From Martelella sp. NC20 (lineage in GTDB: Bacteria; Pseudomonadota; Alphaproteobacteria; Rhizobiales; Rhizobiaceae): DNA of 64,000 nt. The position numbers and the translations under genes were made by a program. The notes under the pieces were generated by a model, which had not been told where the DNA came from, made no database searches, and saw nothing but the letters and a program-made list of their open reading frames with translations. Positions 1 to 64,000 of this stretch are shown here, one piece after another; position 1 is the stretch's first letter; every line of letters starts with the position of its first letter. The stretch is taken from assembly GCF_013459645.1 (NCBI RefSeq), contig NZ_CP054861.1:788501-852500 (forward strand), given 5' to 3'.

Positions 1-653
1 TGCGCGGCCAGCCATTTGTAAATATCCGGCAGACTGGTTTCGACTTCGGCCTTGAGCGCTTCGAGCTGGCCGTTCCGCCCCGCACCTTCAGCCATGGCAG
101 TCGCCAGCGCCTGAAATCCCTTCGTGATTCCCGCATAGGCCATTTTCAGCGCCGACGCATCGCCTTGCCGATCGGAGAGCAGGCGCGTGTCGAGGCCATG
201 GGCGCCGAGCCATTCCACCGAGGTGCCCACCGGACCCGACATGTAGACGCGCGGGCCGGCCCCACGGTCAGGCAACGGCGACGCTCCGATAATACCGGCA
301 TCGGCGAAGGGCAGGCCAAGATTGTCAAACAGCGCGCAAATCTCATGCAGCGTTGCGGGCGAAACAGCATTGCAATCGACATAAAGGGGTGGTTCGGGCC
401 GCTCGCCAAGCAGGGGCAGAAGGGTCTCCGCCGTCTGCCGCGCGGCATGGGGCGGCACGATCGAAAGCACCAGGCCGGCCTCGCCGACAAGTCGATCGAG
501 GCTCGTCACGGTAACGCCTGCGGCTCCTGCGCGGGCCAGACTGTCGGCGCTGCGCCCGTCCAGGCAGGTGATGACCCGCAATCCGTGATGAACCAGCCTC
601 GCCGCGACTGCCGAGCCCATTTGCCCCATGGTAACGATAGCGACAGTGTGCAT
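1..653 (-). CDS. DUF1932-type NAD(P)-dependent oxidoreductase (3' end outside window)
   Basis: Partial beta-hydroxyacid-dehydrogenase-like protein; about 217 residues are visible and the C-terminus lies beyond the left edge. The N-terminus reads MHTVAIVTMGQMGSAVAARL, a Rossmann start in which the first Gly of the GxGxxG motif is replaced by Thr. Downstream are the segments LSIVPP and DCNAVSP, typical of 6-phosphogluconate/3-hydroxyisobutyrate dehydrogenase relatives. The start at 653 was preferred over 662 because a GGGAGAG ribosome site lies about 8 bases from it but directly abuts the 662 ATG. It is the last visible gene of the minus-strand meta-cleavage operon. A second member of the same family (12817-13737) sits in the neighbouring aromatic cluster. 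Its substrate is unknown. Confidence 0.75.
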   Translation of the reverse strand, partial: MHTVAIVTMGQMGSAVAARLVHHGLRVITCLDGRSADSLARAGAAGVTVTSLDRLVGEAGLVLSIVPPHAARQTAETLLPLLGERPEPPLYVDCNAVSPATLHEICALFDNLGLPFADAGIIGASPLPDRGAGPRVYMSGPVGTSVEWLGAHGLDTRLLSDRQGDASALKMAYAGITKGFQALATAMAEGAGRNGQLEALKAEVETSLPDIYKWLAA

Positions 654-682
654 TGCGGTCATCTCTCCCGTTTCAGGTCTGT

Positions 683-1483
683 TCAACCATAGCTTCCGTC
701 CGGTGAATGAGCCTTGCTCCTCTTGAAGTCAGCCGCCAGCGAGGCCGATCCGGAAACCAGTAATCCGACATCGGTTCCGACCGCCACGAAGGTGGCGCCC
801 AACTCAAGATAGCGGCGCGCAAGAGACTTGTCGCCTGTCAACACGCCGGCGGCTTTGCCGTGGGAAAGTATGCGTTCAATGCCGGTTTCGATCACGGCGT
901 TGACGTCCGGTGCGGCAGGCTTGCCAAGATAGCCCATATCGGCTGCAAGATCGGAAGGGCCGATAAAGACGCCGTCGACGCCATCGATTGCAGCAATATC
1001 GTCGAGCGCCTCGATCCCGGCGCGACTTTCGATCTGAAGCAGGAGACAGACTTCCTCGTTGGCGCTCGCCAGATAATCGGGGATGCGATTGAAGCGCGAG
1101 GCCCGCGCCAGGCCCGCACCGACGCCGCGCATGCCGTCCGGCGGATAGCGCATCGCGCGAACCATGGCGTGCGCCTGCTCGGCGGTCTCTATCATTGGCA
1201 CCAGAACCGTCTGAAAGCCGACGTCGAGAACCTGCTTGACCAGCCAGGCCTCGCCAATCGGCACCCGCACGACCGGGTGAGACGGCGAAGCGGCAAGTCC
1301 CTGCAACTGCGCCGAAAGCAACGGCAGGTCGTTCGGTCCGTGCTCGCCATCGATCACCAGCCAATCGAATCCGGCGCCGCCGCAGATCTCGGCGGTGTAA
1401 GCATTGGCAAGCGCAATCCATAGACCGATCTGTGGCTTGCTGTCTCTCAGCGCCTGTTTGAATGTGTTTTTCGGTGCGGGCAT
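683..1483 (-). CDS. hpaI: HpcH/HpaI family aldolase (4-hydroxy-2-oxoheptanedioate aldolase-like)
   Basis: A 266-residue class II pyruvate-dependent aldolase, the family's usual length. In homoprotocatechuate degradation it splits 4-hydroxy-2-oxoheptane-1,7-dioate into pyruvate and succinate semialdehyde. Visible signature residues are His48 in GEHGPND, Arg73 in VVRVP, and the metal ligands Glu152 (LLLQIES) and Asp178 (GPSDLA). The reading frame stays open far upstream, but that part overlaps the hydratase gene. The ATG at 1483 begins the conserved region and lies 10 bases after the hydratase stop. Its product is the substrate of the succinate-semialdehyde dehydrogenase encoded at 3184-4638. 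Confidence 0.88.
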   Translation of the reverse strand: MPAPKNTFKQALRDSKPQIGLWIALANAYTAEICGGAGFDWLVIDGEHGPNDLPLLSAQLQGLAASPSHPVVRVPIGEAWLVKQVLDVGFQTVLVPMIETAEQAHAMVRAMRYPPDGMRGVGAGLARASRFNRIPDYLASANEEVCLLLQIESRAGIEALDDIAAIDGVDGVFIGPSDLAADMGYLGKPAAPDVNAVIETGIERILSHGKAAGVLTGDKSLARRYLELGATFVAVGTDVGLLVSGSASLAADFKRSKAHSPDGSYG

Positions 1484-1493
1484 CGTCCGGATC

Positions 1494-2297
1494 CTATTCG
1501 AAATGGCAGGCGACCGTACCTTGGGAACCGAAGTCCGCAGAAATCGTACAGCCATGTGTGGTCTCGACCGGTCGGATAAATGAACCGGCAAGCACGATCT
1601 GTCCAGCCTCGATGCCGTCTCCATACCGGGCAAGCCGATTTGCCAGCCAGGCAATCCCGCGCGCCGGATCGTTGAGAACACCGGCGCCGAGCCCCGTCTC
1701 CTCGACGACGCCATTGCGCGACACAATGGCGCCCATCCAACGCATATCGACATCGTTGGGGCGCGCCGGCCTTCCTCCGCAAACAATGCCCGCATTCGCG
1801 GCATTGTCGGAAATGGTATCGATCACCGTCCGCATCCGGTTGGTCTCGGGATCGACCCTCACGATCCGCGTGTCGAGGATTTCGAGAGCGGGAAACACAT
1901 ATTCGGTCGCATTCAGGACATCGAAAACGGTGATATCCGGACCGCGGAGCGGAGACTTCATAAGGAACGCGATCTCCGCCTCGATCCGCGGCTGGATGAA
2001 GCGGTCCGCGGGAATGCCTGCGCCGTCCTCGAAGATCATGTCGTCGAACAGCACGCCGGAATCCGGGATATCAATATTGAGGGCGGCCTGCATGGCCCTC
2101 GACGTCAGGCCGATTTTCCAGCCAACGACGCGGCGACCAGCCGCCTTCTTCAGCCCGACCCAGAACGCCTGGATCGCGTAGGCATCGTCCATGGTCATGT
2201 CCGGAAATTGCCCGGACAGAAGTCCGGTCTGGACACGCGTCCGCTCGGCTTCGTCGAGCGCTCTGGCGGCGGTCTCTATGTCTTGGCTGTTCAGCAT
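1494..2297 (-). CDS. hpaH: 2-oxo-hept-4-ene-1,7-dioate hydratase-like protein
   Basis: A 267-residue member of the HpcG/HpaH/MhpD hydratase family. It adds water to a 2-hydroxy-2,4-dienoate to make the 4-hydroxy-2-oxo acid used by the HpaI aldolase next to it. The expected divalent-metal glutamates are visible: Glu106 and Glu108 (RIEAEIAF) and Glu139 (FPALEILD). WKIGLTS near residue 60 is also typical. The start at 2297 was chosen because it begins the conserved region and almost abuts the upstream gene's stop at 2299. The order aldolase, hydratase and FAH-type enzyme matches hpc/hpa operons. Confidence 0.88.
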   Translation of the reverse strand: MLNSQDIETAARALDEAERTRVQTGLLSGQFPDMTMDDAYAIQAFWVGLKKAAGRRVVGWKIGLTSRAMQAALNIDIPDSGVLFDDMIFEDGAGIPADRFIQPRIEAEIAFLMKSPLRGPDITVFDVLNATEYVFPALEILDTRIVRVDPETNRMRTVIDTISDNAANAGIVCGGRPARPNDVDMRWMGAIVSRNGVVEETGLGAGVLNDPARGIAWLANRLARYGDGIEAGQIVLAGSFIRPVETTHGCTISADFGSQGTVACHFE

Positions 2298-2298
2298 C

Positions 2299-3168
2299 TC
2301 AGACCTCATCCGCGACGCCGTTGCGCAGGATGCCGATGCCCTCGGCTTCAACCTCGACGATATCGCCCGGCCTGAGCCAGCGCGGAGGGTCGAACCGGGC
2401 GCCGGCGCCTGTCGGCGTTCCGGTCACGATGATATCCCCCGGCACCAGCTTGGTGAAGGTCGAGATATAGGCGATGATCCTGCGAAACGGATGTATCATC
2501 CAGCTGGTGCGGTCTTGCTGACGAACCTCGCCATTGACGCGGGTCTCCAGCTTGATGTCGGCTATCTGCCCTTCATCGACGAAGGGCACGATCCATGGTC
2601 CCATCGCTCCGGACCGTTCGAAATTCTTGCCTTGCGTGACATTGAATTTGGCATGGCGGACCCAGTCGCGAATGGTGCCTTCGTTGCAAATCGTCAGCGC
2701 CGCGATATGGCAAAGCGCACCGGCCTCGCTTATACGGCGGCCAGGCCGGCCGATGACGATAGCTATCTCGCCCTCGTAATCAAGCTGCTCGCTCTCCGGC
2801 GGGCGGATCAATGGTCTGTTGTGGCCCGTGAAAGACCCGGGAAACCGGACAAACAGCGAGGGGTTCGCGGGCGCGTCCTTGCCGTCCTTGTACTCGGCAT
2901 TGCGATCAGGAAAATTGACGCCGATACAGATGATCTTGCCGGGATTCGACAGGGGAATATCGAACGTAATGTCATCAACAGCAATATCGGGTGACATATG
3001 GGCGGCCGTATCCGCCAGCCGCATCAGGGCGTTGTCAGCGACGGCATCCTGCAGCGATGGCCAACGGTTTGCATGACGCGCGGACAGGTCCACAACCCCG
3101 CGACCGCGCATCAGACCGTAGCAACGCCGCTCTTCAAACGAATAGCTGATAAATTTAGCTTTTTCCAT
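2299..3168 (-). CDS. Fumarylacetoacetate hydrolase-family decarboxylase/isomerase
   Basis: A 289-residue FAH-fold enzyme, probably the HpaG/HpcE-like 5-oxopent-3-ene-tricarboxylate decarboxylase or 2-hydroxyhepta-2,4-dienedioate isomerase step. The catalytic core starts near residue 80 with IICIGVNF. The acidic metal-binding motif YEGEIAIVIG holds Glu132 and Glu134. In the third ligand region the usual NDxS is read as NEGT, so the expected Asp may be replaced by Glu. GDIIVTGTPTG near the C-terminus is a family hallmark. Classical HpaG is a two-domain duplication; this is a single-domain form with a short N-terminal region. It sits between dehydrogenase and hydratase in one operon. Confidence 0.82.
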   Translation of the reverse strand: MEKAKFISYSFEERRCYGLMRGRGVVDLSARHANRWPSLQDAVADNALMRLADTAAHMSPDIAVDDITFDIPLSNPGKIICIGVNFPDRNAEYKDGKDAPANPSLFVRFPGSFTGHNRPLIRPPESEQLDYEGEIAIVIGRPGRRISEAGALCHIAALTICNEGTIRDWVRHAKFNVTQGKNFERSGAMGPWIVPFVDEGQIADIKLETRVNGEVRQQDRTSWMIHPFRRIIAYISTFTKLVPGDIIVTGTPTGAGARFDPPRWLRPGDIVEVEAEGIGILRNGVADEV

Positions 3169-3183
3169 CTCAACCTTCCAGCT

Positions 3184-4638
3184 TCAGGTTATGGCGCCGA
3201 GACACACATATTTGAGCTCCAGGAACTCCTCGAGACCATATTTCGAGCCTTCGCGGCCCAGCCCCGATGATTTGACGCCGCCAAAGGGCGCTTCCGCCGT
3301 CGAGATCAATCCGGTGTTGACGCCAACCATCCCGTATTCCAGCGCCTCGGCGACACGAAAGACCCGCGCGACGTCTCCGGCATAGAAATAGGACGCAAGG
3401 CCGAATTCGGTATCGTTGGCCCTGGCAATGACATCCGCCTCGTCGGCGAACCGGAAAAGCGCCGCCACCGGGCCGAATGTTTCCTCTCGCGCAACGGCCA
3501 TCTCGGCGGTCGCGCCGGTCACAACCGTGGCCTCGAAAAAATTGCCGCCAAGCGCGTGGCGATTGCCGCCGGAAACCACCTTCGCGCCCCTGGCCACCGC
3601 GTCACTGACATGCTCCTCGACCTTGGCGACGGCGTTCGCGTCGATCAGCGGGCCAAGTGCCACGCCATCCTCAAAGCCGTTCCCGATCTTCAGCCGGACG
3701 ACCGCGGCGGCGAGCTTTTCCGCAAACGCATCATAGACGCGATCCTGCACGTAGATGCGATTTGCGCATACGCAGGTCTGGCCATTGTTGCGGAACTTGG
3801 CGATGAGCGCACCTTCGACGGCAGCATCGAGGTCCGCATCATCGAAGACGATGAAGGGCGCATTGCCGCCAAGCTCCAGGCTGAGTTTCTTGACCGTGGG
3901 CGCACATTGCGCGTAAAGCGCCGCCCCCACTTCCGTCGAACCGGTAAATGTCAGCTTGCGAACGAGAGGATTTGCCGTCATCTCCGCGCCGATCGCGCGC
4001 GCCGACCCTGTTACAACGCTGAACAGGCCATCGGGCAAACCCGCCTGTTGTGAAAGAGCCGCCAGCGCGATTGCGGAAAACGGAGTCTGGGCTGCCGGCT
4101 TGAGAACGATCGCGCAGCCGGCTGCAAGTGCCGGCGCCACCTTTCGCGTCACCATCGCATTCGGAAAATTCCAGGGCGTGATCGCCGCCACGACGCCGAT
4201 GGGCTGCTTCATGACGAGAATGCGTTTGTCGCGGTGGTGCCCGGGGATCACATCGCCGCAGACTCGGCGCGCCTCCTCGGCAAACCAGTCGATGAAACTC
4301 GCGCCATAGACAATTTCGCCGCGAGCCTCGGCAAGCGGCTTGCCCTGCTCCAATGTGAGCAGATGGGCGAGAGCCTCGCGGTTTTCGATGATGAGCTCGA
4401 ACCATCCGTGCAAAATGGCCGCTCGTTCGCCGGCTGTGCGGGCCGCCCAGTCTTTCTGGGCAATGCGCGCTGCCTCGATTGCTCCGGCGACGTCGTCCTG
4501 CGTCAGGTTCGGTACGTGGCCGATCACCGCGCCGGTGGCCGGATTGGTCACGGCGATAGAATTTTGCTGCTCGGCGGCGATCCATTGGCCGCCAACGAGC
4601 GCGGCTTCGCGCATAAGCGAGGCAGTGGTCATGTCCAT
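3184..4638 (-). CDS. gabD: NAD(P)-dependent succinate-semialdehyde dehydrogenase
   Basis: A 484-residue aldehyde dehydrogenase closest in sequence style to GabD. It oxidises succinate semialdehyde to succinate, the product expected from the HpaI aldolase. Catalytic Glu255 (SLELGG) and Cys289 ([11 protein letters not shown], the double-cysteine pattern typical of GabD) are present, as is TPWNFPN near 155 for cofactor binding. The frame is open 157 codons further upstream, but that part lies over the amidohydrolase gene. The ATG at 4638 has a GGAG site six bases upstream and begins the conserved domain. A role as carboxymethyl-hydroxymuconate-semialdehyde dehydrogenase (HpaE) cannot be excluded, since no other aldehyde dehydrogenase is in the cluster. 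Confidence 0.87.
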
Positions 4639-4783
4639 CGGCGGCTCCACACGGAAGGGAAAGTGCGCCGTGACGATCTTGCGAAAGCGGCTATCCACGG
4701 CACCACAGTGTTTTCGGCTTGGAGCATTGCCGGCGAAAGCAGGATCACCGGAAATGCTCCATTCCTTGCTTTTACGTAACAGG

Positions 4784-5845
4784 CTAGAGGCCGAAAAATT
4801 TCTCAGCGTTCGAGGAGAAAATCTTGGTCTTGGCCTGATCCGAGATATCAAGCGCCTCAACGGTCGGGACGCCGTCAAAGAACCAGTCCTTGCGGATCGG
4901 GTAGGATGCGCCATACAGAATGTTGTCCTCGCCGAGAACCTCGATGGCGCATTCAAGCTGCTTCTTGCCCCATTGCGGCGGGCCGGAAATGTCGAAAAAA
5001 AGGTTGTTTCGCAGCTTCTCGCGCAGATTGGTGTTGCCCGTATCGAACCTGTCGACCGCGTCGCCGTAGGAATGGCGCGGTTTGGGAACGAGCATATCGG
5101 CAAAGGCAAAGAAGCCGCCGCCCAGCATCGAGTGGCTGAGTTTCAGGTTCGGGAACCTGTCGAAAAGGCCGGAAAAGAGTTCGCGGCCGACCGCGGTCCC
5201 CTGCGCGATACAACGGCCGTATTGCCTGCGCTGATTGTTGAAATCAAGGATCGATTCATAATCGACGGGCAGCGGGGTGTGGTGAACCACGACCGGAATG
5301 CTGCGATCATTGATGAACTCGAAATAGGGGTAGAACGCTTCGTTGTCGAGGTAGACGTCGCCGTATTTGCAGGCCATCTGCAGGCCCTTGAAGCCAAGCT
5401 GGTCAATGCAGCGCTCGACTTCGCCGATCATTTCATTCGTGCCCCAGGGCGGGCAGACGGCAAGCGCGGTAAACCTGCCGCCCGAGCGGGAAACATACTC
5501 GGCCAGACCGTCATTGATGCGCTTCGAGCTTTCCAGGTCAAGCCATTCCTGCCACACCGGAATACGGAACACGGCATGATCGATGCCCGCCTTGTCCATA
5601 TCCTCAAGCTGGCTTTCGATATTGTACTGGCCCTCGGCATAATTGATGTTCACGTAGCCTTTCGGCTCTTCAATGATGATCTGGCTGAGGTTCTTGCCCT
5701 TGATCTGCTCCATCCTCACATGGATTCCGTGCTGGCGAGGGATGCAGTTCATCATCTTTTCGCGCAGTTTTTCGTCTGTAAACAACGTGTCCGGAAGCCA
5801 GTGCATATTGGCATCGATAACGCGATACTTGGTCGAAACATTCAT
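4784..5845 (-). CDS. Amidohydrolase_2 family protein with altered metal site
   Basis: A 353-residue TIM-barrel protein of the ACMSD/gamma-resorcylate decarboxylase family, which usually decarboxylates or hydrolyses carboxylated aromatic or ring-cleavage products. The N-terminal HxH metal motif reads DANMHW, so the first ligand is Asn13 and only His15 remains. The C-terminal strand that normally reads GSDYP reads GASYP, so the catalytic Asp is Ala313. Histidines in VVVHHTP and LKLSHSM are kept. The start at 5845 has an AGGAAAGAG site. It lies between the monooxygenase and dehydrogenase genes of the meta-cleavage operon, so it probably acts on an intermediate, but the chemistry is uncertain. 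Confidence 0.75.
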   Translation of the reverse strand: MNVSTKYRVIDANMHWLPDTLFTDEKLREKMMNCIPRQHGIHVRMEQIKGKNLSQIIIEEPKGYVNINYAEGQYNIESQLEDMDKAGIDHAVFRIPVWQEWLDLESSKRINDGLAEYVSRSGGRFTALAVCPPWGTNEMIGEVERCIDQLGFKGLQMACKYGDVYLDNEAFYPYFEFINDRSIPVVVHHTPLPVDYESILDFNNQRRQYGRCIAQGTAVGRELFSGLFDRFPNLKLSHSMLGGGFFAFADMLVPKPRHSYGDAVDRFDTGNTNLREKLRNNLFFDISGPPQWGKKQLECAIEVLGEDNILYGASYPIRKDWFFDGVPTVEALDISDQAKTKIFSSNAEKFFGL

Positions 5846-5879
5846 CTTGAACTCTTTCCTGCTTTTCGTGCTGGCATTC

Positions 5880-7187
5880 TCAGCGAATATCTTCCTTGGC
5901 GGCGACGCGCCGCATGTTTTCCTCGTCAAAGACCTCCTTGAACGCCGCCTTCTCCTTGAGGTCGTCGGGCCGCTTCATGCCGGCCTTGCGATGGTATTCC
6001 ATGAACAGCGCCTCGACTTCGCCGCGCGGAATGACATCATCGATATTGTCGAAGGGAACACCGCCCGACCGCTCCTCGACCATGCGGCGAATGACTTCGG
6101 GGCCCTCGCCGCGATTGGCGATCACGAGCTTGTTCACAAAGCCGCAGCGCTCTTCCTCATAGGCTGCAAGCGCGGCGACCGGATCTTCAATCCCGGCAAG
6201 TTTTTCCGCGATCACACGGGCATCCACCAGAGCCTGGCATACGCCATTGCCGCCGCGCGGATACATCGCATGCGCGGCATCGCCCAGAAGCGTGACCCGG
6301 TCGAACGACCACCGATCCAGGGGATCGTTGTCGATGAGCGGATAGACATAGACCTCACGGGCGTTGCGGATCATCTCGCCTACATCGAGGAAGTCGAGCT
6401 TGACCTCATCGAAGACGTGGGCGATTTCGTCTGGTTCGACGCGGACGTTCCAGTCTTCGGCAGCTTTCGGTTTGCCGCTCTGCTCGCAGACCCAGTTGAC
6501 GAGCTGATTGCCCTCGCCATCCTCATCGTTGGCGATCGGGTAGACGATAAGCGAGCCCTGGCGGATAGGATCGCCGATATGCAGGATCGTTCCCCCGTTG
6601 GCATAGGGCGGCATGACCGTGACCCCGCGCCACATGGCGATACCGGAATAATGCGTTCGGGTGCTGTCGGGGCGAAGCTTCTTGCGCACCGCCGAGTGGA
6701 TACCATCGACGCCGATCACGATATCGTGGCGCGCCGTGGCCGGCACCCCGGCCGCGTCTTCGAAAAACAGGGTGACACCCTTGTCGTCCTGCTCGAACGT
6801 CCTGAGTTTGGCGTTCAGGACAACCGCATCCTGACCGAGACGCTCCCTGACCGCGTCCAGCAGCATGAACTGGAAACGGCCGCGATGCACAAACCGCTGC
6901 TCGTGGTCATAGCCCATGTGCTTGCCGCATTTTTCGGCAAAAATCTGCTGGCCGTACCCGGTATAAAAGACCGAGTCCTTCGCTTCGACGGAGATTTCGC
7001 GGAACGCATCGAGAAGCCCCATCTCGGTAACTTCCCTAGTGCCGTAAACCTTGATGTCGATACCCACGCCGAGCGGCCTGAGTTCCGGAGCGGCTTCGTA
7101 GATTGTCGGCCTGAAGCCTTTCTGATGCAAACGAAGCGCGGTGGCCAGTCCGCCGGGCCCGGCTCCGATAATGGCTATATCCAACAT
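5880..7187 (-). CDS. FAD-dependent aromatic monooxygenase (group A flavoprotein)
   Basis: A 435-residue single-component flavin hydroxylase of the PhzS/salicylate hydroxylase type. It would use NAD(P)H and oxygen to hydroxylate an aromatic ring. The three landmark motifs are present: GAGPGG at 8-13 (FAD ADP binding), DGIHSAVR starting at 161, and GDAAHAMYPRGGNG from 302 (FAD ribityl binding). No membrane segment or signal is seen. The ATG at 7187 follows an AGGAGGAATGAACC leader. It is adjacent to the extradiol dioxygenase, so it most likely produces or further hydroxylates the catechol that is cleaved. The exact substrate cannot be read from the sequence. Confidence 0.83.
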   Translation of the reverse strand: MLDIAIIGAGPGGLATALRLHQKGFRPTIYEAAPELRPLGVGIDIKVYGTREVTEMGLLDAFREISVEAKDSVFYTGYGQQIFAEKCGKHMGYDHEQRFVHRGRFQFMLLDAVRERLGQDAVVLNAKLRTFEQDDKGVTLFFEDAAGVPATARHDIVIGVDGIHSAVRKKLRPDSTRTHYSGIAMWRGVTVMPPYANGGTILHIGDPIRQGSLIVYPIANDEDGEGNQLVNWVCEQSGKPKAAEDWNVRVEPDEIAHVFDEVKLDFLDVGEMIRNAREVYVYPLIDNDPLDRWSFDRVTLLGDAAHAMYPRGGNGVCQALVDARVIAEKLAGIEDPVAALAAYEEERCGFVNKLVIANRGEGPEVIRRMVEERSGGVPFDNIDDVIPRGEVEALFMEYHRKAGMKRPDDLKEKAAFKEVFDEENMRRVAAKEDIR

Positions 7188-7246
7188 GGTTCATTCCTCC
7201 TGGGTAAATCGATAGGACCGGGCGCCCGAACATCGCCCCTCACCTG

Positions 7247-8266
7247 TCAGGCAACCTGCTTCGCCTTTTCGAGAAATTTCTCGAGCGTGGGCAGCGGCGC
7301 ATTCAGGATCGGATCCGCGGGCGCTACACCGGCAAATTCAGTCGCCTCCGTGAACCATTTCTCCTGAGCGGGCATCCCCCACTGGTCGGCGCGCCTGGGG
7401 TCTTTCAGGTTCCATGCTATCGGCGGTTCGAGATCGATATGCTGATAGTGGGTGTTGAACAGTTCGATGCGATGGCCGTCCGGATCGCGGAAATAGATGA
7501 ACATCGCCCCGGAAATGCCATGGCGTCCCGGCCCGCGTTCGAGATCGTGATTGAGGCCGAGCGCACCGGCAACATCGCAGGCATGCACGAGATCGGCCGC
7601 ATCACGCAGCAGATAGGCGAAGTGGTGCAGACGCGGCCCCGGACCGTTGGTAAAAACGATGTCGTGGGGATTGCCCTTGCGCTGCATCCAGATACCCCAC
7701 AGGTCAAGACCGCCTGAAGCGCTGTCGGAGAAGGTGTATTCGCTGGTCCGAAAACCGAGCGGATGATAGAAGTCCGCCGACCGGGCGACATCCGAAGACT
7801 GTGTCTGCCAGTGATCCGCCCGTTGCGCGGCAGCACCCTTGTATTTGTCATAACCATACATCTGTCGCGGCATGGCAACCATTTCCGCGCAGAACTCCAG
7901 CGGCAGGCCGCATGTATCGGAGACATGGAGCGTCAGACCCTGATAGGGCACGTCGACAAAATAGGCCTTGAAACCCTGCGCATTGAACCAGTCATGGGCG
8001 CGGCGCACATCGTCATCGGTCAACATGCGCATTCCGAGCCGTTCACATTTGCGCGGACCCTGCGACTTCTTCAAAACCAGGCTGTGATGGCCGCGCTCTT
8101 CCCGACCGCGCAGATAGAGAGCGTTCTCGTCCTCGTCACTGACGACAAGCCCGACAAGCTCGGTGTAGAAATATTTGCTGGCCTCAATATCCTTCGCCGT
8201 CAGAACCGTATGGCTGGCGCGGGTGATATTGAACGGCGGATCGAGAACAGGCGTATCGAATTTCAT
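7247..8266 (-). CDS. hpaD: Homoprotocatechuate 2,3-dioxygenase-type extradiol dioxygenase
   Basis: A 339-residue, two-domain VOC-fold (type I) extradiol dioxygenase. The metal triad can be placed at His152 (DHW), His215 (RLHHFAY) and Glu268 (HRIELF), nearly the positions in the well-studied Brevibacterium homoprotocatechuate 2,3-dioxygenase. The N-terminal FNITRASH, the segment ERGHHSLVL and the late RGPGRHGIS are typical of that subgroup. It opens an aromatic ring next to the diol, feeding the hydratase/aldolase pathway encoded downstream. The start at 8266 has an AGGGAGGAG site; an upstream in-frame ATG at 8314 lacks one. The symbol follows the family; the true catechol may differ because a flavin hydroxylase is co-encoded. 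Confidence 0.86.
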   Translation of the reverse strand: MKFDTPVLDPPFNITRASHTVLTAKDIEASKYFYTELVGLVVSDEDENALYLRGREERGHHSLVLKKSQGPRKCERLGMRMLTDDDVRRAHDWFNAQGFKAYFVDVPYQGLTLHVSDTCGLPLEFCAEMVAMPRQMYGYDKYKGAAAQRADHWQTQSSDVARSADFYHPLGFRTSEYTFSDSASGGLDLWGIWMQRKGNPHDIVFTNGPGPRLHHFAYLLRDAADLVHACDVAGALGLNHDLERGPGRHGISGAMFIYFRDPDGHRIELFNTHYQHIDLEPPIAWNLKDPRRADQWGMPAQEKWFTEATEFAGVAPADPILNAPLPTLEKFLEKAKQVA

Positions 8267-8399
8267 CGGGGCTCCTCCCTGTAACCTTTGAAAAAGACCT
8301 TGAACCACCCGCATTCACCCCGCAAGCGACCAGACTTTCTTTGTTCACATAGCGAAAACTGGCCTTGCGATGCTGGCGGCACGAAACTGCCCGACAAGC

Positions 8400-8437
8400 G
8401 ACAACGCCGCACGGAAGTCCTTCCGTACGGCGTTGTC
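8400..8437 (-). terminator. Long hairpin between TRAP operon and meta-cleavage genes
   Basis: A nearly perfect hairpin. A 10-bp outer stem (GACAACGCCG pairing with CGGCGTTGTC) continues, after one mismatch, into a further paired segment closed by a very small loop. It lies just after the dctM stop and before the dioxygenase gene, both on the minus strand. No T-tract follows, so it may be an attenuator or RNA-stabilising element between the two parts of one operon rather than a full terminator. Confidence 0.55.
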
Positions 8438-8459
8438 CGTCATGACGTGCCTGCCCTTG

Positions 8460-9758
8460 TCAGTTGATCAGCCGCGGCAGGAAAAGTGCAACTGACGGAA
8501 CCAGAAGAATAAGGAGAAGCCGCAAGAAGTCGGATATCAGATAGGGCATGATTCCCCTGAAAATCCGGGTGATCGGCAGTTCGGGCAACAGTGCCTTCAG
8601 GATGAAGACATTGAGGCCGACCGGCGGCGTGATCAGACTGATTTCGACGACCAGGACGGTGACGATCCCCCACCATACGAGATCGTAGCCGAGGCCGCTC
8701 ACGATCGGGGCGACGACGGGAACGGTCAGAAAAATCATCGCATAGCCATCCATCAGGCAGCCAAGCAACGCATAAAACACGATCAGGCAGGCAATCACGA
8801 GCGGCGGGCTCAAATTGAGCGAGTCGATGAAGCGCACCGTGTCGCCGGGAATGCCCGACAGATTGATGAATTGGTTGAGCACCATGGCACCGGCGGCAAC
8901 GATGAAGATCATCGTGGAGATCCGGGCCGTATCCAGCAGGCTCTTGATCAGTACCGAGAGCGTGAGCTTGCCGCGCAGAAGCACGAAAAGAAAGGCACCC
9001 CCTGCCCCGATGCCACCGGCCTCCGTTGCTGTAAACCAGCCCTGAACCAGTCCGACCATGATCAAACCGAACAGGAACAGAACCCCCCAGACCTTCGACA
9101 GGGCAGAAAGACTCTCGCCAAGGCCGGACCGTTCGCCTCTCGGGGCCCAGTGGGGGACCAACCGGGCGACGATCGCCATGACAATGACGTAGAACAACAC
9201 CTGCAAAAGCCCGGGAACGATGCCGGCGACGAAGAGTTCGCTGACGCTTTCCTGGGTCAGCAGACCGTAGATGATGAGAGCGCTCGAAGGCGGGATCAGA
9301 ATGCCCATCGTGCCCCCCGCCGCGATCGAACCTGCCGCGAAGCCGTCATCGTAACCGGCCTTCTTCATCTCCGGTATGGCGATCTGGGCCATGGTTGCCG
9401 ACGCCGCCGAAGACGACGCCGACATCGCAGAAAAGCCGCCGCAGGCCATGATGGTCGCCATCCCGAGCCCGCCCGGAAACTGGCCGACCCACCGCCGCGC
9501 CGCGTCGAAAAGCTCGTTGGCAAGGCCCGCCTTGACGACAAACACGCCCATCAGGATGAACAGCGGGAGCACGGAGAATTGGTAATTCGTTGCCAGGTCC
9601 ATGATCTGCTGTTCGGAGATGGCGAGCGCTGCGGAAAGCCCGCGCGGGTGCAACCCGGTGATCCCGGCAACACCGCAGAACATCATCACGAAACCGAGCG
9701 GCAAACGCGTAAATGCGATCAGGCCGACGACCGATCCCAGGGTCAGTATTTCAAGCAT
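8460..9758 (-). CDS. dctM: TRAP transporter large permease (DctM-like)
   Basis: A 432-residue, highly hydrophobic integral membrane protein with about a dozen predicted segments, the normal length for the DctM subunit that carries out sodium-driven solute uptake. GFSAMSASSSAASATMAQIAIPEM and GTMGILIPPSSALIIYG are typical DctM repeat sequences. The start at 9758 (MLEILTLGS) was chosen over an upstream in-frame ATG because it begins the first membrane helix and overlaps the small permease stop by eight bases (ATGCTTGA). The last gene of dctPQM-1, directly before the meta-cleavage genes, it probably imports the aromatic substrate. Confidence 0.9.
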   Translation of the reverse strand: MLEILTLGSVVGLIAFTRLPLGFVMMFCGVAGITGLHPRGLSAALAISEQQIMDLATNYQFSVLPLFILMGVFVVKAGLANELFDAARRWVGQFPGGLGMATIMACGGFSAMSASSSAASATMAQIAIPEMKKAGYDDGFAAGSIAAGGTMGILIPPSSALIIYGLLTQESVSELFVAGIVPGLLQVLFYVIVMAIVARLVPHWAPRGERSGLGESLSALSKVWGVLFLFGLIMVGLVQGWFTATEAGGIGAGGAFLFVLLRGKLTLSVLIKSLLDTARISTMIFIVAAGAMVLNQFINLSGIPGDTVRFIDSLNLSPPLVIACLIVFYALLGCLMDGYAMIFLTVPVVAPIVSGLGYDLVWWGIVTVLVVEISLITPPVGLNVFILKALLPELPITRIFRGIMPYLISDFLRLLLILLVPSVALFLPRLIN

Positions 9759-10266
9759 CGGTATCCTCGTCGTCGGGAATGGCATGGGGGCGCGGTCGGG
9801 GCTGGCGATGGACGATCCAGAGATTGTGGACGGCAAACCAGATCGCGATCAGGCAGAATATCCCGGCGAGAAACACGAATGGCGCCATCGGCAGTTCGAA
9901 GAAAACGGAAAGCGTACCGAAACGCTCCAGCCGATCGGCCTGATCGAAGATCATCCAGGTGAAGAAGCCGAGCGCCACGACCTCCATGATGCTGGTGAAC
10001 AGCGCCTCGATGCGGCTGAGCCGGCGCTTGTAAAGATCGGAAAAGAGACCGACGCGGATATGGGAATCATCCCGCACGACCAGCGGAATCGAGGAAAAGA
10101 AAAAGATCAGAAGCGCGAAGATCACATATTCCGATCCGCCATAAAGGGGATGACCGAGCTTGCGCCCGATGCTGTCGACGAAGGCCACCAGCGCCATGAC
10201 GATGATGGAGACGCCCGATACGGCAAGGCATATCCGCCCAAGCCAACGATCGATGACATAAAGCAT
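9751..10266 (-). CDS. dctQ: TRAP transporter small permease (DctQ-like)
   Basis: A 171-residue protein with four predicted membrane helices, matching the DctQ subunit that pairs with DctM. The segment IFALLIFFFSSIPLVVRDDSHIRV, with a charged D-S-H-I-R-V edge after helix 2, is characteristic. The start at 10266 has a GGAGAAATTC ribosome site. The upstream extension to 10392 has no good site and overlaps the dctP 3' end. It overlaps dctM downstream, indicating translational coupling. Confidence 0.87.
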   Translation of the reverse strand: MLYVIDRWLGRICLAVSGVSIIVMALVAFVDSIGRKLGHPLYGGSEYVIFALLIFFFSSIPLVVRDDSHIRVGLFSDLYKRRLSRIEALFTSIMEVVALGFFTWMIFDQADRLERFGTLSVFFELPMAPFVFLAGIFCLIAIWFAVHNLWIVHRQPRPRPHAIPDDEDTDA

Positions 10267-10333
10267 GAATTTCTCCGGATGGTTATCCTCCCGCAGGCCG
10301 GGGCACTGCGGGAGACAGGGACTTCCCGATACT

Positions 10334-11359
10334 TCAATTTCCGGAATTGAGTTCGCGGTCGAGAACCTCGCGATAGAAGGCATAGACCTCATCGGGATTT
10401 TCGAGCCCCTTGGCCGCGGCTTTCTTCTTCCAGGCCTCGATCTGAGAATTGAGAATACTTTCGAAGTTGGTCAAAGCCTCGCCTTCGATGACAACCGTCG
10501 GGATTTTCGCGACAGTATCGTCAAGCTCGGCCTCGGCGGTGTCGGCTGCGGCCCCTGTCCGTCCCGGAAGCCCCTCGGCCGCCCGCAATATGGCGGACTG
10601 CTCGTCCTCGCTCAGCTCGGCCCAACGCTCCTGCGAAATGAAAACGGCGAAGGACAGCGAGCCAAGGCCGCCGGGAACTTTCGTGTAGCTGGTGACATTC
10701 TCCAGCACACGGGCGCCGTCGGCCGAACCAGGGGTCATGATGATGGCGTCAACGGTGCCCTTGGTGACATATTCCTGCAGGTCCGTGAATTCGGAATTGA
10801 CCGGCACGGCCCCGAGCGCATCGGCAGTCTGCGTCAATGCGCCGGGCGGCGACCACAGCTTGATGCCGGAAAGGTCTTCAACGTCTTCGACCTTCACATT
10901 GCCGACCGACAGGATCTGCCGTCCGGGCAGAACGTGAGTCGAAAGCACCTTCACGCCTCTCAATTCGTCAAAAGGCTCGAAGTATTTCCTATACGTCTCC
11001 CACAAGGCGACCGATCCCGCACGTGCGTTCGGCGAGTTGAAGGGAAGGTCGGCAATCTTGTTCATCGTTACGAGTTGCGGTACCGCGCCGGACGAAACCA
11101 GCGCCATATCGGCAATCCCGTCGCGTACCATCTCGTACTGGCGGTCCGAGGGCGCCAGTGTGCTGTCGGGTATCTGGATGGTGATCTCACCGCCGGATTC
11201 CTTTTCAATCGCCGCGGCGAAGTCCCGCACCGCCGTCTGATACATCTCGTCATAAGGCGGCAGGAAGCTGTTGAAAATCAGCGTCGTTTCCGCAGAAGCG
11301 ACAGCAGGTGCCAAAGAAAAAAGAACCGCCGCCGAAGCGAGCGCGCGCATAGCTTTCAT
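10334..11359 (-). CDS. dctP: TRAP transporter substrate-binding protein (DctP family)
   Basis: A 341-residue periplasmic protein with a clear signal peptide (residues 1-24, MKAMRALASAAVLFSLAPAV then ASA, cleavage before ET). The mature part begins TLIFNSFLPP and contains the DctP-type segment GIKLWSPPG in place of the usual IR(x)P, with VNSEFTDLQEYVTKGTVDAI typical of the ligand-binding hinge. It is the first gene of dctPQM-1. The ATG at 11359 follows GGGAGGAGATC. The promoter probably lies in the 199 bp between it and the LysR gene. The ligand is probably an aromatic or organic acid used by the downstream genes. Confidence 0.88.
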   Translation of the reverse strand: MKAMRALASAAVLFSLAPAVASAETTLIFNSFLPPYDEMYQTAVRDFAAAIEKESGGEITIQIPDSTLAPSDRQYEMVRDGIADMALVSSGAVPQLVTMNKIADLPFNSPNARAGSVALWETYRKYFEPFDELRGVKVLSTHVLPGRQILSVGNVKVEDVEDLSGIKLWSPPGALTQTADALGAVPVNSEFTDLQEYVTKGTVDAIIMTPGSADGARVLENVTSYTKVPGGLGSLSFAVFISQERWAELSEDEQSAILRAAEGLPGRTGAAADTAEAELDDTVAKIPTVVIEGEALTNFESILNSQIEAWKKKAAAKGLENPDEVYAFYREVLDRELNSGN

Positions 11360-11558
11360 GATCTCCTCCCAAGCTTTATCGGGCAAAAAAAGCCACTTTG
11401 CCCGATGGTGCGAACACGATTAGTGCGGTTTGCGCTCCACTTGGCAACTTCATTTCCCGGCAACTTTCATATTGCGGACAGCTTCATGTTTCGGTTTATT
11501 CGCGAGACCCGCCCTTGGGAAACAGGGGGCGGTGGAACCACCTGGTAAAATGGCAAGG

Positions 11559-12740
11559 TCAAGAGGAGCCGAACGCGGCCGTGGCCTCACGCATAAGCCG
11601 GAGAAACAGGGCTTGGGCCGCGGTCGGCAGAAAGCCGCTGCGCAATGTCAGCCCGATCGGCCGCTCGGTGCTCGAAAGGTCGAATGGCAGGGCGACCATC
11701 AGGCCGTGAGCGATCTCCGCTTCCGCCTGACAGTTCGACACGCAGCCGAGATGATCGCTCCTTTCGAGAAGCTCGCGCATCAGGATGACGGAGCTGGTCT
11801 CGACCAGTCTCGAGGGCGCGGGGCTTCCGGCCCTCTCGAATATACTGTTGAAATGGCTGCGGATCGGCGTGCCTTCCGGCGCGACAACGAAGGGATAGTC
11901 CGCCATCATCGCAGGTGTCAGCGAAGGCGCGCGGGCGAGTGGATGCCCCGGACCCGCAACCAGCACGACGCTGTCGGAGAACAGCGGCTCCTGCACGACA
12001 TCGGCAATCGGCACCGGATCGCGCAACGCGCCGATGAGAAAGTCGATCTCGCCGCGCCTCAAGCCGGAAAGCAGGTCCTCATAGTGCCCTTCGACAACCT
12101 GCACCGGAATTGTCCGTCCGAGCGCCCGGAAGCGCACGATCGCGTCTGGCAGTATGCAGGCGCGCGACAACGGCATCGCGCCGACAACGATCTGCCCCGC
12201 TTCGCGCTGCATCAATTCCGCAAGGTCCGTTTCGGCCTGGGCAATTTCGGCGAAAGCGAGCCGGGCAGCCTGGGCCAGCGCGTCGGCGGCCCGCGTGGCC
12301 ACGATACCGAACGAGGTGCGTTCGAACAGCGGACGCGTCGCCTCGCCCTCGATCTGGGACACGGCGCGATGAACCGTTGGCTGGGCAAGACCGAGCCGCT
12401 TGGCGGCAAGCGTGAAATTCCCGGTTTCGCGCACCGCGATCAGCGCCTGCAACTGGGCATGGGTTGCCGTCATCTTCAGCCGTGGCGCCAGATCGGACAG
12501 TGCAGGGTCGAGATAGCCGAAGCAGCGTCTTACCCGTCTTGCCAGGGCCTCACCGGCGTCCGTTGCAAAAAGACCCTGCCGCGTTCGTGAAAACAGCGCC
12601 AGCCCGGCCATGCTCTCAACCTTGCCAAGCGCCTGGGTGACCGCCGGCTGCGATACGAAACAGGCCTCCGCCGCGCGCGTGACCGAACGCGTATCGACGA
12701 CGGCGAGAAAAACCCGCAGATGACGAAGATTATTGGACAC
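11559..12740 (-). CDS. LysR-family regulator with two N-terminal DNA-binding domains
   Basis: A 393-residue protein, about 90 residues longer than a standard LysR regulator. The excess is a second winged-helix domain. HTH-1 spans about 19-41 (SVTRAAEACFVSQPAVTQAL) and HTH-2 about 109-131 (FTLAAKRLGLAQPTVHRAVS). Each is preceded by the usual helix (LRVFLAVVDT and LQALIAVRETG). The remaining residues, about 180-390, form a normal periplasmic-binding-like effector domain. The start is GTG at 12740 with a GGGGAGATATT leader. It lies between two TRAP/aromatic operons on the same strand and is the obvious candidate regulator for both and for the gal-type genes across 16562-16863. Confidence 0.87.
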   Translation of the reverse strand: MSNNLRHLRVFLAVVDTRSVTRAAEACFVSQPAVTQALGKVESMAGLALFSRTRQGLFATDAGEALARRVRRCFGYLDPALSDLAPRLKMTATHAQLQALIAVRETGNFTLAAKRLGLAQPTVHRAVSQIEGEATRPLFERTSFGIVATRAADALAQAARLAFAEIAQAETDLAELMQREAGQIVVGAMPLSRACILPDAIVRFRALGRTIPVQVVEGHYEDLLSGLRRGEIDFLIGALRDPVPIADVVQEPLFSDSVVLVAGPGHPLARAPSLTPAMMADYPFVVAPEGTPIRSHFNSIFERAGSPAPSRLVETSSVILMRELLERSDHLGCVSNCQAEAEIAHGLMVALPFDLSSTERPIGLTLRSGFLPTAAQALFLRLMREATAAFGSS

Positions 12741-12816
12741 AATATCTCCCCGTGGCGGCTCGGCTCAAAGTCTACACCAGCGGCGGCGTGAAACGGAGAG
12801 GTGGTGCGGCAAGGTC

Positions 12817-13737
12817 CTATTGCTGCCCGGCCACGCGCGCGCCGTTCGGGCCACCGCTCTCCTGTTCGTCCATTGCCGCGAGGATGAGCGCCGTGCGTTC
12901 GGCAAGTTCCGGCTCTCCCGCCGCCAGCCCGAGGTGACCAACGGCATCCTGCCAGACGGCAGCGGCGGCAGCCATGCGTGGGGTAATGCCGAGTTCCTCA
13001 AGGGTCGCCATGACTTCGCGCATTTCGGCGGCTCTTCTTTTGCCGTGCACCATCATGCGTTCGAGGCAATAGGCCGATTTGGCGGGCCAGTCGATCGCGG
13101 GATCGCTCGCGGAAAGCGAAGCAAGCACCTGAGCGGTGACGCCCGCCTTCTCCGCAGCAAGGAAACATTCGGCCATCAGCGCCTCCGTGCCCTTGATCAT
13201 CACCGACCGGATCATCTTGACCGACGAGGCGTCGCCGATTTGAGGGCCGGCGGCCGTCGCTTCCATGCCGAGGGTTGACATGGTCCTTGCCGCCGCTTCG
13301 GCAGCGGGACCGGAGACGAGACAGGGTGTGCGATGCAGTTTGGGATAAATCGGGCTCATGATCGCGACATCTGCGTAGCTTCCGCCGGCCCCGCCGATCA
13401 GGCGGGATGCCCGGCGCTTGGTCTCGGGCGAGCACGAATTGCCATCAAGATAAAACATGCCAGGCCTCAGCGCCGCCGCAGCGGTTTCGGCTGCAACCAA
13501 AGCGTTATCGGCGGTCACGAGACTGAAGACAATGTCGCTGCGGGCAAGCATGTCCGAAAGCGCCGGTGCGCAGAAGACACCGCGCGCGTCGCAGGCCGCA
13601 GCGATTGTTTCTGCCGCCCCGGCGTCCAGCGTCTTGACATCGAAGGCGGCGAGCGAGGCCGAAACACCCGCTTCGGCCCAGCCGTCACTGATCGCGCGCG
13701 CGGCTTCTCCGAATCCGATAAAACCGATCGTTTCCAT
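12817..13737 (-). CDS. DUF1932-type NAD(P)-dependent oxidoreductase
   Basis: A 306-residue 6-phosphogluconate/3-hydroxyisobutyrate dehydrogenase relative. It starts METIGFIGFGEAARAISDGW, a Rossmann fold with GFGEAA, and the C-terminal half carries the DUF1932 pattern GDASSVKMIRSVMIKGTEAL, whose Lys is at the usual catalytic position. The ATG at 13737 follows GAGAGGTGCCGTC. It is the last gene of the dctPQM-2 operon, next to the galB-type genes, so it probably acts on a hydroxy or oxo intermediate of the same aromatic pathway. A related gene lies at 1-653 in the other aromatic cluster. Confidence 0.8.
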   Translation of the reverse strand: METIGFIGFGEAARAISDGWAEAGVSASLAAFDVKTLDAGAAETIAAACDARGVFCAPALSDMLARSDIVFSLVTADNALVAAETAAAALRPGMFYLDGNSCSPETKRRASRLIGGAGGSYADVAIMSPIYPKLHRTPCLVSGPAAEAAARTMSTLGMEATAAGPQIGDASSVKMIRSVMIKGTEALMAECFLAAEKAGVTAQVLASLSASDPAIDWPAKSAYCLERMMVHGKRRAAEMREVMATLEELGITPRMAAAAAVWQDAVGHLGLAAGEPELAERTALILAAMDEQESGGPNGARVAGQQ

Positions 13738-13756
13738 GACGGCACCTCTCGAATGA

Positions 13757-15055
13757 TCAGCCGAACATCGAGTTCGGAATGACAAGGGCTATCTGCGGGA
13801 AGGCGATGATCAGCAGCAGGCAGACGATCATCGCGATCAGGAACGGCATCACGCCCTTGAAGATCGTAGCCAGCGGCACATCGCGCGCCACGCCCTTGAT
13901 GACGAAGACGTTGAGACCCACGGGGGGCGTGATCATCCCCATTTCGATAACGATGACGGCAACCACGCCGAACCAGATCGAGTCGAAGCCGGCGGCAACG
14001 ATAGCCGGATAGACGATCGGGATCGTCACCACCAGCATCGAAAGACCATCGAGGAACATGCCGAGGACGATGTAGGCGAGGATGATCACTGCCAGCGTGC
14101 CGTAGGGTCCAAGGCCGAGAAGCGCGGTTCCGAGCAGGTCGGGTATGTGGGTCACAGCGAGAAACGGATTGAGGACATTGGCACCGATGACGATCATGTA
14201 GAGCATCGCGGATGTGCGCGTGGTTTCCATCACCGCTTCGAGAAACCGCCCCCATGTGATGGCGCGCGAAGCGACCGCCAGAATGATGACCAGCGCCGCG
14301 CCGATGCCCGAAGCCTCGACCGGGGTGAACACGCCGAGATAGATGCCGCCGATCGAGATAACGATCACCGCGATCATTGGCAGCGCCCTGGCGAGGCTCG
14401 CGAAACGGCGGGCAAGCGACATCGGTTCGCCGCGCGGACCGGAGGTCGGATCGAGCCAGGTGACGATCCCAACCGTCGCCATGAACATCGCCATCATCAG
14501 GAGGCCGGGAAGGATACCCGCCATGAACAGGCGGCCGATGCTTTCCTCCGTTAGGATAGCGTAAATCACGAAGCCTGTTGAGGGCGGTATCAGAAAGCCA
14601 AGCGTGCCGCCCGCGGCAATCGCGCCTGTGGATAGGCTGGCGCTATAGCCGAGACGCTTCATTTCCGGAAGCGCGACCTTGCCGATGGTCACGGCGGTGG
14701 CGACCGAGGATCCGGAAACGGCCGAAAACGCGGCGCAGCCGATAACCGAGGCCGAGGCGAGGCCGCCGCGCAACCATCCGACCCAGGCATAGGCGGCGTC
14801 GTAAAGGCCCCGGCTGAAACCTGCCGCAGATGCGACATTGCCGAGCAAAACGAACATCGGCACGACAATCAGGGAATAGTTGGTTACCGTCCCGAAGCCT
14901 TCGGTAATCAGCACCGCACCGGCCGAGCGCATGCCGTTCAGGTACCACATGCCGCCAAAGCCCACGATGAGCATGGCGAAAGCCACCGGCGTTCTGAGCG
15001 CCAGCAGGACGAACATGATGCCGATCGCGATCAGGCCGATGATCTGGACACTCAT
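13757..15055 (-). CDS. dctM: TRAP transporter large permease (DctM-like)
   Basis: A 432-residue multi-helix membrane protein, the DctM subunit of the second TRAP system. Hallmarks include GCAAFSAVSGSSVATAVTIG and GGTLGFLIPPSTGFVIYA. The ATG at 15055 overlaps the small-permease stop by four bases (ATGA), so translation is coupled. It is followed after 19 bases by the DUF1932 gene in the same operon. Confidence 0.9.
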   Translation of the reverse strand: MSVQIIGLIAIGIMFVLLALRTPVAFAMLIVGFGGMWYLNGMRSAGAVLITEGFGTVTNYSLIVVPMFVLLGNVASAAGFSRGLYDAAYAWVGWLRGGLASASVIGCAAFSAVSGSSVATAVTIGKVALPEMKRLGYSASLSTGAIAAGGTLGFLIPPSTGFVIYAILTEESIGRLFMAGILPGLLMMAMFMATVGIVTWLDPTSGPRGEPMSLARRFASLARALPMIAVIVISIGGIYLGVFTPVEASGIGAALVIILAVASRAITWGRFLEAVMETTRTSAMLYMIVIGANVLNPFLAVTHIPDLLGTALLGLGPYGTLAVIILAYIVLGMFLDGLSMLVVTIPIVYPAIVAAGFDSIWFGVVAVIVIEMGMITPPVGLNVFVIKGVARDVPLATIFKGVMPFLIAMIVCLLLIIAFPQIALVIPNSMFG

Positions 15056-15555
15056 TCCGTATGCCTTCCGAAAACAAGAATGACGACCTGAAAGGCAAGA
15101 ACCGCGACGCAGAGCGCCGAACCAAGCGCGATCAGCGCATAGGTCGGCCAGAGCGGAAGCCCCAGCATGTTTGTCATGTCGCCGTATTCATGGGCATCGA
15201 GCGCTTTCAGGAACGCGCGGCGCGCCAGCACGTAGAGCACGCCGGCCGAAAGCACCCTTGCCAACAGATCGGCGAGGCGGCGGCCGCGTTCGCCGAGATG
15301 CCGGTCGAAGATATCGACATTCACATGGCCATCGGCAAGCGTGCACATCGGCAGCGCCAACATCACGGTCATGACCGACAGAAACTGGACGATTTCGTTG
15401 ATGCCGAGAATCGGGGCGTTGAGGAAATAGCGCATGACGACGCCGGTGGCGATCAACACCACCATGGCGATCAGCCCCAGACCCGCGACCGCCGCAAGGA
15501 CGGTCGCGGCGCCATGGAACACTTTTCCTGCAGAGGAATGCGTTTTTTCGGACAT
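15052..15555 (-). CDS. dctQ: TRAP transporter small permease (DctQ-like)
   Basis: A 167-residue, four-helix membrane protein of the DctQ family. It carries VMRYFLNAPILGINEIVQFL and LADGHVNVDIFDRHL, the latter matching the conserved loop after helix 2 in DctQ proteins. The start at 15555 (MSEKTHSS) was chosen over an in-frame ATG at 15591, which lies inside the dctP 3' end. It overlaps dctM by four bases. Confidence 0.85.
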   Translation of the reverse strand: MSEKTHSSAGKVFHGAATVLAAVAGLGLIAMVVLIATGVVMRYFLNAPILGINEIVQFLSVMTVMLALPMCTLADGHVNVDIFDRHLGERGRRLADLLARVLSAGVLYVLARRAFLKALDAHEYGDMTNMLGLPLWPTYALIALGSALCVAVLAFQVVILVFGRHTE

Positions 15556-15568
15556 ATTACCCGGACGC

Positions 15569-16561
15569 TTACTGGTCGGCCCTGAGCGCATCGACGATCT
15601 GCTGCGCTTCGATCCCGTTGGCGGCCTCCTCGGCGATCACCTCGCCGACGATCGGGGCGGACAGCGTGTTGAAGGCCTCTGCCTCTTCAGGCGTCAGTTC
15701 GATGACTTCCTTGCCCTGCATGTCCGCAAAGGCCTGGATGCCGTCCGCCGCCACGTCGAGCTGGACCTTCTGGCCGAGCAGGGAGGCTTCCATGCCTGCC
15801 TTCTCGACTGCGGCCTGATCTTCCGGAGAAAGGCTCTCGAAAGCGTCGCGGTTCATCAGGATGAAGAAGGGCGACACGGTGCTTTCCATGCCGACGGTCA
15901 GGTAGTTGGCGACTTCGCCGAGCTTGAAGGCCTTGGTCGCGGTTCCGTCGATCATGGCGCCGTCGATGACGCCGGTCTGCATGGCGTTATAAATGTCGGA
16001 AACCGGGATCGATACAGGCGAGGCGCCCCAGGCCTCGACCATCAGGCCCGAATTGCGGGAAGGTACACGGATCTTCAGCCCCTTGAGGTCTTCGGGCGAA
16101 TGCACGGCCTTGTCGCGCATATAGAGCAGATTGGGTGCGCTCGACCAGAGGCCGATGAGCTTGACGCGCCGGTATTCAGGCTCGAACAGCTCGATATTCT
16201 TCCAGATGTCCCTGGTGCCCGTGTCGACATTGATGACGCCGGGCAATTCCGCAAGCAGCGTGCGGGGGAAGTTCGATGCCGTATAGCCGGGCAGGCTGAT
16301 GGCGAATTCGGCAACACCCTCGCTGACGCGGGTATACTGTTCGACCGGTCCCGGACCGAGTTCGCCGCCATTGTAAAGGCGCACCGTCACGTCGCCATTG
16401 GTGCCTTTTTCCACCATCTCGGCGAAAGGCTGGAACGCGCCCGCCACATAGGGATGCATCGCCGGCATATAGTTGGCGAACTTCATCTCTTCGGCCTTCG
16501 CGCCGAGGGTCGTCAACGCCACGAGGGCCGCGGCTGCCGTAATGGATTTAAACATCGTCAT
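15569..16561 (-). CDS. dctP: TRAP transporter substrate-binding protein (DctP family)
   Basis: A 330-residue periplasmic binding protein with a signal peptide (about residues 1-24, ending LTTLGAKAEE). The mature protein begins MKFANYMPAMHPYV. GLKIRVPSRNSGLMV is the typical carboxylate-binding Arg segment (IRVP), which suggests an organic-acid ligand. The ATG at 16561 was preferred to 16555 because a GGAGGAGACAAC leader is better spaced for it. It is the first gene of dctPQM-2, transcribed away from the gal-type genes across a shared regulatory region, and so probably imports the aromatic acid they degrade. Confidence 0.88.
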   Translation of the reverse strand: MTMFKSITAAAALVALTTLGAKAEEMKFANYMPAMHPYVAGAFQPFAEMVEKGTNGDVTVRLYNGGELGPGPVEQYTRVSEGVAEFAISLPGYTASNFPRTLLAELPGVINVDTGTRDIWKNIELFEPEYRRVKLIGLWSSAPNLLYMRDKAVHSPEDLKGLKIRVPSRNSGLMVEAWGASPVSIPVSDIYNAMQTGVIDGAMIDGTATKAFKLGEVANYLTVGMESTVSPFFILMNRDAFESLSPEDQAAVEKAGMEASLLGQKVQLDVAADGIQAFADMQGKEVIELTPEEAEAFNTLSAPIVGEVIAEEAANGIEAQQIVDALRADQ

Positions 16562-16863
16562 GTTGTCTCCTCCCTGGAGTTCACACCGGATCCTGGCGCT
16601 TGAAGCGTCACATGTCACAAAGAACGGCAGGACCTGCGGTTTTCAGGACTTTCTGACGTCGTCATTACGCCGGCATATTCGCCCAATGCCATTCAGAAGA
16701 TCGTCGTTGTCATAAGAAATAGCTATAGCAGAGAACCCGACAACGCTTCCGGAAAAGGTTTTCGAAGTCCCTATAGCCATTTCTTATGACAATGGCGCTA
16801 ATCCGAATTGGCATTTCCGGGCTTCCGCCGTGAGAAAGGTGCAACTGGAAAACGGAGGCAACC
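16562..16863. promoter_or_regulatory. Divergent promoter region with long LysR-type inverted repeat
   Basis: A 302-bp gap between dctP (minus) and the GalB-like gene (plus). It contains two 22-bp arms in inverted orientation, 16707-16728 and 16771-16792, matching at 21 of 22 positions and separated by 42 bp. Each arm contains an ATA-N9-TAT type sequence (a T-N11-A LysR box) or its one-base variant. The arrangement would place one site before each divergent transcription unit. The tandem-HTH LysR protein encoded at 11559-12740 is the likely binder. No strong sigma-70 consensus was read with certainty. Confidence 0.7.
16707..16792. repeat. 22-bp imperfect inverted repeat, 42-bp spacer
   Basis: The left arm (16707-16728) begins TTGTCATAAGAAATAGC and the right arm (16771-16792) is its reverse complement with one base changed. 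The distance between arm centres is 64 bp, about six helical turns, so the two sites would face the same side of DNA, as expected for a looping or cooperative operator. It is not associated with any terminator or insertion sequence. Confidence 0.85.
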
Positions 16864-17601
16864 ATGCCGGAGAACAACAAGTCCGCGCTTGTCATAAGCG
16901 CACATGCCGCCGACTTCGTGTGGCGCTGTGGCGGCGCGATCGCGCTTCACGTGGAAAAAGGCTATGACGTGACGGTGCTCTGCCTGTCTTTCGGCGAGCG
17001 CGGCGAGAGCGCCAAATTGTGGAAAGAGCCGGGCATGACGCTCGAAAAGGTCAAGGCCGCCCGTCGGGCCGAGGCCGAAAATGCCGCAAGAGCGCTCGGC
17101 GTTGCCGATCTCGTCTGCCTCGATCTTGGTGATTATCCGCTGGACCTCTCGCGCGAGGACAAGAACAAGGTTGTCGAGGTGATCCGCAAGGCGCAGCCGG
17201 CCTTCATGCTCTCCCACTCGCAATACGATCCCTATAATACCGACCACATGTACACCACGCAGGTGGCGCTCGAATGCCGCATGATCGCGCAGGCCTGGGG
17301 CCATAATCCGGGTGAAAAGGTTCTCGGCGCGCCGCAGCTCTATCTGTTCGAGCCGCACCAGACCGAGCAGATGGGCTGGAAGCCCGACACCTTCCTCGAC
17401 ATCACCCAGGTCTGGGACAAGAAACGCGCGGCCATCGAATGCATGGAGGGCCAGGAGCATCTGTGGGAATATTACACCCGCGTCGCAATCAACCGCGCCA
17501 ATCATTTCAAGCGCAATTCCGGCGGCCAGTCGGGCGGGCGTGACTGCAAATATGCCGAGGGTTTTCAGTCGATCTTCCCGCGCACGGTCGACGAGCTTTA
17601 A
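16864..17601 (+). CDS. galB: PIG-L family 4-oxalomesaconate hydratase-like protein
   Basis: A 245-residue PIG-L/LmbE-fold zinc protein that resembles GalB, the 4-oxalomesaconate hydratase of the gallate pathway (4-oxalomesaconate to 4-carboxy-4-hydroxy-2-oxoadipate). The zinc motif is the GalB-style ISAHAADFVWRCGG (His14, Asp17) rather than the deacetylase AHPDDE. The following LSFGERGESAKLW is also GalB-like. A later ligand His lies in NTDHMY. The start follows GGAGGCAACC. It is the first gene of a four-gene plus-strand operon with galC- and galD-like genes, which strongly supports the assignment over a sugar deacetylase role. Confidence 0.83.
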   Translation: MPENNKSALVISAHAADFVWRCGGAIALHVEKGYDVTVLCLSFGERGESAKLWKEPGMTLEKVKAARRAEAENAARALGVADLVCLDLGDYPLDLSREDKNKVVEVIRKAQPAFMLSHSQYDPYNTDHMYTTQVALECRMIAQAWGHNPGEKVLGAPQLYLFEPHQTEQMGWKPDTFLDITQVWDKKRAAIECMEGQEHLWEYYTRVAINRANHFKRNSGGQSGGRDCKYAEGFQSIFPRTVDEL

Positions 17602-17674
17602 CGATCGGGCAAGAACGGGCGATGCGCCCGTCGCGCTGCGAAAGACGCGGTTTGATATCTGTGGAGGAAATATC

Positions 17675-18649
17675 GTGAGTCATGATCCGACCAATCCGAG
17701 TTTCGACATCGCCCATCTCGGCCATGTCGAGGTGTTGACCGACAAGTTCGAAGAAAGCCTCGACTTCTTTACCCGCGTCTATGGACTGAAGCTCTCCGGC
17801 CGGGATGAGAACTCGGCCTATCTCAGGGCCTGGGACGACTACGAATTCGCGACATTGAAACTGACGCGATCCGACGCCACCGGGGTCGGCCATATCGCCT
17901 ATCGCGCCGCTTCGCCGGAAGCGCTCGCCCGCCGCGTCGAGGCCATCGAGGCTTCGGACTTCAGGGTCATCGGCTGGAACGATGGCGATTTGAGCCATGG
18001 CCGCGCCTTCCGTTTCGAGGATCCGTTCGGTCATATCTTCGAGATCTATTACGACACCAACTGGTATGTACCGCAGGAAGACGCCGAGAAGCCGGCGCTG
18101 AAGAACACGGCATCCGCCTATACCGGCGCCGCCCCCCGCCGCATCGACCACCTGAACCTGCTGTCGGAAGATGTCACCGAGTTCCGCCGTTTCATGACGA
18201 CCTGCCTTGGCGCGCGGGTGACGGAGTACATCCTTCTCGACAACGGCCGGCTGGGCGGCTGCTGGTTCACCGTCAACAACAAGACCTATGATCTTGCCTG
18301 CACCGAGGAGCATGGCGGCGGCAGTGGCCGGTTTCACCATATCACCTACGCCACCGACCAGCGCGAGGATATCCTGCGGGCCGCCGATATATTCCTGCAG
18401 AACGGCGTGCACATCGAAACCGGTCCGCACAAGCATGCGATCCAGGGCACCTTCTTTCTCTATGTCTGGGAACCGGCCGGCAATCGCGTCGAGCTCGCCA
18501 ATTCGGGCGCGCGCCTCGTTCTCGCGCCCGACTGGCAGCCGGTCTGCTGGACCCAGTCCGACCGCATGAAGGGGCAAGCCTGGGGGCTGAAGACGATCGA
18601 GACATTCCACACCCACGGCACGCCGCCCGTGACGAAGACGGGCGCGTGA
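17675..18649 (+). CDS. VOC-fold extradiol dioxygenase (catechol 2,3-dioxygenase-like)
   Basis: A 324-residue two-domain type I extradiol ring-cleavage dioxygenase. The metal triad is placed at His159 (RIDHLN), His222 (RFHHITY) and Glu273 (NRVELAN), close to the XylE pattern (153, 214, 265). GPHKHAIQG and the late [16 protein letters not shown] also match that group. The frame is open upstream within the galB-like gene, but GTG at 17675 has a GGAGGAAATATC leader and begins the conserved fold. It sits between GalB- and GalC-like genes, where known gallate or protocatechuate 4,5-dioxygenases belong to the unrelated LigB superfamily. The substrate is therefore inferred to be a carboxylated tri- or dihydroxybenzene. 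Confidence 0.84.
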
Positions 18650-18651
18650 CC

Positions 18652-19323
18652 ATGGCAAAGGTCGTCCGGAATATCATGCGCGCCGATCCGGCGGTCATCG
18701 ACGGGCTCGCCGCGGCGGGCGTCGCCACCGTGCACGAGGCGCAGGGCCGCAAGGGCCTGCTCCAGAGCCAGATCCGCCCGATCTATGCCGGCGCGCGGAT
18801 TGCCGGTTCCGCCGTCACCATCTCGGCGCCTCCCGGCGACAACTGGATGATCCATGTGGCGATCGAGCAGTTGATGTCCGGCGACATTCTGGTGCTTGCG
18901 CCGACGAGCCCCTGCGACGACGGCTATTTCGGCGACCTGCTTGCCACCTCCGCGCAGGCGCGCGGTTGCCGCGGCCTGATCATCGATGCCGGCGTGCGCG
19001 ACATCCGCGACCTGACCGAGATGGGTTTTCCGGTCTGGTCGCGCGCCGTCTCCGCCCAGGGGACCGTCAAGGAGACACTGGGATCGGTCAATATCCCTGT
19101 GGTTTGCGCCGGCGCGGCGGTCAATCCCGGCGATATTATCGTCGCCGATGACGACGGCGTCTGCGTCGTCGCCCGCGAGGAGGCCGAGACCGTGCTTGCC
19201 GCCGCCGACAGGCGCACCGCCAACGAGGAGATGAAGCGCAAGCGGCTTGCCGCCGGCGAGTTGGGACTGGACATATACGACATGCGACAGCGCCTTGCGG
19301 AAAAGGGGCTCAAATATGCCTGA
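18652..19323 (+). CDS. galC: 4-carboxy-4-hydroxy-2-oxoadipate aldolase-like (RraA fold)
   Basis: A 223-residue RraA/HMG-aldolase-fold protein resembling GalC/LigK, which cleaves 4-carboxy-4-hydroxy-2-oxoadipate to pyruvate and oxaloacetate. The catalytic and metal pattern is visible as [27 protein letters not shown], with the G-D-L-L loop, an Arg/Asp pair (VRDIRD) and downstream [18 protein letters not shown]. An overlapping GTG at 18646 (GTGA with the upstream stop) is an alternative start, adding two residues. It overlaps the galD-like gene by eight bases. Plain RraA is shorter and lacks the catalytic set, so an enzyme is favoured. Confidence 0.85.
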
Positions 19324-20374
19324 GGATGACGGCATCGCGTGTCTGTGGATGCGCGGCGGCACCTCCAAGGGCGCCTATTTTCTTGGCTCGGATCTGCCGC
19401 GGCAAACGGCGGATCGCGACGATCTTCTGTTGCGGATCATGGGGTCGCCCGATCCGCGCCAGATCGACGGCATCGGCGGCGGCGATCCGTTGACATCGAA
19501 AGTCGCGATCCTGTCGCCGCCAAGCCGGCCGGATGCCGATGTCGACTACCTGTTCCTGCAGGTTTTCGTCGATCAGAGACTGGTCAGCGACAAGCAGGGC
19601 TGCGGCAACATTCTGGCGGGCGTCGGCCCGGCGGCAATCGAGCGCGGGCTGGTTCCGGCGAAAGACAATGTCACCGAGGTCCGTATCCACATGGTCAACA
19701 GCGGCGAAGTCGCCGTCGCCCGTATCGAGACGCCCGCAGGCAAGGTCAATTATCGTGGCGATGCCGCGATTGCCGGCGTCCCCGGTCACCATGCCGCCAT
19801 CCCGCTGCTGTTTGCAAACACCGCCGGCTCGATGTGCGGCGCATTGCTGCCGACCGGCAATCCGGCCGACACGATCGACGGTATCGACGTGACGCTGATC
19901 GACAACGGCATGCCCTGCGTGGTGATGCGCGCGGCCGATTTCGGACTGACCGGGCAGGAAAGCCTCGATGCGCTCGAGAACAACAGCGAATTGAAGGCCA
20001 GGATCGAGGCGATCCGTCTGAAAGCCGGGCCGATGATGGCGCTCGGCGACGTCAGCGAGGCATCGGTTCCGAAGATGACGCTGGTCTCGGCGCCGCAAAA
20101 TGGTGGCTCGATTGCGACACGATCGTTCATTCCCCACCGCGTCCACGCCGCCATCGGCGTTTTCGCGGCCGTTTCGGTCGCGACCGCTGCCCGCACTGCC
20201 GGCGCCGTGGGCGCCGATCTCGCGGTCGCGCCCGACGACGGCAACTACCTGATCGAGCATCCGACCGGCGCGCTCGATGTCTTCCTCGATATCGGGCCCG
20301 ATGGCGAAATCCGGCGCGCCGGCAATCGCCGCTCCGCCCGCAAGCTTTTCGACGGAAGGGTGTTCCCGCGGTGA
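19316..20374 (+). CDS. galD: PrpF-family 4-oxalomesaconate tautomerase-like protein
   Basis: A 352-residue PrpF/diaminopimelate-epimerase-fold isomerase. It resembles GalD, which interconverts keto and enol forms of 4-oxalomesaconate before hydration by GalB. The N-terminus [14 protein letters not shown] and the cysteine segment [13 protein letters not shown] (catalytic Cys at the epimerase position) are family signatures. [16 protein letters not shown] marks the second half. The ATG at 19316 overlaps the aldolase stop by eight bases and begins the conserved domain. PrpF itself acts on aconitate in the methylcitrate cycle, but no prp genes are near, so the GalD role fits better. Confidence 0.84.
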
Positions 20375-20436
20375 ACGCGGGAGCGGCAAAGGGGAAATGC
20401 GGCGTCCGGTCGGAAAACACCGAAGGCCTCCCTGCC

Positions 20437-21699
20437 CTATCCGAGCCGATTGAGGGCAAACTGTCCCGACTTGATCACGCAGATCGGCTGCTGCAACCGG
20501 CGCACATCGTCAACAGCCGATCCGTTGACAACAACGATATCGGCGTCGTAGCCCTGCGTCAGTTGTCCCGTTTGCGTTGAAATACCCAATATCTCGGCGC
20601 CCAGCACAGTGCCTGCTCGAAGCGCCTCGGTCGCCTCCATCCCTCCTGCAACGGCAAGCTCGAACTCCTTGGCCGCGAAAGCGAGCGGATGCGTCGGCCG
20701 GCCGATCAGGTCAGTCCCGAGAACGAATTTGACGCCCGCTTCGAGGCCCGTCCGGAAACTCTCCAGCATCGCCTTCCAGTGCGCCTCGAAGGAAACCCGT
20801 TCCTGTCGCGAATACCCGAATTCGTCAAACGCCATGCGATGGTAATGCAATTGCGAAAGTGTGGTGACCACAGGTGTTTGCGCGTGCGCAAGCCGCTTGC
20901 GGGTTTCCTCCGATATGGCGTAGCCGTGCTCGATAATGTCGACGCCATGATCAAGCGCCTGGGCCACGGCCTGATCGCCGATAGCATGAACACTCACCTT
21001 GAACCCGTTGCGATGGGCCTCGTCGACCGCAGCCGCCAGTTCTTCATCGCTCATCGCCAAAAGCTGGCCGAAGGGGTCATCGCCCCACGCCTTGTTGATA
21101 TCGTTCGGCCGACCCTTGGTCAGCCCAAGCTTGATGAAGTCGGTGCCTTCCTGAAGCCGCTGGCGCACGCGCCGGCGCATTTCGACGGGACCATCGGCCA
21201 CAGCGCAGGCACGCCCTTCCGGCAGAAGCGCCGCGGGCTTGCCGCCCCATGTGCCGGCGGTCGTGGAAATGAATTCGCCGGCAGCCACAAGACGTGGTCC
21301 CTTGATGAGACCGGCCGCAATGGCCCTGCTCAGGTCAGGGCCGACAGACGAACCGAGGCAGCGGGCGGAGGTAAACCCGGCTTCCAGCAGCTCTCCAAGT
21401 TCCGAGGCGGCCCGCAGCGCCCGGCCCGTCTCGCGCGCGCTCATCAGGCCGCCGAGCGCCAGGGAGTCCATGCCGAATGTGTGCATATGCGCATCGATCA
21501 GTCCGGGCATGATCGTTGCGTCGCCAAAATCCATTTCCTCCGCATCCGGTGGAACATCGGCGGCCCCCACGCCCACAGCCAGGATTTTCGCCCCCTCCAC
21601 GAGCATGCCGGAACCTCCGACAAGCTCAAGTCGCGTTCCCGCGAGAATACGGTCGGCGCGAAGGTAAAGATGACTGGGTCTTTTGTTCGTTTTTGACAT
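20437..21699 (-). CDS. Metal-dependent amidohydrolase (imidazolonepropionase/prolidase-like)
   Basis: A 420-residue amidohydrolase-superfamily enzyme. Metal ligands are recognisable: HMH in GLIDAHMHTFG, the bridging Lys in DFIKLGLTKG (probably carboxylated), His in VSVHAIGD, His in DIIEHGY and Asp in FVLGTDLIGRP. N- and C-terminal beta-sandwich segments flank the barrel. Relatives include Xaa-Pro or Xaa-Arg dipeptidases and other broad amide or lactone hydrolases. It is cytoplasmic, with no signal. The ATG at 21699 has a GGGAGAG site. It diverges from a ROK regulator and converges on galD, so it may belong with the ROK/ABC importer locus. The substrate is not known. Confidence 0.8.
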   Translation of the reverse strand: MSKTNKRPSHLYLRADRILAGTRLELVGGSGMLVEGAKILAVGVGAADVPPDAEEMDFGDATIMPGLIDAHMHTFGMDSLALGGLMSARETGRALRAASELGELLEAGFTSARCLGSSVGPDLSRAIAAGLIKGPRLVAAGEFISTTAGTWGGKPAALLPEGRACAVADGPVEMRRRVRQRLQEGTDFIKLGLTKGRPNDINKAWGDDPFGQLLAMSDEELAAAVDEAHRNGFKVSVHAIGDQAVAQALDHGVDIIEHGYAISEETRKRLAHAQTPVVTTLSQLHYHRMAFDEFGYSRQERVSFEAHWKAMLESFRTGLEAGVKFVLGTDLIGRPTHPLAFAAKEFELAVAGGMEATEALRAGTVLGAEILGISTQTGQLTQGYDADIVVVNGSAVDDVRRLQQPICVIKSGQFALNRLG

Positions 21700-21772
21700 A
21701 ATTACTCTCCCTTTTATAACATTATTGACTTATTAGCACAAAGATGAAATGCTTTCCATCAGGGAGAAGGAA
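21700..21772. promoter_or_regulatory. AT-rich divergent promoter gap (amidohydrolase / ROK)
   Basis: A 73-bp AT-rich gap between two divergent genes, clearly richer in A+T than its surroundings. It carries TTGACT at 21725-21730 and TATAAC-type sequence at about 21714-21719, which could serve as promoter parts, but no spacing is convincing on both strands. An autoregulated ROK operator is expected here. Confidence 0.4.
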
Positions 21773-22960
21773 ATGAGCCGAGCATCAGCACCCAACAAAG
21801 CAAGAGCGCGCGTTATCGCGGCGCTTGAAAAAGGCGGCCCGCAAACGCGGGCGATGCTGTCCCGGCACGCCGACATTTCCCGCTCCACATCATCGGGGAT
21901 CATTTCCGAATTACTGGAGGAAGGTATCGTCGAGATCATCGAGATGGGGCCTGACGCGACACGCGCGGCCGGACGTCCGGGCTCGCTCGTCGCATTGTGC
22001 CAGGATCGGGCCTTTCTCGTCGCCATCGACTTCGGACGCCTCGGCCTGAAGGTCGGTCTTTTCGATCCCCGCTACCGGCTGATCGATTCTTATGACGGCG
22101 ATTTCAGCGTCGATGTCGATGCCAATGAAGCGCTTGAAGCCGCCGCCCGTCAGGTCGACATTCTCCTTTCCAAGAACAATATCGACAAAACCTCGGTAGA
22201 GGCCGTCGGCGTGGGCGTCCCCGGTCCCGTCGAAGCCGAGACCGGATGCATTCACGCCGGATCCATTCTGGCCGGCTGGATCGGCACCGATGTACCCGGA
22301 GAACTGTCGAAGCGACTCGGCCTGCCGGTCTTCATGGACAACGACGCCAATCTCGGCATGCTGGCCGAAAGCCAGATGGGCGGCGCAATGCATGCGAAAG
22401 TCGCGCTCTATGTGCTGCTTTCCGTCGGCGTCGGCCTCGGCATCGCGATCAATGGCGAGGTTTTCAGAGGCACTGGCGGAATTGCCGGAGAGCTTGGGCA
22501 TGTCGTGACAAACGAAAATGGTCCGGTATGCCGTTGCGGCAGCCGCGGCTGCCTTGAAGCGCAGATATCGGTCAACGCTCTGGCTCAGTCGTTGTCCGCA
22601 ACCCATCGCGACCTTACGGCAACGCAGATGCTGAAACGCGCCGCCGAAGGGGATCTCGTTGCTCGCCGCGTCGTTATCGATGCCGGCGCCATGGCCGGAC
22701 GGCAGGTCGGCGCGCTGTGCAATTATTTTAACCCGGACCTTATCCTGGTTGGCGGCGAGTTGATGCGCGCCGGAAACATTCTGATCGATGCGATCAAGGA
22801 TTCGATGGCGCGCACGACGATCGCCCGGGCCGTCGAGTCCGTGGCGGTTCGCCCCGGCGCCCTCGGCGAACTCGCCGAGCTCTACGGCGCCGCGATCTTC
22901 GCCCATCAAAAGGCACTCAGGGCCATGCATGCGCCAGCTGACAGAAAAAACACACGGTAA
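21773..22960 (+). CDS. ROK-family transcriptional repressor
   Basis: A 395-residue ROK protein of the NagC/XylR type. The N-terminal winged helix covers about 10-70 (RAMLSRHADISRSTSSGIISELL). The ROK sugar-binding domain follows, with GVGVPGPVE, FMDNDANLGMLAE and the zinc motif CRCGSRGCLEAQ preceded by GELGHVV. The ATG at 21773 has an AGGGAGAAGGAA site. An in-frame ATG eight codons upstream lacks one. It is followed 12 bases later by the permease of a ribose-type ABC importer and probably represses that operon and the divergent amidohydrolase. Confidence 0.88.
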   Translation: MSRASAPNKARARVIAALEKGGPQTRAMLSRHADISRSTSSGIISELLEEGIVEIIEMGPDATRAAGRPGSLVALCQDRAFLVAIDFGRLGLKVGLFDPRYRLIDSYDGDFSVDVDANEALEAAARQVDILLSKNNIDKTSVEAVGVGVPGPVEAETGCIHAGSILAGWIGTDVPGELSKRLGLPVFMDNDANLGMLAESQMGGAMHAKVALYVLLSVGVGLGIAINGEVFRGTGGIAGELGHVVTNENGPVCRCGSRGCLEAQISVNALAQSLSATHRDLTATQMLKRAAEGDLVARRVVIDAGAMAGRQVGALCNYFNPDLILVGGELMRAGNILIDAIKDSMARTTIARAVESVAVRPGALGELAELYGAAIFAHQKALRAMHAPADRKNTR

Positions 22961-22972
22961 GTGGAGGATAGG

Positions 22973-23959
22973 ATGAGCAAGTCTGCGCAGGCAGAAGCGC
23001 CTTCGGTATTCAGGAAGATATTCCCGAAAGAGTTCCAATGGACGAACTACGCCCTTCTGGCGATATTTGTCCTGCTCATCGTCGTCTTTTGCCTGACCAT
23101 CCCCAACTTCGCCACTTGGGCGAATTTTGCCAATGTCCTTCAGCGTAACTCGATCATCGGCATCGTTGCCTGCGGCATGTTGCTGATGATCCTGCTTGGC
23201 GGGTTCGATCTCTCCGTGGGCGCCGTCGGCGCGGTATCCTCGGTGGTGGCGGCAGCACTGATCGTCCATGTTTCCTTGCCGCTGGGCATCGTGGCCGCGC
23301 TTCTGCTGGGGCTGTGCATCGGCGTATTCAACGGTTTCTTCATCGCCAAAATCGGCATGAGCCCGTTTGTGACAACGCTCGCCACGCAGGTGCTCGTAAC
23401 CGGCATCATGTTCGTCGGTACGGCCGCGCAGCCGGTTTATGGCATGCCCGACTACTTCACCATGCTCGGCCTCGGCCGCATCGGACCGATCCCCGTTCCG
23501 ACGATCATTTTCGCCATCGTGGCCATCGCGACATGGCTCATGCTCAGATACAGCCGCTTCGGCCATTACATCTACATCGTCGGCGGCAACAAGGCTGCCG
23601 CCCGCCTCGCCGGCATCAATGTCGACCGGATCGTCATCCTGACCTATGGCCTCGGCGGGCTTTTTGCGGCGATCGCGGGGATCGTGCTGCTCGGCCAGAC
23701 CAATATCGGACAGCCCGCCAGCGCCGGCGACTGGCCGTTGACAGCGATCGCCGCCGTTGTGGTCGGCGGCATTCCGCTCAGCGGCGGCGTCGGCAACGTC
23801 GGCGGCGCTGTCCTTGGCACTCTGTTGCTTGGCTTTATCGCCAATGCGCTCAATCTACTCGGGGTCTCACCATTCTGGCAGCCCGCCGTTACCGGCGCTG
23901 TCATTCTCATAGCGGTGGGAACCGATAGCTACCAACGCCGTCGTAGTGAACTGCGTTGA
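22973..23959 (+). CDS. Ribose-type ABC transporter permease
   Basis: A 328-residue RbsC-family inner-membrane permease with about ten helices. GGFDLSVGAVGAVSSVVAA and the late segment GGIPLSGGVGNVGGAVLGTLLLG are the typical conserved loops, as is the cytoplasmic AARLAGINVDRI before the final helices. The start at 22973 follows GTGGAGGATAGG. It lies between the regulator and the binding-protein gene, an order seen in many sugar-import operons. Confidence 0.9.
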   Translation: MSKSAQAEAPSVFRKIFPKEFQWTNYALLAIFVLLIVVFCLTIPNFATWANFANVLQRNSIIGIVACGMLLMILLGGFDLSVGAVGAVSSVVAAALIVHVSLPLGIVAALLLGLCIGVFNGFFIAKIGMSPFVTTLATQVLVTGIMFVGTAAQPVYGMPDYFTMLGLGRIGPIPVPTIIFAIVAIATWLMLRYSRFGHYIYIVGGNKAAARLAGINVDRIVILTYGLGGLFAAIAGIVLLGQTNIGQPASAGDWPLTAIAAVVVGGIPLSGGVGNVGGAVLGTLLLGFIANALNLLGVSPFWQPAVTGAVILIAVGTDSYQRRRSELR

Positions 23960-23981
23960 TTCTCAAAGAGGAGGAAATGAA

Positions 23982-24938
23982 ATGATGAAAATACTCAAAA
24001 ATCTCTCGCTGATGGCCGTTGGCGTGGGCCTGGCTGTGGCCACCACATCCCCGACCCTCGCCGCCGAAAAAAGTATCGGCTTCATGATCTGGAATACGTC
24101 CGTTCCATTCTATTCCAACCTGATCAGCACCGCGGAAAAGACCGCGAAAGAAAACGACATCGATCTCAACATTCAAAGCGGCAACGGCGACCTGTCGACA
24201 CAGATCTCCATCGTTCAGCAGTTCATCGCCCAGAATGTCGACATGATCATGATCGCGCCAAGCGATCCGAAAGGCATTGTGCCGGTCGTCAAGCAGGCAA
24301 ACAAGGCCGGCATCCCGGTCATGGCCGTCAACACCAAGGCCGACACCGAAAGCGGCGCCGATATCCTCACCTATGTGGGCGTGGACGACTATGTCTTCGG
24401 TCAGAAGCAGGGCGAACTGCTGGTTCAGGCCGTCGGCGAAAACGCCAAGGTTGCCTATATTCTCGGAAAGCTCGGCACATCTGCGCAACTGGCACGCGAA
24501 TCCGGTCTGATGGACACGCTTTCGAAACACCCGGGCATCGAAATTATCGGCAAGCAGGCCGCAGACTGGGATAACGCCAAGGCTCTTGCGATCACGCAGG
24601 ACTTTCTCAGCCGCTATCCCAAGGGCAATATCGATGCAATCATCGACCAGGGACCGGAAGGTGTGACGGGCGCGATCTTCGCCCATCAGAACGGACGCGA
24701 CGATGTCCTGTTCGTCATGGGCGACTATCCGGCCGATGTTCGCAAGGCCATTCAGGACGGCTACGTCTACGGGACCGTGATCCAGGATCCGGCACCGCAG
24801 GGACAGGTCGCGATCGAGGACGCCGTCGCCTACTTCAACGGCAAGGGCGACACAATCCCGAAGCCGAACCACTATCTGGACCTGCCGATCATCGACAAAA
24901 GCAATGTTGCTGATTTTCCGCCGGCCTGGGGCGGCTAA
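23982..24938 (+). CDS. Sugar ABC transporter substrate-binding protein
   Basis: A 318-residue periplasmic binding protein of the RbsB (Peripla_BP_4) class. It has a signal peptide (about residues 1-28, ending TTSPTLAAEK) and a mature start SIGFMIWNTSVPFYSNL. The ligand loop VDMIMIAPSDPKGIVPVV and DQGPEGVTGAIFAHQNG match the group. AGAGGAGG lies before the start at 23982. The ligand is probably a pentose, polyol or similar small sugar; nothing in the sequence fixes it. Confidence 0.88.
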   Translation: MMKILKNLSLMAVGVGLAVATTSPTLAAEKSIGFMIWNTSVPFYSNLISTAEKTAKENDIDLNIQSGNGDLSTQISIVQQFIAQNVDMIMIAPSDPKGIVPVVKQANKAGIPVMAVNTKADTESGADILTYVGVDDYVFGQKQGELLVQAVGENAKVAYILGKLGTSAQLARESGLMDTLSKHPGIEIIGKQAADWDNAKALAITQDFLSRYPKGNIDAIIDQGPEGVTGAIFAHQNGRDDVLFVMGDYPADVRKAIQDGYVYGTVIQDPAPQGQVAIEDAVAYFNGKGDTIPKPNHYLDLPIIDKSNVADFPPAWGG

Positions 24939-24951
24939 AAGCGAGGACGCC

Positions 24952-26475
24952 ATGCTGCTCGAAATGAAAAACATCCGCAAGACCTTCGGCCCGATCGAAG
25001 TTCTCCACGGCGTTGACTTCACCGTGAAGCGTGGCGAGATCCATGCTCTTGTCGGCCATAACGGGGCCGGCAAGAGTACCCTGATGAAAGTGCTCGGCGG
25101 CAATTTCAGCGACTATGGCGGCGATATCTCGATCGAGGGCAAGCCGCTCATCCTGAATTCGCCGGGTGCCGCGATCGCCGAGGGCGTCGCGATGATTTAT
25201 CAGGATTTCTCGCTCATTCCCGACATGACGGTGGCCGAGAACATCGCGCTCGGACGCGAACCGGCGGGAATATCGAACGCACTGGTCAATCATCGGGCGT
25301 TGCGAGAACGCTCGGCTGAAGAAGCGTCCGCTCTCGATATCGATCTGCCCATGGACAGCCCCGTCCGAAAGCTCGGCGTTGCAGGCCAGCAACTGACCGA
25401 AATCGTGCGCGCATGTTCGCGCAAGATAAAAATACTGGTAATGGACGAACCCACCGCGCGGCTGGCGCCTGCCGAACGCGAGCATCTTTTCAGGGTCATG
25501 CGCAACATGGCCCAAAATCACGGTGTCGGCATTGTCTATATCAGCCATTTCCTCGATGAAGTCATCAATGTCGCCGATCGCATCACGGTTCTGCGCGACG
25601 GCAGCGTCGTCGAAAGTCGAGACAGCCGCGATTATACGGTGGAGAGCCTCTCACGCCTTCTGGTCGACAAGGACGATCTCGAAGCCCCGGCGAAGCACGA
25701 GGCTCCCCTTGCCTTGAAAGACGACGCCGTCTTCGAGATCAAGGATCTCACCTTTCCCGGACGGTCCGCATTCTCGCTGACTGTCAATTCAGGCGAAATC
25801 CTTGGCATCGCCGGCCTCATCGGTTCGGGACGGACCCGGATTGCAAGAGCCATCGTCGGCGACCTCCAGTCCAAAGGCTCCGTGAGGGTCGCCGATACGA
25901 CGCTCCATAGCCGTACGCCACGGACCTCTGCGCGGGCGGGACTGGTCATGGTGCCCGAAGACCGCAAGATCAGCGGACTTGCGCCGAACGCCAGCATCGA
26001 GGCCAATATGGCCGTCACCGCCATCAACAGGCTGCTCGCCTTTTCTGGCTTTGTCTCACTCGGCAAGCGACGGGCTTTCGCTGAAAAATACATATCCGAC
26101 TTCGGGATTCGCCCGCCAGACCCGACCCAGCGCGTCAACCGCCTTTCCGGCGGCAACGCCCAGAAGGTTCTGGTCGCCCGTGCACTTGCGGCCAGACCCA
26201 AGGTTCTCATTCTCGACCAACCTACCGCCGGCGTCGATGTCGGGGCGAAGGCCGATCTTCACGGGTTGGTGCGTTTGGCCACCGAGGAGGGAGCCACCGT
26301 CGTGCTGATCTCCGACGAACTGGAAGAACTGATCGGGCTGTCGGACCGCATCGCGGTCATCTCCGAGGGCAAGATCCAGCCTCCCCGCCCCGCTTCCGAA
26401 TTCACCCCCGCATCGCTGCTCGCCGCCATGAGTCACGGAGCCCGGCGAGAGGAAACGGAATTGCAGGCATCCTGA
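24952..26475 (+). CDS. Sugar ABC transporter ATPase (RbsA-like, two nucleotide-binding domains)
   Basis: A 507-residue duplicated ABC ATPase. The first domain has Walker A GHNGAGKST and Walker B ILVMDEPTARL. Its signature LGVAGQQLTEIVRA replaces the usual LSVAxxQ. The second domain has the degenerate Walker A GLIGSGRTR and the signature RLSGGNAQKVLVARAL, as is normal for RbsA-type proteins. The start at 24952 follows GCGAGGACGCC. It is the last gene of the ROK operon and converges with the TIM-barrel gene after 18 bases. Confidence 0.88.
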   Translation: MLLEMKNIRKTFGPIEVLHGVDFTVKRGEIHALVGHNGAGKSTLMKVLGGNFSDYGGDISIEGKPLILNSPGAAIAEGVAMIYQDFSLIPDMTVAENIALGREPAGISNALVNHRALRERSAEEASALDIDLPMDSPVRKLGVAGQQLTEIVRACSRKIKILVMDEPTARLAPAEREHLFRVMRNMAQNHGVGIVYISHFLDEVINVADRITVLRDGSVVESRDSRDYTVESLSRLLVDKDDLEAPAKHEAPLALKDDAVFEIKDLTFPGRSAFSLTVNSGEILGIAGLIGSGRTRIARAIVGDLQSKGSVRVADTTLHSRTPRTSARAGLVMVPEDRKISGLAPNASIEANMAVTAINRLLAFSGFVSLGKRRAFAEKYISDFGIRPPDPTQRVNRLSGGNAQKVLVARALAARPKVLILDQPTAGVDVGAKADLHGLVRLATEEGATVVLISDELEELIGLSDRIAVISEGKIQPPRPASEFTPASLLAAMSHGARREETELQAS

Positions 26476-26493
26476 GCGCGTTCCGGGCGGTTT

Positions 26494-27633
26494 CTACATT
26501 CTGAACCGTCGAAGACGCTGCTGCATCGCACGGCCGTCTTCGGTGTCCGCGCGGTCCATAAGCTCGGTCATCGTGAAGAGACAGATGCCTTCGACATTGG
26601 CATTCTCCAGTGCGTCCAGCATGGCACTGAATTCCGAAGCGTCGAGCGTGGCCGACCTGTTTGCCCCGGCGTGCATGCCGTCGAGATAGAGCGGGCTTGC
26701 CTGAACCGTGCAGATTGCCGCGGAACTGCCGCTTCGCATACGGATATGCTCGGCAATCCGCGCGGGCCACAGCGCATCCTGCTTCATGATCTGATGGTAG
26801 GCCATCACCTCGAAGACCTCCACGACATCGCTGAGCATTTCGATATCCTGGCCGAAGACTTCGGCGCCGGCGCAACCGAAATCATCGCGAAAGAGCGGTA
26901 CGGTATTGATCGACACCGGCAGGTGACGTTGGCCATCCTCGAATACGGTTCTGATCGTCTTTATGGCATCGCAGGTGACCCTGCATTTGAATGTCGTCCA
27001 CGCCTCCCTGTGCCCGGCCAGAATAGCTTCTGCCGTGTGTTGCGGCGACTGTGGGTCGAGGGAAAGACCGGCGAAGCTGTTGAACTCCGAAATCGTCTGC
27101 GCGGAAAAGCAGTATTCCGGCTTGTCGGCGCGCCGGTCGCCGGGCAGCCACGTTTCCCAGAAACCGGGCCACCGGATGAAACCGAGATGGACACCGTCGG
27201 GATCGAGCGCAGCCACCGCCGCCTTCAGACGCGCCGCCTTTTCTTCGATATTCGGATGCCGATCCGGTGGAACGCCGACATACCAGTCTTCCCGATGATG
27301 ACGCCGACCGAACTGGTCGATCGGCAGGTCTTCGGGGTGCGCGTCTGCATAGGCAGGATCGAAGCAGATATTCTCGACCGCGATATATCCGATATCGCGC
27401 TCGCGCAGGCAATCCCTCAGGGCACGATCATCCAGAGCCTCATAACGCAGTCGGTCCGTCTTGGAGACGGCACTTTCGACTGCCGAATTCGCCATTGGCA
27501 GGAATCGGCTCTGGGCAATCACATAGGTCATATTGAGATCGGCCAGATGATCGGCCAGTTGCTCCGGCTCCCAGCCGTAACGGATGAACCAGTCGTTGTC
27601 GTATAGCTTTACACCGCTTCTCAAATTCATCAT
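26494..27633 (-). CDS. Protein of unknown function, probable TIM-barrel glycosidase-like
   Basis: A 379-residue soluble protein with no signal peptide that I cannot assign to a named family. The sequence alternates strand- and helix-like segments as in a beta/alpha barrel, with acidic residues at strand ends (TYVIAQS, YIAVENICFD, GVHLGFIRWPG, VFEVMAYHQ, ICTVQASP, EGICLFTMTEL). The pattern resembles putative glycoside hydrolase or sugar-binding barrels. The start is 27633 or 27630: the GAGGAG leader is better spaced for the second ATG. It lies between the ROK sugar importer (convergent) and the CapA-like gene (divergent) and may process the imported sugar. Confidence 0.6.
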   Translation of the reverse strand: MMNLRSGVKLYDNDWFIRYGWEPEQLADHLADLNMTYVIAQSRFLPMANSAVESAVSKTDRLRYEALDDRALRDCLRERDIGYIAVENICFDPAYADAHPEDLPIDQFGRRHHREDWYVGVPPDRHPNIEEKAARLKAAVAALDPDGVHLGFIRWPGFWETWLPGDRRADKPEYCFSAQTISEFNSFAGLSLDPQSPQHTAEAILAGHREAWTTFKCRVTCDAIKTIRTVFEDGQRHLPVSINTVPLFRDDFGCAGAEVFGQDIEMLSDVVEVFEVMAYHQIMKQDALWPARIAEHIRMRSGSSAAICTVQASPLYLDGMHAGANRSATLDASEFSAMLDALENANVEGICLFTMTELMDRADTEDGRAMQQRLRRFRM

Positions 27634-28003
27634 GGACTCCTCGGCTCGCAGATATGTCGCAAGTCGCCGGAACCGTAAAGAGCCAACCGGCAAACAGCCC
27701 TGCAACCTTTCAGGGCAAAAAGCGCCCTCAAGGCAAAGACATTCAAGCAGATACCTATTGCCCGCATCACGCCGGATCAACCGAACACGACTGAATTGTC
27801 ACCAAAGTATCTCAATTCGGCATATCTGAAAGCAATATAGCTCGTATTGCGATAGAAATTTGACTTTTGTAATCTCTGTCTACCAGCAGAGGCATACCTC
27901 GGCAGGCGAAAAAAACAGACACGGAAGACATAAGCTGCGCTCCGTATCGCCGGAACAGGCAGATCGGTTTGCAGCAAAGCAAAGCTCGGAGGAGACAGAT
28001 AGC
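27634..28003. promoter_or_regulatory. 370-bp divergent intergenic region
   Basis: This separates the TIM-barrel gene (minus) and the CapA-like gene (plus). It becomes AT-rich between about 27780 and 27880, where a promoter is likely. One short inverted repeat, GCAATA (27832-27837) and TATTGC (27845-27850) with seven bases between, could be an operator. Another, GCCCTG and CAGGGC at 27697-27716, could form a small hairpin. No gene was recognised in this gap. Confidence 0.4.
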
Positions 28004-29365
28004 ATGGAAACAAAAGGTGACTGGCGGGTATCTCTGGCTGGAGAATGCATGGTTAGCCGCCCCTTCTCGATGCATGATGAGCCCGAATTTCTAGAAGTCT
28101 GGGATCTCATAAAAGATGCGGATGTTTCCTACGGTCATCTCGAGATGAACTTTGCTGTGCCCGAAGAGCTGAAATGGCCGGCCCGGGGACAGGGTATCGG
28201 CAGTTTCATGATGTCCGACCCGGCAATTGCCAAAGATCTGAAATGGGCCGGCTTCGACATCATGTCCACGGCCCACAATCACAGTTTCGACTTCGGCGCC
28301 GAAGGTCTCGTCGCGACGAAAAAACACATGAAGGAAGCGGAAATCGTGACCGCCGGGACCGGCGTCGATCTCGAGCGCGCCTCCGAGCCGGGTTACGTCG
28401 AAAAAAAGAACGGTCGGGTTGCGCTGGTATCAACCTCCTCCGGCAACCAGCATTTCATGTGGGCCAACCACGCCAAGGGCTCGTTCATGGCGCGGCCAGG
28501 CGTGAACCCGCAGCGTCTGCAGTTCGAATTCAAGGTCGACCCTCAGACCATGCAAAACCTTAAGGATTTTGCCGAGAAGCTCAATATCGTCAAACCGCCG
28601 AAGCACGGCCCGAAAGATGCGTTCGGCTTTCTGATCCCCGGTGCGCAGCAATGGGGCGATCCTGAATGTTTCGTCGAGGGCGATGAATGCGAAATCGTTT
28701 CGAGCTGTAACAAACGCGATCTCGCCCGCAATCTGCGCTCGATCGAAGAAGCAAGTTCGATGGCCGATCTGGTCATCGTGGCGCACCATTTCTCGGTTTC
28801 GGATGGCCCGCGCGGCGACACGCCGCCGCGTTTCGTGCGTGAATTTGCGCATCATGCCATCGACGGCGGCGCCGACATCTATGTCGGCCACGGCTGGCAC
28901 AAGACCCTGGGAATCGAGATATACAAGGGGAAGCCGATCATTTACGGCATTGGCAACTTCTTCGCTCATTCCGAATTCATCCAGCATGTCCCCTATGACA
29001 GCTATGATGCGTGGGGACACGACGTGGACGCCCTGCCGACATTGCACCCCGCTCTTCACCCGCTGCATCCCGGCCTCGATACGCCGTCGTCGACATGGTG
29101 GAGTTCGTGTATCCTTCAGGCCGCGATGAAAGACGGCAAGCTCGCCAGCCTGCGCCTCCATCCCGTCGAGATGGGGCGTGAATCCAACAAGGAAGCGACA
29201 CTTCACCGGCGGACTGGCAAGGGAAAGCATGCCCTCACCGAGGGTCGGCCCATGCGCGCGAAAGGCGAGGACGCCGTCCGCATTCTTGAGCGCTACAGGC
29301 ACCTTTCGGAACCGTTCGGCACGAACATCGAAATAGAAGACGGCGTAGGAATTATCAGGGTCTGA
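28004..29365 (+). CDS. CapA-family (PGA_cap) metallophosphoesterase-like protein
   Basis: A 453-residue protein of the CapA/PgsA family, which has a calcineurin-like fold and is linked to poly-gamma-glutamate synthesis or peptide chemistry. Visible family motifs are LAGECMV, YGHLEMNF (usually VNLE), the central TAHNHSFDFG (His-Asn-His), VAHHFSV, and DIYVGHGWHKTLGIEIYKGKPIIYGIGNFF. No signal peptide or membrane anchor is present, unlike exported CapA, so this form is probably cytoplasmic. The start at 28004 has GGAGGAGACAGATAGC upstream. It heads a plus-strand run containing a peptide-type ABC importer, suggesting that it acts on an imported amide- or peptide-like compound. Confidence 0.75.
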   Translation: METKGDWRVSLAGECMVSRPFSMHDEPEFLEVWDLIKDADVSYGHLEMNFAVPEELKWPARGQGIGSFMMSDPAIAKDLKWAGFDIMSTAHNHSFDFGAEGLVATKKHMKEAEIVTAGTGVDLERASEPGYVEKKNGRVALVSTSSGNQHFMWANHAKGSFMARPGVNPQRLQFEFKVDPQTMQNLKDFAEKLNIVKPPKHGPKDAFGFLIPGAQQWGDPECFVEGDECEIVSSCNKRDLARNLRSIEEASSMADLVIVAHHFSVSDGPRGDTPPRFVREFAHHAIDGGADIYVGHGWHKTLGIEIYKGKPIIYGIGNFFAHSEFIQHVPYDSYDAWGHDVDALPTLHPALHPLHPGLDTPSSTWWSSCILQAAMKDGKLASLRLHPVEMGRESNKEATLHRRTGKGKHALTEGRPMRAKGEDAVRILERYRHLSEPFGTNIEIEDGVGIIRV

Positions 29366-29459
29366 TAACAAGGAGAATACCTGGGAGGAAAGGTCGAAAG
29401 ACCTTCAGGTCGATCAAATGCCGCCGTCGCGGGTTTCACTGACGGCAAGGGAGGATGGA

Positions 29460-30488
29460 ATGGGGCAGTTCACGCCCGCCACAACATCGGCAGTGAACGC
29501 CGTGCCGACAGCTGGCATGGCGGTTCACAACGCAGCGCTTCTGGAGGTTCGTGACCTTCGCATCGCCTTTCCAGCCAAGGAGGGGGGCGAGAGCCTCGTC
29601 GTGGCCGGTCTCTCCTATCGCATCGACGCCGGAGAGACCCTCGGCATCGTCGGGGAGTCCGGTTGCGGCAAGACGATGACATCGCTCTCGCTCATGGGCC
29701 TGGTGCCCGGCAATGGACGGATCGGCGGCGAGATCGTCTTCGAAGGCCGCAACCTGCTCGATCAGAACGAAAGGCAATGGCGCAACCTGCGCGGCGCCGA
29801 TATCGCCATGATCTTTCAGGAACCAATGACGGCGATGAATCCGGTCATGTCGGTCGGCAAACAGATTGCCGAAGTCCTGAAGGTTCACGAAGGGCTGGGC
29901 TCCCGCGCCGGCTTCGACCGCGCGGTGGAATTGCTGGAGGCTGTCGGCATTCCCTCGCCGCGGCAACGCGCCAGCGATTATCCTCACCAGCTTTCAGGCG
30001 GCATGCGCCAGCGGGCTATGATCGCCATGGCACTCGCCTGTCGTCCGAAACTGCTCGTCGCCGACGAACCGACCACCGCGCTCGATGTCACCATTCAGGC
30101 TCAAATCCTCGATCTGATGCTCGAGTTGCAGGAAGACACCGGCATGGCCATTCAGTTCATCACCCACAATCTCGCGGTGGTGTCCGAACTCGCCCACCGG
30201 ATCCTCGTCATGTATGCCGGGCGCGGGGTCGAATACGCCCCTTCCGAAAAGGTGTTTGCCAACCCACTGCACCCCTACACGCGCGGCCTGATCGAAACCC
30301 TGCCGGATCCGGACCGGAAGGTCGATCGCCTCAAGGTCATTTCGGGAAGCCTCAGGGTTCTGCCGCCCAAGGGTTGTCGCTTTGCGGCCCGCTGCCGGCT
30401 GGCAACGGACGAATGCCGGGTCGCCGAACCCCCGCTTGTCGAAGTCGAGCCGGATCATTTCGTCGCCTGCATAAAGGTATCGTCATGA
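29460..30488 (+). CDS. Dipeptide/oligopeptide ABC transporter ATPase (DppD-like)
   Basis: A 342-residue ABC ATPase of the peptide/nickel family. Walker A is GESGCGKT, the signature [15 protein letters not shown], Walker [13 protein letters not shown], and the C-terminal oligopeptide/dipeptide extension contains RCRLATDEC. An extra N-terminal stretch of about 30 residues precedes the ATPase core. GGGAGGATGGA is immediately upstream of the ATG at 29460. It overlaps the next ATPase gene by four bases (ATGA). Confidence 0.88.
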
Positions 30489-31429
30489 CGGATCTTCTCG
30501 AAATCGACAATGTCAGCATTCGTTTTCCAATCCGCGCGGGGATCTTCAAACCCGGCCTCTGGCTCCGCGCCGTCGATAACGTCACCCTGTCCCTGAAGCG
30601 CGGCGAGACGCTTGCGATCGTCGGCGAAAGCGGCTCGGGCAAGTCGACGCTTGGCTATTCGGTGGCGCGGTTGCGCGAGCCCACATCCGGCTCCATCCGT
30701 ATCACGCCGGCACGCACCCATCCGGGCGGACGCGATCCAGTGCAAATGATCTTCCAGGATCCGTTCTCGGCGCTTGATCCGCGTATGTCTGTCGAGGATA
30801 TTGTCGCCGAACCGCTGCGTCTTGCCGACATTCATCGCAAGATACGCCGCGAAAGCGTGGCGGACGTCCTCGAGCAGGTGGGCATGCCCGCCGACGCCGC
30901 CAATCGATATCCGCATCAGTTTTCCGGCGGTCAGCGCCAGCGAATAGCGATCGCCCGGGCATTGATCGGGGATCCCGAACTGATCGTTGCGGATGAGCCT
31001 CTTTCCGCACTCGATGTCTCGATACAATCGAAGATCCTCAACCTTCTCGAGGACATCCGGGGAAAGCACAACATCAGCTATTTGTTCATCAGTCACGATT
31101 TCGGGGTTGTCCGGCATCTGGCAGATCGCGTCGCGGTTCTTTATCTCGGCCGGATCATGGAACTGGCGAATGCCAACGATATTTTCGCGACGCCGAGCCA
31201 TCCGTATACACAGGCGCTGTTCGAAGCCGTCCCGAGGATCGGGCGCGGGCGGCGCAAGCGCGGTTCGGTGCTCAAGGGCGAGATACCGACGCCGCTGAAC
31301 CCGCCCTCGGGCTGCGTGTTTCATCCGCGCTGCCCGAAGGCGACCGCGATCTGCACCACGACGCGACCCGAGCTTTTGCCTGCGCCCGGAAGACCCGAGC
31401 AGCTTTCCGCTTGCCACCACAAAGATTGA
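30485..31429 (+). CDS. Dipeptide/oligopeptide ABC transporter ATPase (DppF-like)
   Basis: A 314-residue ABC ATPase. It has Walker A GESGSGKST, signature FSGGQRQRIAIARAL, Walker B LIVADEPLSALD and the C-terminal CVFHPRCPKATAIC cysteine segment typical of DppF/OppF. The loop between Walker A and the Q-loop is a little shorter than usual (TPARTHPGGRDPVQMIFQDP). The ATG at 30485 overlaps the dppD-like stop, so translation is coupled. Confidence 0.88.
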   Translation: MTDLLEIDNVSIRFPIRAGIFKPGLWLRAVDNVTLSLKRGETLAIVGESGSGKSTLGYSVARLREPTSGSIRITPARTHPGGRDPVQMIFQDPFSALDPRMSVEDIVAEPLRLADIHRKIRRESVADVLEQVGMPADAANRYPHQFSGGQRQRIAIARALIGDPELIVADEPLSALDVSIQSKILNLLEDIRGKHNISYLFISHDFGVVRHLADRVAVLYLGRIMELANANDIFATPSHPYTQALFEAVPRIGRGRRKRGSVLKGEIPTPLNPPSGCVFHPRCPKATAICTTTRPELLPAPGRPEQLSACHHKD

Positions 31430-31446
31430 CAAGAAGGACAGAATGA

Positions 31447-32397
31447 ATGTTGCGCTATTCCCTCTCACGTCTGTCGCAGGCCGTCATCGTCATCTTTGTG
31501 ATGTCATTTCTGCTGTTTCTGCTGATCGGGCTGATGCCCGGCGACCCGATCGAGAACATGTTCGAGGGCAACCCGTCCCTGACCCCGGAGCTGATCGACC
31601 AGGTGCGGCAGCTCTACGGAATTAACCAGCCCATATACGTGCGCTACTGGCATTGGCTCATCGCCGCCGTCCACGGCGATCTCGGTTATTCGAGCCTCTA
31701 TTTCCGTCCCGTTCTGGATGTCTTGCTGCCGGCAATGCTGCAGACCACAAAACTTCTGGGACTGACGCTGCTCGTCTCCGTTCCACTGGCGATGACCCTC
31801 GGCGCGATCGCGGCAAGAAAACCCAATCGGTTCGTCGACACCGTGGTCAGCATGTTTTCATTCGCGGCAATCTCACTGCCGAATTTCTGGGTCGCGCTGC
31901 TCCTGATCATCCTTTTTTCGGTCAAGCTCGGTTGGCTTCCCGCATCAGGCTCTCCGATGTCCAACGATGCATCGTTCTGGACCGAGATACGTCACCTGGT
32001 TCTGCCGGTCACCGTTCTCGTGATGTTTCATGTCGGCCCGCTGATCCGCTATGTCCGCGCTGCGATGATCGAAACGCTATCGTCCGATTTCGTCCGCACA
32101 GCCAGAGCCAAGGGGTTGAGCGAGCGCGTCGTGGTAGTCCGGCATGCCTTGCGCAACGCACTGATCCCGATGGTCACCGTGCTGGCTCTGAGTTTCGGGC
32201 ACCTGTTTTCCGGCGCACTGGTGATCGAGACCATCTTCGGCATGCTCGGCATGGGCAAGATGATCTACGACGCCATTGCCAATGTCGACTTCAATCTGGC
32301 TCTTGTCGGGCTGCTGCTCGCAACCATTGTCGTACTGATATCCAATCTTCTCGCCGACCTCGCCTATGCCGTACTCGACCCGAGGATCACGCTATGA
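31447..32397 (+). CDS. Dipeptide ABC transporter permease (DppB-like)
   Basis: A 316-residue inner-membrane permease with six helices. It starts MLRYSLSRLSQAVIVIFVMS and carries the DppB loop after helix 1 (LMPGDPIENM). The EAA-type cytoplasmic loop is FVRTARAKGLSERVVVVRHALRNALIP. It overlaps the next permease gene by four bases. Confidence 0.9.
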   Translation: MLRYSLSRLSQAVIVIFVMSFLLFLLIGLMPGDPIENMFEGNPSLTPELIDQVRQLYGINQPIYVRYWHWLIAAVHGDLGYSSLYFRPVLDVLLPAMLQTTKLLGLTLLVSVPLAMTLGAIAARKPNRFVDTVVSMFSFAAISLPNFWVALLLIILFSVKLGWLPASGSPMSNDASFWTEIRHLVLPVTVLVMFHVGPLIRYVRAAMIETLSSDFVRTARAKGLSERVVVVRHALRNALIPMVTVLALSFGHLFSGALVIETIFGMLGMGKMIYDAIANVDFNLALVGLLLATIVVLISNLLADLAYAVLDPRITL

Positions 32398-33344
32398 CCG
32401 ATGTGACCGACACACCAGTTTTCGCCCGCGCGCCGCTGCCGCCGCAGCAGACAATCTGGCGAATGCGCTATGACAAGTTCCGCAGCCATCATATCGCTAT
32501 GGTTTCGCTGATTTTTCTGATCGCTCTCGTCGTTGTCTGCCTGTCCGCCTGGCCTATCAGCGAATTGCGCGGCATCGACGTGAACGCAACGAACCTTCTC
32601 GCGCGGTTCCAGCCGCCATCGGCCAGACATTGGCTCGGAACCGATGATCTCGGACGCGATGTTTTCCTGCGGTTGCTCTACGGCGGCCAGGTTTCGATTG
32701 CGGCTGGTCTCCTTACAACGCTGCTGACGTCAATCATCGGCATCACGATCGGGGTGGCGGCAGGCGTTTTAGGCAGCCGGATCGACGGCATACTGATGCG
32801 CGCAACCGATTGCCTGATCGCGATCCCTCTGATCCCCCTGCTGATCGTTCTGGGGTCCATCGACCTTACCAAGATCGGTCTTTCCTCTTCGGCCGCGAAC
32901 TCGCCACTCTACATATTCCTGCGCATCGTGATCATTATCGCCATCGTCGACTGGACGACAACGGCCCGCATCGCCCGCGCCGGCACGATCCAGATGAGAG
33001 ACCGCGACTATGTCAAGGCGGCGACGGTGAGCGGCGCAAGGCGCTTCTACAACGTCATAGTGCACATCATTCCCAACATCTCGACACCGCTCATCGTTGC
33101 GGCAACGCTGACGGTCGGGCGCGTCATTCTTCTTGAATCCACGCTCAGCTTCCTCGGGTTCGGCATCGTTCCGCCGACGCCGACCTGGGGAAACATGCTG
33201 ACCAATGCACAGCAATTGATCATCTCGGCCCCGCATCTTGCCGTCTACCCGGGGCTGCTGATCTTCGCCACTGTCATGGCCGTCAATTTTGTCGGCGATG
33301 GCGTACGGTATGCCTTTGACCCACGGGCAGAAAACGAGGGTTGA
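32394..33344 (+). CDS. Dipeptide ABC transporter permease (DppC-like)
   Basis: A 316-residue six-helix permease. HWLGTDDLGRDVFLRLLYGG is the hallmark DppC periplasmic/loop motif, and RDYVKAATVSGARRFYNVIVHIIPN is the EAA loop. ESTLSFLGFGIVPPTPTWGNML matches the late family signature. The start at 32394 overlaps the dppB-like stop (ATGA). Confidence 0.9.
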   Translation: MTDVTDTPVFARAPLPPQQTIWRMRYDKFRSHHIAMVSLIFLIALVVVCLSAWPISELRGIDVNATNLLARFQPPSARHWLGTDDLGRDVFLRLLYGGQVSIAAGLLTTLLTSIIGITIGVAAGVLGSRIDGILMRATDCLIAIPLIPLLIVLGSIDLTKIGLSSSAANSPLYIFLRIVIIIAIVDWTTTARIARAGTIQMRDRDYVKAATVSGARRFYNVIVHIIPNISTPLIVAATLTVGRVILLESTLSFLGFGIVPPTPTWGNMLTNAQQLIISAPHLAVYPGLLIFATVMAVNFVGDGVRYAFDPRAENEG

Positions 33345-33385
33345 TCACGCTGACTTCATCTTGTGACCATTGGGAGGAAAATCAC

Positions 33386-35062
33386 ATGAGAACGAAGGTT
33401 TTAATGACGACAATAGCAGCGCTGGCCCTTGGGGTCGGCGGCATGATGTCGATGGCGACGGCCCAGCCGAACAAGAACGAGCTTGTTGTAGGGCAACTCC
33501 AGTTCCTGAAGAATTTTCATCCGCTGATTCAGGTCAACAACACCAAGCGGCTGCAGATCAACTACGGTCTTCTGCCGCTGACCGCGTTCGACCCTGATGC
33601 CACCAACCAGTGCATCCTTTGCGAAACGCTGCCGACGCTTCAGAACGGCCTTGCCGAAATCATCGACATGCCCGATGGCTTGAAGGGCATGAAGGTCAGG
33701 TTCACGCTGAAGGAAGGGCTTTCCTGGGGCGACGGCGAACCGGTCACGTCCAACGACGTGGCTTTCACGCTGAAGATGGCGAATGATCCCGATATCGGCT
33801 TTTCCGCCTTCAATCCGTGGACCCGCGCCAGCGATATCGAGATTGTCGACGACCGGACCTTCATCTTGACGCTGCCGGAGGTAACGCCCGGCTTCGCCTC
33901 GTGGGACCAGATTCTGCCGGAGCATATCGAAGGTCCGATCTACGATGCCACAGGCGACAATGAAAGCTACGTGAAGCAGACGCTTTACAATACCGACCCG
34001 ACCAATCCGGGCCTGTGGAACGGCCATTTCATGCTTTCCGAATACCAGATCGGAACGCGATTGACCTGGGTTCCCAATCCGCATTGGCCGGGCAAGGCGC
34101 CGGGCTTCGATCGCATTATCTTGACGTATCGCGACAATTCCTCGGCGCTGGTGCAGAACTTGCTGGCCGGCGAGATTGACGCCGTTCCGGTCAGCCCCGG
34201 AGGGATCAGCTTCAGTCAGATGCTTGACGTCCAGACGCAGCGTCCCGATCAGCTCAGCTATCACTTCACCGACGGCACCAATCTCGAACGGATAGCGGTC
34301 AATCTGGACAACGAGATACTCGCAGTCCCGGATATCCGCAAAGCGATTATGATGGGGATCGACCGGAAGGCGATAACCGATGCGCTTTTTAACGGAAAAT
34401 AGTCCGTGGCAAATGGCCTCCTTTCGCAGTCCAGCCCCTTCTTCAATCCGGATATGACAACCTATTCCTACGATCCGGATGCGGCAAAAGCCTTGCTTGC
34501 GGAAGACGGGTGGACACCTGGTTCCGATGGTATCTGCACAAATGACGACGGCGACCGGCTCGCCTTCGACCTGGCCACGACGGCAGGCAACCAGACGCGC
34601 GAGCAGATTGCCCTGGTCATCCAGAGCCAGCTCGAACAGATATGCATTGCGGTGACGCCCAAATTCGTGTCGCTCCAGACCTATAACGGGGAGTTGTCGC
34701 GCCGCCGGGAGTTCACCGGCATGATCATGTCCTCCATCCGGTTCTCGCCATCGACATCTCCGGCCATCGCGCTGGCGACCGACAAGATCCCCAATGCGGA
34801 GAACAATTTCGTCGGCAACAACTTTTCGGGATATTCAAATCCCGATATGGATGCGGCTCTTGAAGAGTTCCAGCAGGCGCTGGACCAGGACGGACAGAAG
34901 GCGGCGTGGCAGAAGATCCAGGCCAAATTCGCTGCAGACCTGCCGATGCTGCCGCTGTACTTCTATACCGAAGCCTATGTCACGGTTCCCGACCTGAAGG
35001 GGTTCCGTCTCGACACCTACGACCCTCTGATGATCTGGGCGAACGACTGGTACAGGGACTGA
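33386..35062 (+). pseudogene. Peptide-type ABC substrate-binding protein interrupted by an in-frame amber codon
   Basis: A family 5 (DppA/OppA-like) periplasmic binding protein. The frame is continuous from 33386 to 35062 (558 codons) except for TAG at 34400-34402, codon 339, in the context FNGK-stop-SVANGLLSQ. A Gln (CAG) would be restored by a single C-to-T reversal, and the downstream part aligns naturally as the second lobe, ending LKGFRLDTYDPLMIWANDWYRD. It has a signal peptide at residues 1-26 (ending MSMATAQ) and a GGGAGGAAAATCAC leader. The whole importer (D, F, B, C) is otherwise intact. It could be a recent nonsense mutation, a base-call error or amber read-through. The sequence alone cannot decide. 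Confidence 0.85.
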
Positions 35063-35092
35063 ACCCGCAGTTCAGTTCAACCATGCCAATCA

Positions 35093-35132
35093 GGCAAGGT
35101 GGAACGGGCGCGGATGCCCGTTGCACCTTGCC
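35093..35132 (+). terminator. Strong terminator-like hairpin after the binding-protein gene
   Basis: Arms of 17 bases (35093-35109 and 35116-35132) pair with one mismatch around a six-base loop, followed by ATTGCTTTC. It lies 31 bases after the binding-protein stop and before the hydroxyacid dehydrogenase gene. It probably reduces read-through from the ABC operon into the last two genes or stabilises the upstream mRNA. Confidence 0.65.
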
Positions 35133-35214
35133 ATTGCTTTCGCCGCATACTCGCGGACGTCAGGCGATTCCGCCCGACTGCGAAATGTTACAAGCTTATT
35201 CCGGTGGCATTCTC

Positions 35215-36180
35215 ATGCAAGTTGCACTCCTCGATGACTACCTCAACCTTGCCACAAGATGCGCAGACTTCTCGCCGTTGGACGGCCGGGCATCGATCAG
35301 CGTAATCGATCGCCCGTTCACCTCGGTCGCGGACGCTGCCGAAACCCTGGCCGACTTCGACATTCTCTGCACGCTGCGCGAGCGCACTGCATTTCCGCGC
35401 GCGCTCATTGAGGCGCTGCCAAAACTGAAATATCTGTGCGTCACGGGAAAACGCTACGACACCGTCGACGTCGCTGCATGCCGTAATCACGGTGTTGTCG
35501 TCTCCAACACGCCGGTTTCGGGCGCCGGGTCAGGCGCTGTCACCGAACTCACCTGGGGTTTGATCATTTCGCTGGCGCGCAATATCGCCGCCGAAGACCG
35601 CATGATGCGCGAGGGAGGATGGCAGCATTTTGCGGGGCATACCCTGCGCGGCAAACGGCTTGGCATCGTCGGCCTTGGTGGGCTTGGCAGCGATGTCGCG
35701 CGCATCGGTCTTGCCTTCGGCATGGATGTCGTCGCCTGGTCGCCCAATCTGACCGAGGAACGCGCACGTGCCGCTGGCGTCAGCTATCACGACAAGAAAT
35801 CGCTGTTCTCGACCGCCGACGTCATCAGTCTCCATCTCGCCCTGGCCGAGAGCACGAGAGGCATCGTCGGTGAAAATGATATTGCCGCCATGAAACCGAC
35901 GGCCTGTCTCGTCAACACCGCACGGGCCGGGCTGGTCAACGAGAAAGCGCTGATCTCGGCCCTTTCCGAAGGACGAATCGGCGGGGCGGCGCTGGATGTC
36001 TACTCGACAGAGCCACTGCCAGCGGAGCACGTGCTGCGCCGGTTGCCCAATGTGGTTCTGACGCCGCATCTCGGCTATTTCACCAAAGGGATGCTGGGAG
36101 CGTATTATACCTATGCCGTAGAGAACATCGTTTCCTTCCTTGATGGCGCGCCGCTGCGCGTGGTCAGCGGCAATGACTAG
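35215..36180 (+). CDS. D-isomer-specific 2-hydroxyacid dehydrogenase
   Basis: A 321-residue NAD-dependent dehydrogenase. The Rossmann motif is LGIVGLGGLGSDVARIG near residue 145, and the catalytic set is Arg in VNTARAGLVNE, Glu in VYSTEPLP and His in LTPHLGYFT. It would reduce or oxidise a 2-oxo/2-hydroxy acid. The leader has only a weak ribosome site (GGTGG), so the start at 35215 rests on the beginning of the conserved domain (MQVALLDDYLNLA). It is followed by an overlapping MFS gene. Together they may metabolise and export the acid derived from the imported compound. Confidence 0.85.
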   Translation: MQVALLDDYLNLATRCADFSPLDGRASISVIDRPFTSVADAAETLADFDILCTLRERTAFPRALIEALPKLKYLCVTGKRYDTVDVAACRNHGVVVSNTPVSGAGSGAVTELTWGLIISLARNIAAEDRMMREGGWQHFAGHTLRGKRLGIVGLGGLGSDVARIGLAFGMDVVAWSPNLTEERARAAGVSYHDKKSLFSTADVISLHLALAESTRGIVGENDIAAMKPTACLVNTARAGLVNEKALISALSEGRIGGAALDVYSTEPLPAEHVLRRLPNVVLTPHLGYFTKGMLGAYYTYAVENIVSFLDGAPLRVVSGND

Positions 36181-37408
36181 GGCGACGAAGCTGCCGGCGC
36201 CGCTGCGCCTGATCAAAGGCACACAGTTCGGTCTTTTCTTTGCGGGAAACGGCTTGTCGCTCGTCGGCTCGTGGATGCAGCGGATCGCCTGTAGCTGGCT
36301 GGTCTGGGACTGGACGGGTTCGGCGTTCTGGGTGGGCGTTCTTGCTGCCGGCGACCTTCTTCCCGTTGTGCTGACCGGCCCGTTTGCGGGGGTCGCCGCG
36401 GACCGGTGGAACCGGTTGCGGCAAAACATCTGGGCACAGACCGCCTCCGCCGCACTTGCCGTGCTTATGGCCGTTCTTCTGGCAACCGGCCATCTGGGGC
36501 TCCACGGAACAGTCGTGCTGGTAACCCTGCAGGGTACGCTTGTTGCTGCGATGCAACCGTCACGCCTGGCAATGATTCAGGAGATGGTTCAGCCGGAGGA
36601 TCTGGGCACGGCGGTTGCTCTCAATTCAGTCAACGTCAATCTGGCGCGTCTCCTTGGACCGGCGATCGCGGGGGCGATGATCCTCTATGTCGATATTGTC
36701 TGGGTGTTCATTGCCAACGCGATCGTAACCGCCATTTTTGTGTTCGTCCTCACGCGCCTGCGGCTCACGGCCCAGGAAAAGCGCACCGAAACCGGCTCGT
36801 TTTTCGGCGAAATGAAGGAAGGTTTCATCCATGTCGCGCGGCAGCCCGCACTCCGCCTGATTCTCCTCGTGCTGTTTTGCGGCGGCGTACTGGTCCGCGC
36901 CATGATCGAACTCGTGCCCGCGATCGCCGCCCAGACCTTTTCCAACGCGGCGGCCGGTCTGGCCATTATCACGGCGTCGGCCGCCGCGGGCGCCGTTGGA
37001 GCGGGTCTTACCGTTGGTCGCTCGAAGGTCGAGCGCCTGTTGTTCGGCGTTCTCCTCTGGTGGAGCGTGGGCGCGCTTGCGGCATTCTTTCTCGTGCGTT
37101 CGTCCTCGCCGTTGATGGCTATTCCGATGGCAACCATGCTCGGCGCCGCAGTCACTTGCGGTCTGGTGTCGACACAGACATTCGTGCAACTGACCACGCC
37201 TGGAAAGCTGAGAGGCCGCGTGCTGAGCATACACGGTCTCATCGCGCGCGGCAGCCCCGCGCTCGGCGCCCTCGCCGTCGGTTTTGCCGCCGACCGTATC
37301 GGGCTGAAAGCGTCGATAACAACGGCGTCGGCGCTGCTTATGCTTGTCGTTCTCGTGCTTGCGCCCGTGACCCGGCGGCAGGCCCGCTCGCTCCGGGAAT
37401 TGATGTGA
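36173..37408 (+). CDS. MFS transporter (DUF894/EntS-like)
   Basis: A 411-residue, 12-helix major facilitator. GNGLSLVGSWMQRIACSWLVWDWTGSAFWVGV and the loop GPFAGVAADRWNRLR match the MFS_3 (EntS-like) exporter group. The start at 36173 overlaps the dehydrogenase stop by eight bases, so translation is coupled. It converges on a LysR gene with only three bases between the stops. Confidence 0.85.
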   Translation: MTRATKLPAPLRLIKGTQFGLFFAGNGLSLVGSWMQRIACSWLVWDWTGSAFWVGVLAAGDLLPVVLTGPFAGVAADRWNRLRQNIWAQTASAALAVLMAVLLATGHLGLHGTVVLVTLQGTLVAAMQPSRLAMIQEMVQPEDLGTAVALNSVNVNLARLLGPAIAGAMILYVDIVWVFIANAIVTAIFVFVLTRLRLTAQEKRTETGSFFGEMKEGFIHVARQPALRLILLVLFCGGVLVRAMIELVPAIAAQTFSNAAAGLAIITASAAAGAVGAGLTVGRSKVERLLFGVLLWWSVGALAAFFLVRSSSPLMAIPMATMLGAAVTCGLVSTQTFVQLTTPGKLRGRVLSIHGLIARGSPALGALAVGFAADRIGLKASITTASALLMLVVLVLAPVTRRQARSLRELM

Positions 37409-37411
37409 ACC

Positions 37412-38317
37412 TCAGGTCTTGAATATGTCGAGGCAGAGGTCGCGGAGAATGCGGAAGGCGGTGTCGTGCAGTCGGTTGTTGAGCCGTCTGGTTCGCAACA
37501 CGATCTGAAGCTTCAGAACCAGTTCCGGCTCGACGATGCGGCGGATGCGCAGCAATTTCGCCGTTCTCGTTGTCTTGCGGACGCGCAGCGAAGCCACCGT
37601 GCGACCAAAGCCGTCATTGGCGAGATCGAAGGTCGTATCGAGAGCGTCAAGTTCGCAATCGACCAGCAGCTTGGCGCCTTCGCGCGCAAGCGCTGTTTCG
37701 AGTATCTCGCGCACACGGTTGGGACGGCTGGTGATGATAAGCGGTATGTCCGTCAGTGCGGTCAACGGCAGCGGAGGCCCTTCGATCTCGCTCTCGCCCT
37801 CGGGCATCTTCTCGAACAGGTGCAGCTTTTCCTCAAGCAGGTCATGGATTTCCAGCATCGAGTTGGTCGGAGCATCAAAAAGCACCGCCATGTCGAGGCG
37901 CCCCGAAATCAGGGATTCCTGAAGCTGTGTCGAACGACCGGTGAGCACATGCACCTTCGCCTCGGGCAGTTCTCCCCTCAGTTTCCGGATGAGCGGGGTG
38001 CTGATCGTTCCGGACAGCGATCCAGGCATACCGATTGCAATCGAACCGGTGCGCCCGAGACGCGCATTCTCCATATCCTCATAAGTTCGCTCGTGCAGGT
38101 CCAGCAGGGAGCGCGCATGGCCGAGCAACCGGTCGCCGGCTTCGGTCGTGGTGACACCACGTCCGTCGCGCACCAGCAGCCGCTCCTGAAGCTCCGTCTC
38201 GAGGTTGTTGACCTGCCTGCTCAGCGCCGACTGAGCGATATGCAGAAATGCCGCCGCCCTGCTGAAACTGCCGAGTTCAACAACACGAATGAAATAGTTG
38301 AGTTGTCGGATGTCCAT
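37412..38317 (-). CDS. LysR-family transcriptional regulator
   Basis: A 301-residue standard LysR protein. The N-terminal HTH is FSRAAAFLHIAQSALSRQVNNLE (about 18-40), and the effector domain follows from about residue 90 (GSIAIGMPGSLSG). The ATG at 38317 begins the canonical MDIRQLNYF. An upstream in-frame TTG at 38341 is possible but unlikely. It is divergent from the rubredoxin gene and probably controls that operon. The IAQSALSRQV recognition helix is of the NAC/CynR-like style. Confidence 0.88.
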   Translation of the reverse strand: MDIRQLNYFIRVVELGSFSRAAAFLHIAQSALSRQVNNLETELQERLLVRDGRGVTTTEAGDRLLGHARSLLDLHERTYEDMENARLGRTGSIAIGMPGSLSGTISTPLIRKLRGELPEAKVHVLTGRSTQLQESLISGRLDMAVLFDAPTNSMLEIHDLLEEKLHLFEKMPEGESEIEGPPLPLTALTDIPLIITSRPNRVREILETALAREGAKLLVDCELDALDTTFDLANDGFGRTVASLRVRKTTRTAKLLRIRRIVEPELVLKLQIVLRTRRLNNRLHDTAFRILRDLCLDIFKT

Positions 38318-38431
38318 TGCTCCCCCGACAAAACTTGCCAAAATGAGATATCTGATAGGTTATTATCGCTTATTGTCATAGGCAAGCCGTATCCGTAAGT
38401 TTCATGAAAGAATGTCGTCAGGGAGGATTTG
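38318..38431. promoter_or_regulatory. Divergent promoter region (LysR / rubredoxin operon)
   Basis: A 114-bp gap, AT-rich at 38340-38385 (ATGAGATATCTGATAGGTTA and following), as expected for a LysR-controlled divergent promoter. Several ATA/TAT pairs are present, but no clean T-N11-A box with symmetric ends stands out. Confidence 0.4.
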
Positions 38432-38617
38432 ATGACAGACGAGACAGTCTGGCGTGTTTGGGAATGTGTGCTTTGCGGCTATCGCTATGATGAAGCCGAA
38501 GGCGATCCTGATGGTGGCGTGTCGCCCGGCACCCGCTGGGAAGATGTTCCCGAGGATTGGGTTTGCCCGGAATGCGGTGCAAGAAAGGTCGATTTTGACA
38601 TGCAGGTCGTTTCCTGA
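38432..38617 (+). CDS. Rubredoxin
   Basis: A 61-residue rubredoxin: one iron bound by four cysteines in two knuckles, Cys12-Cys15 ([16 protein letters not shown]) and Cys45-Cys48 ([13 protein letters not shown]), with the typical aromatic and Pro spacing. It is a cytoplasmic one-electron carrier. GGGAGGATTTG lies before the ATG. Its stop overlaps the reductase start by one base (TGATG), so both are translated together. It usually serves an oxygenase such as AlkB, but no such enzyme is next to it here. Confidence 0.93.
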
Positions 38618-39792
38618 TGGTTGCCGAAACGTCCGACACATGCGTGATTGTCGGTGCGTCCCACGCGGGAATTTCGCTCGCATCGGCGCTTCGTTCCGCA
38701 GGCTGGAGCGCTCCCATTGTGGTGTTTGGCGATGAGAATGGCCTCCCCTACCATCGACCGCATTTATCGAAGGAAGCGCTCCACGGAGATGTCGAGCCGA
38801 AACCGCTCCGGCCGGCCGATTTCTATGACAAACAGGAGATCGATCGCCGAAGGGCGTCGGTTGCCTCGATCGACCGCAATGCCGGCCGTATCACGCTCGA
38901 CGATGGTAGCACGGTCGCCTATGGCAAGCTGGTACTGGCGACGGGCGCGGTTGCACGCAGGCTTCCCGATGAGATCGCCGGTGCGGACAAGGCGCTTTTG
39001 CTGCGCAATCGCACCGACTGGCGGCAGTTGGTCGGGAACTTGTCGACCGCGGAACGCATCGCCATCATCGGCGGCGGGCTGATCGGTCTCGAAATCGCCG
39101 CAGCGGCACAGATCAGAGGACTTGCCGTCACGGTGTGCGAAAACGCAGATCGGTTGATGGTGCGCAGCCTCTACCCCGCAATGTCCACCGAGGTTCGTGA
39201 CCGGCATGTTGCGAATGGCATCGATATTCGCCTGTCGGCTTCGGTCAGGGCTATATCCGACAGCGGCCTGGAAATGGCCGATGGCGAGCACATCGATGCC
39301 GACGTGGTGCTTGCCGCAACCGGCAGCCGCGCGCGCGACGAACTGGCGCGAAATGCAGGATTGGCCACGGATGACGGCGTGATCACGAGCGCATGCGGCG
39401 CGACCGCCGATCCTTCTATCTATGCACTTGGCGATTGCGCCCGCTGGCGCGAAGGCAGGCGGCATGTTCGCCATGAAAGCGTCGCTGCAACCCTTTGGCA
39501 GGCGAAATGCGTGGCCGCCGCTCTGATGCGACAGGATAACCCAGTTGCCGAACCGTTGCGGCTTTGGTCCAATCAGGGGGCGATACGCATTCAGATGGCG
39601 GGACCGGTCGTTGCCGGTGCGCGCGTCGAGGTCGAAAGACTGGAGCACAACGGCATGCTGCTTCGTGCTTATGAGGGCGATCGCCTGCTCGCCGTTCAGA
39701 CGCTCGACGCGCCGAGAGCATTCGCCTCGGAAGTTTCACGATTGAGCGCCCTTGGTAGAGAACCCGCCGCGCCTTCCATGCGTCGGGCGTGA
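38617..39792 (+). CDS. FAD-dependent rubredoxin/ferredoxin reductase
   Basis: A 391-residue pyridine-nucleotide-disulphide-type flavoprotein. The FAD site is CVIVGASHAGISLASALR, the NAD(P)H site IAIIGGGLIGLEIAAAA near residue 150, and the second FAD motif SIYALGDCARW near 270. There is no redox disulphide. It resembles reductases of the rubredoxin/BphA4/putidaredoxin group, which pass electrons from NAD(P)H to a small iron protein, here the rubredoxin encoded immediately upstream. Confidence 0.88.
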   Translation: MVAETSDTCVIVGASHAGISLASALRSAGWSAPIVVFGDENGLPYHRPHLSKEALHGDVEPKPLRPADFYDKQEIDRRRASVASIDRNAGRITLDDGSTVAYGKLVLATGAVARRLPDEIAGADKALLLRNRTDWRQLVGNLSTAERIAIIGGGLIGLEIAAAAQIRGLAVTVCENADRLMVRSLYPAMSTEVRDRHVANGIDIRLSASVRAISDSGLEMADGEHIDADVVLAATGSRARDELARNAGLATDDGVITSACGATADPSIYALGDCARWREGRRHVRHESVAATLWQAKCVAAALMRQDNPVAEPLRLWSNQGAIRIQMAGPVVAGARVEVERLEHNGMLLRAYEGDRLLAVQTLDAPRAFASEVSRLSALGREPAAPSMRRA

Positions 39793-39825
39793 ATTGACAA
39801 CAACACAGCAGGGAGGAGACCCGCC

Positions 39826-40575
39826 ATGCAGATCGTATCCTACGCAGAAAAAGAGCCGCAGCGTTTCAAGCGCGGGCGCGGCTGGAAAGTAAACCTGTTC
39901 GGCCAGAATTCCGACGTTCCTGGAAAGGAGTTGCAGGCTTTCCGGATCGACATGAGCTCGAATATGCAGCTCGACAGCCACTTCCATATCGTTGACCAGT
40001 TCCAGATCTTCATCGCCGGAAGCGGTGTCATCGGACGCGATCGCGCGGACATGATCACGGCCCACTATGCCGATCACCATACCGGCTATGGGCCTCTTGT
40101 GGCGGATGGAAACGGCATGTCCTACCTGACCCTGCGCTCGAAAACCGACGCTGGCCTGGTCAAGCTCTCCACGCCGAATGTTCGCGAACAGCTGAAGCCC
40201 ACCAAACGCCGTCACCGCGTCTCGGAGAAGGTCGTATTGTCCATCCCTCCCGTTTTAGAGCACCGCGAAGAGGTGACGACGGAAACGGTCATGCCGGAGA
40301 AGCCCGGAGATGACGGCATGACCGTGAAGGTCTACCGAATGGGGTCCGGCATGGAAACCAGGGCTCCCGATACCGATGGCACCGGCGGATACTTCGTCAT
40401 CGTCATGAATGGCAGCCTTATCCATGACGGCGCTGAGTACGAGCCCTGGTCGCTTCTGTGGGTATCGAAAACCGAAGCGGCGCCGGTGCTGAAAGCGGGA
40501 GAGAAAGGGCTCGAAGCCATGGTGACCGTCTTTCCGGTGTGGGACGAGTGGATGCAGCAGGTCGGAGAGGATTGA
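39826..40575 (+). CDS. Cupin-like protein of unknown function
   Basis: A 249-residue soluble protein with two cupin-like halves. In the first half His52 and His54 (DSHFHIVDQFQIF) fit the HxH of cupin motif 1, but Gln58 takes the place of the usual Glu. HYADHHTGYGP may provide further ligands. The second half (VKVYRMGSGMETR, YFVIVMNGSL) keeps the fold pattern without histidines. No signal peptide is seen. AGGGAGGAGACC precedes the gene. It lies in one operon with rubredoxin and its reductase, so it might be an iron oxygenase or its accessory. This is inference from context only. Confidence 0.6.
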   Translation: MQIVSYAEKEPQRFKRGRGWKVNLFGQNSDVPGKELQAFRIDMSSNMQLDSHFHIVDQFQIFIAGSGVIGRDRADMITAHYADHHTGYGPLVADGNGMSYLTLRSKTDAGLVKLSTPNVREQLKPTKRRHRVSEKVVLSIPPVLEHREEVTTETVMPEKPGDDGMTVKVYRMGSGMETRAPDTDGTGGYFVIVMNGSLIHDGAEYEPWSLLWVSKTEAAPVLKAGEKGLEAMVTVFPVWDEWMQQVGED

Positions 40576-40577
40576 GC

Positions 40578-41303
40578 ATGCCGGTCTCGGACAGTGTGCG
40601 CCGCGACCTGGCGCCCCACGGCGTGCTGCGTGCAGCGCTTAACCATGGCAATCGCGTTCTGGTAAACCGTGATGCGAATGGCGACGCCTTCGGCATCACG
40701 GTGGACATCGCCCGTGCGCTTGCCGACGAGATCGGCCTGGAACTCACCCTCATTGACCATGAACGCGCCATCGACGTCTCGTCGACGGCCGGAGACGATC
40801 TCTGGGATATTTGTTTCCTCGCCGTCGATCCGAAGCGCGCGGAAACGATCGCCTTTACCCATCCCTATATCCGGATCGAGGGCTGCTTTCTGGTCGCGCA
40901 AGGCGTCGGGATCACCGATCCCGATGCGCTCGTCGCCGCTGACGTCGCCATCAGCTCCGTGGAGGGCAGCGCCTATACGCTTCATCTGGCACGTCAACCG
41001 GTTTCGGACAAACTGGTGATTTTTCCTGACTTCCAATCGGCTCTCGCGGCGATGGACGCAGGACAGGTCGCCGCGATTGCCGGTGTGCGACAGCCCTTGC
41101 TCCATGAAGCGGAAAAACGGCCCGGATCCAGAGTGCTCGATCCGCCTTTCATGGAAATACTCCAGGCCATGGGCACGCCCGCGAGCCGGAGCGAAGCGGC
41201 GGTGTTTCTCAAGACCTTTATCACCGACCTCACCCGCTCCGGCAGGGTCGGCCAGATACTCGAACGCCATGGCGTATCTGCGGAGTGTGCCGATATTTTC
41301 TGA
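40578..41303 (+). CDS. Signal-less periplasmic-binding-fold (SBP_bac_3) protein, possible enzyme
   Basis: A 241-residue protein with the fold of amino-acid-binding proteins (LRAALNHGNRVLV, GITVDIARALADEIGLEL, WDICFLAVDPKRAETIAFTHPYI, ISSVEGSAY) but no signal peptide. The start at 40578 follows GGAGAGGATTG directly after the cupin stop. Cytoplasmic members of this fold include cyclohexadienyl/arogenate dehydratase-type enzymes and thiamine-precursor proteins, so a catalytic role on a small acid is possible. No ABC permease is in this operon. A secreted role through an unrecognised leader is less likely. Confidence 0.65.
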   Translation: MPVSDSVRRDLAPHGVLRAALNHGNRVLVNRDANGDAFGITVDIARALADEIGLELTLIDHERAIDVSSTAGDDLWDICFLAVDPKRAETIAFTHPYIRIEGCFLVAQGVGITDPDALVAADVAISSVEGSAYTLHLARQPVSDKLVIFPDFQSALAAMDAGQVAAIAGVRQPLLHEAEKRPGSRVLDPPFMEILQAMGTPASRSEAAVFLKTFITDLTRSGRVGQILERHGVSAECADIF

Positions 41304-41449
41304 GCGAAGCCGGCTTTGCTTCCTTCCATTCATCTTCCGCGCTGTCGGTGTTTCATCACGGCGAAATAGGCAGCTTCCCTTCGCCGCCCAACTCGCTTGA
41401 TGTTTTGCTATTGCAAAATTGAATTTAACATTATGAGAAAAAATGGCTT

Positions 41450-41700
41450 TTATGGCTGCACTTCGAACAGCAGCGATGGGAGACACTGACCCAGTGGGAT
41501 GCTGCGCTCACCTCCTGAACGGCACCGCGCTTCACGCGCTATCTCGCTGATCACACCCGCCATCGCTGCGGGACGCGTCTTGTGCTCGGCAACGCACTGG
41601 TCGCGCATCTGGCTGCAGCGTTGCGGGAATGCAGGATCGAGATATGGACGGGCGTTGAAACACCGTGCTCCTGAAGAGTGAGGGACGGATCAGTGGCCTT
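41450..41700 (+). pseudogene. Remnant of FAD-dependent (fumarate reductase/KstD-like) oxidoreductase
   Basis: In frame from 41531 the text reads FTRYLADHTRHRCGTRLVLGN, continuing ALVAHLAAALRECRIEIWTG. This is the mid-protein segment typical of FAD-dependent 3-ketosteroid-dehydrogenase/fumarate-reductase-like flavoproteins. A stop at 41672-41674 follows, and the neighbouring frame continues VLLKSEGRISGL, so a frameshift is present. Both ends are missing and no FAD-binding N-terminus was found. It is non-functional. Confidence 0.65.
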
Positions 41701-42041
41701 GCAAGGTCGCGCGCTGGCTGACCCAGAATGGCAAGAAGGTGCGCATTGTCGAACGCCTCACCGGTGCGATCAACATTCCCGTTGGCCCGCTCGAACAAAA
41801 ACATGCTGCTCCGCATACTTGCCCACGAGCGCATCGAAATATTGACGAAAACCACGGTCGAGGAAATCGGTGAGGACATGGTCCGCGCGCGTGATCCGGA
41901 TGACGAGATGATCGAACTGCGGTCGGCCTGAAGCCGGACAACACGTTCTTCGCCGAACTGGCTGGTCGCTTTCCCGGTGAGATCTACGCGAATCGGGGAT
42001 TGCGACAAGCCGGAGAACATCATGAAGGCAGTGGCTGGCAG
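41701..42041 (+). pseudogene. Remnant of NADH:flavin oxidoreductase (Old Yellow Enzyme / 2,4-dienoyl-CoA reductase type)
   Basis: Three frames carry consecutive pieces of the C-terminal NAD/FAD region: ARWLTQNGKKVRIVERLTG, then NKNMLLRILAHERIEILTKT with VEEIGEDMV, then VGLKPDNTFFAELAGRFPGE and IGDCDKPENIMKAVAG. At least two frameshifts are needed to join them. The N-terminal barrel domain is absent. It merges directly into the next remnant. Confidence 0.72.
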
Positions 42042-42355
42042 CCGTTTGACGAATTCATTACCTATGCCAAGGAGAGCACGGGCAAGGTGACCTATGCGAC
42101 ATCCGGTGCAGGATCGACCATGCCCTCAGCGTCATCGTCGCGCCGAAGGGCACGCCGAAGGAAATCGTGGTCAAACTCGATACGGCATTCCACAAGGCCA
42201 TGGACACGCCGGACTTTCAGGAAACCCTCGATCGCCTCGTTGCGACCAAAGGCTACCGGGGACCCGAAGAGCTTGACGCCTACCTTCAGGGCGTGATCGC
42301 CAATTTTGGCAACGTCCTTGACCAACTCGGGATTCCGACAGCTAAATCCCAGTAA
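42042..42355 (+). pseudogene. Internally deleted Bug/TctC-type binding-protein remnant
   Basis: The first piece, PFDEFITYAKESTGKVTYAT, is the middle of a tripartite-tricarboxylate (Bug) binding protein. After an internal deletion near 42118 another frame carries the C-terminal part VIVAPKGTPKEIVVKLDTAF and, in the last 62 codons, ETLDRLVATKGYRGPEELDAY to the stop at 42353-42355. The signal peptide and the N-terminal half are gone. With the two preceding remnants it marks a decayed catabolic operon. Confidence 0.72.
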
Positions 42356-42372
42356 GGGTCGCGCAACAGCAG

Positions 42373-42401
42373 AAGGCGTCCCGTTTCGGGGCGCCTTTTT
42401 T
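42373..42401 (+). terminator. Rho-independent terminator of the decayed operon
   Basis: The stem AAGGCGTCCC (42373-42382) pairs with GGGGCGCCTT (42388-42397) with one G-T pair around GTTTC, followed by a run of Ts to 42401. It lies 18 bases after the Bug-remnant stop and is still intact. Confidence 0.85.
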
Positions 42402-42478
42402 GAAAGCGATGGCTCGGCTTACAGATACGTTCTGTTCCGGTGTGCCCGGACAGCGCGATGCGCAGATTCAATAGGTTA

Positions 42479-42516
42479 GAGCGGTCTTTGTGCGTTCGAA
42501 TGGACGCACGGCGCTC
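42479..42516. repeat. Palindromic element of rhizobial intergenic type
   Basis: Nested inverted repeats: outer GAGCG (42479-42483) with CGCTC (42512-42516), and inner GTGCGT (42490-42495) with ACGCAC (42504-42509). Similar GAGCG...CGCTC intergenic palindromes are common in Hyphomicrobiales genomes. It lies just after the 3' end of the dienelactone hydrolase gene (minus strand) and could also end that transcript. Only one copy was noticed in the window. Confidence 0.5.
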
Positions 42517-42524
42517 CAGTTCCC

Positions 42525-43427
42525 TTATTCTTGCGGCAGGTAACGATTGAACCATTCGATTGTCCGCGACCAGGCAAGCTCGGCGGCGGCTTCGTCGTAG
42601 CGCGGCGTCGAATCATTGTGGAAGCCGTGATTGGCCCCTTCATAGATATAGGCTTCATAGGTCTTGCCGGCAGCGTCGAGCGCATCGCGATAGGCGGGCC
42701 AGCCGGCATTCACGCGTTCGTCGAGACCGCCATAGTGCAGCAGCACCGGCGCCTCGATACGGGCAACATCGGCCGCATCCGGCTGCCGTCCGTAAAACGG
42801 CACAGCGGCGCCGAGTTCCGGATAGGCGACCGCCGCCGCATTGGCGACCCCGCCGCCGTAGCAGAAGCCGGTGATGCCGACCTTGCCGGTCACAGCCTCG
42901 TCCGCCATCAGAAACTCCACGGCAGCGAAGAAATCATTCATCAGTTTCTCGCCGTCGACCTGCTGCTGGAGGGCGCGCCCCTCTTCGTCATTGCCGGGAT
43001 AGCCGCCCATCGGCGTCAGGCCATCCGGCGCCATGGCGATGAAGCCGGCCTTGGCCAGACGGCGGGCAACGTCCTGAATATAGGGATTGAGGCCGCGATT
43101 TTCGTGCACCACGACCACGCCTGGCGCGGTCTCGACGCCGGTCGGACGAACGTAATAGGCCCGCATCTCGCCGTGGCCGTTCGGCGACGGGTAGGTGATC
43201 CACTCGGCCAGAATATCGGGATCATTGAAGCTGACCTGCTCGGCCCTCGCGTAGTCGGGGCTCATCATGCCCAACACAGCCGCCGCCGTGAGACCGCCGA
43301 CCGTGTACTTGCCGGCGCGCTCGAGAAACTCGCGCTTGGTGATCATGCCATGGGCGTAAAAGTCATAGAGCTCGAGAAGCTCCGGGCTGAAATCCTTGGC
43401 GGTCAACCGTTGCTGATGCTCGTTCAT
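42525..43427 (-). CDS. Dienelactone hydrolase family protein
   Basis: A 300-residue alpha/beta hydrolase of the dienelactone hydrolase (carboxymethylenebutenolidase) family. The triad is visible as the Cys nucleophile in GITGFCYGGGVANA, Asp in YGGLDERVN and His in EGANHGFHND. The N-terminal 65 residues carry TKREFLERAGKYTVGGLTAA, a Tat-like export signal in which Lys-Arg replaces the twin Arg. The start at 43427 has a GGGAGAGAGTGGC leader. It probably stands alone, followed by a palindrome. Its role in ring-cleavage lactone hydrolysis is possible but not shown by neighbours. Confidence 0.85.
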   Translation of the reverse strand: MNEHQQRLTAKDFSPELLELYDFYAHGMITKREFLERAGKYTVGGLTAAAVLGMMSPDYARAEQVSFNDPDILAEWITYPSPNGHGEMRAYYVRPTGVETAPGVVVVHENRGLNPYIQDVARRLAKAGFIAMAPDGLTPMGGYPGNDEEGRALQQQVDGEKLMNDFFAAVEFLMADEAVTGKVGITGFCYGGGVANAAAVAYPELGAAVPFYGRQPDAADVARIEAPVLLHYGGLDERVNAGWPAYRDALDAAGKTYEAYIYEGANHGFHNDSTPRYDEAAAELAWSRTIEWFNRYLPQE

Positions 43428-43609
43428 GCCACTCTCTCCCTCGTCTGCGGCCCCCATGGCCCGCTTCAATCCTGCCGCAACCGATTGCCGCGACCCGAGC
43501 AAGCTTAGGCATGCGCGAAGCCTTCCTGCAACCGTCAAGTTTCAACCTCACCTTGATTTGATCACAACGTGAAAGAGCGCTGAAAACGGCAGCGTCGTTC
43601 CGCCAGAAT

Positions 43610-44512
43610 TCAATCGTTACCGGTATAGCCGAGCCCTTCCAGCAATTGCCGCATAACCCCCAGAACGGCACGCGCTGCCGGATCCACGCCCTGCGTTCTG
43701 AATTTCGCATGGATCGGGGTGGCCGGTATGGCCGGGCTGGTGCGCAGAATTCTGAGTTCGCCGCGCAGCCGATAAGGTTCCGTCATGCGAACCGGCAGAA
43801 CACCGACCGCCGCGCCGCTCGTAACCACATGGGCCAGCATCGAGACGCTGCTGCAGATGTCTTCTCTTTGCGGGGCGAGGCCGGCGGACGCAAACCAGCT
43901 TTTGACCTGCCGGAAATTGATGCTCCCCGGATCATTGGTGACGATCGGCACGTCGATCAGGTCGCGCGGCCGCACGAGGTCAGGCAACGACCAGTTGGCG
44001 CCCGCGACCCAGCTTGTTTCCTGCAACCCCATGGGCGAGAGCGTGAAATCCGGATGCTCGCTCGGGTTCACCAGAAATGCGATATCGAGCTCGTGGCTCT
44101 GAAGTCGCGGCTCGAGGTCTGAAGAAATGCCGACAGCGATCTCCAGTTTCAGCAGGGTATGGCGATCACGCAACTGCTGCATCAACAGAGGGAGGCACAC
44201 CAGCGCCAGTCCCTCTGCGACGCCAATCCTGACAGGACCACGCAGTTGCGCCGGCTCAGAGGCCGATTCCATCTCCTCGACTTCCCTCAGGATACGTTCG
44301 GCCCGGAACAGTACCTCCTGTCCGGACGGGGTTATCCGCAAGCCGCGCCCCTGACGTTCCGTCAATGGCATGTCGAATTGTGACTGCAACAATTTCAGCC
44401 TTTGTGACACGGATGGCTGGCTCAGGTGGAGCCGTTGCGATGCCGCCTCGACGGAGCCGAGTGTTACCGTCCAGTAAAAAGCTTCCAGTTGGGCCAGTGT
44501 CATTCGAATCAT
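43610..44512 (-). CDS. LysR-family transcriptional regulator
   Basis: A 300-residue LysR protein with HTH SVEAASQRLHLSQPSVSQRLKLL (about 20-42) and a normal effector domain from about 90 (GPVRIGVAEGLALV). The ATG at 44512 has AGGA seven bases upstream; further in-frame starts lie at 44503. It is divergent from the sugar-acid dehydratase/TRAP operon and is very probably its regulator. Confidence 0.88.
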   Translation of the reverse strand: MIRMTLAQLEAFYWTVTLGSVEAASQRLHLSQPSVSQRLKLLQSQFDMPLTERQGRGLRITPSGQEVLFRAERILREVEEMESASEPAQLRGPVRIGVAEGLALVCLPLLMQQLRDRHTLLKLEIAVGISSDLEPRLQSHELDIAFLVNPSEHPDFTLSPMGLQETSWVAGANWSLPDLVRPRDLIDVPIVTNDPGSINFRQVKSWFASAGLAPQREDICSSVSMLAHVVTSGAAVGVLPVRMTEPYRLRGELRILRTSPAIPATPIHAKFRTQGVDPAARAVLGVMRQLLEGLGYTGND

Positions 44513-44603
44513 CAACTTTTCCTATGTGTTTAGCTCAAATAATCCGATTGGAAAAAGAACATACAATATATTAATGCGGAGAGAGATAGTTCAGGGAGGA
44601 AAA
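44513..44603. promoter_or_regulatory. Divergent promoter gap (LysR / dehydratase-TRAP operon)
   Basis: A 91-bp AT-rich gap (for example AGAACATACAATATATTAAT at about 44557-44576) with the dehydratase ribosome site GGGAGGA at its right end. It is the expected LysR operator region, but no symmetric box was identified with confidence. Confidence 0.4.
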
Positions 44604-45752
44604 ATGGCCGAGCGTGATCGGATCTCGCGGATCGAAGGGTTTGAAGTCGCTTGCGATATGCCCGAGCCGGCGGGCAATGCCCTGCGTGCCTTTCGCCGTC
44701 GCGGCGCGCTGCTGATCCGGCTGACTACCGAGGCCGGCCATGTCGGTTGGGGCGAAACATGGGCATTTCCGGAAACCGCCAGCGCCTTCATCCAGAATGT
44801 CCTGGTTCCCGACACTATCGGTAGCGCTGCTGACGCCCCGCTCGCGTTGCAACAGGCATTATTGCAACGCGTTGTGCCTGACCGACGCGGCCAGGCGCAT
44901 ATGGCGATCAGCGCGATCGATATCGCCTGCTGGGATCTTTTCGGAAGGATCACGGCGCTCCCGGTTGCAGCGCTGCATGGCGGCGCTCTGCGCGCAAAAG
45001 TACTGGCCTATGCCAGCGGTCCGCTTCTTGTCGCGGGAAATGATCGCTATGCCGGTTTCGGCGCGGCGCTGGAGCGCTACCGCGACCTCGGCTTTCGCGC
45101 TTTCAAGATCCGCGTCGGCGTCTCGCTTGAAGAAGACGAACGGGCGATCCGCCTGGCGCGCGAGATCGTCGGTCCAGAAGCACCGCTGATGATCGATCTC
45201 AACGAGGCCAGCACCATGCACGATGCGATGGAACTGACGCGGCGCGTGTCGGACTGTCGCCTCGGATGGATCGAGGAGCCTCTTCCGCATGACGACCTGC
45301 CGGGCTACAGACGTATGGCGAGCCGTTCGAACCTGCCGGTCGCGGGCGGGGAATCCTTCTGCGGCGTGCAAGCCTTCCGCGACAGTCTTCAGGCCGAAGC
45401 GCTGGATATCGTGCAGCCTGATCCCGCACTTTGCGGCGGGATTACCGAGACGCTGCGGATCTCCGCGCTTGCCGACGCCTTCGGGGTCAAGATCGCGCCG
45501 CATGTCTGGGGCACCGGTATCAACATGCTTGCAGCGCTTCAGGTTTGCGCGCTGTTGCGCCCTCGGGCCGGCAGCCTTCCGATGCCGATGCTCGAATATG
45601 ACATGAGCCACAACCCATTGCGCGAGGCGATCTTCGCTGATCTGCCCGATGCCGACGGTCACATTGCCATTCCCGATGGTCCGGGCCTGGGTCGCGATAT
45701 CAACAGGGAAAGTATAGAGCCATTCATCACCCGCCATTGGGTGATGGAGTGA
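44604..45752 (+). CDS. Enolase-superfamily (mandelate racemase/muconate lactonizing) enzyme
   Basis: A 382-residue enolase-superfamily enzyme that would abstract the alpha proton of a carboxylate, as sugar-acid dehydratases or racemases do. Catalytic residues can be placed at Lys168 and Arg170 (FKIRVG; the KxR variant), metal ligands Asp198 (MIDLNE), Glu224 (IEEPLP) and Glu250 (GGESF), and His300 (APHVWG), the partner base of the mandelate racemase group. The ATG at 44604 follows GGGAGGAAAA. It is the first gene of an operon with a TRAP transporter, so it acts on the imported acid. Confidence 0.86.
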   Translation: MAERDRISRIEGFEVACDMPEPAGNALRAFRRRGALLIRLTTEAGHVGWGETWAFPETASAFIQNVLVPDTIGSAADAPLALQQALLQRVVPDRRGQAHMAISAIDIACWDLFGRITALPVAALHGGALRAKVLAYASGPLLVAGNDRYAGFGAALERYRDLGFRAFKIRVGVSLEEDERAIRLAREIVGPEAPLMIDLNEASTMHDAMELTRRVSDCRLGWIEEPLPHDDLPGYRRMASRSNLPVAGGESFCGVQAFRDSLQAEALDIVQPDPALCGGITETLRISALADAFGVKIAPHVWGTGINMLAALQVCALLRPRAGSLPMPMLEYDMSHNPLREAIFADLPDADGHIAIPDGPGLGRDINRESIEPFITRHWVME

Positions 45753-45788
45753 ATTCTGTTTATTGAATCAATCAGGGAGGAATGAACC

Positions 45789-46763
45789 ATGACCTATCGC
45801 ACTATCTTCGCAACGCTCATTCTGGCGGGAAGCATGCCGATGGCTTCGCTCGCCGCCGACTACACGCTCAATGTTGGTCTCGTCGGAGGCCCGCAAGCCC
45901 CTGAAGTCGTCGCCATGGGCCAATTCGCCGACGAGGTTGAAAAGGCGACGGACGGACGCATCGAGGTGCGCGTCCAAAGCGGCGGCGCGCTGGGCGGAGA
46001 CCGGGACGTCATCGAAGGCGTTCAGCTTGGAACCGTCGAGATGGCCGTGCCGTCAACATCGGTCGTCGCCAATTTCGTACCGGATATGAAGGTCTTCGAC
46101 ATTCCGTTCCTGTTTCGCGATTTCGACCATGCCGAGGCTGTGCTGACTGGTCCCATCGGTCAAGAAATCCTTGACGAGATGCCCGATCAGGGTCTTGTGG
46201 GCCTGGCTTATGGCGGGATGGGTTTCCGTGAACTGACCAATAATGTTCGGCCGGTGCAAACGGCGGCGGATGTCGAAGGGCTCAAGATCCGCACCCAGCA
46301 AAACGACATGCATATCGCCGTATGGGAGGCGCTCGGTGTATTGCCCACGCCAATGGCCATTCCCGAAGTTTACACGGCCTTGCAGCAGGGCGTGGTTGAC
46401 GGGCAGGAGAACCCGGTCGGCGCCATTCTCAACAACCGCTTCGGCGAGGTGCAGAAATATCTGAGCATGACCGACCATGCGTTCACGCCGCTGGTCGTCC
46501 TCATCTCGCCGTCCGTGTGGAGCAGCCTGGATACCGGAGATCAGGCGATCATCAAGACCGCAGCCGAAAACGCCATGCTCCGCAACCGGCAAGAAGTCGA
46601 GAACGGCCTTTCCGCAGGGCTCGATGAACTCCGGGCCCAGGGCGTGACCGTCATCGAGGACGTGGACAAGGCCTCCTTCCGCGAAAAACTCGACGACCTC
46701 TATGACCAGTTCGCCGAGCAGTTCGGTGCGGATCGCCTGAATGCGATCGCGCAAACCAAGTGA
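45789..46763 (+). CDS. dctP: TRAP transporter substrate-binding protein (DctP family)
   Basis: A 324-residue periplasmic protein with a signal peptide (about residues 1-23, ending PMASLAADY). EGLKIRTQQNDMHI holds the carboxylate-binding Arg, and PTPMAIPEVYTALQQGVVDGQENP is the classic DctP signature, closer to the dicarboxylate/sugar-acid (YiaO-like) group than the two DctP proteins of the aromatic clusters. The AGGGAGGAATGAACC leader precedes the start. The ligand is probably the substrate of the adjacent enolase-superfamily enzyme. Confidence 0.9.
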   Translation: MTYRTIFATLILAGSMPMASLAADYTLNVGLVGGPQAPEVVAMGQFADEVEKATDGRIEVRVQSGGALGGDRDVIEGVQLGTVEMAVPSTSVVANFVPDMKVFDIPFLFRDFDHAEAVLTGPIGQEILDEMPDQGLVGLAYGGMGFRELTNNVRPVQTAADVEGLKIRTQQNDMHIAVWEALGVLPTPMAIPEVYTALQQGVVDGQENPVGAILNNRFGEVQKYLSMTDHAFTPLVVLISPSVWSSLDTGDQAIIKTAAENAMLRNRQEVENGLSAGLDELRAQGVTVIEDVDKASFREKLDDLYDQFAEQFGADRLNAIAQTK

Positions 46764-47272
46764 ACACGATGCGCGGTTTGATACCGGTCCTGCTTCGTAT
46801 CGAGAGTGCGATCACCAAGATCGCACTCTCACTTGGATGCGTCGCCCTGACACTGGCATTCGCGGCGGGCGCCTATCAGGTGCTCGCGCGTTTCGTCCTG
46901 TTGCGCTCGGCAGCATGGACGGAACCGTTCATTCAGATTGCGTTGATCTGGATGACTTACCTTGCGCTGGCCGCAGCGATACGGGCCGGAAGCCTTATCG
47001 CGGTCGACCTGGCATTGCGGCTCGGCACGGACGTGACGCGCCGGTTCCTGCGTCTGGTGGTCGCGGCCGCGGTATTCTGCCTGCTGGGCGTCCTGGCGTG
47101 GTTCGGGATCGAACTGGTTACCCGCGTGCGTTTCCAGACGATTGCCGGGCTCAACATCTCGGCTGCATGGGCATATCTAGCCCTCCCGATGGGGTCCGCC
47201 TTCTCGATGCTGGCGCTGCTCGCCCATCTGATCGATCCGCCGCCGCGCGACCAGCATATTCTCTCTGAATAG
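46760..47272 (+). CDS. dctQ: TRAP transporter small permease (DctQ-like)
   Basis: A 170-residue four-helix membrane protein of the DctQ family (YQVLARFVLLRSAAWTEPFI, IWMTYLALAAAIRAGSLIAVD). GTG at 46760 overlaps the dctP stop (GTGA). ATG at 46769 is an alternative without overlap. Confidence 0.86.
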   Translation: MNTMRGLIPVLLRIESAITKIALSLGCVALTLAFAAGAYQVLARFVLLRSAAWTEPFIQIALIWMTYLALAAAIRAGSLIAVDLALRLGTDVTRRFLRLVVAAAVFCLLGVLAWFGIELVTRVRFQTIAGLNISAAWAYLALPMGSAFSMLALLAHLIDPPPRDQHILSE

Positions 47273-47281
47273 GACGCCGCC

Positions 47282-48556
47282 ATGCTTCTCGTCATGATCA
47301 CAGCCATGATTGTCCTGATGGTGATGGCGGTTCCGGTCGCCGTGGCGATCGGTCTCGCCGGCATGCTGGGCATTGTCGGCTTCACCAACCTTCCGCTGAT
47401 CGTCATTCCCCAGCAGGCCTTTGTCGCGCTCGACAAGTTTCCGCTGGCCGCCGTGCCGTTCTTCATCCTCGCCGGTAATATCATGGCCGCCGGCGGTATC
47501 TCGCGCCGGCTGATCGACCTTGTCGAGAGTGTCGTCGGCCGCCGCAGCGCGGGCCTGCCGATCTCCTGCGTTGTCGTCTGCATGGTGTTTGCGGCGGTTT
47601 CGGGCTCGTCCGTCGCGACCACCTACGCCATCGGCGCGATCCTGATCCCCGCCATGGTCCGGCAGAATTACCCGGTCGGCTATGCCGCCTCGCTTCAGGC
47701 CACCTCGGCCGAGCTCGGCGTTCTCATTCCGCCGTCGATACCGATGATCCTTTACGGCGTCTCCGCGAGCGCTCCCGTCGGCGACCTGTTCATCGCCGGT
47801 CTCGGGCCGGGCCTTCTGGTGGCCGCGGCGCTTGCGATCTATGTCGTCATCTGGACGCGGTTCTCCAGTCACGAAAAGCCGCGTGACATTGTCCGCAAGC
47901 CCTTCTGGAAGAGCCTCCGTGGCGCGACACTTGCGCTGTTCATGCCGGTCCTGATCCTCGGCGGCATCTATGGCGGCGTGTTCACGCCGACGGAAGCCTC
48001 GATCATGGCTGTGGCCTACGCGCTGGTCGTCAGCGTCTTCATCTATCGCGACCTCTCGTTTCGCGCACTGATCGGCGTTCTGCGCGCGTCCGCGCTGTCC
48101 TCGGCCATTATCATGTTCATCATTTCCATGGCCGGCCTCTTTTCGTTCGTGTTGACGCGGGCCGGCGTCCCCGCGGCCATCGGCGACTGGATCGTGCTCA
48201 ATTTCGAAAGCAAGCTGGGCTTCCTGCTCGCGGTCAACGCCTTCCTGTTCGTCATCGGCATGTTTATCGAAACCTCGGCCTCGATTGTGGTGCTGGCGCC
48301 GATCCTGGCCCCGGTCGCGATGTCGTTCGGCATCAATCCGGTTCATTTCGGCATGATCATGATCATGAACCTTGCCATGGGCATGATCACGCCGCCATTC
48401 GGCGTCAACCTTTTTGCCGCCAGCGCCGTCGGCAAGGTCTCGCTGGATCGCATGATCCCGCATCTGGTTCCCCTGGTTCTCGTCATCCTCGCATGCCTCG
48501 CGCTCGTCACCTATCTGCCGGCGATCAGCCTTGGAATTCTGCAAATGATCCGTTGA
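47282..48556 (+). CDS. dctM: TRAP transporter large permease (DctM-like)
   Basis: A 424-residue multi-helix DctM protein. It shows PLAAVPFFILAGNIMAAGGIS, VFAAVSGSSVATTYAIG, LGVLIPPSIPMILYGV and MGMITPPFGVNLFAAS, all standard for the group. It starts ten bases after dctQ and is the last gene of the dehydratase/TRAP operon. The region beyond its stop is mobile-element debris. Confidence 0.9.
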   Translation: MLLVMITAMIVLMVMAVPVAVAIGLAGMLGIVGFTNLPLIVIPQQAFVALDKFPLAAVPFFILAGNIMAAGGISRRLIDLVESVVGRRSAGLPISCVVVCMVFAAVSGSSVATTYAIGAILIPAMVRQNYPVGYAASLQATSAELGVLIPPSIPMILYGVSASAPVGDLFIAGLGPGLLVAAALAIYVVIWTRFSSHEKPRDIVRKPFWKSLRGATLALFMPVLILGGIYGGVFTPTEASIMAVAYALVVSVFIYRDLSFRALIGVLRASALSSAIIMFIISMAGLFSFVLTRAGVPAAIGDWIVLNFESKLGFLLAVNAFLFVIGMFIETSASIVVLAPILAPVAMSFGINPVHFGMIMIMNLAMGMITPPFGVNLFAASAVGKVSLDRMIPHLVPLVLVILACLALVTYLPAISLGILQMIR

Positions 48557-48640
48557 CGGGAATTGATGCCTTCACGCGCTGAAAGCGTTTCCGGCGAAAA
48601 CGGACAAAAGCGGCATCGCGGAAGGCCGGGCCTGTTATTA

Positions 48641-48723
48641 GGCGCGGCACCGGGACCCCACACGCTGCAAATATTTCAAAGACTTATCGTGCCGATCGGC
48701 GTCGAACCCCTATCCCGATTTAC
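48641..48723 (+). repeat. Left arm of 83-bp inverted duplication
   Basis: It matches the reverse complement of 50558-50640 at 77 of 83 positions. The first 22 bases look like an insertion-sequence end (reading GGCGCGGCACCG...CCCCACA), and the rest encodes the CoA-transferase fragment FQRLIVPIGVEPL. The duplication stops where the IS3 remnant begins. Confidence 0.8.
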
Positions 48724-48963
48724 AGTCTATCAAATATGAAGAGGTTTACCTTCACGCCTACAAGTCTGTCGCCGAAGCCCGGGCGGGTATCGGACGATAT
48801 CTGACCTTCTACAACAGCCGCCGTCCGCATTCATCGCTTGACCGCAAGACACCCGATCAGGCTTACTTCAACGCGCTGCCCGCAATAGCGGCGGCAGCAT
48901 AAACAAGGCCGAAAACCACTTAAGAACGACCATCTGCCTGTTCAAACAAACCGAGCCACTTCA
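48724..48963 (+). mobile_element. IS3-family insertion sequence remnant (3' part of orfB and right end)
   Basis: The frame 48726-48902 encodes SIKYEEVYLHAYKSVAEARA, continuing GIGRYLTFYNSRRPHSSLDR and KTPDQAYF to a stop. This is the C-terminal integrase-core end of an IS3-family OrfB transposase. About 60 bases of non-coding end follow, to CCACTTCA at 48963. Everything upstream (orfA, most of orfB, the left end) is missing. The terminal TGA of the element (minus strand) provides the stop codon of the DUF35 gene, so the element inserted into that gene. Confidence 0.82.
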
Positions 48964-49200
48964 GCCTTCCCAGTAGATTTGATGGAATGTCACCCAGGAC
49001 AAAATCTTGCCTTTGCCGCTGACGACTTCCGGGCTCTGCGTCTCGCTGAGACAGACCCGGCAGATCGGCGTGGGCGGAAAATGTCGATCTCCGCAAGAAT
49101 TGCAGCGCTGGATCGTCAGTTCGCCCCGCGCCGCGTGGTCCCAGAATGGCCGCGCATGCACATCGTCCAAATCAGGCAGAGGTTTGTCATAACTCGTCAT
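48961..49200 (-). pseudogene. DUF35 / OB-fold acyl-CoA-associated protein, truncated by IS3
   Basis: A 79-residue N-terminal part of a DUF35 protein (usually about 130-140 residues). The rubredoxin-like zinc ribbon is present: CNSCGDRHFPPTPICRVC with four cysteines. The OB-fold begins (GKGKILSWVTFHQIYWEG) but ends at a TGA contributed by the insertion-sequence terminus. DUF35 proteins pair with thiolase-like enzymes in steroid and acyl-CoA side-chain cleavage (ChsH2, Ltp2 partners), consistent with the thiolase-like gene 16 bases upstream. It probably no longer works. Confidence 0.8.
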
Positions 49201-49216
49201 TGGTCTCTCCTGTTGC

Positions 49217-50347
49217 TCAGCCAGCCGTATAAACGATAGCGCGCGAACACGGAGTAGCCTGGGCGTAGAGCGCGACTTCGCAATCTTTCACCTGTCGGGC
49301 GCCACAATCTCCACGAACTTGGCGCACTGCTTCGATATTGAGGGCCCAGCCCTGCATATAGGAATTGGACAGGTGTCCACCGTCGGTGTTCGTGGGCAAC
49401 TCGCCGCCAAGTGCCAGGGTACCGCCTTCAACGAATCCACCGGCTTCGCCCTGCCCGCAGAATCCAAGCCCTTCTAACGTGAACAAGACGGTCGGACTGA
49501 AGTTGTCATAGGCGAGCAACACATCGATATCGTTGGTCCCGACCCCGGCCATCGCGAAAGCTTCAGCACCCGCCTTGCTGGTCGCCCCGTGCCAGAAATC
49601 CAGTGCAAAATTGGAAATGGAAGCTTCGGAGAAAGATTCCTGGGCCCCAATACCACTGATGAGGACCGGCTTTTGCTTGAGGTCCTTCGCCCGATCCTTG
49701 GTGGTCATGATCATGCAGACCGCGCCGTCATTGATCAGGCAGTAGTCGAAGAGCCTCAAGGGTTCGACGATGGGCCGGCTTTCTTCGTGGTCCTCGATCG
49801 TCATCGGTTTTTTCATCACTGCATCGGGGTTGAGCAAGGCGTGTTTTCGGAACGCAACGGACACCTCGGCAAGCTGGCGCGTTGTGGTGCCGTACTTCTC
49901 CATATGCATGCGGAACATCATGGCGTGCGCGGCTCCGGGAGAGGTAAAGCCCCACGGGTCCCAAAAGCCGGTTTCCTCGCCCCCGTAATTCATTCGGCGC
50001 GACCTGCCGATATTCGTGTAGATGAGGGCGACATAGTCTGCCGCGCCACAATGCAATGCCATCATTGCTTCAATGACGGCCATTCCAGACATTCGTCCGT
50101 GCGGAGGGAGCGACATGGTCCAGCGTGGGTCCAAGCCAAGCATCTCCCCCATGCGCCCGTAATAAGGAACGCGGCAAACAAGCAGACCGTCTATCACCTT
50201 TTTCTCGAGGCCGCTGTCATCCAGCGCCTGTTTGAAGGCTGCTGCGCCCAATCCGTAATCGTCAGTTTCAGGAAAGCTGCCATAGGCGGTCGTACCCACT
50301 CCAACAACGGCAATCTGATCCCTTAATGACTTGAGCTCATTATCCAT
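49217..50347 (-). CDS. Thiolase-superfamily protein (SCP-x/Ltp2-like), no canonical nucleophilic Cys
   Basis: A 376-residue thiolase-fold protein (IAVVGVGTTAYGSFPETDDYGLGAAAFKQAL). Where thiolases carry the nucleophilic Cys (NNxCSSG) this one reads PPHGRMSGMAVIEAM, so acyl transfer by the usual mechanism is unlikely. GGHLSNSYMQG and the late ALYAQATPCSRAIVY correspond to the His and second Cys regions. Proteins like this act with DUF35 partners as aldolases on acyl-CoAs (Ltp2). The start at 50347 overlaps the upstream CoA-transferase stop by one base. The gene is intact but its DUF35 partner is truncated. Confidence 0.78.
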   Translation of the reverse strand: MDNELKSLRDQIAVVGVGTTAYGSFPETDDYGLGAAAFKQALDDSGLEKKVIDGLLVCRVPYYGRMGEMLGLDPRWTMSLPPHGRMSGMAVIEAMMALHCGAADYVALIYTNIGRSRRMNYGGEETGFWDPWGFTSPGAAHAMMFRMHMEKYGTTTRQLAEVSVAFRKHALLNPDAVMKKPMTIEDHEESRPIVEPLRLFDYCLINDGAVCMIMTTKDRAKDLKQKPVLISGIGAQESFSEASISNFALDFWHGATSKAGAEAFAMAGVGTNDIDVLLAYDNFSPTVLFTLEGLGFCGQGEAGGFVEGGTLALGGELPTNTDGGHLSNSYMQGWALNIEAVRQVRGDCGARQVKDCEVALYAQATPCSRAIVYTAG

Positions 50348-50617
50348 CAAGCGATCTCCGGAATCGTCATGTCGCCGATGGCACCTTGCGCGATAAGTGC
50401 GTCGATCTCGAAATCATTATAATTGAGCATTTGCTGCAAAATCTCCCGTGTATGCTGCCCTAACAACGGCGCAGGACTCCGCACGCTGCCTGGGGTTTTT
50501 TCCATCTTGATCGGCACTCCAGCGATCGACACCTTGCGAGGTGCACCCGGGTAGGGTGTAAACCGGCATAGGGGTTCGACGCCGATCGGCACGATAAGTC
50601 TTTGAAATATCTAAAGC
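50347..50617 (-). pseudogene. CoA-transferase family III (CaiB/BaiF) C-terminal remnant
   Basis: Only the last 90 or so residues remain: PIGVEPLCRFTPYPGAPRK, then IKMEKTPGSVRSPAPLLGQH and TREILQQMLNYND. This is the C-terminal tail of a formyl-CoA-transferase-type enzyme that would supply CoA thioesters. The 5' part was lost at the junction with an insertion-sequence end at about 50618, and an in-frame TAG lies at the junction. Its first 60 bp are duplicated in inverse orientation at 48663-48723. Confidence 0.78.
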
Positions 50618-50640
50618 GTGTGGGGTCTCGGTGCCGCGCC
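50558..50640 (-). repeat. Right arm of 83-bp inverted duplication
   Basis: Partner of 48641-48723 (77 of 83 identical in inverse orientation). It contains the last bases of the insertion-sequence end (TGTGGGGTCTCGGTGCCGCG on the plus strand from 50619) and the truncated start of the CoA-transferase remnant. Confidence 0.8.
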
Positions 50641-50830
50641 GAATGACAGGCGTAGCCCGAGCGGGGGTCTCATACCTGCGTTTGTGATTTCTTGAAGGTT
50701 TTCAGCCAGCCTTTCAGGCACGGCTTTGGGCGAGACGATTGCTGTCGCCAGCCATTTCGAGAATGTTGACGTAGTGAGTGACGCGGTCGACCGGTGCGGT
50801 CCCGTACCAATGAATTTGAGAGATCGATCG
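50619..50830 (-). mobile_element. IS21-like insertion sequence remnant (IstB C-terminus and end)
   Basis: On the minus strand one frame reads TAPVDRVTHYVNILEMAGDS, then NRLAQSRA and a stop. This resembles the C-terminus of the IstB helper ATPase (DRxTHxxxIxExxxxSxR pattern). Non-coding sequence follows to a plausible TGT-type element end at 50619. The rest of istB and istA is absent. The family assignment is from the short motif only. Confidence 0.5.
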
Positions 50831-50919
50831 GAGTTGCCTCCGATCCGGACAACGTCGCAAGCGAAAGGGGCAGAACGATACATCTCTTAAAATATTATTC
50901 CCTGTCAAGACACTTCATA

Positions 50920-51798
50920 CTAACTCGTAGATACCCCCGCCATCTCGAACTGCATCTTGTGCAGCGCCGAGGCGTTCAGGTCACCCAGCCCCTTGTTGAG
51001 GGCGGCGGTGTAAAGCTCGCTGATCGCCGCCGTTATGGGAACAGGAACCTCCTTCAGCCGGGCGAAGTCGCGCACCAGCCGCGTGTCCTTGAGCATGTGC
51101 CGCAGGAAAAAGCTCGGAGCGAAATCATTGCCGAGCGTGGCGCGCCCGACATTGCGTATCAAAAGCGAACTGTAGTCGGTAACATCGAAAACGCCCATCA
51201 CGGCATCGCCGTCGAGACCGGACTTGATCGCCAGCGACAGCGCCTCGCCCAGCGATTCCATCTGGGCGGCCACGAGCAGATTGCCGACCAGCTTCATCGC
51301 CGCGCCATTGCCGGATGCCCCCAAATGGTGAACGCTCGCAGCCAGCGGCTCAAGTACCGGCAGGGACCGGTCGAATGCTTCCTTTGCGCCGCCGCAAACG
51401 AAATCCAGTCGTCCGTCCCAGGCCTCCCCCTTGCTGCCGAAGACCGGTGTATCGAGATAGGAGCCGCCCCTGGCCTCGATTGCCGCGGCGATTTCCAGAG
51501 AAACGGCCGGATCGGTCGTCGTCGCGTCGGCGACAATCGCACCGCTGTCCAGATGGGCGATCAACCCGTCGTCGCCGAAATAGATCGCACGCTGGGCATC
51601 CGGGCCGGTGACGCAGACCATGACCAAAGATTTACCTGCAATAGCCGCAGCTATGTTCGGCGCGCGATTTGCCCCAGCAAGGTCGGCCGGCAGATCAAAA
51701 AGGCTTCGGTTCCAGACCGTAACGTCGTGGCCGGCCCGCAACAGGTTGCGAACCATGCCCTGCCCCATAATTCCAAGGCCAACAAATGCGATATCCAT
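50920..51798 (-). CDS. 3-hydroxyisobutyrate dehydrogenase/tartronate semialdehyde reductase-like protein
   Basis: A 292-residue beta-hydroxyacid dehydrogenase with GLGIMGQGM at 7-15 (NAD(P) binding), DATTTDPAVS near 91 (substrate site) and catalytic Lys169 (GNGAAMKLVGNLL). It would oxidise a 3-hydroxy acid or reduce a semialdehyde. A 107-bp gap separates it from dhaL upstream on the same strand, and it is probably the last gene of the sugar ABC/DhaKL operon. GAGGAGTGAAAT precedes the start. Its place suggests it handles a C3 or C4 product of that pathway. Confidence 0.84.
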   Translation of the reverse strand: MDIAFVGLGIMGQGMVRNLLRAGHDVTVWNRSLFDLPADLAGANRAPNIAAAIAGKSLVMVCVTGPDAQRAIYFGDDGLIAHLDSGAIVADATTTDPAVSLEIAAAIEARGGSYLDTPVFGSKGEAWDGRLDFVCGGAKEAFDRSLPVLEPLAASVHHLGASGNGAAMKLVGNLLVAAQMESLGEALSLAIKSGLDGDAVMGVFDVTDYSSLLIRNVGRATLGNDFAPSFFLRHMLKDTRLVRDFARLKEVPVPITAAISELYTAALNKGLGDLNASALHKMQFEMAGVSTS

Positions 51799-51905
51799 AT
51801 TTCACTCCTCTTCCTGAGCGATTTCGGTCGGGCACGCGGCGACGGATCGCTGGCGCGTGGCTTTAATCGGGCAGACAGCGCCCTCCGACAGAAGGCCCCA
51901 CCGGC

Positions 51906-52544
51906 TCAAGCACCTGAAACACTCTCCGCCATGGATTCGATGATGATGACCGCGACCGTGGCGCCGGCGTCCTGAAGGCCCATCGACTTTTCCTGAAACG
52001 CCGCCGCCTTGCCGTGCTGCGCCACCATCGTCTTGGTGTTTTCCAGCGCCGCGCGGGCAGCGGAGACGGCATTGTCCATTGCCTCCGGCAGCGTCTCGCC
52101 AGCCTTGGCGGAGGCTTCCATGCTGGTGGCGATGGGGTCGAGCACATCAACCACCGTCTTGTCGCCGGGTTTGGCCTTGCCGCGTTCGGCGACCCCGTCG
52201 CGGTAAGCGCGCCAGAATATGGCCATTTCGGCGGTTCCGATATTCTCACCGTCGTCGAGCGCCTTGCTTCCGCGCAGAAAACCCGTGGCCATCAGCGTTC
52301 CCATGGTGGATGGCGCGGCCTTGGCCATCGCCATGCCGGCGACACGCAGATATTTGCCGATCGACACTTCCTGCTCGGCGTTGACGGCATCGCGCGCGGC
52401 GGCGAATGCCTTGCTCATGGTAATGCCCAGATCGCTGTCGCCGACCTTGCCGTCAAGCGCGATCAGAAAGTCCCTCTTGTCGGCGAATGTCTGCGCCAGT
52501 CCGGCGATAATTCCAGCCAGCCCCTCGGCATTTACGCGTTCCAT
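51906..52544 (-). CDS. dhaL: Dihydroxyacetone kinase-type subunit DhaL
   Basis: A 212-residue ADP-binding DhaL domain. The magnesium aspartates fall at Asp31, Asp36 and Asp38 (ALDGKVGDSDLGITM), matching the E. coli DhaL positions with a one-residue shift. The canonical GDGDHG is GDSDLG here. The start at 52544 is better spaced from GGGAGG than the ATG three bases earlier. It is separate from DhaK. No DhaM phosphoprotein gene is in the window, so phosphate may come from ATP. The substrate could be a ketotetrose or similar sugar rather than dihydroxyacetone. Confidence 0.87.
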   Translation of the reverse strand: MERVNAEGLAGIIAGLAQTFADKRDFLIALDGKVGDSDLGITMSKAFAAARDAVNAEQEVSIGKYLRVAGMAMAKAAPSTMGTLMATGFLRGSKALDDGENIGTAEMAIFWRAYRDGVAERGKAKPGDKTVVDVLDPIATSMEASAKAGETLPEAMDNAVSAARAALENTKTMVAQHGKAAAFQEKSMGLQDAGATVAVIIIESMAESVSGA

Positions 52545-52557
52545 CATTGCCTCCCGG

Positions 52558-53556
52558 TCACAGCTTTACATGCGTGAAGAACGGCGTGTTCGCGGGCGCG
52601 GCGATCAGCCGCTCCAGTTCGTCGTCCAGCTTGAGAATCGAAATCGAGGCGCCCGCCATCTCCATCGAGGTTGCATATTCGCCGATCCAGACATGCTTCG
52701 CCTTGATCATGCGGTCTTCCAGAAGCTGCGACAGGCGGCGGAAGAGGATATAGAGTTCCTCGCGCGGCGTGCCGCCCAGCCCGTTGACCAGAACGGCCAC
52801 GTCGCCTTCGCCGTAATCCTGCTCGGCGAAGATGCGCGCCATCAATTCGTCGACCACATCGTCGGCCGGCTCCAGTTTACGCCGGCTGATGCCGGGCTCG
52901 CCATGGATGCCCATGCCGATCTCCATTTCATCGTCGCCGATCTCAAAGGTCGGCTTGCCGATCTCCGGAACGATGCAGCTCGACAATGCCACCCCCATGG
53001 TACGTGTGTTAAGCCGTGCTTTTTCGGCGATGCGGGTCACGTCGTCGAGGTTCTTTCCTTCGGCAGCGGCCGCTCCGGCCGCCTTGTAGACGAAGAAGAT
53101 GCCGGCCACGCCGCGGCGCTTATGTTCCTCGCCGACGATAGAGGAGGCGGCGTCGTCATTGCCGACAACGGAAGTGACGCGGATGTCCTCGAATTCGGCC
53201 AGCTCCGCAGCCATGTCGAAATTGATGATGTCGCCGGTGTAGTTGCCATAGATGTAGAGAACGCCAGCGCCCTGATCGATATATTTCGTAACCTCGAGCA
53301 TCTGCTCCGCGCTCGGCGATTGAAACACGTCGCCAACGGCGCAGCCATCCAGCATGCCGTCGCCCACATAACCGAGAAACAGCGGCAGATGGCCGGAGCC
53401 GCCACCGGTGGCGATACCGACCTTGCCGGGCATTGGGGTGGCGATCACAAGGCAGTGCCTGTCGTCGGCTGTGTAGGTGACAGCCGGATGGGCGCGATAA
53501 ATGCCGTCCAACATCTCCTCGACGAAGTTTACGGGGTCATTGATGAACTTCTTCAT
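52558..53556 (-). CDS. dhaK: Dihydroxyacetone kinase-type subunit DhaK
   Basis: A 332-residue DhaK domain. His218 (GMGIHGEPGIS), which forms the covalent hemiaminal with the ketose substrate, is at exactly the E. coli position. GGGSGHLPLFLGYVGDGMLDG near 50 and YGNYTGDIINFDMA near 103 are the other substrate-loop motifs. It is followed by dhaL after 13 bases and preceded by a sugar permease gene in the same operon. Relatives in sugar loci phosphorylate erythrulose-like ketoses; that is the favoured but unproved role. Confidence 0.9.
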   Translation of the reverse strand: MKKFINDPVNFVEEMLDGIYRAHPAVTYTADDRHCLVIATPMPGKVGIATGGGSGHLPLFLGYVGDGMLDGCAVGDVFQSPSAEQMLEVTKYIDQGAGVLYIYGNYTGDIINFDMAAELAEFEDIRVTSVVGNDDAASSIVGEEHKRRGVAGIFFVYKAAGAAAAEGKNLDDVTRIAEKARLNTRTMGVALSSCIVPEIGKPTFEIGDDEMEIGMGIHGEPGISRRKLEPADDVVDELMARIFAEQDYGEGDVAVLVNGLGGTPREELYILFRRLSQLLEDRMIKAKHVWIGEYATSMEMAGASISILKLDDELERLIAAPANTPFFTHVKL

Positions 53557-53580
53557 GGGATTATGCTTTCATAGATGAGT

Positions 53581-54630
53581 TTACGATTGCCGCTGGCGGG
53601 TAACGAAGAAGGCCGCTGCGAGAAGAATGAAAAAGCCGACGACGAATCTCTGCCAGGTGCTGGGGATGCCGACCATGACGAGAACGTTGTTGAGCACGGT
53701 GACCAGCAGGACGCCCAGAATGGTGCCGAACACCGTTCCCGTGCCGCCGGTGATGCGCGCACCGCCGAGGACCACCGCCGCAATGACGGGTATTTCGCTG
53801 CCGACGAGATCGAACGGATTTGCAAGCCGGTTGCTGGCCACGTGGATGATTCCCGCTAGCCCCGCCAGCGCTCCGGCATAGCCGAACAGAAAAAGCTGGA
53901 CGGTGCGCAGATTGTAGCCGAGCCGCTCGGCCACGCCTGCATTACCACCGATGGCAAAGATGGCACGGCCCATCAGCGTGCGATTCAGTATCCACCAAGT
54001 AACCACCGCTGCTGCCGGCAGAGCGAGAAAATAAATCGGCAGAGTGACGGTCGCGCCATTGCCGTTCTGGAATTCCAGAAGCGCCGCCCTGCCGAAACCA
54101 ACCATCTGAGGCGGCAGTTCCATGATCCAGACCGTGCCGATGAAGGCCAGCAAGATGCCACGGAACAGATATTGCGTTCCGATGGTGATGATCAGCGACG
54201 GAACCCGCAGATGATAGGCCAGTATGCCATTGACGAGACCGAGCAGCATCCCGCCCAATGTAGCCACCAGCACGATGATCGCCATCGGCATGTGCGGAAA
54301 ATGGTTCACCGTGACCAGCGTGACCGAATACATCGAAAGCGCTGCGATGGCGGTGAATGACACATCGATGCCGCCGGCGGCGAGAATGACGAAAACACCG
54401 AGCGCGAACAGGCCGATGACCACACTGGCGCGGCCGATATCGATCAGCGACGACGGTTGCAGGAAATCGGGATTGATGATTGAGACGACAACGCAGATGA
54501 TCACCAGCAGCGCCAGCGTGATCATCTCGGGGCGATTGCTCAGAAAGGTGCGGAGTCTGAAGCCCTCACGCCCGGTCTTCTGCGGCCCGATCTTCTGCGA
54601 TACGGCTTTCTCGGCATTCCCAGACGTCAT
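53581..54630 (-). CDS. Sugar ABC transporter permease (RbsC-like), second copy
   Basis: A 349-residue inner-membrane permease (GGIDVSFTAIAALSMYSVTL, NGILAYHLRVPSLIITIGTQ, GGARITGGTGTVFGTILGVLL). A hydrophilic N-terminal tail of about 35 residues precedes the first helix. The start at 54630 overlaps the ATPase stop by four bases. With the permease at 57362-58348 it probably forms a heterodimer, as in AI-2 and rhamnose importers. Confidence 0.9.
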   Translation of the reverse strand: MTSGNAEKAVSQKIGPQKTGREGFRLRTFLSNRPEMITLALLVIICVVVSIINPDFLQPSSLIDIGRASVVIGLFALGVFVILAAGGIDVSFTAIAALSMYSVTLVTVNHFPHMPMAIIVLVATLGGMLLGLVNGILAYHLRVPSLIITIGTQYLFRGILLAFIGTVWIMELPPQMVGFGRAALLEFQNGNGATVTLPIYFLALPAAAVVTWWILNRTLMGRAIFAIGGNAGVAERLGYNLRTVQLFLFGYAGALAGLAGIIHVASNRLANPFDLVGSEIPVIAAVVLGGARITGGTGTVFGTILGVLLVTVLNNVLVMVGIPSTWQRFVVGFFILLAAAFFVTRQRQS

Positions 54631-56171
54631 TGCGCGGCCTCCAGATCCGGTGCCGTCATCGCTTGGTAGAGGCCATCTTCACTTGCCTCCTCGGCACTGA
54701 AACTCGCCGACACACGTCCGCCGAACATCACGAGAATGCGGTCGCAATTCTGCAGCAGTTCCGGCAGATCGTCGCTGACGACAATCAGGCCCATTCCAGC
54801 TTCGGCCAGACGCTGAATCACGCGATAGATGGTATCCTTGGAGCCGACATCGACTCCCATAGTCGGGCCGTGAAGCACCAGCAGCTTGGGCGCGATACTG
54901 AGCCAGCGGCCAATCAGCACGCGTTGCTGGTTGCCACCGGAAAGCGCCCCGACAGGAAGGTCGATGTCGCGCGTGTTGAGCTTCATTTCCTCCGACAGTC
55001 CGGCAGCAACGGCACGGCCTTCCTTGTTGTCAATTACCCCGAAGCGATTGGCGAGTTTGGCGACTATGAGGGCAATTTCGTTGTCGAGAATCGACTTTTC
55101 CAGAAACAGGCCCTCTCCCAACCGATCCTCGGGGACGTAACCAATGCCGTGAGCGATGGAATCGGAAGGCCGGCGGACCGTGAGCGGTTCGCCATCGATC
55201 TGCATGCGCCCGCGTACCGCCGGCACCACGCCGGAAATCGCCAGAGCCAGTTCGTTTCGGCCAGAATCGGCAAGGCCGGTGATGCCCAATATCTCACCCT
55301 TCTTCAAAGAGAGCGTCAGATCCTGGAAGCCATTTCCAGACAGCGCCTCGGCGGAAAACAGAACTTCATCGGAAGGCTTTCCCGTGCGATAGCGGATCGA
55401 GTCGATCTTGCGCCCGGTCATCAGTTCGGAAATTTCAGTTTTTGTGTAGTCTTCCAGCGGCCCCTGGGCCACACACTCACCATCGCGAAAAATGATTGCA
55501 TGGCCGCCAATGCGGTAGCATTCCTCAAGCTTGTGCGTGACGAAAAGCACGGCGATATTCTCTGCCCGCAACCGGTTGACCACCGTAATCAGCTTTTCTA
55601 CCTCGCGCCGGGTCAGCGAGGTGGTGGGTTCATCCATGATCACCAGCTTGGCGTTGGTGGCAATCGCGCGGGCGATGGCGACCAGTTGGCGCTGCGCAAG
55701 CGGCAGATCGGAAACCACGGTATTGAGGAAAATGCGCGTGGTCGGCAGGTCGACCGCGTCGAGTGCCCTGGTCGCAGTTTCACGCAGCCGCTTGCGGTCA
55801 AACAAGCGCACCAGTCGGCCATTGCCCATCACCAGTTGCTCACTGAGCGCGACATTTTCCGCGACCGTGAAATTGGGGATCAGCGAAAGGTCCTGATAGA
55901 CGGTTTCGATCCCGGCGCTCAGCGCCTGAATCGGAGTTAGTGCCTCATAGCGCTTGCCGTCGAGGAAAATCTCGCCTTCGCTCGGGGAGATCGCCCCTGA
56001 CATCACCTTGATCACAGTGCTCTTGCCACAGCCATTCTCTCCCAGAAGATGATAGGCTTCTCCTGGCTCGATACTCATATCGACGCCACGCAGGGCATGC
56101 ACACCGCCATAACGCTTGTGAATACCGCGCAACTGGAGAAAAAGGTTGCCATTGGAGGATGCTTCGTTCAC
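54627..56171 (-). CDS. Sugar ABC transporter ATPase (two nucleotide-binding domains)
   Basis: A 514-residue duplicated ATPase. The first domain has Walker A GENGCGKST, signature LPLAQRQLVAIARAI and Walker B LVIMDEPTTSL. The second has GLADSGRNE and the signature ALSGGNQQRVLIGRWL with LLVLHGPTMGVD, where the Walker B Asp-Glu pair reads HGP, so hydrolysis probably happens in the first domain only. The gene lies between the binding protein and second permease. Confidence 0.88.
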   Translation of the reverse strand: MNEASSNGNLFLQLRGIHKRYGGVHALRGVDMSIEPGEAYHLLGENGCGKSTVIKVMSGAISPSEGEIFLDGKRYEALTPIQALSAGIETVYQDLSLIPNFTVAENVALSEQLVMGNGRLVRLFDRKRLRETATRALDAVDLPTTRIFLNTVVSDLPLAQRQLVAIARAIATNAKLVIMDEPTTSLTRREVEKLITVVNRLRAENIAVLFVTHKLEECYRIGGHAIIFRDGECVAQGPLEDYTKTEISELMTGRKIDSIRYRTGKPSDEVLFSAEALSGNGFQDLTLSLKKGEILGITGLADSGRNELALAISGVVPAVRGRMQIDGEPLTVRRPSDSIAHGIGYVPEDRLGEGLFLEKSILDNEIALIVAKLANRFGVIDNKEGRAVAAGLSEEMKLNTRDIDLPVGALSGGNQQRVLIGRWLSIAPKLLVLHGPTMGVDVGSKDTIYRVIQRLAEAGMGLIVVSDDLPELLQNCDRILVMFGGRVSASFSAEEASEDGLYQAMTAPDLEAAQ

Positions 56172-56231
56172 GCCCCGACTCCTTTCATCAACATCCGGTC
56201 TTTCCCGTTACCGGACAACGCCATTCGCGGT

Positions 56232-56259
56232 GCCGGGACGCACAACCGTGCGCCCCGGC
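56232..56259 (-). terminator. GC-rich hairpin after the binding-protein gene
   Basis: GCCGGG-A-CGCAC pairs with GTGCG-C-CCCGGC around AACC, with one A-C mismatch. It lies between the binding-protein stop and the ATPase start. No T-run follows. It is probably an intercistronic stabiliser or partial terminator giving more binding protein than ATPase. Confidence 0.5.
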
Positions 56260-56285
56260 GATTTGCTCGGGAGGAGCGGGTTGGA

Positions 56286-57296
56286 TCAGAAGTAAACGTC
56301 TTTGTAGGTATCCTTGTCGGCAAGCACCATGCCGTCACCGATCGCCAACAGGCCCTCGCCAACGCCTTGGGTGACCGTGATATTATGGTAGCCGTCGACG
56401 CCGAGATCCATGCCATCGACGATCTCTTCGCCGTTGAGCAGCTTCTTCGCCAGCGAGTTCATGGCCATGCCGGCCTTCATCGGATCCCAGAAGCCGATTG
56501 CGGTGATCGCACCCGATTCCAGATAGGCTGCAGACGGCGCTGGCAGACCCGTGCCGACCAGGCATACCTTGCCCGCAAGTCCGGCTTCCTCGATAGCACG
56601 ACCGACGCCGAGAACGTCATTGCCGGCTGAGGTCTGGAAGCCCTTGATATCGGGGTGCTTGCGCAGGACTTCCTTGGCTTTTTCATACGTGGCGTTGGCA
56701 TCGTCGAACGATTCATTGTTTGGATCGACCAGTTCCATACCAGGATACTTCTTGGCGTTTTCCTCGCCAGCGCCGACCCACTGCATATGCGTGCGGCTGC
56801 CGAGCGAACCGACGAAGGTCGTCCACTTGCCCTCGCCGCCCATGCACTCGGCTAGGCGTTCGTTCAGCGCGGTGCCATAGCTGTCATTGTCGAAGGCCTC
56901 GACATCGACCATGGTGTTCTTCTGGTTGTCGGCCTCATGGGTAACCACGATAACGCCACGGTCCATGGCGCGCCGCAGCGTGCCCTCGATCACGGCCGGG
57001 TCCATTGGCACGACAGCGAGTGCATCGACTCCCTTGGCGACAAGATCCTGGATGATCTGAAGTTGCTGAGCGGCATCAGCGGTGGCAGGTCCGTAACCCT
57101 CGGCATTGACGTCCGGATTTTCCGCGGCGAACTCCTCGACACCGGTGTTCATGCGATCAAACCACGGGATACCGCTGATCTTGAACACGGTTGCGATGTC
57201 AGGCTTGTCTTGCGCGACGGCGATACCGACCGAACCGGTAGTTGCCGTTGCCGCGAACAACGATGCCGCAACGATTTTCTTCAGATGAGTATTCAT
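56286..57296 (-). CDS. Sugar ABC transporter substrate-binding protein (RhaS/LsrB-like)
   Basis: A 336-residue periplasmic protein with a signal peptide (about residues 1-29, ending SVGIAVAQDK). The mature start is PDIATVFKISGIPWFDRM. VDALAVVPMDPAVIEGTLRRAMDRG and IGFWDPMKAGMAMNSLAKKLL recall the rhamnose and autoinducer-2 binding group, which goes with two-permease importers as found here. GTGGAGGAATCA precedes the ATG at 57296; the upstream frame overlaps the permease gene. The ligand is inferred to be a small sugar or polyol related to the DhaK substrate. Confidence 0.88.
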   Translation of the reverse strand: MNTHLKKIVAASLFAATATTGSVGIAVAQDKPDIATVFKISGIPWFDRMNTGVEEFAAENPDVNAEGYGPATADAAQQLQIIQDLVAKGVDALAVVPMDPAVIEGTLRRAMDRGVIVVTHEADNQKNTMVDVEAFDNDSYGTALNERLAECMGGEGKWTTFVGSLGSRTHMQWVGAGEENAKKYPGMELVDPNNESFDDANATYEKAKEVLRKHPDIKGFQTSAGNDVLGVGRAIEEAGLAGKVCLVGTGLPAPSAAYLESGAITAIGFWDPMKAGMAMNSLAKKLLNGEEIVDGMDLGVDGYHNITVTQGVGEGLLAIGDGMVLADKDTYKDVYF

Positions 57297-57361
57297 TGAT
57301 TCCTCCACTTTTTTCCCTCGAACCAATATTCCCGTCCGCGTGAGGGGTCTCGCCGGACGAG

Positions 57362-58348
57362 CTAGCGAATTCCTCTCGGAAACAGAGAACCGACGAGATT
57401 GTGTCGGCCCACGATCAGGAACGCGAGGAGCAGCGCACCCCAGGCGAAGTCCCGAACGAAGTTGGAAAGACCACCGAAATTCAGCAGGCTGGACATCAAC
57501 TGCAGCGCAATCGCCGACAGCACGACGCAAATCACGCGGCCATAGCCGCCATCCGGGCGAACCCCGGCCATCACCGCGATCAGGATGGCGATCAGCAGGT
57601 ATGACGTGCCGTAATCCCATTTCACATTGACGTTGCGCGCCGCGATGATGACGCCTGCCACGCCGGCCAGTGTGCCGCTGAGCGTGTAGGTCGCGGTGAT
57701 CACCGCCCGCTTGGGAAAACCGGCGAAGGTTGCGGCGGTGAGGTTCGAGCCGCCGAGCATCAGCCATTTGCCATAAGGCGTGAACCGGACCACGAGACCG
57801 ACGACCGTGGCTATCGCGATGAAAATGATAAAGCCTATCGGTACCGAGAACAGATAGCCGTTGCCCAGGTTATATAGTGGATCAGGGCTGCCGACCGTGA
57901 CCGCGCGCCCCCCGGAGAAGATAACGGCAAGCCCGGTAAAGACCATCTGCGTGCCGAGCGTACACAGGATCGGCGTTATCTTGAGAAACGAAATCAGTAA
58001 TCCGTTTAGAAGTCCGCCGAGAAATCCTACCGCGATTGCGCCTGCAGCGAAGGCGATCGTGAAACCCATCGGCTGGTCGCTCGGCGACATGATTTGCGTA
58101 ACGACAAGTGCAGAAACGACGCCCGAGAGATTGGCAAGCGATATGCCCGACAGATCGATGCCGCCATTGCCCGCGCACATTGCGAGTCCGACGCCAATTG
58201 CCAGAAGGCCGATTTCCGGCACCTGGCCCGCCATGGACTGAAGATTGAAGATTGATAGATAAGTGCCGTTCGAGATTAGAGCGCCAACCACCAGGAGAGC
58301 GATATTAATGGCAAAAAGCATCACGAACTGGCCATCAAGCCAACGCAT
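57362..58348 (-). CDS. Sugar ABC transporter permease (RbsC-like), first copy
   Basis: A 328-residue inner-membrane permease with GNGGIDLSGISLANLSGVVSA and LNGLLISFLKITPILCTLGTQ. It is the first gene of the minus-strand operon that continues to the HIBADH-like gene. Its promoter region holds two TTTASTAAA palindromes shared with the divergent LacI gene. Confidence 0.9.
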   Translation of the reverse strand: MRWLDGQFVMLFAINIALLVVGALISNGTYLSIFNLQSMAGQVPEIGLLAIGVGLAMCAGNGGIDLSGISLANLSGVVSALVVTQIMSPSDQPMGFTIAFAAGAIAVGFLGGLLNGLLISFLKITPILCTLGTQMVFTGLAVIFSGGRAVTVGSPDPLYNLGNGYLFSVPIGFIIFIAIATVVGLVVRFTPYGKWLMLGGSNLTAATFAGFPKRAVITATYTLSGTLAGVAGVIIAARNVNVKWDYGTSYLLIAILIAVMAGVRPDGGYGRVICVVLSAIALQLMSSLLNFGGLSNFVRDFAWGALLLAFLIVGRHNLVGSLFPRGIR

Positions 58349-58515
58349 TTCCCATCCTTTCGTTTACTAAATATTCCTGCCCTTTAGTAAAGATATCAGA
58401 GGAAAAGTGCGGCAACAAGCGTTTTTCGAGGAGTATTTTGGCGGTTTTCCTTTCTTGGTCGTCAAAACCATGACAAACTTCCTAAAATAATCACTAAACA
58501 AAACAGTTTGCGTGC
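58349..58515. promoter_or_regulatory. Divergent promoter with paired TTTASTAAA palindromes
   Basis: Nine-base sites TTTACTAAA (58363-58371) and TTTAGTAAA (58383-58391) are exact inverted copies of each other and each is itself nearly symmetric. Their centres are 20 bp apart (two helical turns) and 15-45 bp before the permease start. A partial third match (CACTAAAC) is near 58490. They are likely operators for the LacI-type regulator encoded to the right. Confidence 0.6.
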
Positions 58516-59634
58516 ATGGTTGCAACCCACGTGCCGATGAGCGACTTAAGAAGCATGAATACAAAAAAAGGACTGACGATTCGGGACATCGCCAAGGCAT
58601 CAGGCGTCTCGGCGGCCACGGTGTCTCTTGTCCTCAACGGGAAGGGCGAGATTTCGGAGGCAACACGCTTGCGCGTGCTCGAAGCGGTTTCACGGCTCAA
58701 TTATGTGCCGCGTAAATCAAAAGGGCGAACCGCCGGGACCAGCGAAACTTTGCGCTTTCTTAAGATCGCCAAGCACGGACAAACCGTAAACCGCGACCAC
58801 AGCCATTTCATATCCGATTATATCGACGGTATGTCGCAAGAAGCGCTACGTAGCGGTTATACGCTAGAGGTTGTCAGCTATGAAGGCCTGCCGATGCGGA
58901 CGATCGCAGAATCGCTCACCGGCGCTTCGGTGCGCGGCATTGTCGTTTTGGGAACGGAACTGAGTGAAGCCGACATTCGCATGATTCAGGGCGTCGGACT
59001 GCCGAGCGTGTTCATCGATACGTTCCATGAAGTTGTTGAGGCGAATTTCGTCAACATGAACAATGCCGATGCCGTCTACAAGGTGCTGCAGCGCTTTCGC
59101 GCCAATGGTTTCGAAAGAATCGGTTTTATCGGCAGCCATACGGCAACCACGAATTTCGAGCTTCGCCGCAACGCTTTTCATTCCAACATGGAACGCCTGG
59201 GGCTGGTCGTCGACCCGGCCTACATACTCTCCGTGGAGTCGACGTTCCAAGCAGCCTATGAGCAGACGCTCGCCTATCTGGCAACCGGCGCTCCGACTGC
59301 GGAGTGCTATTTTTGTACCAACGACATCATTGCCTATGGCTTCGCCAAGGCACTGCGCGAGAATAGCATCCGCATTCCCGAGGACGTCTCGATTATCGGG
59401 TTCGACAATCTGCCAATGAGCGCCACCGCCGATCCGCCGCTGACGACGATTGACGTATCCAAACGCAAGATCGGCTACCAAGCAATTGCGGTCCTCAGCG
59501 ATCTCATCAACGCCTCGGAGCGTCAGCCCTCGGTTAAGATCCTGGTCGGCGCCGAACTCGTCGTGCGCGTCAGCGACCGTTATCAGAAAAATGAAAAGCC
59601 GAAACAGGTGCTGGTTTCGAGCGCATCCGGCTGA
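58516..59634 (+). CDS. LacI-family transcriptional regulator
   Basis: A LacI-type repressor, 372 residues if it starts at 58516. The HTH is LTIRDIAKASGVSAATVSLVLNG, followed by the hinge ATRLRVLEAVSRLNYVPRKS and a sugar-binding domain (GFERIGFIGSHTATTN, FCTNDIIAYGFAKAL, PEDVSIIGFDNLPMS). The HTH of most LacI proteins begins a few residues from the N-terminus, so ATG at 58537 or 58555 (AAGAAGC upstream) may be the true start. It controls, in all likelihood, the divergent ABC/DhaKL operon. Confidence 0.87.
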   Translation: MVATHVPMSDLRSMNTKKGLTIRDIAKASGVSAATVSLVLNGKGEISEATRLRVLEAVSRLNYVPRKSKGRTAGTSETLRFLKIAKHGQTVNRDHSHFISDYIDGMSQEALRSGYTLEVVSYEGLPMRTIAESLTGASVRGIVVLGTELSEADIRMIQGVGLPSVFIDTFHEVVEANFVNMNNADAVYKVLQRFRANGFERIGFIGSHTATTNFELRRNAFHSNMERLGLVVDPAYILSVESTFQAAYEQTLAYLATGAPTAECYFCTNDIIAYGFAKALRENSIRIPEDVSIIGFDNLPMSATADPPLTTIDVSKRKIGYQAIAVLSDLINASERQPSVKILVGAELVVRVSDRYQKNEKPKQVLVSSASG

Positions 59635-59703
59635 TTTTCTCTTCCCGTCCGCGGCCAGCCTTCAATCAAACCATTCGGTCGCATCTGCCTTGCCCGGCAA
59701 CCC

Positions 59704-59736
59704 AACGCGTTCATCCACGGCAGGGATGAACGCGTT
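59704..59736. terminator. Bidirectional terminator hairpin
   Basis: A perfect 13-bp stem (AACGCGTTCATCC with its reverse complement, 59704-59716 and 59724-59736) and a seven-base loop, between the LacI gene and the convergent alpha-hydroxyacid dehydrogenase gene. Short T and A runs flank it, so it could serve both transcripts. Confidence 0.7.
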
Positions 59737-59800
59737 TGTGAGCCAGATAGGCGCGCAAGGCCTCGGGTCACGACCGGTCACCGCATTTTAACCTCCTTGC

Positions 59801-60949
59801 TCAAGCATGACGCCGAAGTACTCGATCACGGTGCTCGAACAGTTCGTTGAAGTTGCGGACCCCGATATGCCCGATGGCAACATCCATTTCGACACGCATC
59901 AGTTCGAGCAGGGTTTCCACCCCGCGCTGTCCATCGGCGGCAACGGCATAGGCGTAGCTGCGCCCCAGCAACACGCCTTTTGCGCCAAGGGCCATGGCCT
60001 TCACGACATGGCCGCCACGACGCACACCACCGTCGAACAGAACGTCGAGTTTGTCTCCCACTTCGCCGACAACTTCCGGAAGCACCGAGATGGACGAACG
60101 AGCGCCATCGAGCTGGCGCCCCCCGTGATTGGATACGATAATCGCATCGACCCCGAGCCGCGCGCATTGGGCGGCGTCCTCGAGGCTCAGAATGCCTTTT
60201 ATGATCAGCTTGCCCTTCCATCGCTCGCGGAACCGGGCAACATCGTCCCAGGTCATCGATGAATCGATGAGATGGCCGAGCTTCGCCGCCTGTTCCAAGG
60301 CGTTTGTGCCATATTCCGGATAGTCGGAAAGATTGTTGATGCGGATCGGTCCGGCCATCAGTGCACCCGCCACCCAACGCGGTTTGCGCATGAGCTTCAG
60401 AGCAAGTCCGGGTGTCAGCTTCGTCAATGTGCGAAAGCCATTGCGTGTGTCCTTTTCGCGGACACTCTTGACCTGGCTATCGACAGTGATGACGAGAGCT
60501 TCGACACCGATGCTCTGCGCACGGCGCAGCAGATTTTCGGACAGATCCCTGTCCTTGAGAACGTAGAGCTGGAACCAGAGCGGGCCATCCGTCGCATCGC
60601 GCAACGCCTCCATCGATACGATGCCGAAATTGGAAAGACAAAAGGGGATGCCTGCGTTATGGGCGGCCCTGGCCGCCTTTATCTCGGCGTTAGGCGCAAA
60701 GAGCCCGGCAAAGCCGACGGGACCGAGAATGAGAGGGGACGGACGCCCGGTGCCGAGATAGCGCGTGGAGAGATGGCGGTCAGCTACATCGACGAGCACC
60801 CGCTGCTCCAGTGTCCATTTCTCGAAGTCGTCGATATTCGCCCTTGCCGTTGTTTCGCTGAAGGCGGCGCCATCGATGAAGTCGAAGAAGATTTTCGGGA
60901 GTCGGCGTCTGGCTGCGTCGCGGGCGTCTTCCCAATTGGCGAGATTCAC
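59801..60949 (-). CDS. FMN-dependent alpha-hydroxyacid dehydrogenase (LldD-like)
   Basis: A 382-residue FMN-dependent 2-hydroxyacid dehydrogenase/oxidase. Catalytic His275 and Arg278 (IIVSNHGGRQLDGA), Lys251 (LIIKGILS) and the FMN phosphate loop FDGGVRRGGHV are present. The N-terminal LPKIFFDFIDGAAFSE is typical, with the usual Tyr replaced by Phe (FFDFIDGA). It oxidises an L-2-hydroxy acid to the oxo acid, passing electrons to quinone or oxygen. It overlaps the preceding isomerase-like gene by four bases and is the last gene of the GntR operon. Confidence 0.87.
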   Translation of the reverse strand: MNLANWEDARDAARRRLPKIFFDFIDGAAFSETTARANIDDFEKWTLEQRVLVDVADRHLSTRYLGTGRPSPLILGPVGFAGLFAPNAEIKAARAAHNAGIPFCLSNFGIVSMEALRDATDGPLWFQLYVLKDRDLSENLLRRAQSIGVEALVITVDSQVKSVREKDTRNGFRTLTKLTPGLALKLMRKPRWVAGALMAGPIRINNLSDYPEYGTNALEQAAKLGHLIDSSMTWDDVARFRERWKGKLIIKGILSLEDAAQCARLGVDAIIVSNHGGRQLDGARSSISVLPEVVGEVGDKLDVLFDGGVRRGGHVVKAMALGAKGVLLGRSYAYAVAADGQRGVETLLELMRVEMDVAIGHIGVRNFNELFEHRDRVLRRHA

Positions 60950-62034
60950 TTTGTCCTCGCAGCAATTCGCGGCGCGCCATCAGGGCGTGCGACGTCGAGA
61001 GAAATACTCTTGAGAACCCGCTGGATATAGCGACCGTTTTCCGCGGAAACCGAAAGTCCGTCCCCGCCGTAGTTCTCGCACAGAAATGCCCCTTGAAAGC
61101 CGTGCGCGACGGCGAAAGAGATGGCTTTGCGATAGTCAATAAAGCCGCTTTCCATCGGAGTCGGCGTCGTCAGATATAGGTTATTTTCTGGAAACTCGAC
61201 GCGGCTATAATTCTTCACATGCCAGTAGTTGGCGTAGGGAAAGGTCTTGATGGCCATGGATTCCCACGGCTCGATGGGCATTTGCGCGCGAACGAGATTG
61301 CCGAGATCAGGGTTGAGACCCACATTGTCGCGATCAATGTCCTGCAGAAAGGCAACGGCACTATCGGCAGAGCACAGAAATGTCCCCTCGTAAAGCTCGA
61401 GTGAAATCTGCACACCGACCGAAGCTGCATGATCAGCCAGTTCGCGATAGCCGGCCACCGCCCGGTTCCAGACCTCACGGTCATCCGGATTATGGTGGGT
61501 CGGCATGGTCCAAAACCAGGTTGCATCCAGTTGCCCTGGCTGCAGCGCCTCGTGCAATCCCAGGCAGATAAGCGGTGACCCGACCGCTGCCGCGCCATCG
61601 ATCGCGGCATGGGAGATCGCCATATTCTCCTGCTCACGCCCCTCCTCAATGATGCTTCGACGCACCACGGAAGTTGCGCAAACCGACAATCCGACCTGAG
61701 CCAGAACCGATTTCAGGTCTTCGTGCTCATGTCGATCGAGTTCTCCGATTGACAACCAGGCACTGGGAATCTCCACAGAATTGAAGCCTTCAGCCGCGAT
61801 AATGGCCAAATCCCGAAGCCAACGTTCCGGCCCCGCAACGCGCATGGATTTGCCTCCGGCGGTAGTTGAAGGGAACTGCAGCATGGCAGCCGCGATCGGC
61901 CAATTCTCGGGCGCGTACGGTAGGGCGAGCGGCAGGTCCACCGCGGATAGCGTCGCCGCCGCCTGCCACCGATCAACCCCTTGCGGACCTGCTCCTGGCG
62001 GATTGAAGATATCGATTTTGCGATGTTTGAGCAT
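60946..62034 (-). CDS. Sugar phosphate isomerase/epimerase-like TIM-barrel protein
   Basis: A 362-residue xylose-isomerase-like barrel protein. Probable metal ligands lie at strand ends: Glu in ISLELYEGTF, Asp in GLNPDLGNLV, His in YWHVKNYS and Glu in FLCENYGGDG. It is longer than usual for this family, with an N-terminal extension of about 70 residues. It overlaps the SDR gene by one base and the dehydrogenase gene by four. It probably isomerises or epimerises a sugar or sugar acid in the same pathway. Confidence 0.8.
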   Translation of the reverse strand: MLKHRKIDIFNPPGAGPQGVDRWQAAATLSAVDLPLALPYAPENWPIAAAMLQFPSTTAGGKSMRVAGPERWLRDLAIIAAEGFNSVEIPSAWLSIGELDRHEHEDLKSVLAQVGLSVCATSVVRRSIIEEGREQENMAISHAAIDGAAAVGSPLICLGLHEALQPGQLDATWFWTMPTHHNPDDREVWNRAVAGYRELADHAASVGVQISLELYEGTFLCSADSAVAFLQDIDRDNVGLNPDLGNLVRAQMPIEPWESMAIKTFPYANYWHVKNYSRVEFPENNLYLTTPTPMESGFIDYRKAISFAVAHGFQGAFLCENYGGDGLSVSAENGRYIQRVLKSISLDVARPDGAPRIAARTK

Positions 62035-62804
62035 TATCCGATCCTCGCCCCGCCGTTGATATTGAGCGTTGCTCCGGTGATGTAGCCGGCTTCCGGGCCG
62101 ATCAGGAATTCGACAAGGGCCGAAACTTCGTCAACGCGGCCAAGCCGTCCGACCGGCAGGCGGCTGGTGAAGTATTCGAGCCGGTCCGGCGTAATCGTTC
62201 CGCCCATGATATCGGTATCGATAATCGCGGGGGCGATCGCATTCGCGGTCACGCCGGTATTCGCGACTTCAAGTGCCAGACCGCGCGTCATGCCTTCGAT
62301 GGCGGCCTTGGACGCGGCGTAGGCGGCCGCGCTGAATGTCCCGCCGCCGCTTTGGGCCGCCGTCGAAGACAGGCTGACGACCCGCCCTATTCCGCGTTCG
62401 ACCATTCCGGCGAGGAACCGCTTCGTGACAAGAAAGGTTCCCGTGGCATTGATCTTGAGAACCCGCTCCCATCGAGCAAGGTCTGTGTCCGAGAAAGACG
62501 TCGAATCGCTGATACCCGCGATGTTGACAACCGCCAGAACCGGAGGCAAAGCGCGCTCAAACGCGCTACCCGCATCGTCGACGGCAGCGGCATCGGAGAT
62601 GTCGGTCTCGACGGCGACTACCTTGATGTCATATTTCTGCTGGAGTGTATCCGCCAAATCTTTGGCAAGAGAAACGTCCCGGTCGATCAACCCGAGATTC
62701 CAACCCTTCTCACCGAGACGTTGAGCAAGATTTCGGCCGATGCCGCGGGGAGACCCGGCACCAGTGATGATCGCTGTTTTGTTGGCGGGATATTGATTTG
62801 TCAT
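62034..62804 (-). CDS. Short-chain dehydrogenase/reductase
   Basis: A 256-residue classical SDR with cofactor motif GAGSPRGIGR (a two-residue variant of GxxxGxG), NIAG near 94, catalytic Ser (SLSSTAAQ) and YAASK. It oxidises or reduces a hydroxyl of a sugar, polyol or similar compound with NAD(P). It lies second in the GntR operon, 42 bases after the regulator. Confidence 0.88.
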   Translation of the reverse strand: MTNQYPANKTAIITGAGSPRGIGRNLAQRLGEKGWNLGLIDRDVSLAKDLADTLQQKYDIKVVAVETDISDAAAVDDAGSAFERALPPVLAVVNIAGISDSTSFSDTDLARWERVLKINATGTFLVTKRFLAGMVERGIGRVVSLSSTAAQSGGGTFSAAAYAASKAAIEGMTRGLALEVANTGVTANAIAPAIIDTDIMGGTITPDRLEYFTSRLPVGRLGRVDEVSALVEFLIGPEAGYITGATLNINGGARIG

Positions 62805-62846
62805 GAGCGTTCCTGTGATTGTTCGGTACTGGAGCGGCGCGTCCTG

Positions 62847-63560
62847 TTAGTCTGTCAGGTCCAGTTCGGAACGCCGTTCGACATTGTTGATATGCTTTTC
62901 CATAGCGCGTTCGGCGACAGCCCTATCGCCGGTCCGAAGCGCCGCGAGAATTTCCTCGTGCTCCTCAAGCGCGTTGCGATCGTCCGATATTCCGGCTTGG
63001 GCTGACTGGCGTATACGGTGCAACTGCGCCGACAGTGCCTGAGACATGACCCGAATGAAGCGGTTGCCAGTGTTCTCAAAAATGGTGTGGTGAAACCGTA
63101 AGTCGGCCACCATAACCTGCCATGCGAGGTCCTCGCCTCCCTCATCTTTCTGAGACTGATAGGCCTCAACGGCTTTTCGTTGCGTATCCAGCGCCTTCTC
63201 GAGATCCGCGAGGAAGGCGGCACAGCCGTTTTCGCAAGCCCGCCCGATTGCCGCCACCTCGATAAGACGCCTGGCATCCATCAGTTCGGCAAGTTGTTTG
63301 CGATCGAGAGGAGGCGCGATGGTGTATCCCCGCCGAGCCTCATGCTGTACCAAGCCCGTGGTCGCCAACCTCGCAAGCGCCTCGCGTACGGGAGTGGGAG
63401 ACACATCCAGCGTCTTGGCCAGAAGATCGATCCTCAGGACGGATCCGCGTTTCAGCACTCCCTGCACAAGCATCTGAAGCAGCGCGTGATAAACATGCTC
63501 GGTCAAACCCTGGCTCTTTGCCAGAGGGCGCGATGGGTATTCTATAGGCGTGTCTTCCAT
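62847..63560 (-). CDS. GntR-family regulator with FCD domain
   Basis: A 237-residue FadR-subgroup GntR regulator. The winged helix is at about 20-85 (RIDLLAKTLDVSPTPVREALARLATTG), and the FCD effector domain has the metal histidines in RFHHTIFENTGN, EEHEEILAAL and MEKHINNVE. It heads the SDR/isomerase/hydroxyacid dehydrogenase operon and probably represses it in response to a carboxylic acid. Confidence 0.88.
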   Translation of the reverse strand: MEDTPIEYPSRPLAKSQGLTEHVYHALLQMLVQGVLKRGSVLRIDLLAKTLDVSPTPVREALARLATTGLVQHEARRGYTIAPPLDRKQLAELMDARRLIEVAAIGRACENGCAAFLADLEKALDTQRKAVEAYQSQKDEGGEDLAWQVMVADLRFHHTIFENTGNRFIRVMSQALSAQLHRIRQSAQAGISDDRNALEEHEEILAALRTGDRAVAERAMEKHINNVERRSELDLTD

Positions 63561-63645
63561 GGTTGATCCAAGTTTTGGTCGTAGAAGCGGTCAGGTAAGC
63601 TAAAAAAAAACATCTCGACTGCCAGGTTATTTCGGGTGCGAAGGT

Positions 63646-64000
63646 TTACGGGCTGGCGTCGGTTGCAGTTTGCCGGCGAATATTCGTCGTTTCGGCAACG
63701 GGGGTGCGCGGCCAGCCTTCCGAAAACCAGGCGATCACGTTATCGGCGCACAAAGTGGCCATTGCCGCACGTGTGTATTCCGTCGCCGAACCAACATGCG
63801 GTGCAAGCGAAACATTGGCCAGATCGAGAAGCGCTTTGGGCACATTTGGCTCGTTGGCATAGACGTCAAGGCCAGCTGCGGCGATCGTACCGCGCTGAAG
63901 CGCCAGGATTAACGCATCCTGATCGACGGTGGCGCCTCGACCGATATTCACGAAAACACCGTTCTGCCCCAAAGCCGTCAGCACTGCTGCGTTAACGGAT
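63646..64000 (-). CDS. D-isomer-specific 2-hydroxyacid dehydrogenase (5' end outside window)
   Basis: The C-terminal 117 residues of a GhrB/GyaR-like dehydrogenase. The catalytic Arg region FVNIGRGATVDQDALI, the Glu region AGLDVYANEPNVP and the His region LAPHVGSATEYTR are present. The gene runs off the right edge. It lies 85 bp upstream of the GntR gene on the same strand; A9 and other short runs are in the gap. It may form part of the same hydroxyacid-handling locus. Confidence 0.85.
   Translation of the reverse strand, partial: SVNAAVLTALGQNGVFVNIGRGATVDQDALILALQRGTIAAAGLDVYANEPNVPKALLDLANVSLAPHVGSATEYTRAAMATLCADNVIAWFSEGWPRTPVAETTNIRRQTATDASP

Follow-up and report, generated by a model that had tools for sequence, protein, structure and literature searches.

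A VOC-fold dioxygenase of a gal operon in Martelella sp. NC20 as a candidate gallate ring opener unrelated to GalA and DesB

We propose that a type I (VOC-fold) ring-cleaving dioxygenase encoded in a gal operon of Martelella sp. NC20 is a gallate dioxygenase that makes 4-oxalomesaconate (OMA) directly and is not homologous to GalA or DesB. We place the probability of this reading at about 0.78; the substrate is deduced from genome comparisons. The gene lies in a stretch of 64 kb, which we call the window. An earlier note on this DNA had considered a gallate-like substrate and an independent route to OMA. That idea gains support from tannase genes at related loci, from missing partners for semialdehyde oxidation and from the distribution of PcaH, while the choice of gallate itself stays a prediction.

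The operon consists of GalB, the VOC dioxygenase, GalC and GalD, all four open and on the + strand. GalB (16864..17601) is a 4-oxalomesaconate hydratase-like protein of the PIG-L fold (PF02585, 84.9 bits). It matches PDB 5cgz, a 4-oxalomesaconate hydratase, with 315 bits; no NCBIfam GalB model was among its matches in the NCBIfam profile search. With it, the operon has the PIG-L-type hydratase expected of a gallate pathway. The longest reading frame of the dioxygenase gene runs from 17312, and its likely start is a GTG at 17675, preceded by a Shine-Dalgarno-like GGAGGAA at 17663..17669 (+), which places the gene at 17675..18649. It is followed by a GalC/LigK-type aldolase (18649..19323, alternative start 18646; similar to PDB 3noj) and a GalD/LigU-type 4-oxalomesaconate tautomerase of the PrpF fold (19316..20374, alternative start 19310; PDB 6p3j, 455 bits). 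GalC and GalD both score above the curated cut-offs for the OMA pathway (TIGR02798, 387 bits against 304.5; NF033377, 499 against 440).

The earlier note had described the order of these four genes correctly and had suggested looking for the same order in related genomes. We found it in 60 of 80 related loci, the 80 being the best of at least 571 relatives, and this conservation excludes a chance arrangement. Additionally, a second copy of the whole operon, which the note had not mentioned, is present elsewhere in the Martelella sp. NC20 genome. Thirteen loci had a partial or rearranged gene set. When nine of their genomes were searched for an OMA tautomerase, eight contained one above the cut-off and the ninth a fragmented one; two of the eight (G402 and G431) adjoin LigB and LigC and may serve a LigB/LigC route. 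In the clade at 60% identity, three of five loci had GalB and GalC without GalD, and two had no Gal gene beside the VOC gene. On plasmids of Pantoea and Chimaeribacter the VOC gene is solitary. Such incomplete sets in the more distant members weigh against our reading.

The dioxygenase has the two-domain VOC fold, and the domain search found only Glyoxalase-type and dioxygenase-like N-terminal domains and no LigB domain (PF02900). The complete metal triad claimed for it is there: His159, His222 and Glu273 are kept in all 201 sequences of an alignment of close relatives, which was built from two overlapping sources that may share genes and which includes the window gene twice. The same alignment revealed a feature that had escaped the earlier note. 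The position of His200 of homoprotocatechuate 2,3-dioxygenase (HPCD), a catalytic second-sphere histidine whose role has been described (PMC10760822), is occupied by a tyrosine (Tyr205) in 201 of 201 sequences, and in 100 of 100 of a second, overlapping alignment. Type I extradiol dioxygenases such as HPCD have the histidine, as do relatives from classical meta-cleavage operons. Homologues at E≤1e-20 numbered 6126, classical relatives among them, and the best 120 of the 6126 all have the tyrosine.

Could this be an ordinary catechol 2,3-dioxygenase that came to lie in a gal operon by happenstance? The best family model is TIGR03211 (catechol 2,3-dioxygenase, 291.2 bits), a fold search placed the enzyme close to 3lm4, AphC (7q2a) and XylE (1mpy), and sources label its homologues as catechol 2,3-dioxygenase or VOC family protein. 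We nevertheless consider this reading extremely unlikely, because the TIGR03211 score is under the cut-off of 320.2, the catalytic histidine is replaced throughout the close relatives, the operon has no semialdehyde-processing genes and the association with OMA genes is conserved. AphC and 3lm4, both of Rhodococcus, differ from the window enzyme in having a histidine at position 200 in the alignment; the AphC structure was solved with 4-ethylcatechol, according to its PDB title. The nearest solved relative by sequence, PDB 9wgj (353 bits, deposited as 'Catechol 1,2-dioxygenase'), likewise has the tyrosine; it was not among the fold-search matches, whose library runs to April 2026 and may leave some families unlisted. 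In HPCD, Arg243 and Arg293 bind the substrate carboxylate. The window enzyme has Thr and Gly instead.

The predicted reaction, gallate plus O2 to 4-oxalomesaconate, is that of GalA of Pseudomonas putida and DesB of Sphingobium SYK-6. In P. putida the galA gene is grouped with galB, galC and galD. GalA acts together with GalB, GalC and GalD (PMC5065237), DesB belongs to the type II enzymes (PMC3962378) and gallate dioxygenases have been assigned to the LigB superfamily (PMC4250580). GalA and DesB thus differ in superfamily from the VOC-fold enzyme of the window. The protocatechuate 4,5-cleavage pathway (LigAB, LigC, LigI, LigU, LigJ and LigK) shares the lower part from OMA, with enzymes of the GalD and GalC types. 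However, the window operon contains none of LigAB, LigC and LigI, and has GalB in place of LigJ.

Neighbouring genes at related loci point to gallate. In 5 of the 80 loci a tannase-family gene lies on the same strand within or right after the operon: after GalD in L022 and L025, between GalC and GalD in L026 and L033, and after GalC, close to a contig end, in L053. A walnut Agrobacterium likewise carries a tannase gene after GalD, on its pAt plasmid. The three tannase-family genes tested scored 414-438 bits against PF07519, a model that covers tannase and feruloyl esterase alike. On the VOC tree, whose bootstrap support is unsettled and in which two rows sit on very long branches, the tannase label requires at least two changes. 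The genome search found no PF02900 gene in four of the five tannase-locus genomes (G408, G409, G411 and G438), and DUF1932 and LigC were also absent from G411. The fifth genome, G406, has one PF02900 gene (112 bits).

Other neighbours raise the possibility that the VOC enzyme cleaves 3-O-methylgallate to an OMA methyl ester or pyrone dicarboxylate, which other enzymes would convert to OMA. O-demethylases of the DesA/LigM type (58-78% identity) lie about 2-6 kb from the VOC gene in L044, L130 and L080. In Martelella, the second operon copy has a LigM (NF047885, vanillate/3-O-methylgallate O-demethylase; 614.5 bits against a cut-off of 580) some 15 kb away. These O-demethylase neighbours also fit the gallate reading. 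However, no conserved esterase or lactonase was found in the operon, the tannase links favour unmethylated gallate, and Martelella has a better candidate for the step in its LigAB, which follows an alpha/beta hydrolase. We therefore judge cleavage of 3-O-methylgallate to be very unlikely.

We also weighed whether the enzyme is a protocatechuate 4,5-dioxygenase whose semialdehyde product is oxidized by the DUF1932 protein of the divergent operon, or by another dehydrogenase, before GalD, GalB and GalC act. DUF1932 is present in 38 of the 80 loci and is otherwise unexplained. Additionally, 6 of the 80 loci have a MobA-like 3-hydroxybenzoate 4-hydroxylase (754 bits to PDB 2dkh) in the neighbourhood of the operon, consistent with protocatechuate as substrate, and five of these six have DUF1932 in the locus. 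Amidohydrolases in L006, L045, L047, L064 and plasmid L156 are 58-69% identical to a LigI/LigJ-type reference from P. caribensis that adjoins LigAB; such genes near a few VOC loci could indicate a lactone intermediate.

Several results argue against this route, and we consider it very unlikely. The DUF1932 search began with 36 loci, chosen mostly for lacking DUF1932 beside the VOC gene (in L006 and L045 it lies farther off), and covered 35 genomes; in this set, no DUF1932 homologue was found at E≤1e-20 in 21 of the 35. DUF1932 is thus dispensable and is ruled out as an obligate semialdehyde dehydrogenase, and the earlier suggestion that it oxidizes the ring-cleavage product finds no support on the same count. 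Searches for LigC and LigAB-type LigB covered the 35 VOC genomes and Martelella itself. LigC was found in 4 of the 36 genomes and was missing from 32, including Martelella (E≤1e-30). DUF1932, LigC and LigAB-type LigB were jointly absent from 19 of the 35 VOC genomes, which leaves these 19 with no known partner for semialdehyde oxidation, the absence counts resting on genomes of unstated completeness. Six of the 19 lacked a PF02900 gene of any type, and two (G420 and G425) had a strong one (>220 bits), which counts against our reading. The searches for PcaH and PF02900 covered 42 genomes (the 36, Martelella included, and six more). Of these, 38 had PcaH above its cut-off, among them all six with MobA-like genes; protocatechuate is thus served by another route. 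Moreover, the operon has no lactonase, and the tannase of related operons speaks against protocatechuate, since tannase is not known to release that compound from gallotannin.

Direct opening of gallate by the VOC enzyme also had to be set against a LigB-type enzyme elsewhere in the genome. The earlier note had seen no LigB-type gene, which is true of the window: both PF02900 genes of the Martelella genome lie outside it, one belongs, as LigB, to a LigA-LigB pair located at C1:503.3-504.5 kb, and the other is a weaker match (103 bits) at C1:4332 kb. The note had also named a co-regulated LigB-type gallate dioxygenase elsewhere in the genome as evidence that would count against its idea. A LigAB is indeed present, but at 308 bits its LigB falls short of the gallate dioxygenase cut-off of 412, and the operator-like site of the VOC operons is absent from the 19.5 kb around LigAB. 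Judged by this pattern, membership of LigAB in the VOC-operon regulon appears unsupported. LigAB and LigAB2 of Novosphingobium have some gallate-cleaving activity (PMC8091115), and by analogy the Martelella LigAB could do so as well.

Divergent from the gal operon, on the - strand, are genes for a TRAP transporter: DctP (15569..16618, PF03480), which probably takes up the substrate; a DctQ-like small permease (15052..15591), assigned from its position and from homologues next to DctM in related loci; and the DctM large permease (13757..15055, PF06808). They are followed by the DUF1932 6-phosphogluconate-dehydrogenase-like oxidoreductase (12817..13785, PF09130), seemingly an accessory enzyme, and by a probable regulator of the LysR type (11559..12740) with two HTH stretches, which is PcaQ-like at 229.8 bits, under the cut-off of 303.8. 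An operator-like inverted repeat has its left arm, ATAAGAAATAGCTAT, at 16712..16726 (+) and its right arm, ATAAGAAATGGCTAT, at 16773..16787 (-). The repeat is common to both VOC operons, and zero-mismatch copies occur nowhere else in the genome. With one mismatch allowed, the pattern was found in five further places, of which one falls inside the repeat of the second operon itself; a backward control yielded five. An amidohydrolase gene at 20437-21699 was considered as a lactonase and set aside: it is on the other strand than the operon, and the NCBIfam model that it matches best, below cut-off, is one for a Xaa-Pro dipeptidase.

Our model of the pathway is as follows. Gallate would enter the cell, probably via the divergent TRAP carrier, and the VOC-fold dioxygenase would open its ring to 4-oxalomesaconate. 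GalD would then tautomerize this product, GalB would hydrate it to 4-carboxy-4-hydroxy-2-oxoadipate, and GalC would split the latter into pyruvate and oxaloacetate. The inverted repeat at 16712-16787 is the probable site through which the LysR protein controls the operon. As gallate carries a hydroxyl on either side of C4, ring opening at either bond, 3,4 or 4,5, would give the same acid and no aldehyde. The third hydroxyl would sit where His200 usually works, and this may be a reason for its replacement by tyrosine.

These results suggest that gallate ring opening was invented twice in nature. We tentatively extend this to the large, mainly alphaproteobacterial VOC family as a whole, as a second, convergent gallate ring opener in which tyrosine replaces the histidine acid-base catalyst thought to be general for extradiol dioxygenases; it might even cleave in intradiol fashion, between the two metal-bound hydroxyls. 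This extended proposal is doubtful at present. Some HPCD His200 variants show intradiol behaviour, and since gallate is symmetric about C4 an intradiol break would give the same OMA, so that evolution would not have forbidden such a switch. We found no description of a VOC-type gallate dioxygenase in the open-licence PMC literature, and the AromaDeg list of type I substrates omits gallate and closes with 'among others' (PMC4250580).

Gallate is a main breakdown product of tannins and syringyl lignin. If our proposal is correct, one reaction would be carried out by two non-homologous enzymes, and many genes now annotated as 'catechol 2,3-dioxygenase' or 'VOC family protein' would be misnamed. 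Surveys based on GalA and DesB would overlook gallate use in Rhodobacterales and Rhizobiales. Last, the natural change from histidine to tyrosine would open a direct way to test what the acid-base residue does in extradiol cleavage.

Our analysis centred on an operon of four uninterrupted, closely packed genes on the + strand. The first, GalB (16864-17601), aligned over its full length with the solved 4-oxalomesaconate (OMA) hydratase 5cgz (315 bits). After a 73-base gap comes the gene for a predicted type I (VOC-fold) dioxygenase, here called VOC (17675-18649), followed by GalC and GalD, with overlapping gene ends. GalC scored 387 against TIGR02798 (curated cut-off 304.5) and GalD 499 against NF033377 (curated cut-off 440), both models of the OMA pathway. 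A TRAP transporter, a DUF1932 oxidoreductase and a LysR regulator are encoded divergently. The earlier note had observed a VOC dioxygenase in a GalB/GalC/GalD operon; this was right, and the case is stronger than stated. All four genes are intact, and exactly this order, on one strand, was kept in 60 of 80 loci (the best 80 of at least 571 relatives). Five more loci (L022, L025, L026, L033 and L053) additionally carry a tannase-family gene inside the operon, two (L070, L080) showed doubled matches of one gene, and the remaining 13 have partial or rearranged sets. When the whole genomes of nine of these 13 were searched, the OMA tautomerase was over the cut-off in eight and in pieces in one; G402 and G431, which belong to these eight, have it next to LigB and LigC. 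In an even draw of the phylum, 19 of 398 genomes, own genome included, had a homologue of at least 59% identity.

VOC has a tyrosine (Tyr205) at the position of HPCD His200. The Tyr was present in 201 of 201 aligned close relatives, drawn from two overlapping sources, in all 100 rows of another alignment that overlaps the first, in all fetched matches of at least 59% identity, and in PDB 9wgj. Among the 14 distinct genes fetched at up to 46% identity, 13 carried His and one had a gap at this position. In the tree, the His rows separated with 100/99 support (bootstrap not settled), and the row nearest to the window VOC was Martelella lutilitoris. The surroundings of four His genes, named by eye, are apparently classical operons: L138 has meta-pathway genes resembling those for hydratase, acetaldehyde dehydrogenase and aldolase, L139 is similar, and L140 and L141 have fumarylacetoacetate-hydrolase-like genes nearby. 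The Tyr marks a family.

A second aromatic operon lies at 1494-11386 (- strand). It encodes an aldehyde dehydrogenase, an Amidohydro_2 protein, an FAD monooxygenase, an FAA-hydrolase family protein, TRAP genes and a His-type VOC dioxygenase (7247-8314, - strand; about 27-29% identity to VOC). It resembles a meta-cleavage route of the classical kind and provides an internal contrast to the VOC operon.

If VOC produced the protocatechuate semialdehyde, this product would have to be oxidised and, in the pathway as known, a lactone would have to be opened. Of the 35 VOC genomes searched, which were chosen mostly without DUF1932 beside VOC, 21 had no DUF1932. With the own genome included, LigC was absent from 32 of 36 and LigAB-type LigB from 30 of 36. 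All three were absent together from 19 of 35; six of these 19 lacked a LigB-superfamily gene of any type, and two (G420, G425) had a strong one. PcaH was over the cut-off in 38 of 42 genomes. Because the three genes are often missing and PcaH is widespread, gene content favours direct formation of OMA by VOC. On chemical grounds, gallate would give OMA directly by cleavage between adjacent hydroxyls.

The DUF1932 oxidoreductase (12817-13785) accompanies the operon in 38 of 80 loci and is dispensable. Other DUF1932 matches lie beside a LigB in G417 (C165) and beside a LigAB operon in L142.

The neighbours of VOC bear on its substrate. Tannase releases gallate from tannins, and its family (PF07519) includes feruloyl esterases too. 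PF07519 was found in all three tannase-family genes tested, and A. tumefaciens 186, a walnut strain, carries such a gene on its pAt plasmid. A genome search found no LigB-superfamily gene in the genomes of L025, L026, L033 and L053; VOC is therefore the sole candidate of a known type for gallate ring opening there. The L022 genome has one LigB-superfamily gene (112 bits). DesA/LigM-type O-demethylases are close to VOC in L044, L130 and L080, with weaker matches (42-45%) in L027 and L042. Two kinds of neighbour stand against gallate: 6 of the 80 loci encode a MobA-like 3-hydroxybenzoate hydroxylase close to the operon, and LigI/LigJ-like amidohydrolases occur in L006, L045, L047, L058, L064 and plasmid locus L156. 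PcaH was over the cut-off in all six MobA genomes (G429, G433-G437), and thus the MobA clustering does not by itself require that VOC acts on protocatechuate. Our best reading, with a confidence of 0.78, is that VOC, as predicted from the genomes, is a gallate dioxygenase of the VOC type.

This reading is weaker at the edges of the family, namely for a 60%-identity clade (GalB and GalC without GalD in three of five loci, no Gal gene in two) and for plasmid members in Pantoea sp. At-9b (L151) and Chimaeribacter arupi (L152). In these Enterobacterales, VOC stands alone among transporters or regulators; both genes belong to the Tyr clade (75-78% identity), which suggests transfer out of Alphaproteobacteria.

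Several variants were seen. L134, L135 and L144 share a gene order in which a Tyr-type VOC of about 60% identity adjoins GalB, GalC and a LigI-like amidohydrolase, without GalD; they also encode a protein that, judged by eye, resembles 4,5-dihydroxyphthalate decarboxylase and that Pfam classes as NMT1-like in L134. In L132 and L133, VOC is preceded by a cobalamin-independent methionine synthase-type protein (PF01717 in L132), which might be an O-demethylase, and by a branched-chain amino acid-type ABC transporter, recognized by eye. L156, on a plasmid of A. tumefaciens H25/79, has VOC, GalC, GalD, two LigI/LigJ-like amidohydrolases and a DctA-type carrier; it lacks GalB and may be a variant with another hydratase in its place.

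The own genome carries a second operon copy (C1:481.8-485.3 kb), with identities to the window of 91% (GalB), 87% (VOC), 78% (GalC), 81% (GalD), 67% (DUF1932) and 77% (LysR). A third GalB-GalC-GalD set at 4.292-4.299 Mb (L098, C1:4287500-4307000, locus positions 4539-11036) has no VOC. It also carries TRAP genes and a LigI-like amidohydrolase, which matched the 4-sulfomuconolactone hydrolase model best but scored under its cut-off, and looks like an operon for uptake and use of pyrone dicarboxylate or a similar acid. PcaH is present in this genome, and no LigC was found at E<=1e-30. A LigA-LigB pair is preceded by an alpha/beta hydrolase and lies near a LigM-type vanillate/3-O-methylgallate O-demethylase (614.5 vs 580 bits). 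In sphingomonads, DesC, an alpha/beta hydrolase, is grouped with the genes of the methylgallate branch (excerpt of PMC12997858). Because DesC is also such a hydrolase, we would guess that this LigAB may act on 3-O-methylgallate. Gallate is a substrate of Novosphingobium LigAB enzymes as well (excerpt of PMC8091115), so LigAB may, by analogy, contribute to gallate cleavage here.

Between the divergent units is an operator-like inverted repeat, with one arm, ATAAGAAATAGCTAT, at 16712-16726 and its partner at 16773-16787. The same arm pair precedes the second operon copy, and the pattern ATAAGNNATNGCTAT matched exactly these four arms in the 6.1 Mb genome with no mismatch. One mismatch added five places, including one inside the repeat of the second operon; the backward control gave five. 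None occurred at two or fewer mismatches in 19.5 kb around LigAB (0.32 expected by chance). Because 28 of 90 stretches upstream of GalB (a raw count that includes repeat fetches) had at least one site at three or fewer mismatches, we regard the repeat as a local signal, not one shared across the family.

The deposit of 9wgj, as 'Catechol 1,2-dioxygenase', shows that others already have a relative in hand. The pathway itself is already known; within the open-licence literature, its first enzyme would be new, a non-homologous dioxygenase with an altered acid-base residue.
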